Shown one piece after another: positions 1 to 38,203 of a stretch of 38,203 bases of DNA. Within the stretch, counting starts at the first letter, position 1. Every line of letters begins with the position of its first letter. The position numbers were made by a program, and so were the translations under genes. A model generated the notes under the pieces. It searched no databases, was not told the DNA's origin, and saw only the letters and a program-made list of their open reading frames with translations. The stretch is taken from NCBI GenBank assembly GCA_027858955.1, contig JAQIBR010000224.1:1-38203 (forward strand). The letters run 5' to 3'. The stretch comes from Bacteroidales bacterium (GTDB taxonomy: Bacteria > Bacteroidota > Bacteroidia > Bacteroidales > UBA12170).

Positions 1-180
1 GAAGCAAAACGAAAAGCAGAAATTGAAGATAAAATAAAAAATCCCGATCGCGTAGATATTCGAAAAGAAATTGAAATGAAATGGGGCAGAACGGATAGAA
101 CTCGATCAAAATCAAAAAAATATGCGCTCTATTTTTATGTAATTGTGCTTGCTATAATCCTCTACTTTTTTCTTAAATAA
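1..180 (+). CDS. 3' end of a small membrane protein (partial)
   Basis: An open frame enters from the left edge and ends in TAA at 178-180. It is not in the ORF track. The visible 59 residues are a charged, Lys/Arg/Glu-rich stretch followed by one hydrophobic segment (ALYFYVIVLAIILYFFLK) at the extreme C-terminus, so the protein is probably anchored by a C-terminal membrane helix with its charged part in the cytoplasm. The stop overlaps the mutL start as TAATG, which suggests translational coupling. The family cannot be named from this fragment. Confidence 0.75.
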   Translation, partial: EAKRKAEIEDKIKNPDRVDIRKEIEMKWGRTDRTRSKSKKYALYFYVIVLAIILYFFLK

Positions 181-1994
181 TGGCTGATATTATCCAACTT
201 TTGCCTGATAGCGTAGCTAATCAAATTGCTGCCGGTGAAGTAATTCAGCGACCTGCTTCTGTTGTAAAAGAGTTGCTCGAAAATGCATTGGATGCAGGAG
301 CCACCGAAATCAGCCTGATTATCAAAGAAGCCGGAAAAACTTTAGTTCAGGTTGTTGATAATGGGTTTGGAATGTCTGAAACTGATGCCCGCCTTTGTTT
401 TGAAAAACATGCAACTTCGAAAATAAAAACAGCCGACGATCTTTTTTCGCTTTCAACAATGGGTTTTCGTGGTGAAGCATTGGCGTCAATTGCTGCTATT
501 TCTCATGTTGAATTAAAAAGCAAACAACCCGACAATGAATTGGGAACCTGCATTTTGATTGAAGGATCTGAAGTTATTTCTCAAAATTCTTGTCAGAACC
601 AAACAGGCACATCTATTTCAGTTAAAAACCTCTTTTACAATGTACCCGCTAGAAGAAACTTTTTAAAATCAAATACTGCTGAGCTAAGGCATATTATTGA
701 TGAATTTCAAAGAGTTGCTCTTACAAGTCCTGATGTTGCCTACACTTTTTACAATAATGGTCATATTCTCTTTCAGCTAAAAACCGCCAACTTAAAACAG
801 CGAATTATCGGCATTTTTGGTGCTAATTATATTGAAAGATTAGTCCCTCTAAAACAAGAATCGGATCATGTAAATATTTATGGCTTTATTGGCAAGCCAG
901 AATTTGCAAAAAAAACACGAGGTGAGCAATTTTTCTTTGCCAATAATCGCTTTATTAAACATCCTTATTTTCATCATGCTGTAAACAATACTTTTCAGGA
1001 ATTGATTCCGGAAAATGCTATACCAAGTTATTTTATCTTTATTGAAGTGGATCCAAAATCCATCGATGTTAATATTCACCCCACAAAAGTTGAAGTTAAT
1101 TTTTTAGATAAACGACTGATCTATGCTATTTTAGGATCGTCAATTAAAAAAGCTTTAGCCGAAAACAACCTTACTCCTGCATTGGATTTTGAGACTGAAC
1201 CAGGTTTGAATTTCGATTTTTCTGCCGACCGCCCTATTAATCCACCTCAAATCAAAATTAATCCTGATTATAACCCGTTTGAAAGCGATTCTAAACCTGC
1301 TTCTTCATTTCAAAAAGAAAAAGATGTCAATTTACCTCATTGGGAAAAATTATATGATTCGCCAATTGATATTCCGACTGAAAAAGAGTATTCTGTTCAC
1401 TTCGAAAGCAAACAACAAACTAATGCCGAGGAAAATAAACATAATGTTGTTCAAGGAGGTTTAAAATATATAATAACATCGGTTAAATCGGGGTTAATGA
1501 TTATAAATCAGCAACTTGCTCATGAACGTATTTTGTTTGAGAAATACCGCGATCAATTCCAATCAGGAAAAAATACATCGCAACAATTACTCTTCCCTAT
1601 TCAATTGCACTTTACTATGGCCGACAGTGAAATTGTTCAACAATTACTACCGGATTTAAAAGAGATAGGTTTTGATTTGGAACAATTCAGTCAGCAAAAT
1701 TTTGTCGCCACCGGCACTCCTCCCGAAGTTTTGGAAAGTCAGATTCAATCAATACTTGAACAAATCATTGAAAATCACAAAGCGATTAAGGATTTTGATA
1801 AAGACAGAAAAATTAATTTTGCGAAAAGTATGGCCAGGCAGCTTGCCATTAAGGCAGAAAAACGCTTGAAAACAGAAGAAATGACACAATTAATTAATGA
1901 ACTTTTTGCTTGTCAAATTCCTGATAAATCGCCCGGAGGGCAAACAATTATTAAGATTATTAGCACTCAAGACATCGACGAAAAATTCCAATAA
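180..1994 (+). CDS. mutL: DNA mismatch repair protein MutL
   Basis: MutL couples mismatch recognition by MutS to downstream repair. The GHKL ATPase N-terminus is clear: NQIAAGEVIQRPASVVKELL, ENALDAGA (ATP-lid Glu/Asn), VVDNGFGM, GFRGEALASIAAI and GTSISVKNLFYNVPARRNF, covering roughly residues 1-330. A low-complexity linker (about 340-415) leads to a C-terminal dimerisation domain. Length, 604 residues, is normal. The place of the DQHA(X)2E(X)4E endonuclease motif reads NQQLAHERILFE (residues 443-454), so the Asp and His are missing, and the C-terminal CPHGRP-like motif reads SPGGQT. Nicking activity is therefore doubtful, although the fold is kept. The ATG overlaps the upstream stop. Confidence 0.96.
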   Translation: MADIIQLLPDSVANQIAAGEVIQRPASVVKELLENALDAGATEISLIIKEAGKTLVQVVDNGFGMSETDARLCFEKHATSKIKTADDLFSLSTMGFRGEALASIAAISHVELKSKQPDNELGTCILIEGSEVISQNSCQNQTGTSISVKNLFYNVPARRNFLKSNTAELRHIIDEFQRVALTSPDVAYTFYNNGHILFQLKTANLKQRIIGIFGANYIERLVPLKQESDHVNIYGFIGKPEFAKKTRGEQFFFANNRFIKHPYFHHAVNNTFQELIPENAIPSYFIFIEVDPKSIDVNIHPTKVEVNFLDKRLIYAILGSSIKKALAENNLTPALDFETEPGLNFDFSADRPINPPQIKINPDYNPFESDSKPASSFQKEKDVNLPHWEKLYDSPIDIPTEKEYSVHFESKQQTNAEENKHNVVQGGLKYIITSVKSGLMIINQQLAHERILFEKYRDQFQSGKNTSQQLLFPIQLHFTMADSEIVQQLLPDLKEIGFDLEQFSQQNFVATGTPPEVLESQIQSILEQIIENHKAIKDFDKDRKINFAKSMARQLAIKAEKRLKTEEMTQLINELFACQIPDKSPGGQTIIKIISTQDIDEKFQ

Positions 1995-2004
1995 AGAATA
2001 AATG

Positions 2005-2012
2005 TACTTTTG
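2005..2012 (+). promoter_or_regulatory. possible -7 element for the rhomboid pair
   Basis: TACTTTTG matches the Bacteroidota -7 consensus TAnnTTTG and lies 43 bases before the first rhomboid start. No TTG is seen at the right distance upstream, so this is weak. The genes could equally be read from the mutL promoter. Confidence 0.3.
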
Positions 2013-2055
2013 GCAAGTATTTTGCGTCAAACGCTTCACATAAAAAACTTGATTA

Positions 2056-2907
2056 ATGAATCAACAATTCAGACCTAATAAATTTGGCATATTACCTCCG
2101 GTGGTTAAAAACCTCCTAATTATTAACGGCCTTTTCTTTTTAGCAGCCCTAGGTGTTGGTGCAGCTTTTAAATACGATTTAAACAATTTACTTGGACTCC
2201 ATTATATTGGAGCTGAATATTTTAAGCCTTTTCAGTATGTGACTTATATGTTTATGCATAGTACCCAAAATTTTTCACATATTTTGTTCAATATGTTTGC
2301 ACTTTGGATGTTTGGAAATGCACTGGAAAATGTTTGGGGAAGTAAAAGATTCCTGATTTATTATATTGTCACAGGTTTAGGAGCTGGAATTATTTACACT
2401 TTTTGGATACATTTCCAATTGGCTCCTACTCTCGAAGCTATTGATTTTTTCTTAAACAACCCAAGTATTTCATCCTTTGTTGAATTCAGAAATTCCGATT
2501 TTTTCCAAATTGGAAGTTACGATATACAAAATAATTTTAATGCTTTTGCAAGTGAATATAATCGATTAATTGCTAGTAATCCTTCTCAAGCTCTCCAAGA
2601 AAGCATTAGTTTTATGGAGCAATACCGCATCGACTTTTTAAATGCACATACAGTTGTTGGAGCAAGTGGTGCAGTATTTGGCATTTTACTTGCTTTTGGT
2701 ATGATGTTTCCTAACTCTGTAATTTATCTTTACTTTGCCATCCCTATAAAAGCAAAATGGTTTGTAATACTATATGGACTTTTTGAACTCTATTCAGGTA
2801 TCTCAAACAATCCCAACGATAACGTAGCTCATTTTGCTCATTTAGGCGGTATGGTTTTTGGGTTTTTACTTATAATGTTTTGGAAACAGAAAGGAAGGTT
2901 GCATTAA
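2056..2907 (+). CDS. rhomboid family intramembrane serine protease
   Basis: Rhomboids cut substrates inside the membrane with a Ser-His dyad. Several hydrophobic segments are visible. The first conserved region is FMHSTQNFSHILFNMFALWM (the HxxxN signature), the catalytic serine lies in GASGAVFGILLAF, and the catalytic His in NVAHFAHLGGMVFGF. Between the second and fourth helices there is an unusually long polar insert of roughly 80 residues (about 125-205), larger than in GlpG. The protein is 283 residues. It is followed by a second rhomboid whose ATG overlaps its TAA. Substrates are unknown. The mutL-rhomboid-rhomboid order is, from memory, common in Bacteroidota. Confidence 0.93.
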   Translation: MNQQFRPNKFGILPPVVKNLLIINGLFFLAALGVGAAFKYDLNNLLGLHYIGAEYFKPFQYVTYMFMHSTQNFSHILFNMFALWMFGNALENVWGSKRFLIYYIVTGLGAGIIYTFWIHFQLAPTLEAIDFFLNNPSISSFVEFRNSDFFQIGSYDIQNNFNAFASEYNRLIASNPSQALQESISFMEQYRIDFLNAHTVVGASGAVFGILLAFGMMFPNSVIYLYFAIPIKAKWFVILYGLFELYSGISNNPNDNVAHFAHLGGMVFGFLLIMFWKQKGRLH

Positions 2908-3869
2908 TGTACGGCTCATCAAATCCATATCAAAAACAGCCTGGAGAATATTGGGCAGCTATTAAGCAGTTTTTCAATAAAAAAACTACTCTATCAAACC
3001 TTGTTTTAATTAACATTTTGGTTTTCCTTTTTATTAATCTTGCAAGTTTATTCCTTTTTTTATTCTCTATTGATCAGAGCTTTGCGCACGTCAGGGGCGT
3101 TTCAAGATTAGTTTATTGGTTATCGCTTCCAGCTGATTTAAGTGCTTTAATGTTCAAGCCTTGGACACTAATAACTTATATGTTTGTTCAAGAAGGTTTT
3201 CTGCATCTGCTTTTTAATATGATGGTATTATATATTGGAGGACAAATTTTCTCTAATTTCATGAGTTCAAAAATGTTATTGACTACATATATTTTAGGTG
3301 GTTTAAGTGGTGCTTTATTATATATTATTTCATTCAATATTTTTCCAGCATTCGAACCAAATGTGAGCAACGCAATTGCTTTAGGATCATCAGCCTCTGT
3401 ATTGGCAATTTTCGTAGCAAGTGCAACATATGCACCAAACCTTAAGTTGCAGTTATTTTTATTCGGCCAAGTTTCATTAAAGTATATTGCTTTAGTCATT
3501 ATTGCTTTGGATGTATTAAATATACAAAATGGAAATGCCGGTGGACATATAGCACATTTGGGCGGAGCTCTTTACGGATTCTTGTTTGTTTATAATCTTA
3601 AAAAGGGAAGAAATATTGGTAATTTTTTCGAGCGTTTAAATATTGGTTCAGTATTTACTTCTTTTATTAATTTGTTTAAAAAGCCTAAACATAATTTTAA
3701 AAATGTTTACACAAATAAAAAGCCTGTTAAGGATACGGATTATTTGCGAAAAAAAGCTGAAGAACAAGCCAACATTGATGAAATTTTGGAGAAAATCAAA
3801 AAATCGGGTTATGAAAGCTTATCTAGTGAAGAAAAAGCAAAACTATTCAACGCAAGCAACAGTAAATAA
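2907..3869 (+). CDS. second rhomboid family protease with C-terminal DUF6576-like tail
   Basis: The ORF track starts at a TTG (2880). I prefer the ATG at 2907 (MYGSSNPYQK) because it follows an AAAGGAAGG Shine-Dalgarno-like sequence and overlaps the previous TAA, giving 320 residues. Rhomboid signatures are GFLHLLFNMMVLYIGG, the serine motif GSSASVLAIF and the His motif GGHIAHLGGALYGF. Downstream of the membrane domain is a soluble, basic cytoplasmic tail ending in NIDEILEKIKKSGYESLSSE, which resembles the short DUF6576 tail of Bacteroidota rhomboids. It probably shares an mRNA with the first rhomboid. Whether the two pair or act separately is unknown. Confidence 0.92.
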   Translation: MYGSSNPYQKQPGEYWAAIKQFFNKKTTLSNLVLINILVFLFINLASLFLFLFSIDQSFAHVRGVSRLVYWLSLPADLSALMFKPWTLITYMFVQEGFLHLLFNMMVLYIGGQIFSNFMSSKMLLTTYILGGLSGALLYIISFNIFPAFEPNVSNAIALGSSASVLAIFVASATYAPNLKLQLFLFGQVSLKYIALVIIALDVLNIQNGNAGGHIAHLGGALYGFLFVYNLKKGRNIGNFFERLNIGSVFTSFINLFKKPKHNFKNVYTNKKPVKDTDYLRKKAEEQANIDEILEKIKKSGYESLSSEEKAKLFNASNSK

Positions 3870-3948
3870 ACTGAAACCTTAGTTTAAACACTTTCCATAA
3901 TATGGACAAGTATTATTAGTTTTTCATAGTTTTTATCAGATAAAATTC

Positions 3949-3980
3949 TTGTAGAAGGCATATGCTTGTGTGTATCTTTG
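3949..3980 (+). promoter_or_regulatory. Bacteroidota-type promoter, TTG-N21-TATCTTTG
   Basis: TTG at 3949-3951 and TATCTTTG at 3973-3980 are 21 bases apart, a good match to the -33/-7 elements of the Bacteroidota primary sigma factor. No gene starts close behind it. A strong terminator lies about 105 bases downstream, so the promoter would produce a short transcript. Confidence 0.5.
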
Positions 3981-3986
3981 TAAAAG

Positions 3987-4120
3987 AAATTCAAAATGGC
4001 TTTCGACAATTAAAAGCTTGAAAAAATAACCAATTACTCAGAAACTTTCTCATAGGGTTTACATAATAATTAGATAATGTTTATAAGAGCTGACTTGCAT
4101 GGTAGTCAGCTCTTTTTTTT
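3987..4120 (+). ncRNA. candidate small RNA between promoter and intrinsic terminator
   Basis: A consensus-like promoter (3949-3980) is followed by about 130 bases with no credible gene and then by a perfect terminator hairpin. The only small frame inside is a five-codon ATG frame (MAFDN) at 3996. The transcript is unlikely to be a leader for the next gene, because the terminator separates them and that gene has its own -7 element. No known RNA family was recognised; the ends are inferred from the promoter and terminator. Confidence 0.35.
4085..4120 (+). terminator. rho-independent terminator
   Basis: AAGAGCTGACT (4085-4095) pairs perfectly with AGTCAGCTCTT (4104-4114) around an 8-base loop, followed by an unbroken T run to 4120. 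It ends transcription from the rhomboid side and/or the candidate small RNA, just before the next gene. Confidence 0.85.
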
Positions 4121-4144
4121 ATCAACAAATTCGGACTATTTTCT

Positions 4145-4152
4145 TAATTTTG
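4145..4152 (+). promoter_or_regulatory. -7 element TAATTTTG next to the start codon
   Basis: TAATTTTG ends only four bases before the ATG at 4157, so transcription would start at or very near the start codon. No clear TTG is visible 19-21 bases upstream. It may mark a leaderless mRNA. Confidence 0.4.
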
Positions 4153-4156
4153 CTCG

Positions 4157-5266
4157 ATGGCAAAAACAAAAAACAAATATCGCTTTCGTCTTTTTCTTTG
4201 GGCTAATCAGTTTTTTGTTTCATTGCTGTTATTAACTTATTTAACGCCATTTGTTCCGCCCCAAATCTTTTGGCCTCTCTCCATTTTCGGCTTTACTTAT
4301 CCTATATTATTGTTAATCAATGTTTTATTTATCATTTTCTGGCTCCTTTCGTTAAATAAAAACCTACTATATTCATTGCTAGCTATTCTGATTGGATGGA
4401 ATACTTTAAATCTGCATTTTCAGCTAAAAAGCACAGATAATGAGATTGCTGAACAAGCATTTAAAGTGGTTTCATTTAATGTAAAAAATCTATCCAATAA
4501 CAACGATAAATATGCAGATATTAATGTTCGCTCATCTATTCTAAATTACATTGAAGAGCAAAATGCTCAGTTTATTTGCTTACAAGAGTTCCAAACATAT
4601 CCTACAAAAGAAATAAATACTGTAAAAGAATTTCAAGAACGACTTGGCATGCCCTATTACGCAGAAGCACGTTATGTACCAAGCAGTAAATTTAAGTTTG
4701 TAGATTTAATGATAATTTATTCCAAATATCCAATTATAAAGCAACAAGAGTTGCGTTTTTTGGATAAAGCTTACGCCTTGATCGTTGATATTGTATACAA
4801 TAATGATACTCTCCGATTATTTAATATCCATTTAGAATCAAATCACTTTGAAAGAAATGATTACGAGATTTTTAGCACTTCAGATAGTGGACTAAATGAG
4901 GAAACAAGTGGACAAGTATTGTCTTTACTTGAAAAAATTGCCCGCTACTCTAAGATTAGAAATTTACAGGTGAATCATATTCACGAATTGATAAAAAAGA
5001 CTTCCTGCCCAATTGTAATTTGTGGCGATTTTAACGATACTCCAGCAACTTATTCTTATCATAAACTTGCCAATAACCTTAAAGATGCTTTTGTTGAAAA
5101 AGGCAAAGGATATGGAAATACATACAATGGCAAATTACCACCAATGAGGATTGATTATATCCTAAGCGATACAATTTTTCAAATACATCAATTTGAAATT
5201 GAAAAAATCAATTTGTCAGATCATTATCCCATAATCAGTACTCTAAGTTTATCAAATGAGAATTAA
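4157..5266 (+). CDS. membrane-anchored endonuclease/exonuclease/phosphatase family protein
   Basis: The 369-residue protein starts with about three hydrophobic segments (residues 10-90), followed by an EEP-fold domain. Metal-binding and catalytic motifs are visible in order: VSFNVKNLS, FICLQEFQ, FNIHLESNH, VICGDFNDTPAT, MRIDYIL and NLSDHYPIIS. These match the exonuclease III/DNase I/inositol phosphatase superfamily, so the enzyme probably hydrolyses a phosphodiester or phosphomonoester outside or at the membrane. The substrate cannot be read from sequence; nucleic acid and phospholipid are both possible. It stands alone between a terminator and the uvrB promoter. Confidence 0.9.
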   Translation: MAKTKNKYRFRLFLWANQFFVSLLLLTYLTPFVPPQIFWPLSIFGFTYPILLLINVLFIIFWLLSLNKNLLYSLLAILIGWNTLNLHFQLKSTDNEIAEQAFKVVSFNVKNLSNNNDKYADINVRSSILNYIEEQNAQFICLQEFQTYPTKEINTVKEFQERLGMPYYAEARYVPSSKFKFVDLMIIYSKYPIIKQQELRFLDKAYALIVDIVYNNDTLRLFNIHLESNHFERNDYEIFSTSDSGLNEETSGQVLSLLEKIARYSKIRNLQVNHIHELIKKTSCPIVICGDFNDTPATYSYHKLANNLKDAFVEKGKGYGNTYNGKLPPMRIDYILSDTIFQIHQFEIEKINLSDHYPIISTLSLSNEN

Positions 5267-5288
5267 TTATTCCTCCCAATTTCTTTTT

Positions 5289-5296
5289 TATTTTTG
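5289..5296 (+). promoter_or_regulatory. uvrB -7 element TATTTTTG
   Basis: TATTTTTG fits TAnnTTTG and lies 21 bases before the uvrB ATG. No matching TTG is seen at -33. No LexA-like palindrome was noticed here. Confidence 0.45.
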
Positions 5297-5317
5297 CAGT
5301 AACGGTACTATAAAATT

Positions 5318-7321
5318 ATGGACTTTAAACTAACATCTACTTTCAAACCAACTGGCGATCAACCTCAGGCTATTCAGCAATTGATAGATGGCATAAAACG
5401 TGGTGATGATTCGCAAGTTCTTCTTGGAGTAACTGGATCTGGTAAAACTTTTACAATTGCCAATGCTATTCAAAAAATAAAGCAACCTGTACTGGTTCTC
5501 TCTCATAACAAAACGCTTGCCGCTCAACTTTATAGCGAGTTCAAGCAGTTTTTCCCTGACAATGCAGTTGAATATTTTGTTTCGTATTACGATTATTATC
5601 AGCCAGAAGCTTATCTACCAAGTTCTAACACATATATAGAAAAAGATTTAAGTATTAACGATGAAATTGAAAAACTTCGGCTAAGTACTTCTTCTGCTCT
5701 ACTTTCAGGTCGCAGAGATGTAATTGTAGTTTCATCAGTTTCATGCATCTATGGAATTGGAAACCCTGAAGATTTTACTGAAAATGTTATTTTATTAAAA
5801 ACAGGCGATAAAATCGAACGAAATAAATTACTCCTTCGGCTTGTGGATAGTTTATATTCTCGCACAGAAGTTCAATTTTCAAGAGGGACTTTTAGAGTAA
5901 AAGGTGATACTTTGGATGTTTATCCAGCATATGCTGATACTGCTTTCAGAATAGGATTCTGGGGTAATGAAATCGAAAGTTTGGAGCAGATCGATCCTGA
6001 AAATGGCAAAACAATAATCAGTTTAGAACAAATTACCATTTATCCGGCTAACATATTTGTGACAACCAAAGACAAAATGAAATCGGCAATTGTGGAAATT
6101 CAGAACGATCTATTTAAGCAAGTCGATTATTTTAAAGACACTCAAGATCATAGCTCTGCTAAACGTTTAGAAGATCGTGTTATATACGATATTGAAATGC
6201 TTAAAGAACTGGGATATTGCTCAGGAATAGAAAATTATTCTCGATACTTTGATGGTAGAAAAGCTGGAAGCAGACCATTTTGTCTCTTAGATTATTTCCC
6301 CGATGATTATTTAACTATTATTGACGAATCGCACGTAACAATTCCTCAAATAAGAGCAATGTATGGCGGCGACCGATCGCGCAAACAAAATTTGGTAGAA
6401 TATGGTTTTCGTTTGCCATCAGCCTTAGATAATCGCCCCTTAAAATTTGAAGAATTCGAAGCAATAAGTAATCAGACTATTTACGTAAGCGCTACTCCAG
6501 CCGATTACGAGCTTCAGAGAAGCGAAGGTGTTGTTGTTGAGCAACTTATCAGACCAACAGGCCTTCTAGACCCTCCAATAGAAATACGTCCCAGCCAAAA
6601 TCAAATTGATGATCTTTTAGATGAAGTGCAGAAAAGAATTGTTTTGAAAGAGCGTGTTTTGGTAACAACCCTTACTAAGCGAATGGCCGAGGAGCTAAGC
6701 AAATATTTTATCAATCTTAAGATTAAAACTGCATATATTCATTCTGATGTAGATACACTTGAACGAGTTGAGATTATGCAAAGTCTACGACAAGGTATTG
6801 TAGATGTACTTGTTGGAGTAAACCTTTTGAGAGAAGGATTGGATTTGCCAGAAGTGTCCTTAGTAGCCATTTTAGATGCAGACAAAGAAGGCTTTTTAAG
6901 ATCAGAGCGTTCGCTCACTCAAACTGCTGGTCGAGCAGCACGTAATCTAAACTCTTTGGTAATTATGTATGCCGATAAAGTTACAGCATCGATGCAAAAA
7001 ACCATAGATGAAACTAGTCGTAAAAGGGAAATACAGCTACAATACAATGAAAAGCACAATATTACACCGACAGCCATTGTTAAACCAATGACAAATGCTT
7101 TAGACGGGAGTATTGAAAGAATGGCTTATGTTGAACCTGATGCTCTTACAACCGCAGCCGATCCAGCTATTGCATATTTAGCCAAACCTAAATTGGAAAA
7201 GGCAATCCGTAAGATTAGAAGAGATATGGAAGCAGCAGTTAAAGAACTTGATTTTATCCAAGCTGCAAAACTTAGAGATGAACTATATAATCATCAAAAG
7301 CAGTTAGAAAAATTGACATAA
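5318..7321 (+). CDS. uvrB: excinuclease ABC subunit UvrB
   Basis: UvrB is the damage-verifying helicase-like subunit of nucleotide excision repair, loaded by UvrA and then bound by UvrC. Visible features are Walker A GVTGSGKTFTIAN (about residues 37-49), the beta-hairpin region YYDYYQPEAYLPSSNTYIEK, DESH in motif II (TIIDESHVTI), the C-terminal helicase motifs (VLVTTLTKRMAEEL, NLLREGLDLPEVSLVAILDADKEGFLRS, QTAGRAARN) and the UVR domain ending AAKLRDELYNHQKQLEKL, which contacts UvrC. Length, 667 residues, is normal and no key residue is missing. It has its own promoter element upstream. Confidence 0.98.
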   Translation: MDFKLTSTFKPTGDQPQAIQQLIDGIKRGDDSQVLLGVTGSGKTFTIANAIQKIKQPVLVLSHNKTLAAQLYSEFKQFFPDNAVEYFVSYYDYYQPEAYLPSSNTYIEKDLSINDEIEKLRLSTSSALLSGRRDVIVVSSVSCIYGIGNPEDFTENVILLKTGDKIERNKLLLRLVDSLYSRTEVQFSRGTFRVKGDTLDVYPAYADTAFRIGFWGNEIESLEQIDPENGKTIISLEQITIYPANIFVTTKDKMKSAIVEIQNDLFKQVDYFKDTQDHSSAKRLEDRVIYDIEMLKELGYCSGIENYSRYFDGRKAGSRPFCLLDYFPDDYLTIIDESHVTIPQIRAMYGGDRSRKQNLVEYGFRLPSALDNRPLKFEEFEAISNQTIYVSATPADYELQRSEGVVVEQLIRPTGLLDPPIEIRPSQNQIDDLLDEVQKRIVLKERVLVTTLTKRMAEELSKYFINLKIKTAYIHSDVDTLERVEIMQSLRQGIVDVLVGVNLLREGLDLPEVSLVAILDADKEGFLRSERSLTQTAGRAARNLNSLVIMYADKVTASMQKTIDETSRKREIQLQYNEKHNITPTAIVKPMTNALDGSIERMAYVEPDALTTAADPAIAYLAKPKLEKAIRKIRRDMEAAVKELDFIQAAKLRDELYNHQKQLEKLT

Positions 7322-7382
7322 TCTTCACATTTTCTTGTTAATTTGTTTACCTGTTTTCATTTACAAGGCGTAAAAATTAAGT

Positions 7383-7390
7383 TATATTTG
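7383..7390 (+). promoter_or_regulatory. -7 element TATATTTG at the head of the polysaccharide cluster
   Basis: TATATTTG matches TAnnTTTG and lies 21 bases before the response regulator ATG at 7412. It would drive the cluster from 7412 onward. No good -33 TTG is present, so the promoter may be weak or activator-dependent. Confidence 0.4.
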
Positions 7391-7411
7391 TGGATTAACG
7401 AGTGGACATTT

Positions 7412-7810
7412 ATGAAAAAAAAGATTTTTGCCATCGATGATGAACACAGTATTCGCTTTATCATTGAAAATACTTTTAAAAAAGAATTTGAAATTGATAC
7501 TTTTCTTAATGGCGAACAAGCATTAGCATCAATGCAAACCGGCGATATTCCTGATTTAATTATTTGCGATATCGAAATGCCGATTATGAACGGTTTCGAA
7601 TTTATCAAACAAGTTCGTGCTAGTGGTTTTTTCGATGATATTCCTCTACTTATGCTTTCGGGTAAAGAAAGCAGCAATGATAGAATTAAATGCTTTGAAA
7701 TTGGAGCCGACGATTATATCCTTAAACCTTTTAACCCAAAAGAACTACTTGCAAGGGTAAAAAGAAGATTAAAATCGATAGATTTATATTCAATGCGTAA
7801 GGGTTATTAA
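7412..7810 (+). CDS. single-domain response regulator (receiver only)
   Basis: The ORF track starts at a TTG (7343). The ATG at 7412 (MKKKIFAIDDE) is chosen because it begins exactly at the receiver fold and follows the -7 element. The 132 residues form one CheY-like domain: acidic pair D9/D10, phosphoacceptor D53 in LIICDIEMPIMNGF, S83 in LMLSGKES at the usual Thr/Ser position, and K105 in DYILKPF. There is no output domain, so it must act through a partner. The next gene begins 22 bases later and carries an inactive receiver domain on a sugar transferase, making that enzyme a natural candidate partner. No kinase gene is nearby. Confidence 0.93.
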   Translation: MKKKIFAIDDEHSIRFIIENTFKKEFEIDTFLNGEQALASMQTGDIPDLIICDIEMPIMNGFEFIKQVRASGFFDDIPLLMLSGKESSNDRIKCFEIGADDYILKPFNPKELLARVKRRLKSIDLYSMRKGY

Positions 7811-7832
7811 TCATCTCCAAAAACAAATAGTT

Positions 7833-9020
7833 ATGAGCGAAACGGAGGTTGGGAAAATATTATATATCGGGAAAAACCCGGATGTCATAGAGCAGCTTAG
7901 TAAAGCAAGAAACATAAAGTTAAGATGCAAGGATAACGGCATTGCTGCAATTCATTGGATCAGTGATAATATTGAAGAGTACGATAAATTGGATGCCGTT
8001 TTATGCTCACTCGGAGTGAAAGGAATGAATGCATTTTCGTTATACAATCATATGAGGCTTCGAAATCTCTTAAACAGGATTCCGTTTATTGTAATTGCTC
8101 AAAGCTTTGAATTTGATTCGCGTGCATTGGCACGATATCACAATGTGGACGACTATTATGCTCTGCCTTTGGATATTGAGCGCCTTGAAACAAGAGTAGA
8201 ATTTCTTAAAAAATACAAAGCAGAATATCTTGCATTAGACCTGAAAAAAACTTTCGAAAAATATAAGAATCAACCCTATAAAACACCATTCTTAAAACGC
8301 ACTTTCGATATATTAATGTCCGGCGGAGCAATACTTGTTTTGTCACCTATTTTACTTTTCACCGCATTAGCAATTCGCTTAGAATCAAAAGGAAAAGTAT
8401 TTTATTCTTCGAGGCGAGTAGGTGCAAATTTTCACGAATTTGATTTCTATAAATTTAGATCGATGTATCCAGATGCTGAAAAACGCTTAAAAGAAGTCGA
8501 GCATCTTAATCAATATCAGAAAAATACTGTTGGCGATGAATGTCCAAGGTGCAGACATCTCCCTGAAGATTTATACTGTTCTGCAGTTCTTAAACAGGAT
8601 GATAATACAGAGATTTGCGAATATTTCTATTTTAAAAGGAAAAATGCCAAAGCGGCATTTCTTAAAATTGAAAACGATCCACGAATTACTAAAGTCGGCA
8701 AGTTTATTCGAAATAAAAGCATAGATGAATTACCTCAACTTTTTAATATTTTGATAGGCGATATGTCGATTGTTGGAAATCGTCCACTACCTGTTAGCGA
8801 AGCTACAGCAATTACTAAATCGCGCTGGTCGCGAAGATTTGAGACAGCAGCCGGTTTAACTGGTTTGTGGCAGGTTGAACTTCGCGGCAAAGACGGGGAA
8901 ATGTCTGAAGAAGAACGTTTTGAACTTGATAATAAATACGCTAAAATTAATTCATTTTGGGGCGACATAATTCTTATTTTGCGCACATTAAAAATATTCA
9001 TCCAAAAAGGAAGCGTATGA
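7833..9020 (+). CDS. initiating sugar-phosphate transferase fused to a degenerate receiver domain
   Basis: Residues 1-135 follow the receiver pattern, but the phosphoacceptor position is S59 (LDAVLCSLGVKGMNAF) and the conserved Lys is lost (DDYYALPLD), so this is a pseudo-receiver. From about residue 150 the protein is a bacterial sugar transferase (WcaJ/WbaP/PglC core): TPFLKRTFDILMSGG membrane hairpin, FYKFRSMYPDAE, KVGKFIRNKSIDELPQLFNI, GDMSIVGNRPLP and GLTGLWQV. Such enzymes attach a sugar phosphate to undecaprenyl phosphate at the inner membrane and start a glycan. An insert between FRSM and the KVGK block carries four cysteines (C237, C240, C249, C262), which may bind metal. The TGA overlaps the next ATG. 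Confidence 0.92.
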   Translation: MSETEVGKILYIGKNPDVIEQLSKARNIKLRCKDNGIAAIHWISDNIEEYDKLDAVLCSLGVKGMNAFSLYNHMRLRNLLNRIPFIVIAQSFEFDSRALARYHNVDDYYALPLDIERLETRVEFLKKYKAEYLALDLKKTFEKYKNQPYKTPFLKRTFDILMSGGAILVLSPILLFTALAIRLESKGKVFYSSRRVGANFHEFDFYKFRSMYPDAEKRLKEVEHLNQYQKNTVGDECPRCRHLPEDLYCSAVLKQDDNTEICEYFYFKRKNAKAAFLKIENDPRITKVGKFIRNKSIDELPQLFNILIGDMSIVGNRPLPVSEATAITKSRWSRRFETAAGLTGLWQVELRGKDGEMSEEERFELDNKYAKINSFWGDIILILRTLKIFIQKGSV

Positions 9021-9859
9021 ATCGATTGTTATTTTTTAAATTTGTGCAAACTATTAAATTTATGCCAAAGTCTACAAAGAAACTATCCAGCTTTGTCAGC
9101 AAACAACTATCTTTTATATTGCTGATATTCATTATATTCTCCTTAAACCTGAATTCTCAAGAAATCAGTGTGTCTAACGAAAACGTTTTCAACCCTCTAA
9201 CAGATGATATCACCAAAAAAATTCCTCCTTTGGATGTTCTAATTGATTCCGCACTTATCAATTCGCACCGATTAAAATATTGGGATAAAGAAATTAAAAT
9301 TACAGAATATGAATTGAAATCGGTAAAGCGCGAATGGTCTGATGGCATTTTCTTTCAAGGCGAAGTAAAAGAAGGCACTTGGACAAGTTTGGTTTTTGTT
9401 CAAGACCAATATGGAAATGAAATAGGTACACTTGGCACCACTGATCAGGGGAGGTATTCAATTGGACTTGGGATGAGACTACCTCTATTGAGTCTTTTAG
9501 ATAGAGGAAATAGAATCAAGCTCGGCAAAATGAAGATTGAAAGAAATATTGAGAATATGCTTGAAGATCGTCAGGCTATTAGAGCCAATGTTATTAATTT
9601 ATTTAATGAGCTTTTGATTCAACAAAACATGTTGAAACTTGATATCGACAATATTGAATTTTCAGAACTTACTGCAGAAATGGCTGACAGGGAATTCCAG
9701 AATGGAAAAATTTCTCTTGGCGATTTATCACTAATTCGAGACCATTTGAATATTGCAAGATACCGATATGTTGATAGTAAAACCAGCTTCATTAAAGCAT
9801 ATGTTATGCTACAAGAGTTAACAGGTATTCAATTCAACGAACTTAATAATTGGGAATAA
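9017..9859 (+). CDS. short TolC-family outer membrane protein
   Basis: The ATG at 9017 overlaps the previous stop (ATGA) and has AAAAAGGAAG just upstream; the track's 8957 start lies inside the preceding gene. A long basic N-terminus precedes a hydrophobic signal segment (FILLIFIIFSLNLNSQ); a later ATG at 9062 is also possible. The mature part has TolC-like helical regions (DVLIDSALINSHRLKYWDKE; IRANVINLFNELLIQQNML; FQNGKISLGDLSLIRDHL). At 280 residues it is well short of a normal TolC (about 430-500), with one helical repeat rather than two. By context it may serve as, or help form, the outer-membrane exit for the polysaccharide. Confidence 0.75.
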   Translation: MNRLLFFKFVQTIKFMPKSTKKLSSFVSKQLSFILLIFIIFSLNLNSQEISVSNENVFNPLTDDITKKIPPLDVLIDSALINSHRLKYWDKEIKITEYELKSVKREWSDGIFFQGEVKEGTWTSLVFVQDQYGNEIGTLGTTDQGRYSIGLGMRLPLLSLLDRGNRIKLGKMKIERNIENMLEDRQAIRANVINLFNELLIQQNMLKLDIDNIEFSELTAEMADREFQNGKISLGDLSLIRDHLNIARYRYVDSKTSFIKAYVMLQELTGIQFNELNNWE

Positions 9860-12375
9860 TGGAAATCATTCAGTTTATAAAACTTATTCGCAAAAATCTT
9901 CTTCTTTTGATTCTTGTTCCTATTATTTTAGCCGGTCTAGTTTACTATGGTACACAATATCAGGATAAGTATTATGTTTCATCAGCTACCATCTATACTG
10001 GATTAGGCTCAGGTTTAACACTTGAAGCACAGGAAAATTCACGCGTAGATTACACTGCTACAAGAATGGAATTGGACAATATTTTGAATCTTTTCAAATC
10101 ACGCGAAATTCAACAAGAAGTAGCCTTAAGCCTTTTTATTCAAGGATTAGGTCTAAAAAGCTGGAATCCCCAATTTATGTCACGTCAATCTTATGACGAA
10201 TTTCAAGAACTTGTTCCTCAATACATTAAAGATATGGCTGTTCGGCCTGGAGCAGATAACTTTTCTAATTATATTATAAACGTACCACTCATTTTAAATG
10301 ATACTATTGGTTTAAAAAACAAACAACTTTTCACAAAAAATAGAACTTATAAAGTTCAGACAGGTGAATCTTTATATACAGTTTCTTCGAAACTTGGAGT
10401 TTCTGCTAGTGATCTGATGAAAATAAATACACTCACAAGCACTAATCTTAAAGCGGGTACAGAGCTTATATATGAAAGAGAAGAAATGCTAATCTTTAGC
10501 AAGGATAATGGAATAAATGACACTATTCCTATCTATATTCCAGATCCTAATTACTATTTATTAGCCGAAAATGACAGTCTTAGTTTTGCCCAAACCCTAA
10601 AACTATTTAAAGAATATTATGCTGATAATGACACGAATTACATTTATAAATTGTTGAATCATAAGCATAAATATTACAGCATTAAAGCTATTAACGAGCT
10701 TTCGGCACGACAGGTTCAAGGAAGCGATTTATTAAGACTAGCATATAGAACTACAGACCCAGGAATTTGTAAACAAACTTTACAATTCAGTATCGATGCT
10801 TTTGAGAGAAACTACAAAAAACTAAAGGAAAATCAAAGCGATAATGTTGTAAAATACTTTGAAGATAAAGTTACCGAAACCAGCATAAATCTTCAAGCAG
10901 CTGAAAATCGCTTATTGAAGTTTAATCAAGATAACAACATAATAAATTATTATGAGCAAACTAATCACATTTCTCAACAAAAACAACTTATAGAAAGTCG
11001 TTATTACGAGGAATTGATGAAATTCAAAGCTGCAGATTCTGTTTTAAAAATTCTGGATAAACAACTAGCTAATCAAAAAGGGATTGCCAAATTAAATACA
11101 GATATGATGGTGTATCGAAATAAGATATCCGATATCACCTATAAAATCGCAGTAAATGAGTTAAACGATTCATCCGATCCGAAAACGATTCAAGCTGTTA
11201 AAGATCTAAAAGCTGAACAAATTAATTTACGCAAACAAATTACTCAAAATATCGACAGTGTATTTGGGTTGCAATATTCTCATCAAGGTGTAAATACAAG
11301 CCAAATGCTGGCGCAATGGCTTCAGAATATGATAATTTATGAAGAGACAAAAGCCGGTATTGCTGCTCTGGAAGAAAGGCGAATCGAGTTTCAGCAAACC
11401 TATGAACAATTTGCACCTCTTGGAGCTAAATTATCCCGCATCCAGCGAGAAATAACCGTAAGCGAACAACAATATCTTTCCGTATTACATAGCCTCAACC
11501 TAGCTAAATTAAAGCAGCAAAACATCGAATTACAGGCCAATATCAAAACTGTTGATGCTCCTTATTTTCCAATTTCAGCAGAATCAACAAAACGTAAAAT
11601 TTTTATTGCAGCAGCTGGAATTTTAGGATTAATGCTCGTGCTATTTGTTATTCTAGTATTGGAATATTTCGACAAAACCATCAAAGATCCTTCCCGAGCC
11701 AAAAAATTAAGCGGTCTAGATATACTCTCTGTTTATCCTCTCTTGAAGAAAAAGAGTACACGTATCGATTACGATTTTATTACCAATCGATTAATGGAAC
11801 AGGCAGTACAAAAAATGCGATCCTTGCTTGAAGCTGAAAATATTCATCACAAAAAGCCTGTCAATATTTTGATTTTCAGCACACAAATGACAGATGGAAA
11901 GTCGCTAATTCAAGATGCTTTGACTGCTAAACTTAAAGAACTTGGATTCTCTGTATTATCAGCAAATTATCAACTACCCAATTATCGTCCAAAATTTTCA
12001 TTTTCAGCATCAAAGCAAGAAAAGCCTTTAGTTTATGATATAGAGTCAGACACTATCAACAAATCTAGCATACAGGATATTTTGGGTTCTGTACATGATA
12101 CTTCAAAATATGATTTCGGATTAATTGAAATTCCATCTGTAACTCATAATGCTTTCTCTACTGGATTGGTCAAAGATGCCGATTTTGGAATAATGGTTAC
12201 TCGTGCAAACAGATCTTGGACATCTTCAGATGAAAACAGCTTATCTGGAATTATGCAGTTTATGAAATTTGATCCTCTTATTTTATTAAACGGCGTACAA
12301 AACGAAGTTATTGAAATACTCTTGGGCGAATTACCTCGTGTAAGAAATAAATTTCGTCGTAAAATTAAAAAATAG
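9859..12375 (+). CDS. Wzz-type chain-length/co-polymerase protein with LysM domain and kinase-like tail
   Basis: The ATG at 9859 overlaps the preceding TAA (TAATG); the track's TTG start at 9850 is rejected. The 838 residues show an N-terminal membrane helix (LLLLILVPIILAGLVYYG), a Wzz-like periplasmic part, a LysM-like domain at about 164-205 (YKVQTGESLYTVSSKLGVSA), long coiled coils (about 330-560), a second membrane helix (about 580-603), and a cytoplasmic domain resembling BY-kinase/Wzc ATPases. Its P-loop position reads STQMTDGKSLI rather than a clean Walker A, Walker A'/B Asp residues are not evident, and there is no Tyr-rich tail, so kinase activity is unlikely. By family it should set chain length and link polymerisation to export. 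Confidence 0.85.
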   Translation: MEIIQFIKLIRKNLLLLILVPIILAGLVYYGTQYQDKYYVSSATIYTGLGSGLTLEAQENSRVDYTATRMELDNILNLFKSREIQQEVALSLFIQGLGLKSWNPQFMSRQSYDEFQELVPQYIKDMAVRPGADNFSNYIINVPLILNDTIGLKNKQLFTKNRTYKVQTGESLYTVSSKLGVSASDLMKINTLTSTNLKAGTELIYEREEMLIFSKDNGINDTIPIYIPDPNYYLLAENDSLSFAQTLKLFKEYYADNDTNYIYKLLNHKHKYYSIKAINELSARQVQGSDLLRLAYRTTDPGICKQTLQFSIDAFERNYKKLKENQSDNVVKYFEDKVTETSINLQAAENRLLKFNQDNNIINYYEQTNHISQQKQLIESRYYEELMKFKAADSVLKILDKQLANQKGIAKLNTDMMVYRNKISDITYKIAVNELNDSSDPKTIQAVKDLKAEQINLRKQITQNIDSVFGLQYSHQGVNTSQMLAQWLQNMIIYEETKAGIAALEERRIEFQQTYEQFAPLGAKLSRIQREITVSEQQYLSVLHSLNLAKLKQQNIELQANIKTVDAPYFPISAESTKRKIFIAAAGILGLMLVLFVILVLEYFDKTIKDPSRAKKLSGLDILSVYPLLKKKSTRIDYDFITNRLMEQAVQKMRSLLEAENIHHKKPVNILIFSTQMTDGKSLIQDALTAKLKELGFSVLSANYQLPNYRPKFSFSASKQEKPLVYDIESDTINKSSIQDILGSVHDTSKYDFGLIEIPSVTHNAFSTGLVKDADFGIMVTRANRSWTSSDENSLSGIMQFMKFDPLILLNGVQNEVIEILLGELPRVRNKFRRKIKK

Positions 12376-12414
12376 TCACATTTTAGTTTTTTTTTAACCA
12401 TCTTGGCTTATTAA

Positions 12415-13767
12415 ATGATAAAAAAAATCCTGCATATCGCCAAAGAAAAAAACATTCAATCCCTAGCCGGTAATGTTCTTAAGGCCGGGTTTGGCGTTTT
12501 AAATTTTATGGTGCTAACTCGCAGTTTCGAAAAAGAAATTTTTGGTGAATGGATATTGTATCTAACTGGTACGTCTTTCATCGAAATGTTTCGCTTCGGC
12601 ATTACAAGAACAGCCCTTATTCGCTTTTTAAGTGGAGCAAAAGTTGATGAACAAAAAAAATTGATAGGCTCTAATTGGTTAATAGGACTTATTACCAGCG
12701 TTTTTATTGCAATTCTTTTGTGGGTAATATTGTTCTTTTTCCCTGACCAAATTAAACAGTCGGGTTTTTACCTTTTCTTTAAATGGTATCCTATTTTAGC
12801 ATTTCTAAATCTACCATTAAACAATGCGCTTACCATACTACAAGCAAAACAATATTTTGGTCAGATATTTATTGTAAATACGCTTAATTCAGGACTGTTT
12901 TTTGTGGGTTTGGCCATAAATCTTTTCTGGTTAAAACTTGATTTAGTATATGTTATTTGGTTTCATTTAGGAATTGCTGCTCTGGTTTCACTTATTACTA
13001 TTATAGCAGGATGGGATGGCTCACGTTATATTAACAAGGCAGATAGATCGACAAATCGTACAATATTAAATTTTGGAAAATACACTACTTTAACACTTAT
13101 TGGAACAAATTTATTGAGAAGCGCCGATACATTTATTATTGCTTTAAGTCCATTAGGAACCGCAGCAGTTGCACTCTATAGTATTCCTTTAAGATTAACT
13201 GAATTCCTTCAAATTCCATTACGTAGCTTTGTGGCTACCGCATTCCCAAAAATGTCTAAAGCAAGTATCGAAAACGATCTTAAAATGGTTCGTTATTATT
13301 TTTACAGCTACTCAGGTTCAATTACCATATTGTTTATTCCGATCGCCATTTTCGGTTTTATTTTTTCCGATTTTTTTGTCTATTTTCTGGGCGGTAGTCA
13401 ATATGTTGGCATTGACCCTATTACTGGCGCCAGCACTTCCACTATTTTTAAAGTATTTGCTCTGTATGGAATCCTATTACCTATTGATAGACTAACCGGA
13501 GTAGGTTTGGACAGCATAAATAGACCCAAAAAGAATTTCTATAAAATTATATATATGGTAACGGCCAATATTATTGGTGATTTAATTGCCGTATTCGTCT
13601 TTAAATCGATAATGGGTGTAGCTGTAGTTACTGTTCTTTTTACATTAATAGGAGTCTTAGTAGGATTTAATTATTTAACCAAAGAATTGAAATTAAATCC
13701 ATTATTAATATGGAAAGAGGGCAAGAAAGTTTATTCTATGAAAATTAAAGAGTTTGTGGGAAAATAA
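12415..13767 (+). CDS. polysaccharide flippase-like membrane protein (Wzx/MATE-like)
   Basis: A 450-residue protein with about 12 hydrophobic segments. The N-terminal pattern (NIQSLAGNVLKAGFGVLNFM, then RSFEKEIFGEWILYLTG) is that of Wzx/RfbX O-unit flippases, which move lipid-linked repeat units across the inner membrane. It sits 39 bases after the co-polymerase and overlaps the next gene (TAATG). No soluble domains. The substrate cannot be told from sequence. Confidence 0.85.
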   Translation: MIKKILHIAKEKNIQSLAGNVLKAGFGVLNFMVLTRSFEKEIFGEWILYLTGTSFIEMFRFGITRTALIRFLSGAKVDEQKKLIGSNWLIGLITSVFIAILLWVILFFFPDQIKQSGFYLFFKWYPILAFLNLPLNNALTILQAKQYFGQIFIVNTLNSGLFFVGLAINLFWLKLDLVYVIWFHLGIAALVSLITIIAGWDGSRYINKADRSTNRTILNFGKYTTLTLIGTNLLRSADTFIIALSPLGTAAVALYSIPLRLTEFLQIPLRSFVATAFPKMSKASIENDLKMVRYYFYSYSGSITILFIPIAIFGFIFSDFFVYFLGGSQYVGIDPITGASTSTIFKVFALYGILLPIDRLTGVGLDSINRPKKNFYKIIYMVTANIIGDLIAVFVFKSIMGVAVVTVLFTLIGVLVGFNYLTKELKLNPLLIWKEGKKVYSMKIKEFVGK

Positions 13768-15476
13768 TGAAGAAAAATATCTGCAAAGGATTAAAGATAA
13801 AGATACTGAAACCGTTCATAGGGATTCTTATGCTTCATTTGTCAGTAAACATAATTGCCCAAAATGGCATCAATTGTGATTACGAAATAAGTTTGAGCAC
13901 AAGCGAAATAGTAAATACAACATTTCAAACCGGTGATACAATTTGCCTAATGGCAGGTGTTAGAGGTCCTCTCTATTTGAAAAACATTAATGGAACAGCT
14001 GAAAACCCCATAGTTATCATTAATAAAGGAGGACTATCCATTATTGATTCTGATTTAGCTTATGGAATAAAATTTGTCGAATGTAAAAATATTATACTCA
14101 GTGGAGCTGGTGACCAAGATATTCCTTATGGAATTTATATACGAGAAGTTAATAATGGATACGGACTTGGATTAGAAAATAAATCAAGCGACTTTGAGTT
14201 GGAAAAATTAGAGATCAGCAATACAAAATTTTCCGGAATTATTGCCAAAACTGACCCCGATTGTACATATACAGCGGTTCGCGACAGCTTTACAATGTAT
14301 AGCTTAGATATTCACGACAACTACATTCATAATACTGGTATGGAAGGAATGTATATCGGGAGCTCCTTTTTTCTTGGGCATTACATAAGTGATTGTGATG
14401 CTACTCTATTGCCGCATATTATTGATGGTGTTGAAATCTACAATAATCGTGTAGAATATACAGGTTGGGATGCAATTCAGGTCGGAAGTGCACTATATAA
14501 TTGTACTATCCGAGACAATCAGATTTATAAAGATTCTCAGGCTGAAGAAACTTATCAAATGTCAGGAATAATGATCAATACAGGAAGTAGCTGTAATGTA
14601 TATAATAACAAAATTATTGACGGGAAAGGAACTGGAATTCTGAATCAGGGAACAGGAGGACAAAAATTCTTTAATAACCTGATAGTTAATGCTGGACGTG
14701 ATTATGATTTTGAAAATCAAACGACAAAACAACAATTCGGAATATATTCAAAATACACCACCTATGTTCATCCTCCGGATAACTCTTTGCATTTTTACAA
14801 TAATACAATTATCAATCCCAAAAGTGATGGCATTAGGCTTGTTGATTCACCAAGTGAAATAAATCGAGTTATTAATAATATTATAATAAATCCGGGTGCT
14901 TATGAGTATTACCAAAGCTTAGGTTCAAATGAGTTTAATGCTGATGATGCATATATTCACAACTACTTGAATGCAAGTAATATACATTCAGCTAACAATA
15001 TTTCTGAGCGCTCTTCAAAAGAGCAATTTTTTGCTGATACTCTTAATCAAGACTATCATGTTACAAGCAGCATTTCCCCATCGGTTAATTGGGGAGTCGA
15101 CTTGAGCAGCTATGGTATTACATTCGATCTTGATAATAATAGTCGCCCTATTGAAAATTATTTTGATATTGGGGCTTACGAATTGCAAATTTCAACGCCA
15201 ATAATTTCAGTGATAAGCCCTGAACAAAAATTGATTATTTATCCTAATCCTGCAAATGAATTTTTACAATTGAGCTTTCATCTTGATAAAGCCCAAAGCC
15301 TAAATCTTAAATTTGCTAGTATGGAAGGCAAAGAAATCTTTTTGTTTCGAGATGTTTTTTTCAACCAAGGCGACAACAAAAAACAGTTTTCTATTAGTCA
15401 TCTCCCAAAAGGAGAATATATTATAGTTTTATATAACCAAGCGATTCGTTTAACTCAAAAGCTTCAAAAGATATAA
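13767..15476 (+). CDS. secreted right-handed beta-helix protein with T9SS sorting domain
   Basis: The 569-residue protein begins with a signal peptide (PFIGILMLHLSVNIIAQ). Residues about 90-400 show parallel beta-helix repeats rich in Asn and Gly (for example DIHDNYIHNTGMEGMYIGSS, VEIYNNRVEYTGWDAIQVGS, SCNVYNNKIIDGKGTGI), a fold typical of polysaccharide lyases and epimerases. The last 80 residues are a type IX secretion sorting domain: LIIYPNPANEFLQLSF to LPKGEYIIVLYN. It should therefore be exported across the outer membrane by the T9SS and held on, or released from, the surface. Its place between flippase and polymerase suggests action on the cluster's own glycan, for example trimming or epimerising it. 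Catalytic residues were not identified. Confidence 0.88.
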   Translation: MKKNICKGLKIKILKPFIGILMLHLSVNIIAQNGINCDYEISLSTSEIVNTTFQTGDTICLMAGVRGPLYLKNINGTAENPIVIINKGGLSIIDSDLAYGIKFVECKNIILSGAGDQDIPYGIYIREVNNGYGLGLENKSSDFELEKLEISNTKFSGIIAKTDPDCTYTAVRDSFTMYSLDIHDNYIHNTGMEGMYIGSSFFLGHYISDCDATLLPHIIDGVEIYNNRVEYTGWDAIQVGSALYNCTIRDNQIYKDSQAEETYQMSGIMINTGSSCNVYNNKIIDGKGTGILNQGTGGQKFFNNLIVNAGRDYDFENQTTKQQFGIYSKYTTYVHPPDNSLHFYNNTIINPKSDGIRLVDSPSEINRVINNIIINPGAYEYYQSLGSNEFNADDAYIHNYLNASNIHSANNISERSSKEQFFADTLNQDYHVTSSISPSVNWGVDLSSYGITFDLDNNSRPIENYFDIGAYELQISTPIISVISPEQKLIIYPNPANEFLQLSFHLDKAQSLNLKFASMEGKEIFLFRDVFFNQGDNKKQFSISHLPKGEYIIVLYNQAIRLTQKLQKI

Positions 15477-15479
15477 CCT

Positions 15480-15668
15480 ATGATTACTTGGCCTATTTTT
15501 CTAGCTTTTTTCTTAGCTGTAATTGCAGTTTATATTTCTATAAAACTTGAAGACGCAAAAGAAAATAAAAAACAGCAAGATATTGAAAATGAAAAAATTA
15601 AGATTGCCAATTTAGAAAAACGAAAGGATGCATCTGAAACAATTAATAACACCTTGAAAATTAGCTGA
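15480..15668 (+). CDS. 62-residue membrane protein with charged coiled-coil tail
   Basis: The ATG lies three bases after the previous stop, and its own TGA overlaps the next ATG (TGATG). It therefore sits neatly inside the operon and is very likely real. One membrane helix (WPIFLAFFLAVIAVYISI) is followed by a highly charged helix predicted to form a coiled coil (LEDAKENKKQQDIENEKIKI). No family was recognised. It could be a small partner of the polymerase or co-polymerase. Confidence 0.75.
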   Translation: MITWPIFLAFFLAVIAVYISIKLEDAKENKKQQDIENEKIKIANLEKRKDASETINNTLKIS

Positions 15669-17170
15669 TGCGAAACCCGTTTGAGAAGAATACAGGAGCA
15701 TTAAAATTGCAACATCCCATTGCAATTCTATTGATCATATTGGCATCACTTATCTTCGGCAAACTGATGTCTCTTGTTGGAATTCCGCTAATTGCAGCAC
15801 TTTTCGCTCTTCCTTTTATTCTAATCTTTATCAACCGAGTTCTTGACATCCCTAAAATTGCCCTTTTTACCATCCAAATTGCAGGTTATTTCATTATCGG
15901 AATTCAACGCTATACGGGACATATTCCTTTAGGGCTTACTGCAGATTTCTTATTTATTTTAGCCTTTGTCGCTCTTGTTTTTAAAAATTTTTATTCCGGT
16001 GTTAACTGGAAACCAATGCTTAAAGACATTAGCCTTTTAGCTGCTATCTGGATGGGCTGGTTAATATTTGAAATTATTAACCCTGAAGCAGTTAGTTTTC
16101 AAGCTTGGTTGACTGGCATGCGTAGCGTTGGGCTTTATTTCATTTTAGGAATACCTCTAGTATTACTTTTAATGCGAAACCCGAAAGATATTGAAATTTA
16201 TTTTTATATCTGGGGAGTCATGACTATTTTGACCACTCTTAAAGGAGCTATGCAACTAATTATTGGCTTGGATTCTTTTGAACAAAAGTGGTTGAATGAA
16301 GGCGCTTATTTAACACATGTGCTTTTTGGTAAACTAAGAGTCTTTTCATTCCTAAGCGATGCTGGTCAGTTTGGGGCTTCCCAAGCACATGCTTTTGTTA
16401 TTGGCAGTATTATTGCTTATGAAACAAAAATATTTAAAAAGCGGCTATTTTTCGGAATAGTTGCAATTGCCGGATTATACGGAATGCTAATCTCCGGCAC
16501 TCGAGGAGCAATTGCTGTGCCTGCACTTGGGTTTTTTACTTATCTTATTTTAGCAAAAAATATCCGCATTTTTTCTTTAGGAATGATTGCAGCAGCAGCA
16601 TTATATGTATTTTTCGCTTATACCTTTATTTTACAATCAAATTACCAAGTTAGACGAATGCGCACAGCTGTTAATTTCGAAGAGGATGCCAGTTTTCTTG
16701 TGCGATTAGAAAATCAGCGGATTCTGAAATCCTATCTGTCAACTCGTCCAATTGGTGGTGGTATAGGGCATGCCGGGATAAATGCTCAACAATACGATCC
16801 TGACGGTTTTCTGGCAAGCATTGCTACTGATAGCTGGTATGTTAAGATTTGGGCCGAAAATGGAGCGATAGGTTTAACATTGCACTTTTTTATCCTCTTC
16901 TACATTGTGCTTAAAGGAGGCTACTTAATAATGTTTAGAATTAAAGATAAAGAACTCAAGATAAGGATGATGGCAATTCTGAGTGGCATTATGGGAATTC
17001 TATTAGCAAATTATGGAAATGCAGTTATGGGTCAGTTCCCAACCTCAATTATTGTCTATTATGGTATGGGATTTTTGTTTTTATCTACTTATTATGATAA
17101 AATTGTTTTGATTGAGCGCGAACAAGGCAAAGATCCTTTTGACCTTTTCGGTAATTTGCTTAAAAAATAA
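15668..17170 (+). CDS. O-antigen polymerase/ligase family membrane protein (Wzy/WaaL-like)
   Basis: A 500-residue protein with about ten or more hydrophobic segments and a large extracytoplasmic loop (about residues 330-395: NYQVRRMRTAVNFEEDASFL, RPIGGGIGHAGINAQ). The SGTRGAIAVPALGFFTYLI segment matches the O-antigen ligase/polymerase family (PF04932-like). It either joins repeat units into a chain (Wzy) or transfers the chain to an acceptor (WaaL); sequence alone does not separate these. Given a Wzx and a Wzz-like protein in the same operon, polymerase is the better guess. It is the last gene before a weak terminator. Confidence 0.85.
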   Translation: MRNPFEKNTGALKLQHPIAILLIILASLIFGKLMSLVGIPLIAALFALPFILIFINRVLDIPKIALFTIQIAGYFIIGIQRYTGHIPLGLTADFLFILAFVALVFKNFYSGVNWKPMLKDISLLAAIWMGWLIFEIINPEAVSFQAWLTGMRSVGLYFILGIPLVLLLMRNPKDIEIYFYIWGVMTILTTLKGAMQLIIGLDSFEQKWLNEGAYLTHVLFGKLRVFSFLSDAGQFGASQAHAFVIGSIIAYETKIFKKRLFFGIVAIAGLYGMLISGTRGAIAVPALGFFTYLILAKNIRIFSLGMIAAAALYVFFAYTFILQSNYQVRRMRTAVNFEEDASFLVRLENQRILKSYLSTRPIGGGIGHAGINAQQYDPDGFLASIATDSWYVKIWAENGAIGLTLHFFILFYIVLKGGYLIMFRIKDKELKIRMMAILSGIMGILLANYGNAVMGQFPTSIIVYYGMGFLFLSTYYDKIVLIEREQGKDPFDLFGNLLKK

Positions 17171-17171
17171 G

Positions 17172-17194
17172 GTGTACGATAACGTACGTTTTTT
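17172..17194 (+). terminator. weak intrinsic terminator after the polysaccharide operon
   Basis: GTACG (17174-17178), loop ATAA, CGTAC (17183-17187), extendable by two G-T pairs, followed by a short T run. The stem is only five Watson-Crick pairs, so efficiency is uncertain. Confidence 0.45.
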
Positions 17195-17302
17195 ATCTTA
17201 TTTCGCACACTAAATTTTCCTAATAAAACAAACCTTTATTCATAACAATTTCACTAACAATACTTCATAGAAGGTGGCATAAATATTGATAAACGCGAGA
17301 CA

Positions 17303-19915
17303 ATGCGTGAATTTTTAAAACCACTATTACTAATCCTACTTGGTATACTATTGCTTACCGGAAATTTGTTTTCTCAAGAAATAAGAAAATATACTACTGC
17401 TCGAATCCTTGGAGATTCTCCAAAAATCGACGGGTTTCTTGATGACTCTGCTTGGGAACAAATTAATTGGGAAAATGACTTTACTCAATACCAACCATTT
17501 AATGGCGGAATAGCTGCCCAACAAACTGCATTTAAAATATTATACGATAATAATTTCCTATACGTGGCAATTCGCGCTTACGACAGTGTTCCCGAAGAAA
17601 TAGTAAGTCGTATGTCGCGCAGAGATGGTTTTCAAGGCGATTGGGTTGAAATTGCATTCGATAGTTATCACGATTATATTACTGCTTATTCCTTTACAGC
17701 AACAGTTGCAGGAGTTAAAAATGATGAATTATATACCAATGATGGTTTTGGTCACGACCGAACTTGGGATCCAATTTGGTATTTAAAAACAAGTATCGAT
17801 AAAGAAGGCTGGATAGCCGAAATAAAAATCCCTCTAACGCAATTAAGATTTAGCAAAGAAAGCAATCAAATTTGGGGATTGCAAGTAAAGCGATTTGTGC
17901 ATAGAAAAGAAGAACGAAGTCTTTGGCAACATATTCCAAATGAACAAGCTGGATATGTAAGCCGATTTGGCGAATTACATGGCCTAAAAGATATTAAACC
18001 AAAAAAACAATTTGATATAACTCCATATACAGTAGGCTCTTATGAATCATTCGAAGCTGAAGAAGGCGACCCTTTTACCGATGGCAAAGAAATCAATAGC
18101 CGAGTTGGCCTCGATGCGAAAATCGGATTAACTAATAACCTCACCTTAGACCTCACCATTAACCCCGACTTTGGACAGGTTGAAGCAGACCCGTCCGAAG
18201 TCAATTTATCTGCTTTCGAATCGTATTTTCGAGAAAAAAGAATGTTTTTTATCGAAGGTCGTAACATATACAGTTTTCCATTAAGATTGGGAGATGGACG
18301 TCATGCAACCGACAACCTGTTTTACTCTCGTCGAATAGGTAAAAGACCATCTGTTTATCCTGACGAATACTCATATATTGACTCACCAGAGAACACTTCT
18401 ATTTTAGGAGCCGCAAAAATTACCGGAAAAACCAAAAACGGAATTTCTATTGGTATTTTAGAAAGCGTTACTAATAAAGAATATGCTCGAATTTCTGATG
18501 CTAATGGTAACATTGATGAATACATTGTAGAACCACTTACAAACTATTTTGTGAGTCGAGTTGAAAAAGATTTTAACCAAGGAAATACCAAGCTTGGGGG
18601 AATGATTACTGCCACCAACCGCAAAATTGATGATGCTCATTTAGATATTTTACCTACAGCCGCATATACGGGAGGTGTTAACTTTGATCACGCCTGGAAC
18701 AATAGAAAATATAATTTCTCTGTAAAACTTATGGGTAGCCTTGTACAAGGCAATGAAAATGCGATTTCTGAACTTCAAACATCATCATCTCGATATTATC
18801 AGCGTCCAGATGCAAGCCATATGGAGTACAATCCCACTTTAACAAGTTTGAGTGGACATGCAGGATCTGCTTGGATTGGAAAGCTTTCCAACGGTGGTTG
18901 GAGCTATATTGCTTGGTTTAGTTGGGAATCGCCGGGTTTTGAATTGAATGATATTGGTTTTTTACGTTATGCGGATAATATGACTGAAATTGCTTGGGCT
19001 CAATATAATTTCCCAAAACCATTTAGTATTTTCCGCAGATTTAATATTGAAGTATCTCAAGCTAGCTCATTTGATTTCAGCGGTAAATATTTATCAACCG
19101 GTGGAGACTTGGGTATTGGAGGACAATTTACCAATTTTTGGTCTTTTAGATTTGGAAGCAGTTTCACTACTAATGCTCTAGAAAAAACGCTTCTGCGCGG
19201 CGGCCCGTTATTTCTAAGTCCTTCTGGATTAAATACTTATATACGCATTAATACAGACCGAAGAAAAAAAGTGAGCCTTTCCGGAACCTTATCATATTAT
19301 TGGGGAGCAGAAAATAATAAATCCCGAGAGAATTATTCCCTGGGCCTTACTTACCGACCTTTAAATCATATTCGCATTAGTCTAAATCCATCACTTAGGT
19401 TTAATAACAATCAGCTTCAATATATTGATGTTCTAAATATCGAAGGAAATGATAATTATTTCCTTGCAGAGATTGACCAAAAAACATTTGTAACTCAATT
19501 GCGAGTAGACTACAGTTTTACTCCCGATTTCAGCATTCAGCTTTATGCTCAACCTTTTATTTCAACAGGAGAATACAGCAATTTTAAATATGTAACCGAT
19601 CCTATTGCCGATCTTTATTCTGATCGCTTTCAGATTCTTCAACCCGACAATGATTTTGGTGTTGATATTGATAATGATGGAAATACTGATGGATATTTAT
19701 ATAATCCCGATTTTAAATTTTTACAGTTCCAATCCAATTTAGTTGCTCGATGGGAATATCGTCCGGGCTCCATAGTGTATTTGGTTTGGTCGCAAAATAA
19801 AACCGATTATCCTGATACTTACGCATTTAATTTTAATGACGATATGGAAGATATGTTCTCTGTTTTTCCACATAATGTTTTCTTAGTAAAATTATCCTAC
19901 CGAATACCTATTTAA
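17303..19915 (+). CDS. DUF5916 outer membrane protein with N-terminal CBM9-like domain
   Basis: The 870-residue protein begins with a signal peptide (LLLILLGILLLTGNLFSQE). Residues about 30-220 form a carbohydrate-binding family 9-like beta-sandwich (PKIDGFLDDSAWEQINWEND, LYVAIRAYD, DWVEIAFDSYHDY, WDPIWYLKTSI, GWIAEIKIPLTQLRF). The remainder is the DUF5916 region, rich in alternating aromatic/polar strands and ending in an aromatic-hydrophobic strand (VFLVKLSYRIPI), as in outer-membrane beta-barrels. Function is not established; surface glycan binding or uptake is plausible. A gap of 130 bases and a weak terminator separate it from the polysaccharide operon, so it may be independent. No strong ribosome binding site is visible. 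Confidence 0.88.
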   Translation: MREFLKPLLLILLGILLLTGNLFSQEIRKYTTARILGDSPKIDGFLDDSAWEQINWENDFTQYQPFNGGIAAQQTAFKILYDNNFLYVAIRAYDSVPEEIVSRMSRRDGFQGDWVEIAFDSYHDYITAYSFTATVAGVKNDELYTNDGFGHDRTWDPIWYLKTSIDKEGWIAEIKIPLTQLRFSKESNQIWGLQVKRFVHRKEERSLWQHIPNEQAGYVSRFGELHGLKDIKPKKQFDITPYTVGSYESFEAEEGDPFTDGKEINSRVGLDAKIGLTNNLTLDLTINPDFGQVEADPSEVNLSAFESYFREKRMFFIEGRNIYSFPLRLGDGRHATDNLFYSRRIGKRPSVYPDEYSYIDSPENTSILGAAKITGKTKNGISIGILESVTNKEYARISDANGNIDEYIVEPLTNYFVSRVEKDFNQGNTKLGGMITATNRKIDDAHLDILPTAAYTGGVNFDHAWNNRKYNFSVKLMGSLVQGNENAISELQTSSSRYYQRPDASHMEYNPTLTSLSGHAGSAWIGKLSNGGWSYIAWFSWESPGFELNDIGFLRYADNMTEIAWAQYNFPKPFSIFRRFNIEVSQASSFDFSGKYLSTGGDLGIGGQFTNFWSFRFGSSFTTNALEKTLLRGGPLFLSPSGLNTYIRINTDRRKKVSLSGTLSYYWGAENNKSRENYSLGLTYRPLNHIRISLNPSLRFNNNQLQYIDVLNIEGNDNYFLAEIDQKTFVTQLRVDYSFTPDFSIQLYAQPFISTGEYSNFKYVTDPIADLYSDRFQILQPDNDFGVDIDNDGNTDGYLYNPDFKFLQFQSNLVARWEYRPGSIVYLVWSQNKTDYPDTYAFNFNDDMEDMFSVFPHNVFLVKLSYRIPI

Positions 19916-19949
19916 CACACCTCAAAAACAAACTCTAATCAAACCAAGG

Positions 19950-19989
19950 AGTCCGAAATGTTAAGCGCATTTCGGACTTTCTATTTTTT
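19950..19989 (+). terminator. rho-independent terminator after the DUF5916 gene
   Basis: AGTCCGAAATG (19950-19960) pairs perfectly over 11 bases with CATTTCGGACT (19968-19978) around a 7-base loop, followed by TTCTATTTTTT. It closes the + strand transcript at the left edge of the accessory island. Confidence 0.88.
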
Positions 19990-20020
19990 CCTGCTTATAA
20001 GAATGATTTTTTGAAAAACT

Positions 20021-20098
20021 CAGGCTAAAGTTTATTTTTCTACTAAGTGAAGACAATGTCTCAGACGAAACTTAAACTGAAATTAGTCTGAGTAGAGT
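20021..20098 (+). repeat. diverged island repeat, copy 0
   Basis: Begins CTCAGGCTAAAG and ends CTGAAATTAGTCTGAGTAG. It resembles the better copies at 20904 and 21890 (CTGACCTAATCT..AGATTAGGCCGAGCGAG) but is the most diverged. It contains its own inverted repeat, CTCAGAC..GTCTGAG. It lies just past the 3' end of the higBA pair. Confidence 0.45.
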
Positions 20099-20110
20099 TC
20101 ATCTTTTATT

Positions 20111-20431
20111 TTAAACTATCGATACGCTATTCAATTCTATGTTGAAATTTATTTTTGCACCTAATGCTCTGAAAACTTTCAAAATTGTCTCAAAACGTGC
20201 ATCTGTTAGATTATTTTCAATCTTAGATATTTGAGCTTTTTTCACGCCTACCATTTTCCCAAGTTGTTCTTGAGTTAAATGCTTTTCTTCTCTTATTTTT
20301 TTTATAGTATAACCTAAAATATCAAGTCGCAATTCTTGCTCAAAATAATTCCGATCTTCAGTTCCTACAACGCCAACATGTTCGTCAATCATATCATCCA
20401 AACTTTTTCTTCTTTTTTTTTCGCTTTTCAT
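20111..20431 (-). CDS. HigA-like antitoxin, XRE helix-turn-helix
   Basis: A 106-residue protein with a Cro/cI-type helix-turn-helix at about residues 38-80 (IKKIREEKHLTQEQLGKMVG, KKAQISKIENN). As the second gene after a RelE/HigB-like toxin with a 4-base ATGA overlap, it fits the HigBA layout, in which the toxin gene comes first. The antitoxin should bind the toxin and repress the operon through the palindrome at 20783-20798. Confidence 0.88.
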   Translation of the reverse strand: MKSEKKRRKSLDDMIDEHVGVVGTEDRNYFEQELRLDILGYTIKKIREEKHLTQEQLGKMVGVKKAQISKIENNLTDARFETILKVFRALGAKINFNIELNSVSIV

Positions 20432-20775
20432 TTCTCTTCGTTTTTTTGTTCGAAATAAATTTTCCGAATTCCATCGGCTTTTTTAATCTCGCTTTTCAAT
20501 GTTTTTTTGGTCTTCTTAATAATTCCGTGAGTTGCTATTACTAACGTTTCTTCTTTATCACTCTTATCCCAAAAGGCAAAGAGTCGATAATATTTTTTAT
20601 CATATAGCGTCCGAAACTCCCAAATAAAATCTGTTAGTTTCTTGAATAATTCCGGGTCATTTATCATTTGGGACTTTCTTATGTTATAATAAATCTTTCG
20701 ACGAGTTTTTGAATCAAGAGAGTCCATAAAACTTATTGCTTCATCCAAAAAATCCACATCAAATTTTTCATTCAT
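20428..20775 (-). CDS. HigB/RelE-like (Gp49 family) toxin
   Basis: The track start (20802) lies within the promoter, so I use the Met at 20775 (MNEKFDVDFL), giving 115 residues. The pattern IWEFRTLYDKKYYRLFAFWD followed by LVIATHGIIKKTKKT and a basic, Lys-rich C-terminus matches the phage-derived Gp49/HigB group of the RelE superfamily, which cleaves mRNA on the ribosome. No break is seen, and the basic and aromatic residues of the core are present. It is the first gene of a two-gene operon with the antitoxin. It can be taken as an intact module. Confidence 0.87.
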   Translation of the reverse strand: MNEKFDVDFLDEAISFMDSLDSKTRRKIYYNIRKSQMINDPELFKKLTDFIWEFRTLYDKKYYRLFAFWDKSDKEETLVIATHGIIKKTKKTLKSEIKKADGIRKIYFEQKNEEK

Positions 20776-20782
20776 ACAAATA

Positions 20783-20798
20783 ATCTTTGTACAAAGAT
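20783..20798 (-). promoter_or_regulatory. palindromic operator of the higBA operon
   Basis: ATCTTTGTACAAAGAT is a perfect 16-base palindrome. It overlaps the -7 element and lies 7 bases before the toxin ATG, exactly where antitoxin autorepression is expected. Confidence 0.72.
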
Positions 20799-20822
20799 AC
20801 AAGTTTCTTTTTCAGGAAACAA
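20792..20822 (-). promoter_or_regulatory. higBA promoter, TTG-N20-TATCTTTG
   Basis: On the - strand, TTG (20822-20820) is followed after 20 bases by TATCTTTG (20799-20792). This fits the Bacteroidota consensus and places transcription start a few bases before the ATG at 20775. It also argues against the ORF-track start at 20802. Confidence 0.7.
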
Positions 20823-20903
20823 GTAAGTCCGCAATTTTAATTTTATTCGTTAAGAACTTGAAGCTTTTGACTAAGGGATTACTACAGCTTACATTATATT
20901 TCG

Positions 20904-21017
20904 CTCAGGCTAAGCTTAATCTCCGATTAAGATTTAATTAATCTGTGGTCTCCTGACCACTTCTTTGTAAGATACTAAATTTTACATCTGACCTAATCTG
21001 GAGATTAGGCCGAGCGA
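20904..21017 (+). repeat. island repeat, copy 1 (with terminal inverted repeats)
   Basis: Starts TCGCTCAGGCTAA and ends TTAGGCCGAGCGAG, so the two ends are imperfect inverted repeats of about 13 bases. Inside are two small hairpins, GTGGTCTCCTGACCAC and CCTAATCTGGAGATTAGG. Related copies lie at 21041, 21890 and 24429. Confidence 0.6.
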
Positions 21018-21040
21018 GGGATTAAGCTTTTTTATTTAAC

Positions 21041-21125
21041 GTTCTCCTGACCGTTTATTAGTCAGATAAGAAAATTATATACGACTTAATCCATCTCTTC
21101 CGCCAACTGATGTAAGTCTATGTCT
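21041..21125 (+). repeat. island repeat, copy 2
   Basis: GTTCTCCTGACCGTTTATTAG..TTATATACGACTTAATC parallels copy 1 (GGTCTCCTGACCAC..) and copy 4 (AATTATATACGAACTAATCTGC). It lacks the clear AGATTAGGC end and is followed directly by the 3' end of the second antitoxin gene. Confidence 0.5.
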
Positions 21126-21149
21126 GATCTTTGAGAAAGTGTGATTTAT

Positions 21150-21467
21150 TTACAAAAAAGTTAATCCAATTCTTCTTCCGAGTCCTGTTTCAAAAATTCT
21201 AATTAATGTAGAGAGATTAATATTTCCTTTAGCATTTTCAAGTTTTGAAATATAACTTTTCTTTGTTCCTGCTTTTTCCGCAAGTTGTTCTTGAGTCATA
21301 TTAGCTTCTCCTCGTGCTTGTTTCAACATTTCACTTATTATAAACATATGTGATTTTTCTTCAAATACATTTCTTTTTTGAGTCCCAATTTCCCCATACT
21401 TCATATTTAGAAGCTCGTCAAAATCTGATATTCCTTTATAATCTTCCATTTCGTTCATTCTTTTCAT
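21150..21467 (-). CDS. XRE-family antitoxin of a second, broken toxin-antitoxin pair
   Basis: A 105-residue protein with a helix-turn-helix at about residues 47-85 (ISEMLKQARGEANMTQEQLA, TKKSYISKLENAKGN). The start overlaps the end of the toxin frame by about 30 bases; Met4 or Met7 would shorten the overlap. The upstream toxin frame carries an internal TGA, so this antitoxin seems to have lost its partner. It may still repress through the inverted repeat at 21798-21815 or counter related toxins. The frame itself is intact. Confidence 0.85.
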   Translation of the reverse strand: MKRMNEMEDYKGISDFDELLNMKYGEIGTQKRNVFEEKSHMFIISEMLKQARGEANMTQEQLAEKAGTKKSYISKLENAKGNINLSTLIRIFETGLGRRIGLTFL

Positions 21468-21789
21468 TAAAATATTCTTTTTTTAGCTTTTCAGCTAATT
21501 CTATTTCTTTTTTTGGTGTCTTTTGTGATTTCTTCTGAAATCCATTATAAAGCACAATTAACCTTCCTTCATCGAAAAAACAGAAAATTCGATAAATATT
21601 TGATTGATTTTCAATTCTTATTTCATAAAGACCATCAGTTGATTTTATATGAGTGAAAAATTTCTTTGAAATTCAATCTGTTAGTTTAATTAACTTCAAA
21701 ACAAATTCAATCTTTTCCTGAACCTTTTTATTCTGTGAAGAATAAAAGTCTGTGAAGTGGTCTTTATAAAATTCAATTTTTCTAATCAC
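21436..21789 (-). pseudogene. HigB/RelE-like toxin with in-frame stop
   Basis: Reading from a GTG at 21789, the frame gives VIRKIEFYKDHFTDFYSSQN and so on to codon 38, then TGA (21675-21673), then continues ISKKFFTHIKSTDGLYEIRI, YRIFCFFDEGRLIVLYNGFQ and KKSQKTPKKEIE to TAA at 21436. The second half is a textbook Gp49/HigB core (GLYEIR, FRIFCFFDEG, NGFQKK..TPKKEIE). A single nonsense codon thus splits an otherwise normal 117-codon toxin gene. It is absent from the ORF track because both halves are short. A sequencing error or read-through cannot be ruled out. Confidence 0.8.
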
Positions 21790-21793
21790 TCGG

Positions 21794-21824
21794 CAAAGTT
21801 ATCATAAAAGATAACATTATTCAA
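21794..21824 (-). promoter_or_regulatory. promoter of the second toxin-antitoxin module, TTG-N20-TAACTTTG
   Basis: On the - strand TTG (21824-21822) is followed after 20 bases by TAACTTTG (21801-21794), just before the GTG start at 21789. Same spacing and arrangement as the intact higBA promoter. Confidence 0.65.
21798..21815 (-). promoter_or_regulatory. inverted-repeat operator of the second module
   Basis: GTTATC-TTTTAT-GATAAC is a perfect 6-6-6 inverted repeat between the -33 and -7 elements, overlapping the latter. It is a likely binding site for the surviving antitoxin. Confidence 0.6.
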
Positions 21825-21889
21825 GTTTTTTTCTTTTTTTTATGGCTAGGGGGTTTCAAAAGCTTGGCTATATCTCTGATTAAAATTTA

Positions 21890-21968
21890 TATAGTGGTTG
21901 TCTGCCCGTTTTATTAGTCTAAGACTAATTCTTATTTCTGACCTAATCTGAGATTAGGCCGAGCGAGC
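21890..21968 (+). repeat. island repeat, copy 3, abutting a truncated helicase
   Basis: CTGACCTAATCTGAGATTAGGCCGAGCGAG here is almost identical to the end of copy 1. The GCTCGCTCGGCC end (read on -) directly follows the point where the helicase remnant loses homology, so the repeat marks the truncation border. Confidence 0.6.
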
Positions 21969-22119
21969 GGATTTACCCGAAGCTAGTGGATGCTTTATCA
22001 ATAAATACTGAGTATCTTTATATTCAAAAGCACATTCTTGCATTTCGCGCAACCCATTAAGGATTGGTGTTTTTGCTCGACTCTGTTTGTTGGTATTGCA
22101 CCTTTACTACATCCGGCAT
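21960..22119 (-). pseudogene. N-terminal remnant of a DEAD/DEAH-type helicase
   Basis: An ATG at 22119, one base after the rhuM stop, opens a frame MPDVVKVQYQQTESSK that is frameshifted within an A5 run. In the +1 frame it continues TPILNGLREMQECAFEYKDT and QYLLIKHPLASGKSARSA, then stops. By memory this matches the start of large Bacteroidota superfamily 2 helicases (..QYLLIKAPPASGKSRA..), with ASGKS as the Walker A. Homology ends at GKS, exactly where repeat copy 3 begins. The rest of the helicase is not in the window. The gene was probably the third member of an operon with yhcG and rhuM. Confidence 0.65.
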
Positions 22120-22120
22120 A

Positions 22121-23158
22121 TTACTTTCTCTTTATCTTTTTTTCTATGTGTTTCATTTCACGGTCAAAATCAGAGATGTATCTTTCATCCTGAATAACTC
22201 TAAATTTATCATATTCGCTTTCGGCTTTTAGTTTTGCTTCGAGTATCGAGATTTTGCCTTTGTTCATCAGTATTGGAAAATTTGTAAGTTCTAAAAATTG
22301 GACTAAAAACCCTTCCCAATCCTTCATATTCATCACTTTGCGATTTGTCGCTCTATTTTCTGCTAAATCAAGATATGATGTTACAATCCTTTGCAGCATT
22401 TTCAAATGTTCTTCATTCAGATAATTTTTAGCAATTGTTACATCGCTCTTCAATATTTTACCATCGGGTGTTTGCTTCCAGATTTTTAAACCCATATAGA
22501 TTTTTGCAGCATCCGCTTCAGAATAGATTATCTCGGCAGCTGTTTTTCCCGTTATCGCCCAATGAAGTTTGTTTTGAACTGTAGAAAAAAACTGTTTGGT
22601 AATATCTGCCTTGCTATCATAATCTGCCGACAAAGCATAAATATCTGTAATCTTTTGATAAACTCTTCTTTCACTCATACGAATTTCACGAATTCGTTCA
22701 AGCATTTCATCAAAATAATCTATTCCAAAATGTCTTATTTGTTTTAGCCGCTCATCATCCATTGCAAAACCTTTGATGATATACTCGTGCAGTATTTCTG
22801 TTGCCCATTTTCTAAATTCTATTGCCCTGTGTGAATTTACACGATAACCTACTGCCGTAATGGCTCGTAAATTGTAATGCTTTGTAGTGTAGGTTTTGCC
22901 ATCTTCGGCAGTATGTCGGAAATCCCGACATACTGAATTCTCCTTTAATTCACTATCAGCAAAAATCTTTTTTAGATGCTCTGTTATGGTCGAACGACCT
23001 TTTTCAAACAATTCAGCAATTAGTTTTTGTGTTAGCCAAAGGGTTTCGTCTTGAAAATATACATCAATATTAACTTTGCCATTGTTGGTTTGAAAGATTA
23101 CAAAGTTTGAAAACTGTTGTAATTCAGAGTTGCTATATGCTTTTTTATTGTCGCTCAT
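22121..23158 (-). CDS. rhuM: RhuM family protein (Fic/DOC-like, island-associated)
   Basis: The Met at 23158 (MSDNKKAYSN) is chosen over the track start 23209 because an AAAAAAGAG ribosome-binding-like sequence precedes it; this gives 345 residues. The N-terminal part is typical of the virulence RhuM family: LWLTQKLIAELFEKGRSTIT, HLKKIFADSEL, KTYTTKHYNLRAITAVGYRV and RAIEFRKWATEIL. Its role is poorly known; members are found in pathogenicity and defence islands, often beside restriction systems. It follows the yhcG gene by about 140 bases, with a helicase remnant one base after its stop. Confidence 0.88.
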   Translation of the reverse strand: MSDNKKAYSNSELQQFSNFVIFQTNNGKVNIDVYFQDETLWLTQKLIAELFEKGRSTITEHLKKIFADSELKENSVCRDFRHTAEDGKTYTTKHYNLRAITAVGYRVNSHRAIEFRKWATEILHEYIIKGFAMDDERLKQIRHFGIDYFDEMLERIREIRMSERRVYQKITDIYALSADYDSKADITKQFFSTVQNKLHWAITGKTAAEIIYSEADAAKIYMGLKIWKQTPDGKILKSDVTIAKNYLNEEHLKMLQRIVTSYLDLAENRATNRKVMNMKDWEGFLVQFLELTNFPILMNKGKISILEAKLKAESEYDKFRVIQDERYISDFDREMKHIEKKIKRK

Positions 23159-23298
23159 CTCTTTTTTTTCTAGTATTTTTTGCTTCATCAAACAAAGTAT
23201 GCTGCTCATTTTATTCTGCTATCATTTTGAGCTTTATATTTTTAGAAAGGCTGATTTGACTAGGTGTTCGTATTTTGCATGACGAACTAAATTGTTGT

Positions 23299-24339
23299 CT
23301 ACCATAGTTTCTTTGTTTCTAAGCGTTTTCTTTCTATTTCAATAACTTTATGCAGTTTCTTTTGCAATATTTCTTTTGATGGTAATTCCAATAAATATTC
23401 TGCTATTCTTATTCCTGATTTATCAAGTTGCAATAATTCAATTTGCTCTTTTGAACCAGCGGCACATAAAATTAGTCCAATTGGTGATTCTTCACTTTTT
23501 TCGGTTTCAAATTTTTCAAGATAACGAAGGTATAGCTCCATTTGACCTTTATACTGTGCTTTGAACCTGTCTAATTTTAAATCAATTGCAACTAAACGTT
23601 TAAGTTTTCGATGGTAAAACAGTAAATCAAGTTTAAAACTATCTCCATCAATCAACATTCGTTTTTGTCTTTCAACGAATGTGAAACCTTGACCTAATTC
23701 AAGAATGAATTTTTCAAGTTCCCTTAAAATGGCATCTTCTAATGTCTTTTCGCTATATATATCTTCTAATCCAAGAAAGTTGAGAAAATAAGGATCACGA
23801 AAAACCAGATCTGGTGAAAGTGTGTTTTCTTCTTTTAACAATTTAATTTCATTCTTAATTAATTCTTTCGGTTTTTTTGAGATTGCTGTTCGCTCAAAAA
23901 GCATAGATTCAATTTTTTTATCCAAAGTTCTGGTGTTCCAGTTTTCAAGCTTTGTCATCTCAATATAAAAATCTCGTCGGAGATCATCTTTCAAATACAT
24001 AATTGAACGAAAATGCGTCCAGCTTAATTGTCTACTCAGTGCGTAGAGAATTTCTTTGTCTGGAAAAGTCTCCGCAATGCGTAGACAATGTCTTAATTGC
24101 TTTTCACTCCATCCTATTCCATATTCTTCAGTAAGACTTTGTGAAATTGATTTTACAACCTCTTTGCCATACTCAGCACGTTTATTACTAAGAATCTCTT
24201 TTTTTATGCGATCACCTATATTCCAATAAAGAACTGTTGTGGCGGCATTAACAGTAACCGCTACAGCTTGCTTTGCTTCTTCAATCAGCTGTTTAATTTC
24301 TGAGAAAAGATTGATTGTATTTTGGGGATTATTTACCAT
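23299..24339 (-). CDS. YhcG/DUF1016 family PDDEXK nuclease
   Basis: The Met at 24339 (MVNNPQNTIN) is preferred to 24360, because the -7 element at 24369-24362 would place the transcript start after 24360. The 346 residues show the DUF1016 N-terminal domain (VLYWNIGDRIKKEIL, EYGIGWSEKQLRHCLRIAET, LSWTHFRSIM) and the C-terminal PDDEXK domain (FKLDLLFYHRKLKRLVAIDL, KLDRFKAQYKGQMELYLRYL). The acidic residues and Lys of the nuclease core are present. Family members occur next to restriction-modification genes and in defence islands; the exact role is not settled. No methyltransferase is found nearby. Confidence 0.9.
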   Translation of the reverse strand: MVNNPQNTINLFSEIKQLIEEAKQAVAVTVNAATTVLYWNIGDRIKKEILSNKRAEYGKEVVKSISQSLTEEYGIGWSEKQLRHCLRIAETFPDKEILYALSRQLSWTHFRSIMYLKDDLRRDFYIEMTKLENWNTRTLDKKIESMLFERTAISKKPKELIKNEIKLLKEENTLSPDLVFRDPYFLNFLGLEDIYSEKTLEDAILRELEKFILELGQGFTFVERQKRMLIDGDSFKLDLLFYHRKLKRLVAIDLKLDRFKAQYKGQMELYLRYLEKFETEKSEESPIGLILCAAGSKEQIELLQLDKSGIRIAEYLLELPSKEILQKKLHKVIEIERKRLETKKLW

Positions 24340-24361
24340 AAATTTATCTTTATAGTACAAA

Positions 24362-24390
24362 CAAATTTATCTACAATTTCAATATTACAA
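24362..24390 (-). promoter_or_regulatory. candidate promoter for the yhcG-rhuM unit
   Basis: On the - strand TAAATTTG (24369-24362) fits TAnnTTTG, with a TTG (24390-24388) 18 bases upstream. It leaves a short leader before the ATG at 24339. Confidence 0.5.
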
Positions 24391-24428
24391 ATCTTCTTAT
24401 TTATTTTCGTCCATTATTCTTCTTGCTA

Positions 24429-24515
24429 TTGGCCGTTTTTTTTCGTCAGAGATGAATAATTATATACGAACTAATCTGCATCTCCGCCTACTAGTTGAAG
24501 ATTAGGCCAAGCGAG
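24429..24515 (+). repeat. island repeat, copy 4
   Basis: AATTATATACGAACTAATCTGC..AGATTAGGCCAAGCGAG resembles the end of copies 1 and 3 (AGATTAGGCCGAGCGAG) and the middle of copy 2 (AAATTATATACGACTTAATC). It lies between the yhcG promoter and the 3' end of the next gene unit. Confidence 0.55.
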
Positions 24516-24559
24516 AACACGAATTTCGCTATTGCAATTATCATTGTAATCAACTTGCC

Positions 24560-26404
24560 TTACTTACTTAACGCCTTTAAAATTCGTTCTTCGTTTATAA
24601 CTATATCTCGGAATAAAACATGTGGAAATTCTTTATATTTAGACGTTTTAAATGCATTATATATTTTCGAAAGAGTTGAAGCTGTAAGAAGAGATAAATT
24701 CATTTCTGTATCCATTTCACAGTCATAAACAAAATCATCACTAAATTCAGGTGCTATAAGCAATATTTTGACAATTCTCATATCATTTTTAAGTGCTAAA
24801 TTTTGATAAGATTTCAGTTGTCTTGAAACGGTACTGAATTTATTGTAACCTTTTTCCTTGCTAGTTTTACATTCAACAATGATTATTTCATTATTTCCTA
24901 AATTCAAAAGAATATCCATCATATCCTTTTGAGTGTTCAGATGATTTTTAAACTTATCGTCAACGTTAAACCCTAAACCTTTGAAAATCACTTTGGTCAG
25001 TTTCTCAAATTTTAAACCTAGTTCACTTTCTTTTATTGAAATTCCATTTTCTTTTAATAGATTTAAATTACGATAAGCAACATTTTCGTAATTCTCTAAG
25101 TATAAATTTTCAACGTCTTTGTAATGGTCGAGAATATTTAAAATATCATCTCCACGCTGCTTAATACCATTGTCTTTTATAAAATTGGATATATCGGGTT
25201 TAGTAATTAAATCTAAAATATCTCGAGGCTTTATGTTGTAATCAAGTAGAAAGCTTGCATTTAAGACGTATTCGTCTTGTAACTCGAATTGTTCTTTTAA
25301 TTCCTTATTTAGTTTCGGTAAGGATTCATTAAGTTCTAATAACATTTTTTCAAAACCATCTAATGATATTCCAACTTTTTCATCTTTTTCAACATTTTCA
25401 AAATGTTCGATTAGGCTGTTAATTTTATCTTCTAGCGTACTTCCTTTTAAGTTTTGAATATTCAGTCCTTTTTCACAAAGTTCATTAAGTGTTTTTTTCT
25501 TTTCAGATAGTGTTAATCCATCTTTGTAAATGTCATTCGAAAGTAAGCCCGTAAAAGAGATGCCTTCGTTGATTATTTCCTCAACTTTTTGTGAAGCACT
25601 TAATTTTCTATCAATATTATGGTTCTTGGCGATTTGATTAATTATTGGTTCTCTCAATAATTTTAATGTTCGTCTATAAAATTTTTCAGCAACTTCTTTT
25701 TCTCTTACTTTTCTTAACAACCTTACCATTTCATCAGCCACATAAATTGTGTTTTCTTTTTTTGAATAGAACACTACACCAAGATTTTTCAAGTTGTTAA
25801 TAACATCTTGTATATCAGCTTTTTTGATTGGTAAAATAGAGTAATTTATTAGCTTAACTTCTTCTTGAGATAAACCAAGTTGTTTTGATAGGGTTAATAT
25901 TATTGATAATTCGTCAGAAGTTATTTTTGCTTCTCTATTATTCGAAATATCATTGTTATAAGCTGTTGATAAGCAAGATTTATATATTCGGTAATCCCTT
26001 TTTCTCGATTCACTTAATTCCGATTTTTCGTTCTCCAATTCAGTATTCAGAGTTTTGATTTTGGCCTTCAATTTTTTAATTTCACTTTCATATAATCTTG
26101 AAAACCAATCTTGTTTCATAATGGAGTTTCCATCACGAATTATAATATCAATTAGAATGTCTACTTGCGAATTAGCCTCTTGAAATTCGCACATTATATG
26201 TTTAGTAAATCCACTTGAAGTTAAATTGAAAATATTGGATACGTTTTGATTATCGACTGATTTAAGTCCTTTGTCAGAAGAACTTAAAATTTTCTCAATT
26301 TCCTTTGCGTTTTTAGGACTTTTTGAAATGATGTTGTCGATGATTTTAATAAATGCGTTTTTCTCGATTGAGCCGAGTTTATCTAATATTTTTTCTAATT
26401 TCAT
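24560..26404 (-). CDS. uncharacterised 614-residue protein with C-terminal PDDEXK-like nuclease domain
   Basis: No family was recognised for the whole protein. Residues about 100-130 form a charged coiled coil (KKLKAKIKTLNTELENEKSE). Residues about 150-240 look helical and may include a winged-helix-like element (DIQDVINNLKNLGVVFYSKK). The middle is helical and repetitive (GISFTGLL, DGLTLSEKK, KGLNIQNLK, GISLDGFE). The C-terminal part matches a restriction-endonuclease fold: E467 in LKFEKLTKVIFKGLGF, D497 in DMMDILLNLG, and E511-x-K513 in EIIIVECKTSKEKG, then a Gln-containing helix (FSTVSRQLKSYQNLALK). With YhcG, RhuM and toxin-antitoxin neighbours, a DNA-targeting defence role is a reasonable inference. 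Confidence 0.7.
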   Translation of the reverse strand: MKLEKILDKLGSIEKNAFIKIIDNIISKSPKNAKEIEKILSSSDKGLKSVDNQNVSNIFNLTSSGFTKHIMCEFQEANSQVDILIDIIIRDGNSIMKQDWFSRLYESEIKKLKAKIKTLNTELENEKSELSESRKRDYRIYKSCLSTAYNNDISNNREAKITSDELSIILTLSKQLGLSQEEVKLINYSILPIKKADIQDVINNLKNLGVVFYSKKENTIYVADEMVRLLRKVREKEVAEKFYRRTLKLLREPIINQIAKNHNIDRKLSASQKVEEIINEGISFTGLLSNDIYKDGLTLSEKKKTLNELCEKGLNIQNLKGSTLEDKINSLIEHFENVEKDEKVGISLDGFEKMLLELNESLPKLNKELKEQFELQDEYVLNASFLLDYNIKPRDILDLITKPDISNFIKDNGIKQRGDDILNILDHYKDVENLYLENYENVAYRNLNLLKENGISIKESELGLKFEKLTKVIFKGLGFNVDDKFKNHLNTQKDMMDILLNLGNNEIIIVECKTSKEKGYNKFSTVSRQLKSYQNLALKNDMRIVKILLIAPEFSDDFVYDCEMDTEMNLSLLTASTLSKIYNAFKTSKYKEFPHVLFRDIVINEERILKALSK

Positions 26405-26497
26405 ACATATAGCTTTTAAGTTCAGTTATTTTTTTTAGCTTGTTGACAACTGTTTGAATATGGTACGTTTGGCATTTTGGAACGCTTCATTTTCAAG

Positions 26498-26655
26498 TTA
26501 CGCATAATTACGTTTATTGCCAATATCTTCATTTTTAATATTATTTGTTAAATGCCCAATATTTTTTGTTGCTTCTTCTGTTTTGGATATTGACTTTTGA
26601 TGTAGCAACTTGATCCGCTAACTCTTTTACTTTGTACTTCCAACGTGTTTGTTAT
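26498..26655 (-). pseudogene. frameshifted coding remnant downstream of the ion channel gene
   Basis: On the - strand, overlapping the end of the channel gene in another frame, one reads QTRWKYKVKELADQVATSKV and NIQ. After a one-base shift in an A run the frame continues TEEATKNIGHLTNNIKNEDI to a TAA at 26500-26498. The charged helical pattern looks like real coding sequence. The source gene is unknown; it could be a lost small gene or the tail of something deleted. Confidence 0.3.
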
Positions 26656-27421
26656 TCTGAGTTATTAATTCTGTTATTTTCTTTTCAATATTGTCAATTT
26701 TTTGCTCTAATTCATCATTGTTGTCACTTACCATGGCATCAACAAAAATAGAGTTAACTAAAGAAAGCCCAAATATGCCACCGGTTAGAAGAATAAATAT
26801 GAAATAAATGTAAGTTAAAAATGCTGAAATTGATGAGTATCCTATTGTTATTTGTTCAGGAATTTCAAACCAGCCTTCAACTGTAAATATTTTAAAAATT
26901 GAGTAAAGTGACGTCAATGGATTGCTAAAATATTCAGGGGCACTTGATTTAAAAAGATAAAAAGACAAAATTCCTATTATAAAAATATAAACAGCAAATC
27001 CGGCTAGTACAATGATTGATGTTTTTAATGCTCTTTGTATTCCTTTGAGTAAATGTTCTACGCCTGGAATAAATTTTAAAAATCTGAATGATTTAAAAAC
27101 ACGCATAACTCTAAACACTAGTAAAAAACTAATGTTTGTTATTTCAAGGTCCATAATAAATGAAATTAAGGCAGGAACTGAAAGAGCAATTAACGTTAAG
27201 TCAAATATATTCCAGCTCGACGAAAAATATTTTTTAAACCCATATTCATAAAGTTTTACAGTCAACTCAGCAATGAATAGTCCAGTGATGATATTATCAA
27301 ATACTCGGAATAGGAATTTATTTGATGCTGTCAATTCAAATCCACTTATAAATATTATTACTGCGTTCAGCAGAATTAATATCAAAATATTCTTGTCGTT
27401 TAGAAACAGTTTTTTAATCAT
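26627..27421 (-). CDS. voltage-gated sodium channel-like ion transporter (NavBac family)
   Basis: A 264-residue single-domain six-helix channel. The S4 voltage sensor carries regularly spaced Arg/Lys (VFRVMRVFKSFRFLKF), the S4-S5 linker is followed by S5, and the pore loop reads IFKIFTVEGWFEIPEQ, close to the T(L/V)ExW filter of bacterial sodium channels. After S6 the cytoplasmic tail forms a short coiled coil (ELEQKIDNIEKKITELITQN), the known tetramer-assembly element of this family. It should sit in the inner membrane and pass sodium (or calcium) on depolarisation. It shares the island's - strand orientation; any link to defence is unproven. Confidence 0.9.
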   Translation of the reverse strand: MIKKLFLNDKNILILILLNAVIIFISGFELTASNKFLFRVFDNIITGLFIAELTVKLYEYGFKKYFSSSWNIFDLTLIALSVPALISFIMDLEITNISFLLVFRVMRVFKSFRFLKFIPGVEHLLKGIQRALKTSIIVLAGFAVYIFIIGILSFYLFKSSAPEYFSNPLTSLYSIFKIFTVEGWFEIPEQITIGYSSISAFLTYIYFIFILLTGGIFGLSLVNSIFVDAMVSDNNDELEQKIDNIEKKITELITQNNKHVGSTK

Positions 27422-27887
27422 TTGTCATTTCTTTTCTTGTTTTTCTTTGCCTTGTCCTAATGGTACAATATGTATCGTTTTTATGTATTTTTTCTACCAT
27501 TTAACAAGTCCTTTAAGGAAATGTTAGAGTAAAGTTTCAACCCTCCCCACAATCTAAACTAATTCTCATTGCTTTTCTCCATTGTACTATCTGTAAAGCA
27601 ATTGTTTATACCCTCAAATATAAGATTATTTATTTTATAAAGACTTTTATTCCTGCACAGTTTTAATTTGGGTAAGCAAGGAAGTTTTCCTAATTCGGAA
27701 TTCTATTTTTATTAACACTCCTTTCCTCTAATACCGATTATCAATTAATTGCGCCTTTTGTTCGCTTACCTCTCCAAATGGTCAGACTAAGCTTCAAAAG
27801 CCACATTAATTGTATATCGGCATTAACCATTGTAAATTTTAAAATGATTTTTAAGCACATTTTAAAATACAATTAGTATAAGATTCT
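27422..27887. other. gene-free stretch at the right border of the accessory island
   Basis: About 470 bases with no supported gene on either strand; the 84-residue frame in the track lacks family signs. TGGTCAGACTAAGCTT near 27778-27795 faintly resembles the CTCAGGCTAAGCTT end of island repeat copy 1 and may be a decayed copy. No terminator, tRNA or transposase end was seen. Confidence 0.5.
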
Positions 27888-27895
27888 TATTTTTG
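27888..27895 (+). promoter_or_regulatory. -7 element TATTTTTG
   Basis: Fits TAnnTTTG and lies 14 bases before the DUF4268 gene start at 27910. No clear -33 TTG. It marks the return to + strand core genes. Confidence 0.45.
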
Positions 27896-27909
27896 CAAAA
27901 AATATAACA

Positions 27910-28413
27910 ATGTATTCCAAAGAAGAAGCAGCGCTTATTCGCAAGAAATTTTGGTCAAGCTTTGATAAATTCAGTAAGCCACGCAGAAAACGTTTAGGGA
28001 AACACTCTGCCTGGATGCTTCATAATACAGGAATTAAAGCTTTTAATTTAAAATTTGATGCAAATAACAAATCCGTACAAGTTGGTTTCGAAATTGCATC
28101 AAAAGGTATTCAACGGCAATTGAAGTACTATGAAAAAATGCAAAGCTTAAAATCATTGTTAGATGAAGAATTCGATAATCAACTTATTTGGAACGATCAT
28201 TATTTAACTGAAAGCGCCCGCCTGTCGGACGGACAGGGAAAAGAAGTCTTTCGAATTTATATTGAAAAAGAAAGCCTTAACTTGCATAAAGAAGACGATT
28301 GGAATCAAATTTTCGAATTCTTTTATATTCAAATGACCAAGCTCGAAGATTGGTTTATGGAATACAAAGACATTATTAAAATGAATGAAGAAGAAATTTT
28401 TAATGACGAATAA
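27910..28413 (+). CDS. DUF4268 domain protein
   Basis: A 167-residue soluble protein that starts [20 protein letters not shown] and contains [20 protein letters not shown] and [20 protein letters not shown]. This pattern matches the DUF4268 domain found alone in Bacteroidota and fused to nucleases elsewhere. Function is unknown. It lies just upstream of the transaldolase gene, with possible overlap depending on the start chosen there. Confidence 0.82.
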
Positions 28414-28423
28414 AAACGATCCT

Positions 28424-29380
28424 ATGAATAGCTTAGAACAATTAAAAAAATACACTAAAGTAGTAGCCGATACTGGTGATTTTGAATCCATTAAGCAATT
28501 TAAACCTATCGATTCAACTACCAATCCATCCTTAATATACGCTGCATCACAAGATCCAAAATACGATTATTTGTTGGGAGACGCTATAGCTTATGCCAAT
28601 GCTCGTTCTAAAGATAAGAAAGTACAGTTGAGTTATTGTATGGATAGATTAGCCGTAAATTTTGGCATTGAAATATTAAAAATAGTTCCTGGTCGTGTTT
28701 CTACCGAAGTAGATGCCAGACTATCTTTCGACACCAAAGCCACTATCGAAAAAGCTCGATTTCTTATTCGTCTTTATGAATCATCAGGAATTAGTCGTGA
28801 TCGTATTTTAATTAAAATCGCTGCTACCTGGGAAGGTATTCGTGCGGCAGAAGTTCTGGAAAATGATGGTATTCATACTAATCTGACTTTACTTTTTAGT
28901 GATATTCAGGCCATTGCTTGTGCCGAGGCTGGAGTACAACTTATTTCGCCATTTGTAGGTCGGATATTAGATTGGCATAAAAAGGATCGTAAAGTAAATC
29001 ATATTGATGCTCAGGAAGATCCAGGCGTTTTATCCGTGACCGAAATTTTCAATTACTATAAAAAATTCGATTATAAAACCGAAATTATGGGAGCCAGTTT
29101 CCGTAATACTGGAGAAATTATAGAATTAGCTGGTTGTGATTTATTAACTATCTCTCCAAAATTATTGGCCGAATTAGAATCTTCAAACAATCCGATAGAG
29201 CAAAAACTAAATCGAGAGAACGCAAAAAGTAAAGACATTAAAAAAGTTGAATTGGATGAAAAATCATTCCGTTGGTTATTTAACCAAAATGCAATGGCTA
29301 CAGAAAAACTTGCTGAAGGAATTCGCAATTTCAGTGCCGATTTAGTAAAACTCGAGAAATTTATTGCCGCTAAATTATAG
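28424..29380 (+). CDS. tal: transaldolase
   Basis: Transaldolase moves a dihydroxyacetone unit between sugar phosphates in the non-oxidative pentose phosphate pathway (cytoplasm). Visible signatures: [18 protein letters not shown] at the N-terminus, [28 protein letters not shown], and [20 protein letters not shown] with the Schiff-base Lys, then [10 protein letters not shown]. With the ATG at 28424 it is 318 residues, the size of TalB. Alternative starts are 28403 (better AAGAAGAAA upstream, overlaps the previous gene) and 28385. It is followed after 10 bases by trmD. Confidence 0.95.
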
Positions 29381-29390
29381 AAACAAAGCT

Positions 29391-30077
29391 ATGCGCATCG
29401 ACATATTAAGCCTATTTCCTGAAATGTTTGAAGGACCGTTTAGCGAATCCATAGTTAAACGTGCTCAAGAAAAAGGCTTGGCAGAAATTTATATTCATGA
29501 TATTCGTACTTATTCTACCAACAAACACAAACGAGTGGATGACGCGCCTTATGGTGGTGGTGCTGGAATGGTAATGATGATAGAACCAATTGTAGCGGCT
29601 ATTGAAGATTTAAAAAGCAAAGTACATTATGATGCGATTATATTCATGACGCCAGACGGAGAAGTCTTTAATCAAAATATTGCAAATCGTTTTTCTTCTT
29701 TCGAAAATATACTATTGCTTTGCGGTCATTATAAAGGAATTGATGAACGTATCCGCGAAAATTATATCACTCATGAAATGAGTGTTGGTGATTATGTTCT
29801 TTCAGGTGGCGAATTGGCAGCGATGATTGTAACGGACGCTTTAATTCGATTAATACCAGGCGTTTTGGGCGATGAAACATCTGCTCTCTCCGACTCATTC
29901 CAAGACGGTCTACTTTCTCCTCCAGTTTACACTCGTCCTTTTAATTTTAGAGGGCTAAAAGTTCCTGAAATTCTTTTATCTGGAAATGAAAAAGTAATTG
30001 TTGAATGGAAGCATCAACAAGCTATTGAAAGAACTCAAAAAAGGAGACCGGATTTACTTGAAAATAACAAGTATTAA
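29391..30077 (+). CDS. trmD: tRNA (guanine-N1)-methyltransferase TrmD
   Basis: TrmD methylates G37 of tRNAs with S-adenosylmethionine and helps keep the reading frame. The ATG at 29391 ([16 protein letters not shown]) is the true start; the track's TTG at 29364 lies inside the transaldolase. The SPOUT/trefoil-knot region is clear: [35 protein letters not shown] and [16 protein letters not shown]. Length is 228 residues, normal. rplS follows after 180 bases with its own promoter, the usual trmD-rplS neighbourhood. Confidence 0.97.
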
Positions 30078-30191
30078 ATTATTAAATCATATAAAAAATA
30101 TTATATCGCATTGAATATCTGATATATAACAAAATATTAAATTATTAACATTATACGATCAAAAAATGCAAGAAATTAATTTTCTAAATTC

Positions 30192-30224
30192 TTTGCACAA
30201 AACAAATTATTACCTGTATATTTG
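30192..30224 (+). promoter_or_regulatory. rplS promoter, TTTG-N21-TATATTTG
   Basis: TTTG (30192-30195) and TATATTTG (30217-30224) are 21 bases apart, one of the best consensus matches in the window. It leaves a leader of about 30 bases before rplS. Confidence 0.7.
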
Positions 30225-30258
30225 CACTCCTTTTTAGAAATAGATAAAACAGAATATA

Positions 30259-30612
30259 ATGAGCAAGTCAGCACTTTTACAATTCGTTGAAGAATCAGTT
30301 GAAACGAAAAAATATCCAGCATTTAAGGCAGGAGATACTGTTACTGTAAAATACAAGATTAAAGAAGGTAGCAAGGAGCGTATTCAAAATTTTCAGGGAG
30401 TTGTACTTCAACGTTCAGGAAGCGCATCAACAGAGACTTTTACTGTACGTAAAATTTCAAACAATATAGGTGTAGAAAGAATTTTCCCTATAGCGTCTCC
30501 TAATATTGATGATATCGTATTAAATCGTCGTGGAGTAGTTCGTAGAGCACGTATTTTCTACCTAAGAGGCTTGAAAGGTAAAAAAGCACGTATTAAGGAA
30601 AAGAGATTTTAA
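30259..30612 (+). CDS. rplS: 50S ribosomal protein L19
   Basis: L19 lies at the 30S-50S interface. The 117 residues contain [60 protein letters not shown] and the basic tail [20 protein letters not shown], all typical. It has its own promoter and a clean terminator, so it forms a single-gene unit after trmD. Confidence 0.98.
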
Positions 30613-30636
30613 TAACTCTTTCCAAAAACAATTTAG

Positions 30637-30664
30637 AAACTTCGATTATTCGAAGTTTTTTTTT
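30637..30664 (+). terminator. rho-independent terminator after rplS
   Basis: AAACTTCGA (30637-30645), loop TTAT, TCGAAGTTT (30650-30658), then a T run to 30664. Confidence 0.85.
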
Positions 30665-30702
30665 ACTTTAGTTTTTCGGGAAATCCCAAAACCGTTATAA
30701 AT

Positions 30703-31218
30703 ATGGATGAATCAATTGAAAATTTAACTCAATCCAAGAGTGTTTTAGAAATGATTACTGTTGCACATGAATTTTGTTTATTCGTGGAAAAAGTGGATTC
30801 ATATCCTCATCAAGATATTCTAGATTATTTCCAAAAAATAATCCCCCTACTCTACTTAAAAGGTTCTTTATTGCCTGATATTGAAGTGTCTGACGATTCG
30901 TACTTAGAGCGATATGTAACCGCAGAAACATGGGAAATTGTATTTAACGACATTCGTAATAAACTAAAACCACTAGATGAATATTGGGTATTGGAACATA
31001 GCGATGATGGCGAAGCTGTTAAAGCCAGTATCGCCGAAAATCTCACCGATGCCTATCAGGATTTAAAAGACTTTGTAATTCTATTTACTAAAAACACCCA
31101 AACTGCTCGAGAAAATGCGACCAGTGAATGCAAAATGTATTTCGAAAATCATTGGGGCGTACGATTACTAAGTGCTTTAAAGGCTATTCATCTGATTAAA
31201 TTCAAATCACAACGATAA
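30703..31218 (+). CDS. DUF5063 domain protein
   Basis: A 171-residue, mostly helical, acidic soluble protein. The opening (VLEMITVAHEFCLFVEKVDS), the middle (ILDYFQKIIPLLYLKGSLLP) and SIAENLTDAYQDLKDFVILF match the DUF5063 family as I remember it. No enzyme motif is visible and the function is unknown. It lies alone between the rplS terminator and the feoB promoter. Confidence 0.8.
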   Translation: MDESIENLTQSKSVLEMITVAHEFCLFVEKVDSYPHQDILDYFQKIIPLLYLKGSLLPDIEVSDDSYLERYVTAETWEIVFNDIRNKLKPLDEYWVLEHSDDGEAVKASIAENLTDAYQDLKDFVILFTKNTQTARENATSECKMYFENHWGVRLLSALKAIHLIKFKSQR

Positions 31219-31290
31219 TCTGCATTAAAGCATATTTATCCTATCCCAATAAGTGGGTATTTTCAATTCAATCTTCGTAAAATCAAGCCT

Positions 31291-31320
31291 TTTGCCGTAA
31301 ATTCGCGACAAATAATTTTG
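31291..31320 (+). promoter_or_regulatory. feoB promoter, TTTG-N18-TAATTTTG
   Basis: TTTG (31291-31294) and TAATTTTG (31313-31320), 18 bases apart. The -7 element ends three bases before the ATG at 31324, so the mRNA would be leaderless or start within the first codons. No clear Fur-like palindrome was seen. Confidence 0.5.
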
Positions 31321-31323
31321 TTG

Positions 31324-33897
31324 ATGAAATCACTTTTTGACCTTACACAAGGCGAAACAGGAATAATAGTAAAGGTAAAAGGTCGAGGTGCATTTCGCAA
31401 ACGCATTATCGAAATGGGGTTTGTTGTGGGTAAAAAAGTTAGCGTTATCAAGAAGGCTCCACTTCAAGACCCTGTTGAGTACAAAATTATGGGTTACGAC
31501 ATTTCTTTAAGAGCACATGAGTCGAAGATGATTGATGTCATTTATGAGCATGAACCTGGTCGTATAGAACAAAATGGCTATCATGGTACAATGGAAGGTG
31601 AAACTCACAAGCATGGTCATATGCACAGAGCTCACAAACACGGCCACAAGCACAGAGAGTCTAAACATCATCATATTCGAAAAGATAAAATTATAAATGT
31701 TGCTTTGGTTGGCAATCCTAACAGTGGGAAAACCAGCCTATTCAATTTTGCTTCAAATTCAAAAGAACATGTCGGAAATTATACCGGCGTAACTGTTTCC
31801 GCCAAGGAAGCTCGATTTTATCAGAATGGATATCAGTTTAACATTGTCGATTTACCAGGCACATATTCAATAACTCACTATACTCCAGAAGAGTTATATG
31901 TGCGCAATTATATTTTTGAACAATTTCCTGACATTGTAATAAATGTTATTGACAGCTCAAATCTAGAGCGTAACTTATTCTTAACCACCCAGTTAATCGA
32001 CATGGATGTTAAGGTAGTGATGGCTCTAAATATGTGGGATGAGCTTACAAAGCGGGGCGATAGTTTTGATTATCATTTACTCGGCAAAATGATTGGAATA
32101 CCAATGGTTCCTACTGTCGGAAAGAGAGGGCAAGGAATAAAGGAATTGTTTGATACAATAATTGATGCTTTTGAAGATCGAAATAAAATTGTTAGACATA
32201 TTCATATCAATTACGGTTCTTATATCGAAGATGCTATTAATAAAATCCAAACAGAAATAAAACAAAAAGAAAATTACCATTTAACCGATTTAATTTCATC
32301 TCGCTTTTTGGCTATTAAATTGCTCGAAAATGATAACAAGACTAAGGAACGCATTGTTAATTGCAACAATGCCGTTAAGATAAATCACACAACAAAAAAA
32401 GCACAACAAACTCTACGCAAAACTTATAAAGAAGACCCCGAAACCCTTATTGCAGATGCAAAATATGCTTATATTTCAGGAGCCTTAAAGGAAACTTTAA
32501 AACTTGGCCGCTCTCGAAAATGGGAAAATGTGCACATTATCGATGCCTTTCTTACAAACAAAATTTTTGCTTTTCCACTCTTTTTAGGCTTTATGTGGCT
32601 GATGTTTTATACAACATTCCGATTGGGAGAATACCCTATGAATTGGATTGATGCAGGAGTAGCCCTTATAAGTGAATTCCTGGGAACAAACATGCCTGAC
32701 GGTATGCTTAAGGACTTGCTTATTGATGGAATTATAGGTGGTGTCGGCGGTGTAATTGTTTTTTTACCCAATATCCTTATTCTTTTCTTTTTTATTAGTT
32801 TGATGGAAGATACAGGTTATATGGCACGTGTAGCTTTTATAATGGATAAATTAATGCATAAAATAGGTCTACACGGTCGATCCTTTATTCCAATGCTAAT
32901 GGGTTTTGGTTGTAATGTACCTGCAATTATGGCAACCAGAACCATAGAAAACAGAAACGACCGCTTGCTTACTATGCTGATAAATCCTTTTATGTCATGC
33001 TCGGCACGATTGCCTGTTTATATTTTGATTATTGGTGCTTTTTTCCCTTCAAATGCAGGAACTGTTCTGTTTAGCATTTATGGTTTTGGAATAGTTGTTG
33101 CGATTTTAGTAGCTATTTTGTTCAAAAAAACCATCTTTAAATCTGTAGAATCTCCTTTTGTAATGGAATTGCCTCCCTATCGTATTCCAACATTGCGAAA
33201 TACCATTAAGCATATGTGGTTTAAAGGGAAACAATACTTGCAAAAAATGGGAGGCATTATATTAATTGGCTCCATTATTATTTGGGCTGCAGGTTATTTT
33301 CCGCGCGACATTTCATTTAGTCAAAACTATGATTCGCAGATTCAAAATGCTCAAGAACAATATGATAATGCCATTATTTTGACTCCGGGCTTGAATAAAA
33401 CAGATCAACAAAATCTTAAACATAATTTCCAATCAAAGATACACACAATAGAAATAGCTAAAGAAAGTGAGCGACAAGCAGCCAGTTATATCGGGAAACT
33501 CGGGAAATTTATTGAACCCGTAATAGCTCCATTAGGCTTTGATTGGAAAATGGGCGTTGCATTAGTGGCAGGTGCCGCAGCTAAAGAAATTGTTGTAAGT
33601 ACTATTGGAGTACTTTATCAGGCCGATTCTGAAGCTGAGTCAGAAGTGTTGACAATGCGATTACGGAATGCAAAGTACGAAGATGGCAAAAAGAAAGGTG
33701 AGCCGGTTTTTTCACCTTTGGTTGCTTTTTCATTTTTAATCTTTGTTTTGATTTATTTTCCATGTATTGCAGTAGTGGCAGCAGTTAAAAGAGAATCCGG
33801 CAGCTGGAAATGGGCAGGGTTTTTAGTAGTATATTCTACTGCATTAGCTTGGGGATTATCATTTATAGTTTTTCAAATTGGAAGTTTAATTTTATAG
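31324..33897 (+). CDS. feoB: fused FeoA-FeoB ferrous iron transporter with His-rich linker
   Basis: FeoB imports Fe2+ across the inner membrane. The ATG at 31324 is used; the track's TTG at 31318 is part of the -7 element. Residues 1-75 are a FeoA domain (SLFDLTQGETGIIVKVKGRG, RKRIIEMGFVVGKKVSV). Residues about 85-122 are a linker with 12 His (THKHGHMHRAHKHGHKHRES, KHHH). The G domain follows: ALVGNPNSGKTSLFN (G1), NYTGVTV (G2), DLPGTYS (G3), NMWD (G4). The membrane part contains two gate regions (GFGCNVPAIMATRTI, FMSCSARLPVYILI; later GAAAKEIVVSTIGVL). Length of 857 residues fits the fused form usual in Bacteroidota. Confidence 0.97.
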   Translation: MKSLFDLTQGETGIIVKVKGRGAFRKRIIEMGFVVGKKVSVIKKAPLQDPVEYKIMGYDISLRAHESKMIDVIYEHEPGRIEQNGYHGTMEGETHKHGHMHRAHKHGHKHRESKHHHIRKDKIINVALVGNPNSGKTSLFNFASNSKEHVGNYTGVTVSAKEARFYQNGYQFNIVDLPGTYSITHYTPEELYVRNYIFEQFPDIVINVIDSSNLERNLFLTTQLIDMDVKVVMALNMWDELTKRGDSFDYHLLGKMIGIPMVPTVGKRGQGIKELFDTIIDAFEDRNKIVRHIHINYGSYIEDAINKIQTEIKQKENYHLTDLISSRFLAIKLLENDNKTKERIVNCNNAVKINHTTKKAQQTLRKTYKEDPETLIADAKYAYISGALKETLKLGRSRKWENVHIIDAFLTNKIFAFPLFLGFMWLMFYTTFRLGEYPMNWIDAGVALISEFLGTNMPDGMLKDLLIDGIIGGVGGVIVFLPNILILFFFISLMEDTGYMARVAFIMDKLMHKIGLHGRSFIPMLMGFGCNVPAIMATRTIENRNDRLLTMLINPFMSCSARLPVYILIIGAFFPSNAGTVLFSIYGFGIVVAILVAILFKKTIFKSVESPFVMELPPYRIPTLRNTIKHMWFKGKQYLQKMGGIILIGSIIIWAAGYFPRDISFSQNYDSQIQNAQEQYDNAIILTPGLNKTDQQNLKHNFQSKIHTIEIAKESERQAASYIGKLGKFIEPVIAPLGFDWKMGVALVAGAAAKEIVVSTIGVLYQADSEAESEVLTMRLRNAKYEDGKKKGEPVFSPLVAFSFLIFVLIYFPCIAVVAAVKRESGSWKWAGFLVVYSTALAWGLSFIVFQIGSLIL

Positions 33898-33899
33898 TT

Positions 33900-34109
33900 A
33901 TGTTACAAGAAATTATTGTTTATCTAATACTAATATTTACTGCTCTTCACATTCTTTATAAGAGCATTGAGTTTTTTAAACCAACAACTAACAATAAAAG
34001 TTGCTCATCCGGTTGTATTAGCGGATCATGTTCCGGATGCTCTTTAAAGTTCGATATGGACACTATTCAATATGATCCTAATAATCACGAGTCAAAGAAA
34101 AACAACTGA
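33900..34109 (+). CDS. FeoB-associated Cys-rich membrane protein
   Basis: The ATG at 33900 lies two bases after the feoB stop; the track's 33810 start is inside feoB. The 69-residue protein has one N-terminal membrane helix (IIVYLILIFTALHILYKSIE) and a cysteine cluster (CSSGCISGSCSGCSL), as in the small FeoB-associated proteins of Bacteroidota, comparable in place to FeoC. It may bind iron or a cluster and assist FeoB. It shares the feoB transcript. Confidence 0.88.
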   Translation: MLQEIIVYLILIFTALHILYKSIEFFKPTTNNKSCSSGCISGSCSGCSLKFDMDTIQYDPNNHESKKNN

Positions 34110-34184
34110 TTCTAATCTGGGTTTAATATTAAAACTTTTTCAAATAATTATGTTTCACAAAGGGTGTAACAATAACATTTTTCT

Positions 34185-34192
34185 TATCTTTA
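34185..34192 (+). promoter_or_regulatory. possible -7 element TATCTTTA
   Basis: One mismatch (final A for G) to TAnnTTTG, 21 bases before the Hpt gene start at 34214. Confidence 0.3.
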
Positions 34193-34213
34193 CCTCCACA
34201 AAACTAAAGTACA

Positions 34214-34555
34214 ATGATTGATAAAGCTGTTTTTAATTCTAATTACGAAATATTTGACAAAGAAATTGTTAGCGAAATAATTACTATTTATATTGCGGAA
34301 TATCCGGATAGAATAGCAAAGCTAGAAAACTTAATTAATCTTGGTGATTTAGATCAGGTTTATAAAACTGCCCATAGCTTAAAAGGAGTTACTGCTAATT
34401 TTTTCGATAAAGAATCTGAGGAACTTGCTCGAACTATTGAAGAAAAAGGACGCGCAGGTGACAGCTCTGGACTTAAAAATCTTTTTACTAAACTTAAAGC
34501 ATCAACCGACAAGCTGGTTGCGGAATTAGCTAAACTTCAAAAAGAGTATTCCTAA
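34214..34555 (+). CDS. stand-alone Hpt (histidine phosphotransfer) domain protein
   Basis: A 113-residue all-helical protein with the Hpt signature KTAHSLKGVTANF, phosphorylated His at H54. The preceding LENLINLGDLDQVYKTAHSL segment and the following FFDKESEELARTIEEKGRAG match the four-helix bundle. Such proteins pass phosphate between receiver domains in multistep phosphorelays. No hybrid kinase or receiver is adjacent; the only receiver protein in the window is about 27 kb away at 7412, so its partners are unknown. Confidence 0.9.
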   Translation: MIDKAVFNSNYEIFDKEIVSEIITIYIAEYPDRIAKLENLINLGDLDQVYKTAHSLKGVTANFFDKESEELARTIEEKGRAGDSSGLKNLFTKLKASTDKLVAELAKLQKEYS

Positions 34556-34557
34556 AT

Positions 34558-34580
34558 AAGCAGCTTTTATACTGCTTCCT
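34558..34580 (+). terminator. possible weak terminator after the Hpt gene
   Basis: AAGCAG (34558-34563) pairs with CTGCTT (34572-34577) over an 8-base loop, but the following tract (CCTTCTTA) is poor in T. Confidence 0.3.
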
Positions 34581-34710
34581 TCTTATCAAAATATAATCGA
34601 TACTGTTAGTTTTGCTTTTTTTGATGTAGTAAAAAATTGAGTTCGGCTATTTTTCAAACACTAAATTATTCAGGGGCCTATGAATTTTGCGGGAAACCAT
34701 AAAAAATGAT

Positions 34711-34741
34711 GTCGCATTAGAAAATAAATGCGACTGTTTTT
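34711..34741 (+). terminator. intrinsic terminator in the gene-free region
   Basis: GTCGCATT (34711-34718), 8-base A-rich loop, AATGCGAC (34727-34734), then TGTTTTT. It may be the real end of the Hpt transcript or end a short transcript of its own. Confidence 0.6.
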
Positions 34742-34957
34742 AGACTAATTAAGCTAAATACACGATATAAAAATAGTAAATACACATACCTTATCTTTAC
34801 TCTTCAACCTTAGTAGCTCTTAAATAATAATCTGAATATAACCTTATTACCTTATTTTTTAATAACAATTCACAATAATGGTAGATATTTTTTTGTATCT
34901 CAATCAAAATATTTTAGATTGTGTTACAATAACTATCGAGTTCGAAATTAGATAATA

Positions 34958-35005
34958 CCTGCATTGAGCAAGGCCGAAATGCCTGTATTGAGCCTAGTCG
35001 AAATA
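34958..35005 (+). repeat. two tandem copies of a 24-base repeat
   Basis: CCTGCATTGAGCAAGGCCGAAATG (34958-34981) is followed directly by a copy beginning CCTGTATTGAGCCTAGTCGA (34982-35005), with five or so differences. I recall similar CCTG(C/T)ATTGAGCCTGTCGAAAT elements scattered through other Bacteroidota genomes. Confidence 0.7.
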
Positions 35006-35171
35006 AGGTTAATTTCTTTTGAATCTTTAACGCTACTAATTCCACAGGATTATTTTTGAAATCCAACATCGCAATAGATAACTTTGAGATTGGCATTAAT
35101 TTGAGTAAAGTTAAGCGCAAGATTATAAAATCTGTTATGAAATAGAGTTTTTTAGATGAATGATTACTTAA

Positions 35172-35428
35172 AGCTCTGAAAGAGCTGAATTTCAATAGCC
35201 GTGGGTTTTCAACCCACGATCCTGATCAAGATTGAAAAACAGCCAAGAATGGGCTGAATTTCAATATTTTGAAATTATTTAATGCATATGAAATTTATGT
35301 ATTCCCGAAAATATTCTTTTTTATATTCATTTATATTATCGTTCAACCCATTCAGGGTTGATATTCAACTCCTTACATTTCCATGGGTTGCACCCACGGC
35401 TATTCAAATTTAGCCACTTTTGTGGCTA
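35172..35428. repeat. REP-like array of six hairpins
   Basis: Six short palindromes lie in about 260 bases: AGCTC..GAGCT (35172-35186), GTGGGTTTTCAACCCAC (35201-35217), CAGCC..GGCTG (35240-35256), AACCC..GGGTT (35345-35359), CCATGGGTTGCACCCACGG (35381-35399) and TAGCCAC..GTGGCTA (35411-35428). The flanks repeat too: GAATTTCAAT follows the first and third, and AATTTCAATAGCCGTGGGT at 35188 recurs inverted as ACCCACGGCTATTCAAATT at 35392. This is a BIME/REP-type layout. No RAYT transposase gene is present. Confidence 0.75.
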
Positions 35429-35640
35429 TTCATTATCCTAGTTTATACTATTTATTACAGAAAAAAGGGTGATTAAAATGGTAATTTGTAGCTACTGAAT
35501 ATCAACATTTTGTAATTAGTTATATAGTAGTTTAAAATAAATAAGATAAGGTCTAATTGTTATCAATATTTAGTAAAATAGAATTGGTTTTCTTGCTTCT
35601 CCACACAAAATTAATGTGATCCTTCTTCAGCCCCATAAAA
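35429..35640. other. gene-free AT-rich sequence beyond the REP array
   Basis: With the repeats and hairpins listed above, this completes the 1.1 kb without genes between the Hpt gene and recA (34556-35697). No coding frame, tRNA or clear regulatory site is visible. The 93-residue minus-strand frame at 34914-35195 runs through the repeats and is not accepted. Confidence 0.6.
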
Positions 35641-35644
35641 AAAC

Positions 35645-35676
35645 GCACAAAAAAAGGCCGATACGAATATCAGCCT
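35645..35676 (-). terminator. recA terminator with UUCG loop
   Basis: Read on the - strand: AGGCTGATA, loop TTCG, TATCGGCCT (35676-35655), one T-G pair, then a run of T. The tetraloop is of the very stable UUCG class. Confidence 0.9.
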
Positions 35677-35697
35677 GTTTTTAAATAATTTATAAGA

Positions 35698-36714
35698 TTA
35701 TACAACTGCTAAGGCTGCCTTTATTTTTTCTTCCAACTCTTCTGACAATTCAGGGTTATCGAGCAATAAAGCTTTCACTGCATCTCTACCCTGACCAAGT
35801 TTAGTATCGCCATAGCTAAACCAACTTCCTGCCTTTTTGATGATGTCATATTCCACACCAAGGTCAACAATTTCGCCGGTTTTAGAAATGCCTTGACCAA
35901 ACATAATTTCAAATTCGGTTTGACGGAAAGGTGGAGCAACTTTGTTTTTTACTACTTTTACTCGAACGCGAGTTCCGACTACATTATCCTTATCTTTAAT
36001 GATAGCAATTTTTCGAATATCTAAACGAACGCTTGCATAAAATTTTAGGGCGTTACCGCCAGTTGTTGTTTCAGGATTTCCAAACATTATTCCTATTTTC
36101 TCGCGCAACTGATTAATAAAAATGCAAGTAGCACCTGTTTTATTAATTGTACCAGTCAGTTTACGCAAAGCTTGAGACATCAAGCGTGCTTGCAAGCCCA
36201 TTTTAGAGTCACCCATTTCGCCTTCAATCTCAGCACGTGGAGTTAAAGCTGCGACAGAATCAATTACAATAATATCTATAGCCCCTGAACGAATTAAGTT
36301 TTCGGTAATTTCCAAAGCTTGCTCACCATTATCAGGCTGTGAGATTAAAAGATTTTCAATATCAACGCCTAATTTTTCGGCATAAAATCGATCGAAAGCA
36401 TGTTCAGCATCAATAAAAGCAGCTATACCACCTGCTTTTTGTGCTTCAGCAATTGCGTGAATGGCCAAAGTAGTTTTACCTGATGATTCCGGCCCGTATA
36501 TTTCAACGACACGTGCGCGTGGAAGTCCACCGATTCCTAAAGCAGTATCTAAACCTAAAGAGCCTGTTGATATAGCAGAAATAGCTTCCACTGCCGAGTC
36601 GCCCATTTTCATAACTGCACCTTTTCCATAGGATTTTTCAATCTTATCTAAGGTTAACTGAAGCGCTTTCAGTTTTTCCTTATTTATATCTTGTTCATTG
36701 TCTGATTTTGCCAT
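35698..36714 (-). CDS. recA: recombinase RecA
   Basis: RecA forms filaments on single-stranded DNA for homologous recombination and SOS induction. Signatures: Walker [76 protein letters not shown] and [20 protein letters not shown]. At 338 residues it is of normal length with a short acidic tail. It starts 6 bases after the bcp stop, so the two form an operon read from the bcp promoter. No SOS-box palindrome was noticed upstream. Confidence 0.99.
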
Positions 36715-36720
36715 AACTAT

Positions 36721-37191
36721 TTATTTTTTTGATTCTAAAGCTGCCAAAAGTTGTTGAGTAGCTGCTTTGGTTTTTACTTTTTCTATAATAATTTCAATAA
36801 TTCCGTTTTCATTAATAAGAAAGGTTTTACGAAATATTCCTTCATATTCTCTTCCGTATAATTTCTTAGATCCCCAACATCCATATTCTTTAATTATTTC
36901 AAGCTTTTCATCAGCAATTAAAGGAAATGGTAAAGCGTTTTTTTCAGCAAAATTATTTTGTCTTTTAATACTATCGGCACTTACACCTACAATGGAAAAT
37001 CCTTTTCCAATCAGGCTTTGATAATTATCTCTAAAGTCACAAGATTCTGCTGTACATCTTGGAGTACTGGCTTTAGGATAAAAATACAATACTAGTTTTT
37101 TTTCTTTAAAATCGCTTAGGGAAATTTCTTTTCCGTCTTGATCAACACCTTTAAAATTAGGTGCCTGACTGCCAACTTTAAGTGTATCCAT
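36721..37191 (-). CDS. bcp: thioredoxin-dependent peroxiredoxin, Bcp/PrxQ family
   Basis: Bcp reduces hydroperoxides using thioredoxin. The Met at 37191 (MDTLKVGSQAPNFKGVDQDG) matches the family N-terminus; the track start 37251 adds a 20-residue hydrophobic stretch lying over the promoter and is rejected. The 156 residues hold LVLYFYPKASTPRCTAESCD, with peroxidatic Cys and a second Cys five positions on (C-x4-C), as in two-Cys Bcp enzymes. The usual TPGC is TPRC here. KTFLINENGII is the common C-terminal strand. It lies directly upstream of recA. Confidence 0.95.
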   Translation of the reverse strand: MDTLKVGSQAPNFKGVDQDGKEISLSDFKEKKLVLYFYPKASTPRCTAESCDFRDNYQSLIGKGFSIVGVSADSIKRQNNFAEKNALPFPLIADEKLEIIKEYGCWGSKKLYGREYEGIFRKTFLINENGIIEIIIEKVKTKAATQQLLAALESKK

Positions 37192-37225
37192 ATCAAAATT
37201 GAGGTAAATAATTTTTAATTTCAAA

Positions 37226-37233
37226 CAAAAATA
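37226..37233 (-). promoter_or_regulatory. bcp-recA -7 element TATTTTTG
   Basis: Read on the - strand, TATTTTTG (37233-37226) lies 34 bases before the bcp ATG. The nearest TTG is too far upstream, so only the -7 element is supported. Confidence 0.4.
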
Positions 37234-37348
37234 CAGAAAAAGGGTTTTCATTTTTAATCAAGCGAGAAATAGTATTAACAATTCTTGATTCTTTCATTAA
37301 CCAAACTATATTCAAAAAAAGAAGCAATATTAGCATTTCAGAATTTTG

Positions 37349-37356
37349 TACTTTTG
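37349..37356 (+). promoter_or_regulatory. -7 element TACTTTTG next to the start codon
   Basis: TACTTTTG ends four bases before the ATG at 37361, the same arrangement as at 4145 and 31313. Possible leaderless transcript. Confidence 0.4.
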
Positions 37357-37360
37357 AGCT

Positions 37361-37723
37361 ATGAATATAGAAGAATTAAGAACTTATTGTTTAAGTAAGC
37401 CGGCAGTAACAGAGAGCTTTCCTTTTGATGAAGTAACTTTAGTTTTTAAGGTTAAAAACAAAATGTTTGCCTTGCTTAGCATTGATGATGCTCATGGTAT
37501 TAGTTTAAAATGTGATCCTGAACGTGCAATTGAACTTCGCGAAAAATATCCGGCAATAATTCCAGGATATCATTTAAATAAAAGATTGTGGAACACCATT
37601 AAAATTGACAGTTCTATTTCAAATAAGCTCATTATTGAATTGATTGATCACTCTTATGATTTGATAGTTGATAGTTTGCCCAAAAAAATAATAGAAGAAC
37701 TTAAAAACGAGACTAATGGATAA
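37361..37723 (+). CDS. YjbR/MmcQ family protein
   Basis: A 120-residue protein of the YjbR (CyaY-like fold, DNA-binding suggested for family members) group: [20 protein letters not shown] at the start, then [50 protein letters not shown] and [16 protein letters not shown]. Exact role unknown. Its last codons overlap the start of the acetyltransferase gene by 8 bases, so the two are probably co-translated. Confidence 0.92.
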
Positions 37724-38203
37724 AAATTATTTTGCCCACGAAACAGCAGTAATTGACGAAGGTTGTCAAATTGGAAAAAGTGTTAAAATATGGCATTTCA
37801 GTCATGTTATGCCAAATTGTATTCTAGGTGATAATTGCAATATTGGACAAAACGTAGTTATTTCTCCAGAGGTGATTTTAGGTAAAAACGTAAAAGTGCA
37901 AAACAACGTATCTATTTATACTGGGGTTATCTGTGAAGATGATGTTTTTCTTGGACCAAGTATGGTTTTTACAAATGTCACTAACCCTAGAAGTAATGTT
38001 ATTCGACGGGGAGAATATTCACGCACATTGGTAAAAAGAGGAGCTTCCATCGGTGCCAATTCTACAATTGTTTGTGGGCATGATATTGGCGAATTTGCCT
38101 TTATTGGTGCAGGAGCTGTAGTAACTAAAACTGTTCCTGCATATGCTCTTGTTGTTGGAAACCCTGCTCGTCATATTGGTTGGATGAGCGAATTTGGACA
38201 TCG
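37716..38203 (+). CDS. WlbB/WbpD-like sugar N-acetyltransferase (partial, runs off the window)
   Basis: This gene is missing from the track because it has no stop in the window. From the ATG at 37716 it reads [20 protein letters not shown], then left-handed beta-helix hexapeptide repeats ([54 protein letters not shown]), [12 protein letters not shown] and [20 protein letters not shown]. This matches acetyltransferases making UDP-2,3-diacetamido-2,3-dideoxy-glucuronate (WlbB/WbpD) for surface glycans. About 162 residues are visible, perhaps 30 short of the end. It overlaps the YjbR gene by 8 bases. Confidence 0.88.

Follow-up and report, generated by a model that had tools for sequence, protein, structure and literature searches.

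We propose that an eight-gene operon in a Bacteroidales draft genome is probably the export half of a Wzx/Wzy-dependent surface-polysaccharide system, in which an oligomer of a half-length TolC-like protein would replace Wza at the outer membrane and a T9SS-delivered enzyme would modify the polymer. The window, i.e. the whole stretch of DNA analysed here (38,203 nucleotides), makes up the whole of contig G000:C160 in a draft genome of 3.46 Mb, and the relatives that have the gene order in common are likewise labelled Bacteroidales.

Gene content and genomic setting

The earlier note on this DNA had described eight genes running from a regulator to a polymerase, and a check of open reading frames and Pfam families found all eight in that order, on the same strand, between positions 7412 and 17170 (Table 1). 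Neighbouring genes overlap by 1–4 bases at four junctions (transferase/TolC-like, TolC-like/Wzz-like, flippase/beta-helix and small membrane protein/polymerase), which makes co-transcription of the eight-gene operon likely; the true start of the TolC-like reading frame may be the methionine at 9062. The presence of PF02397, PF13440 and PF04932 in a single operon supplies the Wzx/Wzy trio of initiating transferase, flippase and polymerase. A Pfam scan of nine proteins from 7412 to 19915 found no glycosyltransferase and no Wza family, in line with what had been claimed for the operon. The 62-aa open reading frame has no Pfam match; its homologues lie in L038 and L045 (both in one genome), L046 and L047, at 45–53%, and these are also the loci in which a DUF5916/CBM9 gene stands directly 3' of the operon, a gene that is absent in L048 and L049.

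Table 1. Features of the operon and its flanks, in positions of the window
Feature	Position	Strand	Remarks
mutL, two rhomboids, EEP phosphatase	180-5266		conserved 5' flank along with uvrB
uvrB	5318..7321	+	conserved 5' neighbour; same flank in L041, L058, L059, L060, L061, L063, L073
Stand-alone CheY-like response regulator, no output domain	7412..7810	+	PF00072 only
Initiating phosphoglycosyl transferase	7833..9020	+	PF02397; receiver-like N-terminus, four-Cys insertion, Bac_transf with DELPQ motif
Half-length TolC-like outer-membrane channel protein (predicted), one OEP repeat	9017..9859	+	PF02321
Wzz/Wzc-like co-polymerase, periplasmic LysM, degenerate kinase domain	9859..12375	+	LysM; weak GNVR
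Wzx-type flippase	12415..13767	+	PF13440 (Polysacc_synt_3)
Right-handed beta-helix protein, T9SS type A sorting domain	13767..15476	+	PF13229 (Beta_helix), PF18962 (Por_Secre_tail)
Small membrane-protein ORF, 62 aa	15480..15668	+	relatives in three other genus genomes
Wzy/O-antigen ligase family polymerase	15668..17170	+	PF04932 (Wzy_C); position conserved
DUF5916/CBM9 protein	17303..19915	+	PF19313, PF06452; operon membership uncertain

Conservation across relatives

How widely is this arrangement kept? Strong relatives of the Wzz-like protein (E at most 1e-40) are encoded in 68 of the 393 genomes sampled in the order, and further relatives occur in Winogradskyella and another flavobacterium (Flavobacteriaceae). 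The order response regulator, initiating transferase, TolC-like protein, Wzz-like protein, (flippase) and polymerase recurs in about 40 loci; given this recurrence, the gene set lies far beyond chance, and the conservation that the earlier note had named as a check on its proposal is present. A phylum-wide sample was positive in 13 of 297 genomes, and in 12 of the 14 loci the TolC-like gene is the immediate 5' neighbour of the Wzz-like one. Besides the operon type closest to that of the window, a second group was defined by Wzz-like E values between 1e-46 and 1e-78. A search of G006, G007 and G010 for the operon found none, G010 giving only a weak LysM match. The flank mutL–rhomboid–rhomboid–phosphatase–uvrB often adjoins the conserved loci, and this uvrB flank marks the ancestral position of the locus.

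Glycosyltransferases on a separate contig

In the relatives, the first to fourth reading frames behind the polymerase gene are largely glycosyltransferases, 64 of 131 matching PF00535; in the loci of the window's genus that were examined, no glycosyltransferase stands beside the operon. For five adjacent genes on another contig of the source genome (G000:C143:16410-21467), the best matches are precisely the relatives' genes behind wzy, at 57–69% identity. These five encode three GT2-type enzymes, one glycosyl-transferases-group-1 enzyme and one hexapeptide transferase, and the third GT2 gene is found in nine of 11 genomes of the genus, including all eight that carry the operon. The glycosyltransferases of a Wzx/Wzy pathway are therefore present, in the form of this orthologous module outside the operon. 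It had been suggested that enzymes with genes outside the operon add the sugars, and this appears to be so; the lack of glycosyltransferases had also been read as a trait of the export route itself, and here we differ. To judge from the comparison of loci, the lack reflects a split, at genus level, of a locus that relatives keep whole, not new chemistry. The operon still stands next to uvrB, its ancestral site, so it is presumably the enzyme module that moved.

The module is flanked by a peptidase M49 gene and a YchF gene, both of which we regard as unrelated neighbours. Contig C143 carries another glycosyltransferase cluster (31269-39999), but this was rejected as a partner, its glycosyltransferase-type genes having at most about 35% identity to the genes of relatives or no match. 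G006 carries the glycosyltransferase module without the operon; an in-frame TAA had flagged its GT2 gene as broken, a reading that was rejected on finding a 401-aa open reading frame. Additionally, a second lineage, from another family, has the export operon without glycosyltransferases alongside (L056 and L062, of G260 and G168, respectively), and in these two genomes the beta-helix gene adjoins a peptidase M20 gene.

A half-TolC gene in the position expected of Wza

The TolC-like gene adjoins the Wzz-like gene, which is the place where Wza would be expected. The earlier note described its product as a short TolC-like protein but did not remark that it is only half a TolC. All 44 TolC-like homologues match PF02321 (OEP), and each is long enough for one repeat only, full-length members having about 227–302 aa and a single repeat about 187 residues. 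In other words, there is one repeat per chain rather than the two tandem repeats of the TolC family; likewise, the half-TolC profile aligns just once, to TolC 208–393 or OprM 47–217. An AlphaFold model (mean pLDDT 88) predicts the succession helix, strand, strand, long helix, helix, with a beta-hairpin of two 19-residue strands, and its Foldseek matches are OprM, CmeC and TolC. TolC is a trimer of two-repeat chains, so that six half-chains would be expected to rebuild the tunnel with its usual 12 strands and 12 helices. Such a half-TolC oligomer may be the pore that replaces Wza.

Ten Wza proteins from relatives served to build profiles, and these recovered 10 of 10 in a positive control but found no Wza (OPX, Poly_export) among the 876 open reading frames of these loci. 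A complete Wza-type locus next to this one, which the earlier note had regarded as fatal to its idea, is thus absent as far as the contigs reach. The one Poly_export match of the source genome is on contig C115, beside its own Wzz (L081:639-6609); this Wza has 1011 aa with SLBB repeats, and the small open reading frames between the two genes resemble, by eye, S23 and GIY-YIG proteins.

The co-polymerase, the response regulator and the initiating transferase

Among the 44 Wzz-like homologues, GNVR was matched in 29, LysM in 24 and Wzz in 23, so LysM is common in this protein but not required. The cytoplasmic domain has kept its Walker A motif (the ATP loop); the A' DxD motif typically reads LNY, and Walker B reads EIP, with Asp replaced by Glu. 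The last 30 residues contain at most three tyrosines, whereas Wzc proteins from the same genomes or from related ones end in a YGYGYY-type tyrosine tail. The motif set of a BY-kinase is accordingly not present in the Wzz-like protein.

What had been called a regulator is indeed a response regulator, but it is a stand-alone CheY-like receiver with no output domain. Its phospho-acceptor Asp is present in all six response regulators aligned. The transferase, too, begins with a receiver-like domain, which hhalign matches at 99.7% to the response regulators of the locus itself; in this domain the acceptor Asp is replaced by Glu in 27 of 40 homologues and by Ser or Ala in the close relatives of the window's protein. 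A stand-alone receiver together with a transferase whose own receiver is locked suggests control at the protein level. The transferase also contains a conserved four-cysteine insertion (CPRC...C...C), found in most of the first operon group and in none of the second, that looks like a candidate metal site. In several relatives, a methyltransferase gene and a gene for a TPR-hybrid histidine kinase with a receiver lie behind the beta-helix gene (L149:2310-5748); the stand-alone response regulator may have its signalling partner in this kinase.

The beta-helix protein

The idea that a T9SS-delivered beta-helix protein belongs to this system is borne out by its distribution. Strong homologues were found in 43 of 393 genomes, namely in 38 of the 45 that carry the operon type closest to the window's and in 5 of the 348 others (Fisher P about 1e-40, a value overstated by the relatedness of the genomes). 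By hand count, the gene is present in 20 of the 24 taxonomic families that have the closest operon type; in the second group it was found in one genome only. Its position also speaks for the association: in relatives it lies behind the glycosyltransferases, about 10–23 kb from the operon (about 16 contigs); in the window's genus it is one of the operon genes. In six genomes (G168, G260, G215, G318, G109 and G145) the gene has unrelated surroundings. T9SS abundance alone was considered as the cause of this distribution among loci and judged insufficient, although sorting domains are fewer in the second group.

What might such a protein do? A beta-helix domain is present in 34 of 34 homologues and a T9SS tail in 32 of 34; the window's own protein has the sorting domain of T9SS cargo (PF18962, 5e-10). 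Foldseek matches of its model (pLDDT 87) are glycan-active beta-helices and T9SS sorting domains, and those of the beta-helix span lyases, hydrolases and epimerases, with weak fold scores. The residues E193, D235, Q238, R172 and D467 are invariant. We infer that the protein acts on the glycan at the cell surface as an enzyme.

Proposed pathway and alternative readings

In the pathway that we envisage, the initiating transferase would put the first sugar on undecaprenyl phosphate, the five C143-encoded enzymes would extend and decorate the repeat unit, and the flippase would turn the unit over for polymerisation by Wzy. The Wzz-like protein would control chain length and bridge the periplasm, in this lineage with a LysM hold on peptidoglycan; the polymer would leave through the half-TolC oligomer; and outside the cell the T9SS-delivered beta-helix protein would cut, epimerise or otherwise modify it. 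In this scheme, the chemistry of the polymer too is something that we infer.

Is the half-TolC protein itself the exit? It could instead assist the Wzz-like protein, as a periplasmic or accessory component, while the polymer exits by way of a Wza from another locus (in this genome, the 1011-aa SLBB protein of contig C115). We find this unlikely, although 62 of the 68 operon-positive genomes do carry a Wza gene somewhere and that of the source genome adjoins a Wzz. Most of the remote Wza genes examined have a partner of their own: the C115 gene is followed by its Wzz, and in other operon-positive genomes Wza genes of ~265 aa adjoin Wzc-type genes of ~820 aa. Moreover, six of the 68 genomes show no Wza gene, among them G088 and G241, both 95% complete and with the operon present, and the predicted hairpin of the half-TolC model has strands such as a barrel would need.

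The nature of the product can be questioned too. It is conceivable, if improbable, that a glycolipid or O-antigen-like anchor is made, comparable to the A-LPS for T9SS cargo of Porphyromonas, rather than a released polymer, and that the Wzy-family gene encodes a ligase; PF04932 spans both polymerases and ligases, and the main operon group is usually accompanied by a T9SS cargo gene. Against this, the loci pair a Wzc-like co-polymerase with an outer-membrane channel protein, an arrangement that goes with secreted polymers and not with chains linked to lipid A, and second-group loci occur also where a genome has few T9SS sorting domains or none. We think it very improbable indeed that the operon is a decaying remnant, its glycosyltransferases lost and its export genes unused. 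The genus loci examined do have an operon without a neighbouring glycosyltransferase, but its genes are open and conserved among these loci at 45–91% identity, and with the orthologous module kept in 8 of 8 operon-positive genomes of the genus, the relocation largely refutes decay.

Relation to known systems

The closest comparison is with the group 1 capsule and colanic acid systems of E. coli (Wza, Wzc), which share with our export system the initiating transferase, flippase, polymerase, Wzz/Wzc-like co-polymerase and glycosyltransferases. Unlike those systems, the present loci have no Wza and a half-TolC gene in its position, the co-polymerase is without the DxD motif and tyrosine tail of Wzc, and this genus keeps its glycosyltransferases on another contig. 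Two defining features of Wza–Wzc exporters thus fail, so we class the system as a variant of the Wzx/Wzy pathway, and it is apparently one as yet undescribed. A literature search found no description of the layout, which is weak evidence as subscription journals were mostly outside its coverage, and no experiment on any member of the system.

Parts of the arrangement have parallels elsewhere. TolC and OprM of efflux pumps and type I secretion have the same repeat fold (AlphaFold, Foldseek, profile search), but with two repeats; here there is one, no efflux pump or adaptor was seen alongside, and the neighbour is nearly always Wzz-like. The EpsX–EpsY system of Myxococcus (PMC9601211; OPX classes, PMC9603273) is likewise a Wzx/Wzy system without a complete Wza as exit; however, it requires a short OPX protein and an 18-strand barrel, whereas here the channel is of TolC type and the composite of short OPX protein plus 16–18-strand barrel is not found, the loci having no OPX protein. 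Sanxan of Sphingomonas sanxanigenens (PMC5399355) is a further case of one polysaccharide's genes scattered over a genome, but its export relies on Wza and Wzc homologues. The beta-helix protein has its sorting domain in common with T9SS type A cargo (Pfam, 32 of 34 homologues; Foldseek) and its fold in common with the AlgE4 epimerase, GH136, VexL and tailspikes; identity to AlgE4, GH136 and VexL is 11–13%, with weak fold scores, and here the protein is tied to a polysaccharide export locus.

Three routes for polysaccharides across the outer membrane have been set out, i.e. Wza-type, OPX plus barrel, and synthase barrel, none of them TolC-type (PMC9601211), and TolC is not mentioned in PMC9601211 or PMC9603273. 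We see an even chance that these loci represent a fourth, OPX-free route, in which single-repeat TolC subunits (probably six) sit on a kinase-less Wzc-like protein, often together with a T9SS glycan enzyme, and that the half-TolC protein is a present-day version of the ancestral half whose duplication gave the two repeats of TolC (PMC8277102). If the half-TolC protein is the exit, Wza-based annotation of capsules and biofilm polymers overlooks a whole class in many Bacteroidota. Additionally, the relocated module provides a concrete list of enzymes for testing in the genus, and through the T9SS enzyme two surface systems that are usually studied separately become linked.

Other features of the window

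Downstream of the DUF5916/CBM9 gene lie two small toxin-antitoxin-like units. In the first (20111-20802), a Gp49/DUF891 protein is paired with an HTH protein; the second consists of a further HTH protein (21150-21467). The stretch 22121-26404 encodes a RhuM-family protein and a DUF1016/YhcG PDDEXK nuclease, adjoined by a 614-aa protein without a Pfam match; between 24 and 28 kb the GC content drops to about 0.28–0.30.

Follow-up and report, generated by a model that had tools for sequence, protein, structure and literature searches.

The stretch of DNA analysed here (hereafter, the window) comprises 38,203 nucleotides from a Bacteroidales bacterium and contains an accessory island between the DUF5916 and DUF4268 genes (Table 1). 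In another genome of the same genus (G009), these two genes are adjacent and the site is continuous and empty; the insertion at this site in the window is 7.7 kb long. The island is bounded by an imperfect direct repeat of ~17 bp (TTTCGGACTTTCTATTTTT / TTCGGAATTCTATTTTT, window positions 19968–19988 and 27690–27708). The repeat sits at the terminator that follows the DUF5916 gene, and a further insert of ~150 bp separates it from DUF4268. Two toxin-antitoxin loci (20111–21789), genes for RhuM and YhcG, the gene of a 614-residue predicted nuclease, and an ion-channel-like gene make up the island content. The toxin-antitoxin, RhuM, and YhcG neighbours had been named in the initial annotation, and Pfam and PADLOC searches together with translation recovered all of them; the upstream ion-channel gene, the discrete nature of the insertion, and one broken toxin ORF had been missed. 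The broken ORF is a RelE/HigB-like toxin frame (21439–21789, minus strand) interrupted by an in-frame stop codon, downstream of which lies an intact HTH antitoxin gene (21150–21467); judging from the reading frames, this second toxin-antitoxin pair (21150–21789) looks decayed. A voltage-gated-channel-like Ion_trans protein adjoins the nuclease gene in four loci (the window, L021, L024, and L119), with 50–68% identity between the homologues; its gene is upstream of the nuclease gene in the window, but in the other three loci it lies downstream.

Several island genes are followed by a palindromic repeated element, with copies at 24439–24515, 21911–21967, and about 20961–21018 (within 20890–21022). 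The genome (G000) has just five exact copies of the core, TCGCTYGGCCTAATCT: three within the window and the others at C22:20779 (L177) and C194:7017 (L178). The element is preceded by a RhuM gene twice, in the window and at L178. One copy, taken as single-stranded DNA, folds far better than shuffled sequences (z −5.2), and the element may be MITE-like or cassette-site-like.

Table 1. Features of the island and of the 614-residue protein encoded in it (window coordinates).
Feature	Position	Strand	Evidence
Accessory island between DUF5916 and DUF4268 genes	19989..27708		Empty site in same-genus genome G009 (L134)
Gp49/HigB-type toxin and HTH antitoxin pair	20111..20802	-	Pfam
RhuM family protein (PADLOC PDC-S05)	22121..23209	-	Pfam/PADLOC
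YhcG/DUF1016 PDDEXK protein (PADLOC PDC-S02)	23299..24360	-	Pfam/PADLOC
Palindromic repeated element, copy just downstream of the 614-aa gene	24439..24515	-	Repeated core, five exact copies in the genome
614-aa protein gene, predicted stand-alone PDDEXK nuclease	24560..26404	-	95 full-length homologues, dN/dS 0.03–0.09
Predicted C-terminal PDDEXK (Mrr-like) nuclease domain, residues 453–614	24563..25048	-	AlphaFold2 topology; hhalign to Mrr_cat
Q529 codon, SRQ motif on helix after ExK strand	24818..24820	-	Invariant 95/95
E511-C512-K513 codons, ExK motif	24866..24874	-	E511 and K513 invariant 95/95; aligned with Mrr_cat QxK
D497 codon, predicted catalytic Asp of PD-(D/E)XK	24914..24916	-	Invariant 95/95; aligned with Mrr_cat Asp
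E467 codon, first-helix glutamate, KFE motif	25004..25006	-	Invariant 95/95; aligned with Mrr_cat FE
All-helical middle region, residues 241–452	25049..25684	-	Structure models
Winged-helix domain, residues 193–240	25685..25828	-	H198–208, E212–214, E219–221, H224–233 in the model
Invariant block Y141..N151-D152..K160..D164-E165	25910..25984	-	Y141, N151, D152, D164, E165 invariant 95/95
Ion_trans channel-like protein, upstream of the 614-aa gene	26627..27421	-	Pfam

The nuclease ORF, for which no strand had been given initially, is real and lies on the minus strand with an ATG start; stop codons throughout rule out a plus-strand reading. It is far beyond chance expectation, since more than 90 genomes encode full-length homologues of almost exactly 614 amino acids with low dN/dS values and invariant catalytic residues. 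In line with the initial statement that the protein matched no familiar family, none in Pfam, NCBIfam, or PADLOC covers it. The PADLOC 2.0 defence-family HMMs gave no match at E 0.1, and neither the protein nor its profile found a significant sequence match among solved structures. A PHROG family, phrog_34709, matches the protein over its full length (614 positions, E 4e-105) and represents the same family; this entry is annotated only as of unknown function.

An AlphaFold2 model built from a 34-row alignment has pLDDT 86 and pTM 0.75, with the C-terminal blocks at 82–95. In the nuclease domain, helix 459–476 is followed by strands 498–503 and 506–512, helix 523–539, and strand 543–551, so that E467 falls on a helix, D497 and E511–K513 on strands, and Q529 on the helix preceding the last strand. 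The model and the Foldseek matches thus display the alpha-beta-beta-beta-alpha-beta core of the PD-(D/E)XK superfamily, with its acidic residue and (D/E)xK motif on adjacent strands (D497, E511, and K513). Alignment by hhalign to a Mrr_cat profile, made of sequences drawn from Bacteroidota genomes, gave 78% probability (P 1.8e-5) with the catalytic residues in register: E467, D497, and E511/K513 fall on the FE, D, and QxK of Mrr. Control alignments (Mrr with the front half, TerB with the nuclease domain) yielded 0.1–1%. In Pfam searches, the window protein stays below the gathering score of Mrr_cat (PF04471), with no hit at E 0.1; the model hits 8 of 24 family members weakly (best E 0.003), and several members show weak Mrr_cat, PDDEXK_10, or NERD hits.

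Foldseek comparison of the full-length model to the PDB, the structural check proposed initially, placed restriction enzymes first. The top match is the nicking enzyme N.BspD6I (E 2.8e-4, probability 1.00), and the second is FokI (E 4e-3, probability 0.97), both aligned over the full length; the RPB5 subunit, EndoMS/NucS, and MspJI follow. TM-scores to N.BspD6I and FokI are ~0.2, and therefore the claim is limited to a resemblance in domain arrangement and nuclease fold. A Foldseek search of the viral library returned nothing at E 0.001. By these models, the C-terminal domain almost certainly has the PDDEXK nuclease fold, as initially proposed from E467, D497, E511, and K513, all of which carry the numbers originally assigned to them.

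In the N-terminal half, a long helix is predicted at 98–124 and a winged helix at 198–233, the latter bearing out an early remark on a winged-helix-like region; a weak Pfam hit to TrmB (residues 190–223) overlaps it. The block at 141–165 may constitute a second functional site, given its invariance. In hhalign comparison to TerB (PF05099), just a 29-residue motif aligns (58–77% probability), in the conserved 158–186 region, and we treat this TerB-like motif as a lead only. No recognised fold was found in the structure models for the all-helical middle region. The half is not net basic. Modelled alone, residues 1–445 have pLDDT 83 and no significant Foldseek match among solved structures, FokI and N.BspD6I included. 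As regards the D1-D2-D3 recognition domains of FokI-type enzymes, the full-length model does match N.BspD6I, but a FokI-like recognition fold is unsupported in the search with the N-terminal half by itself.

A scan of the genome collection identified 78 loci encoding close relatives of the protein, mostly full length and mostly at 72–88% identity. In one Bacteroidota family, 25 of 297 genomes were added by profile searches, with full-length homologues at 51–79% identity, and Pseudoalteromonas homologues (33–34% identity) are found on large plasmids and prophages. The alignment used for conservation analysis holds 95 homologues with identity down to 33%, and 75 of them are exactly 614 residues long. 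E467, D497, E511, and K513 are invariant in all 95, as are R528, Q529, and Y533; in the front half, G92, N93, Y141, N151, D152, D164, and E165 show no variation. Homologue pairs with low synonymous divergence have dN/dS of 0.04–0.09, and pairs with larger synonymous divergence, for which dS is less reliable, 0.03–0.07. Judged from these comparisons, the protein is functional and under strong constraint. Such values are unusual for genes engaged in an arms race, and a housekeeping-like function on DNA would fit them too.

The gene is rare (2/396 genomes of the phylum, 25/297 in the one family) and patchily present within genera. The window protein is 81–87% identical to its Flavobacteriaceae homologues (86–87% for those from Polaribacter, Galbibacter, and Flavobacteriaceae MAR_2010_72), compared with 74–76% for RpoB of the same genomes. 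RpoB served as the yardstick of cross-order divergence; transaldolase was discarded for this purpose as not orthologous in Flavobacteriaceae. In a single-gene tree (FastTree, SH-like support), the window sequence falls inside a set of 16 rows that come from several other families (support 99), and not with the 81% copy (L049/L080) or the 56% copy (L081) that the same-genus genome G004 carries. Synonymous divergence between the window sequence and these relatives is saturated, and therefore the transfer is established by the RpoB comparison and the tree, and is not dated as recent. On this sequence evidence we regard transfer of the gene between orders as established.

Most copies are chromosomal. 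Among 2.9 million viral contigs, three carry the gene: a Polaribacter prophage (L085), the flanks of which are identical to those of locus L006, and two Pseudoalteromonas prophages (L086, L087). It sits after the tail genes in the latter two and between gene blocks in the former. There, the nuclease gene (8091–9814) comes after two others, one for a small membrane protein and one for a protein with a metallo-beta-lactamase fold, and the three are possibly a cargo module. No homologue was found in reference phages. The distribution suggests that small islands and prophages carry the gene from one bacterium to another, mostly among marine hosts.

Another setting is cassette-like. Direct repeats in the same orientation flank the gene in 13 of 89 loci; of 362 other genes at these loci, 6 are flanked in this way (odds ratio 10, p 3e-6). 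In Flavobacteriaceae loci L033 and L036 (also L004, L009, L018, L039, and L064), the homologue occurs within runs of co-oriented single genes, several of which have a related repeat of 50–100 nt after them. In two Winogradskyella species, the run lies beyond the same amine-oxidase gene. These arrays have an integron-like layout, yet no integrase adjoins them; an integron explanation was rejected, as the divergent gene at the start of the array in Winogradskyella is the amine oxidase.

The nuclease has no conserved operon partner: no neighbour cluster recurs in more than seven of approximately 80 loci, and any upstream gene in the same orientation is at least 60 nt away. On both counts, it is an independent gene. 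A methyltransferase motif scan of linked genes only, covering 1641 genes of 101 loci, gave seven hits; Pfam confirmed one DNA methyltransferase among them, seen twice (L006/L085), a prophage gene located 10 genes away. The scan did recover this known prophage enzyme. As no linked methyltransferase was found by the motif scan, a restriction-modification pair was rejected, and the stand-alone arrangement agrees with that of type IV enzymes.

The initial annotation had called the setting typical of defence systems and had suggested surveying the neighbourhoods of homologues for defence-gene enrichment. Carriage on prophages and the island in the window do fit a defence gene, but the family-wide survey does not extend this. 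In homologous loci, PADLOC hits to the 137 directly adjoining genes are single and scattered over 94 models (e.g., reverse transcriptase, PtuB, and a type IIG enzyme), compared with 43 models in the distal control, mostly generic enzymes; these figures count models hit, not members, and defence genes next to homologues are not clearly above the control. Given its mobility, its modelled fold, and the window's own island, the 614-residue protein is probably a defence gene.

Among known systems, type IV Mrr enzymes share with it the PDDEXK core, the first-helix FE, the Asp, and the (E/Q)xK in register, as well as a winged helix N-terminal to the nuclease and a stand-alone gene. In contrast to Mrr, which usually has QxK, the present protein has ExK and a much longer N-terminal half with its unmatched all-helical region, and most family sequences stay below the Pfam cut-off of Mrr_cat. 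The type IIS enzymes FokI and N.BspD6I have a helical/winged-helix DNA-binding front, a C-terminal PDDEXK domain, and a similar total length, but sequence similarity to them is undetectable, and the cognate DNA methyltransferase expected alongside such enzymes did not turn up in the motif scan of linked genes. Winged-helix fusion endonucleases (DpnI, FcyTI, Psp4BI, HhiV4I; PMC11037411) are likewise stand-alone nucleases with a winged helix and a rarely adjoining methyltransferase; they are smaller, and their published PDDEXK members have the order PDDEXK-wH, whereas here the winged helix comes first. YhcG/DUF1016 is a PDDEXK nuclease of the same island belonging to a separate Pfam family, and the protein has no YhcG hit. 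The family is thus new and unnamed, yet of a kind already known, namely solitary nucleases of the restriction type, from which its front half stands out as unusual.

Our preferred reading, to which we assign a probability of roughly 0.45, is a restriction nuclease of Mrr/FokI-like type that stands alone, probably depends on DNA modification (type IV-like), and serves as a mobile single-gene defence. The C-terminal domain, with its Mrr-like ExK form, would cut DNA, which is strongly suggested by the model and the invariant residues; the N-terminal 445 residues, i.e., the winged helix and the all-helical remainder, would recognise DNA or sense a trigger and control the nuclease. Because the gene travels alone, with no methyltransferase protecting the host, the nuclease would most likely cut only DNA bearing marks absent from the host, much as Mrr, MspJI, DpnI, the winged-helix fusion nucleases, and other type IV or type IIM enzymes do. 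Its target would be modified phage or foreign DNA, and it would spread as a single-gene accessory module in small islands, repeat-flanked cassettes, and prophages. Dependence on DNA modification, argued by analogy, has in itself slightly less than an even chance. In a survey of more than 1,000 winged-helix nucleases, 87% had no methyltransferase within three genes; those standing alone without a neighbouring methyltransferase behave as type IV enzymes, and purified ones preferred DNA with methyladenine (PMC11037411). On the strength of that survey, a type IV-like enzyme is therefore the likeliest explanation and an abortive nuclease the next.

In abortive infection, the N-terminal half would sense a phage protein, a nucleotide signal, or a DNA structure, and the PDDEXK domain would then attack the DNA of both phage and host, so that the infected cell dies or stops growing. 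The missing protective methyltransferase, the 141–165 site as a potential sensor, prophage carriage, and the toxin-antitoxin genes beside it in the window all suit this reading, but no known sensor domain was recognised by Pfam, NCBIfam, PADLOC, or Foldseek of residues 1–445, and the restriction-enzyme-like architecture favours direct recognition of DNA; we consider it unlikely, if a serious competitor. Somewhat less probable still is a DNA-repair, recombination, or mobile-element nuclease, acting for instance on branched or damaged DNA and carried as cargo without an immune role. The strong constraint, the structural similarity to the repair nucleases EndoMS/NucS, the neighbours without a shown enrichment in defence genes, and the direct repeats at 13 of 89 loci speak for such an activity, whereas very patchy presence and between-order transfer do not fit repair, and no conserved transposase or recombinase accompanies the gene.

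The prophage copies raise yet another explanation, namely a superinfection-exclusion or lysogenic-conversion gene later captured by chromosomes and possibly acting on RNA or other substrates. Its moron-like position in all three prophages and the full-length PHROG family point this way; with just three viral contigs of 2.9 million carrying the gene, none among reference phages, and most copies chromosomal, we rate this as improbable. Lowest of all we place an ordinary type II enzyme (FokI/N.BspD6I-like type IIS) with its methyltransferase encoded elsewhere: it draws on the full-length Foldseek matches, but approximately 100 loci have no linked methyltransferase, single-gene transfer without one is expected to be lethal to new hosts, and residues 1–445 taken by themselves show no FokI match.

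A further-reaching version of the solitary restriction-type nuclease deserves mention, though we hold it doubtful: stand-alone immune nucleases of a new class, whose Mrr-like nuclease would be licensed by a highly conserved and so far undescribed N-terminal sensor (the invariant 141–165 block, the winged helix, and the all-helical region). This class would have spread as an integrase-less, repeat-flanked cassette across Bacteroidota and into Gammaproteobacteria.

The analysis defines a widely transferred, uncatalogued family of solitary restriction-type nucleases that the Pfam, NCBIfam, and PADLOC models miss. Its repeat-flanked cassette setting hints that single accessory genes of Bacteroidota travel by a route still to be explained. 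As the whole system would be one gene of 1.8 kb, it is directly testable, and the N-terminal half of the protein may read DNA modification or infection in a new way.
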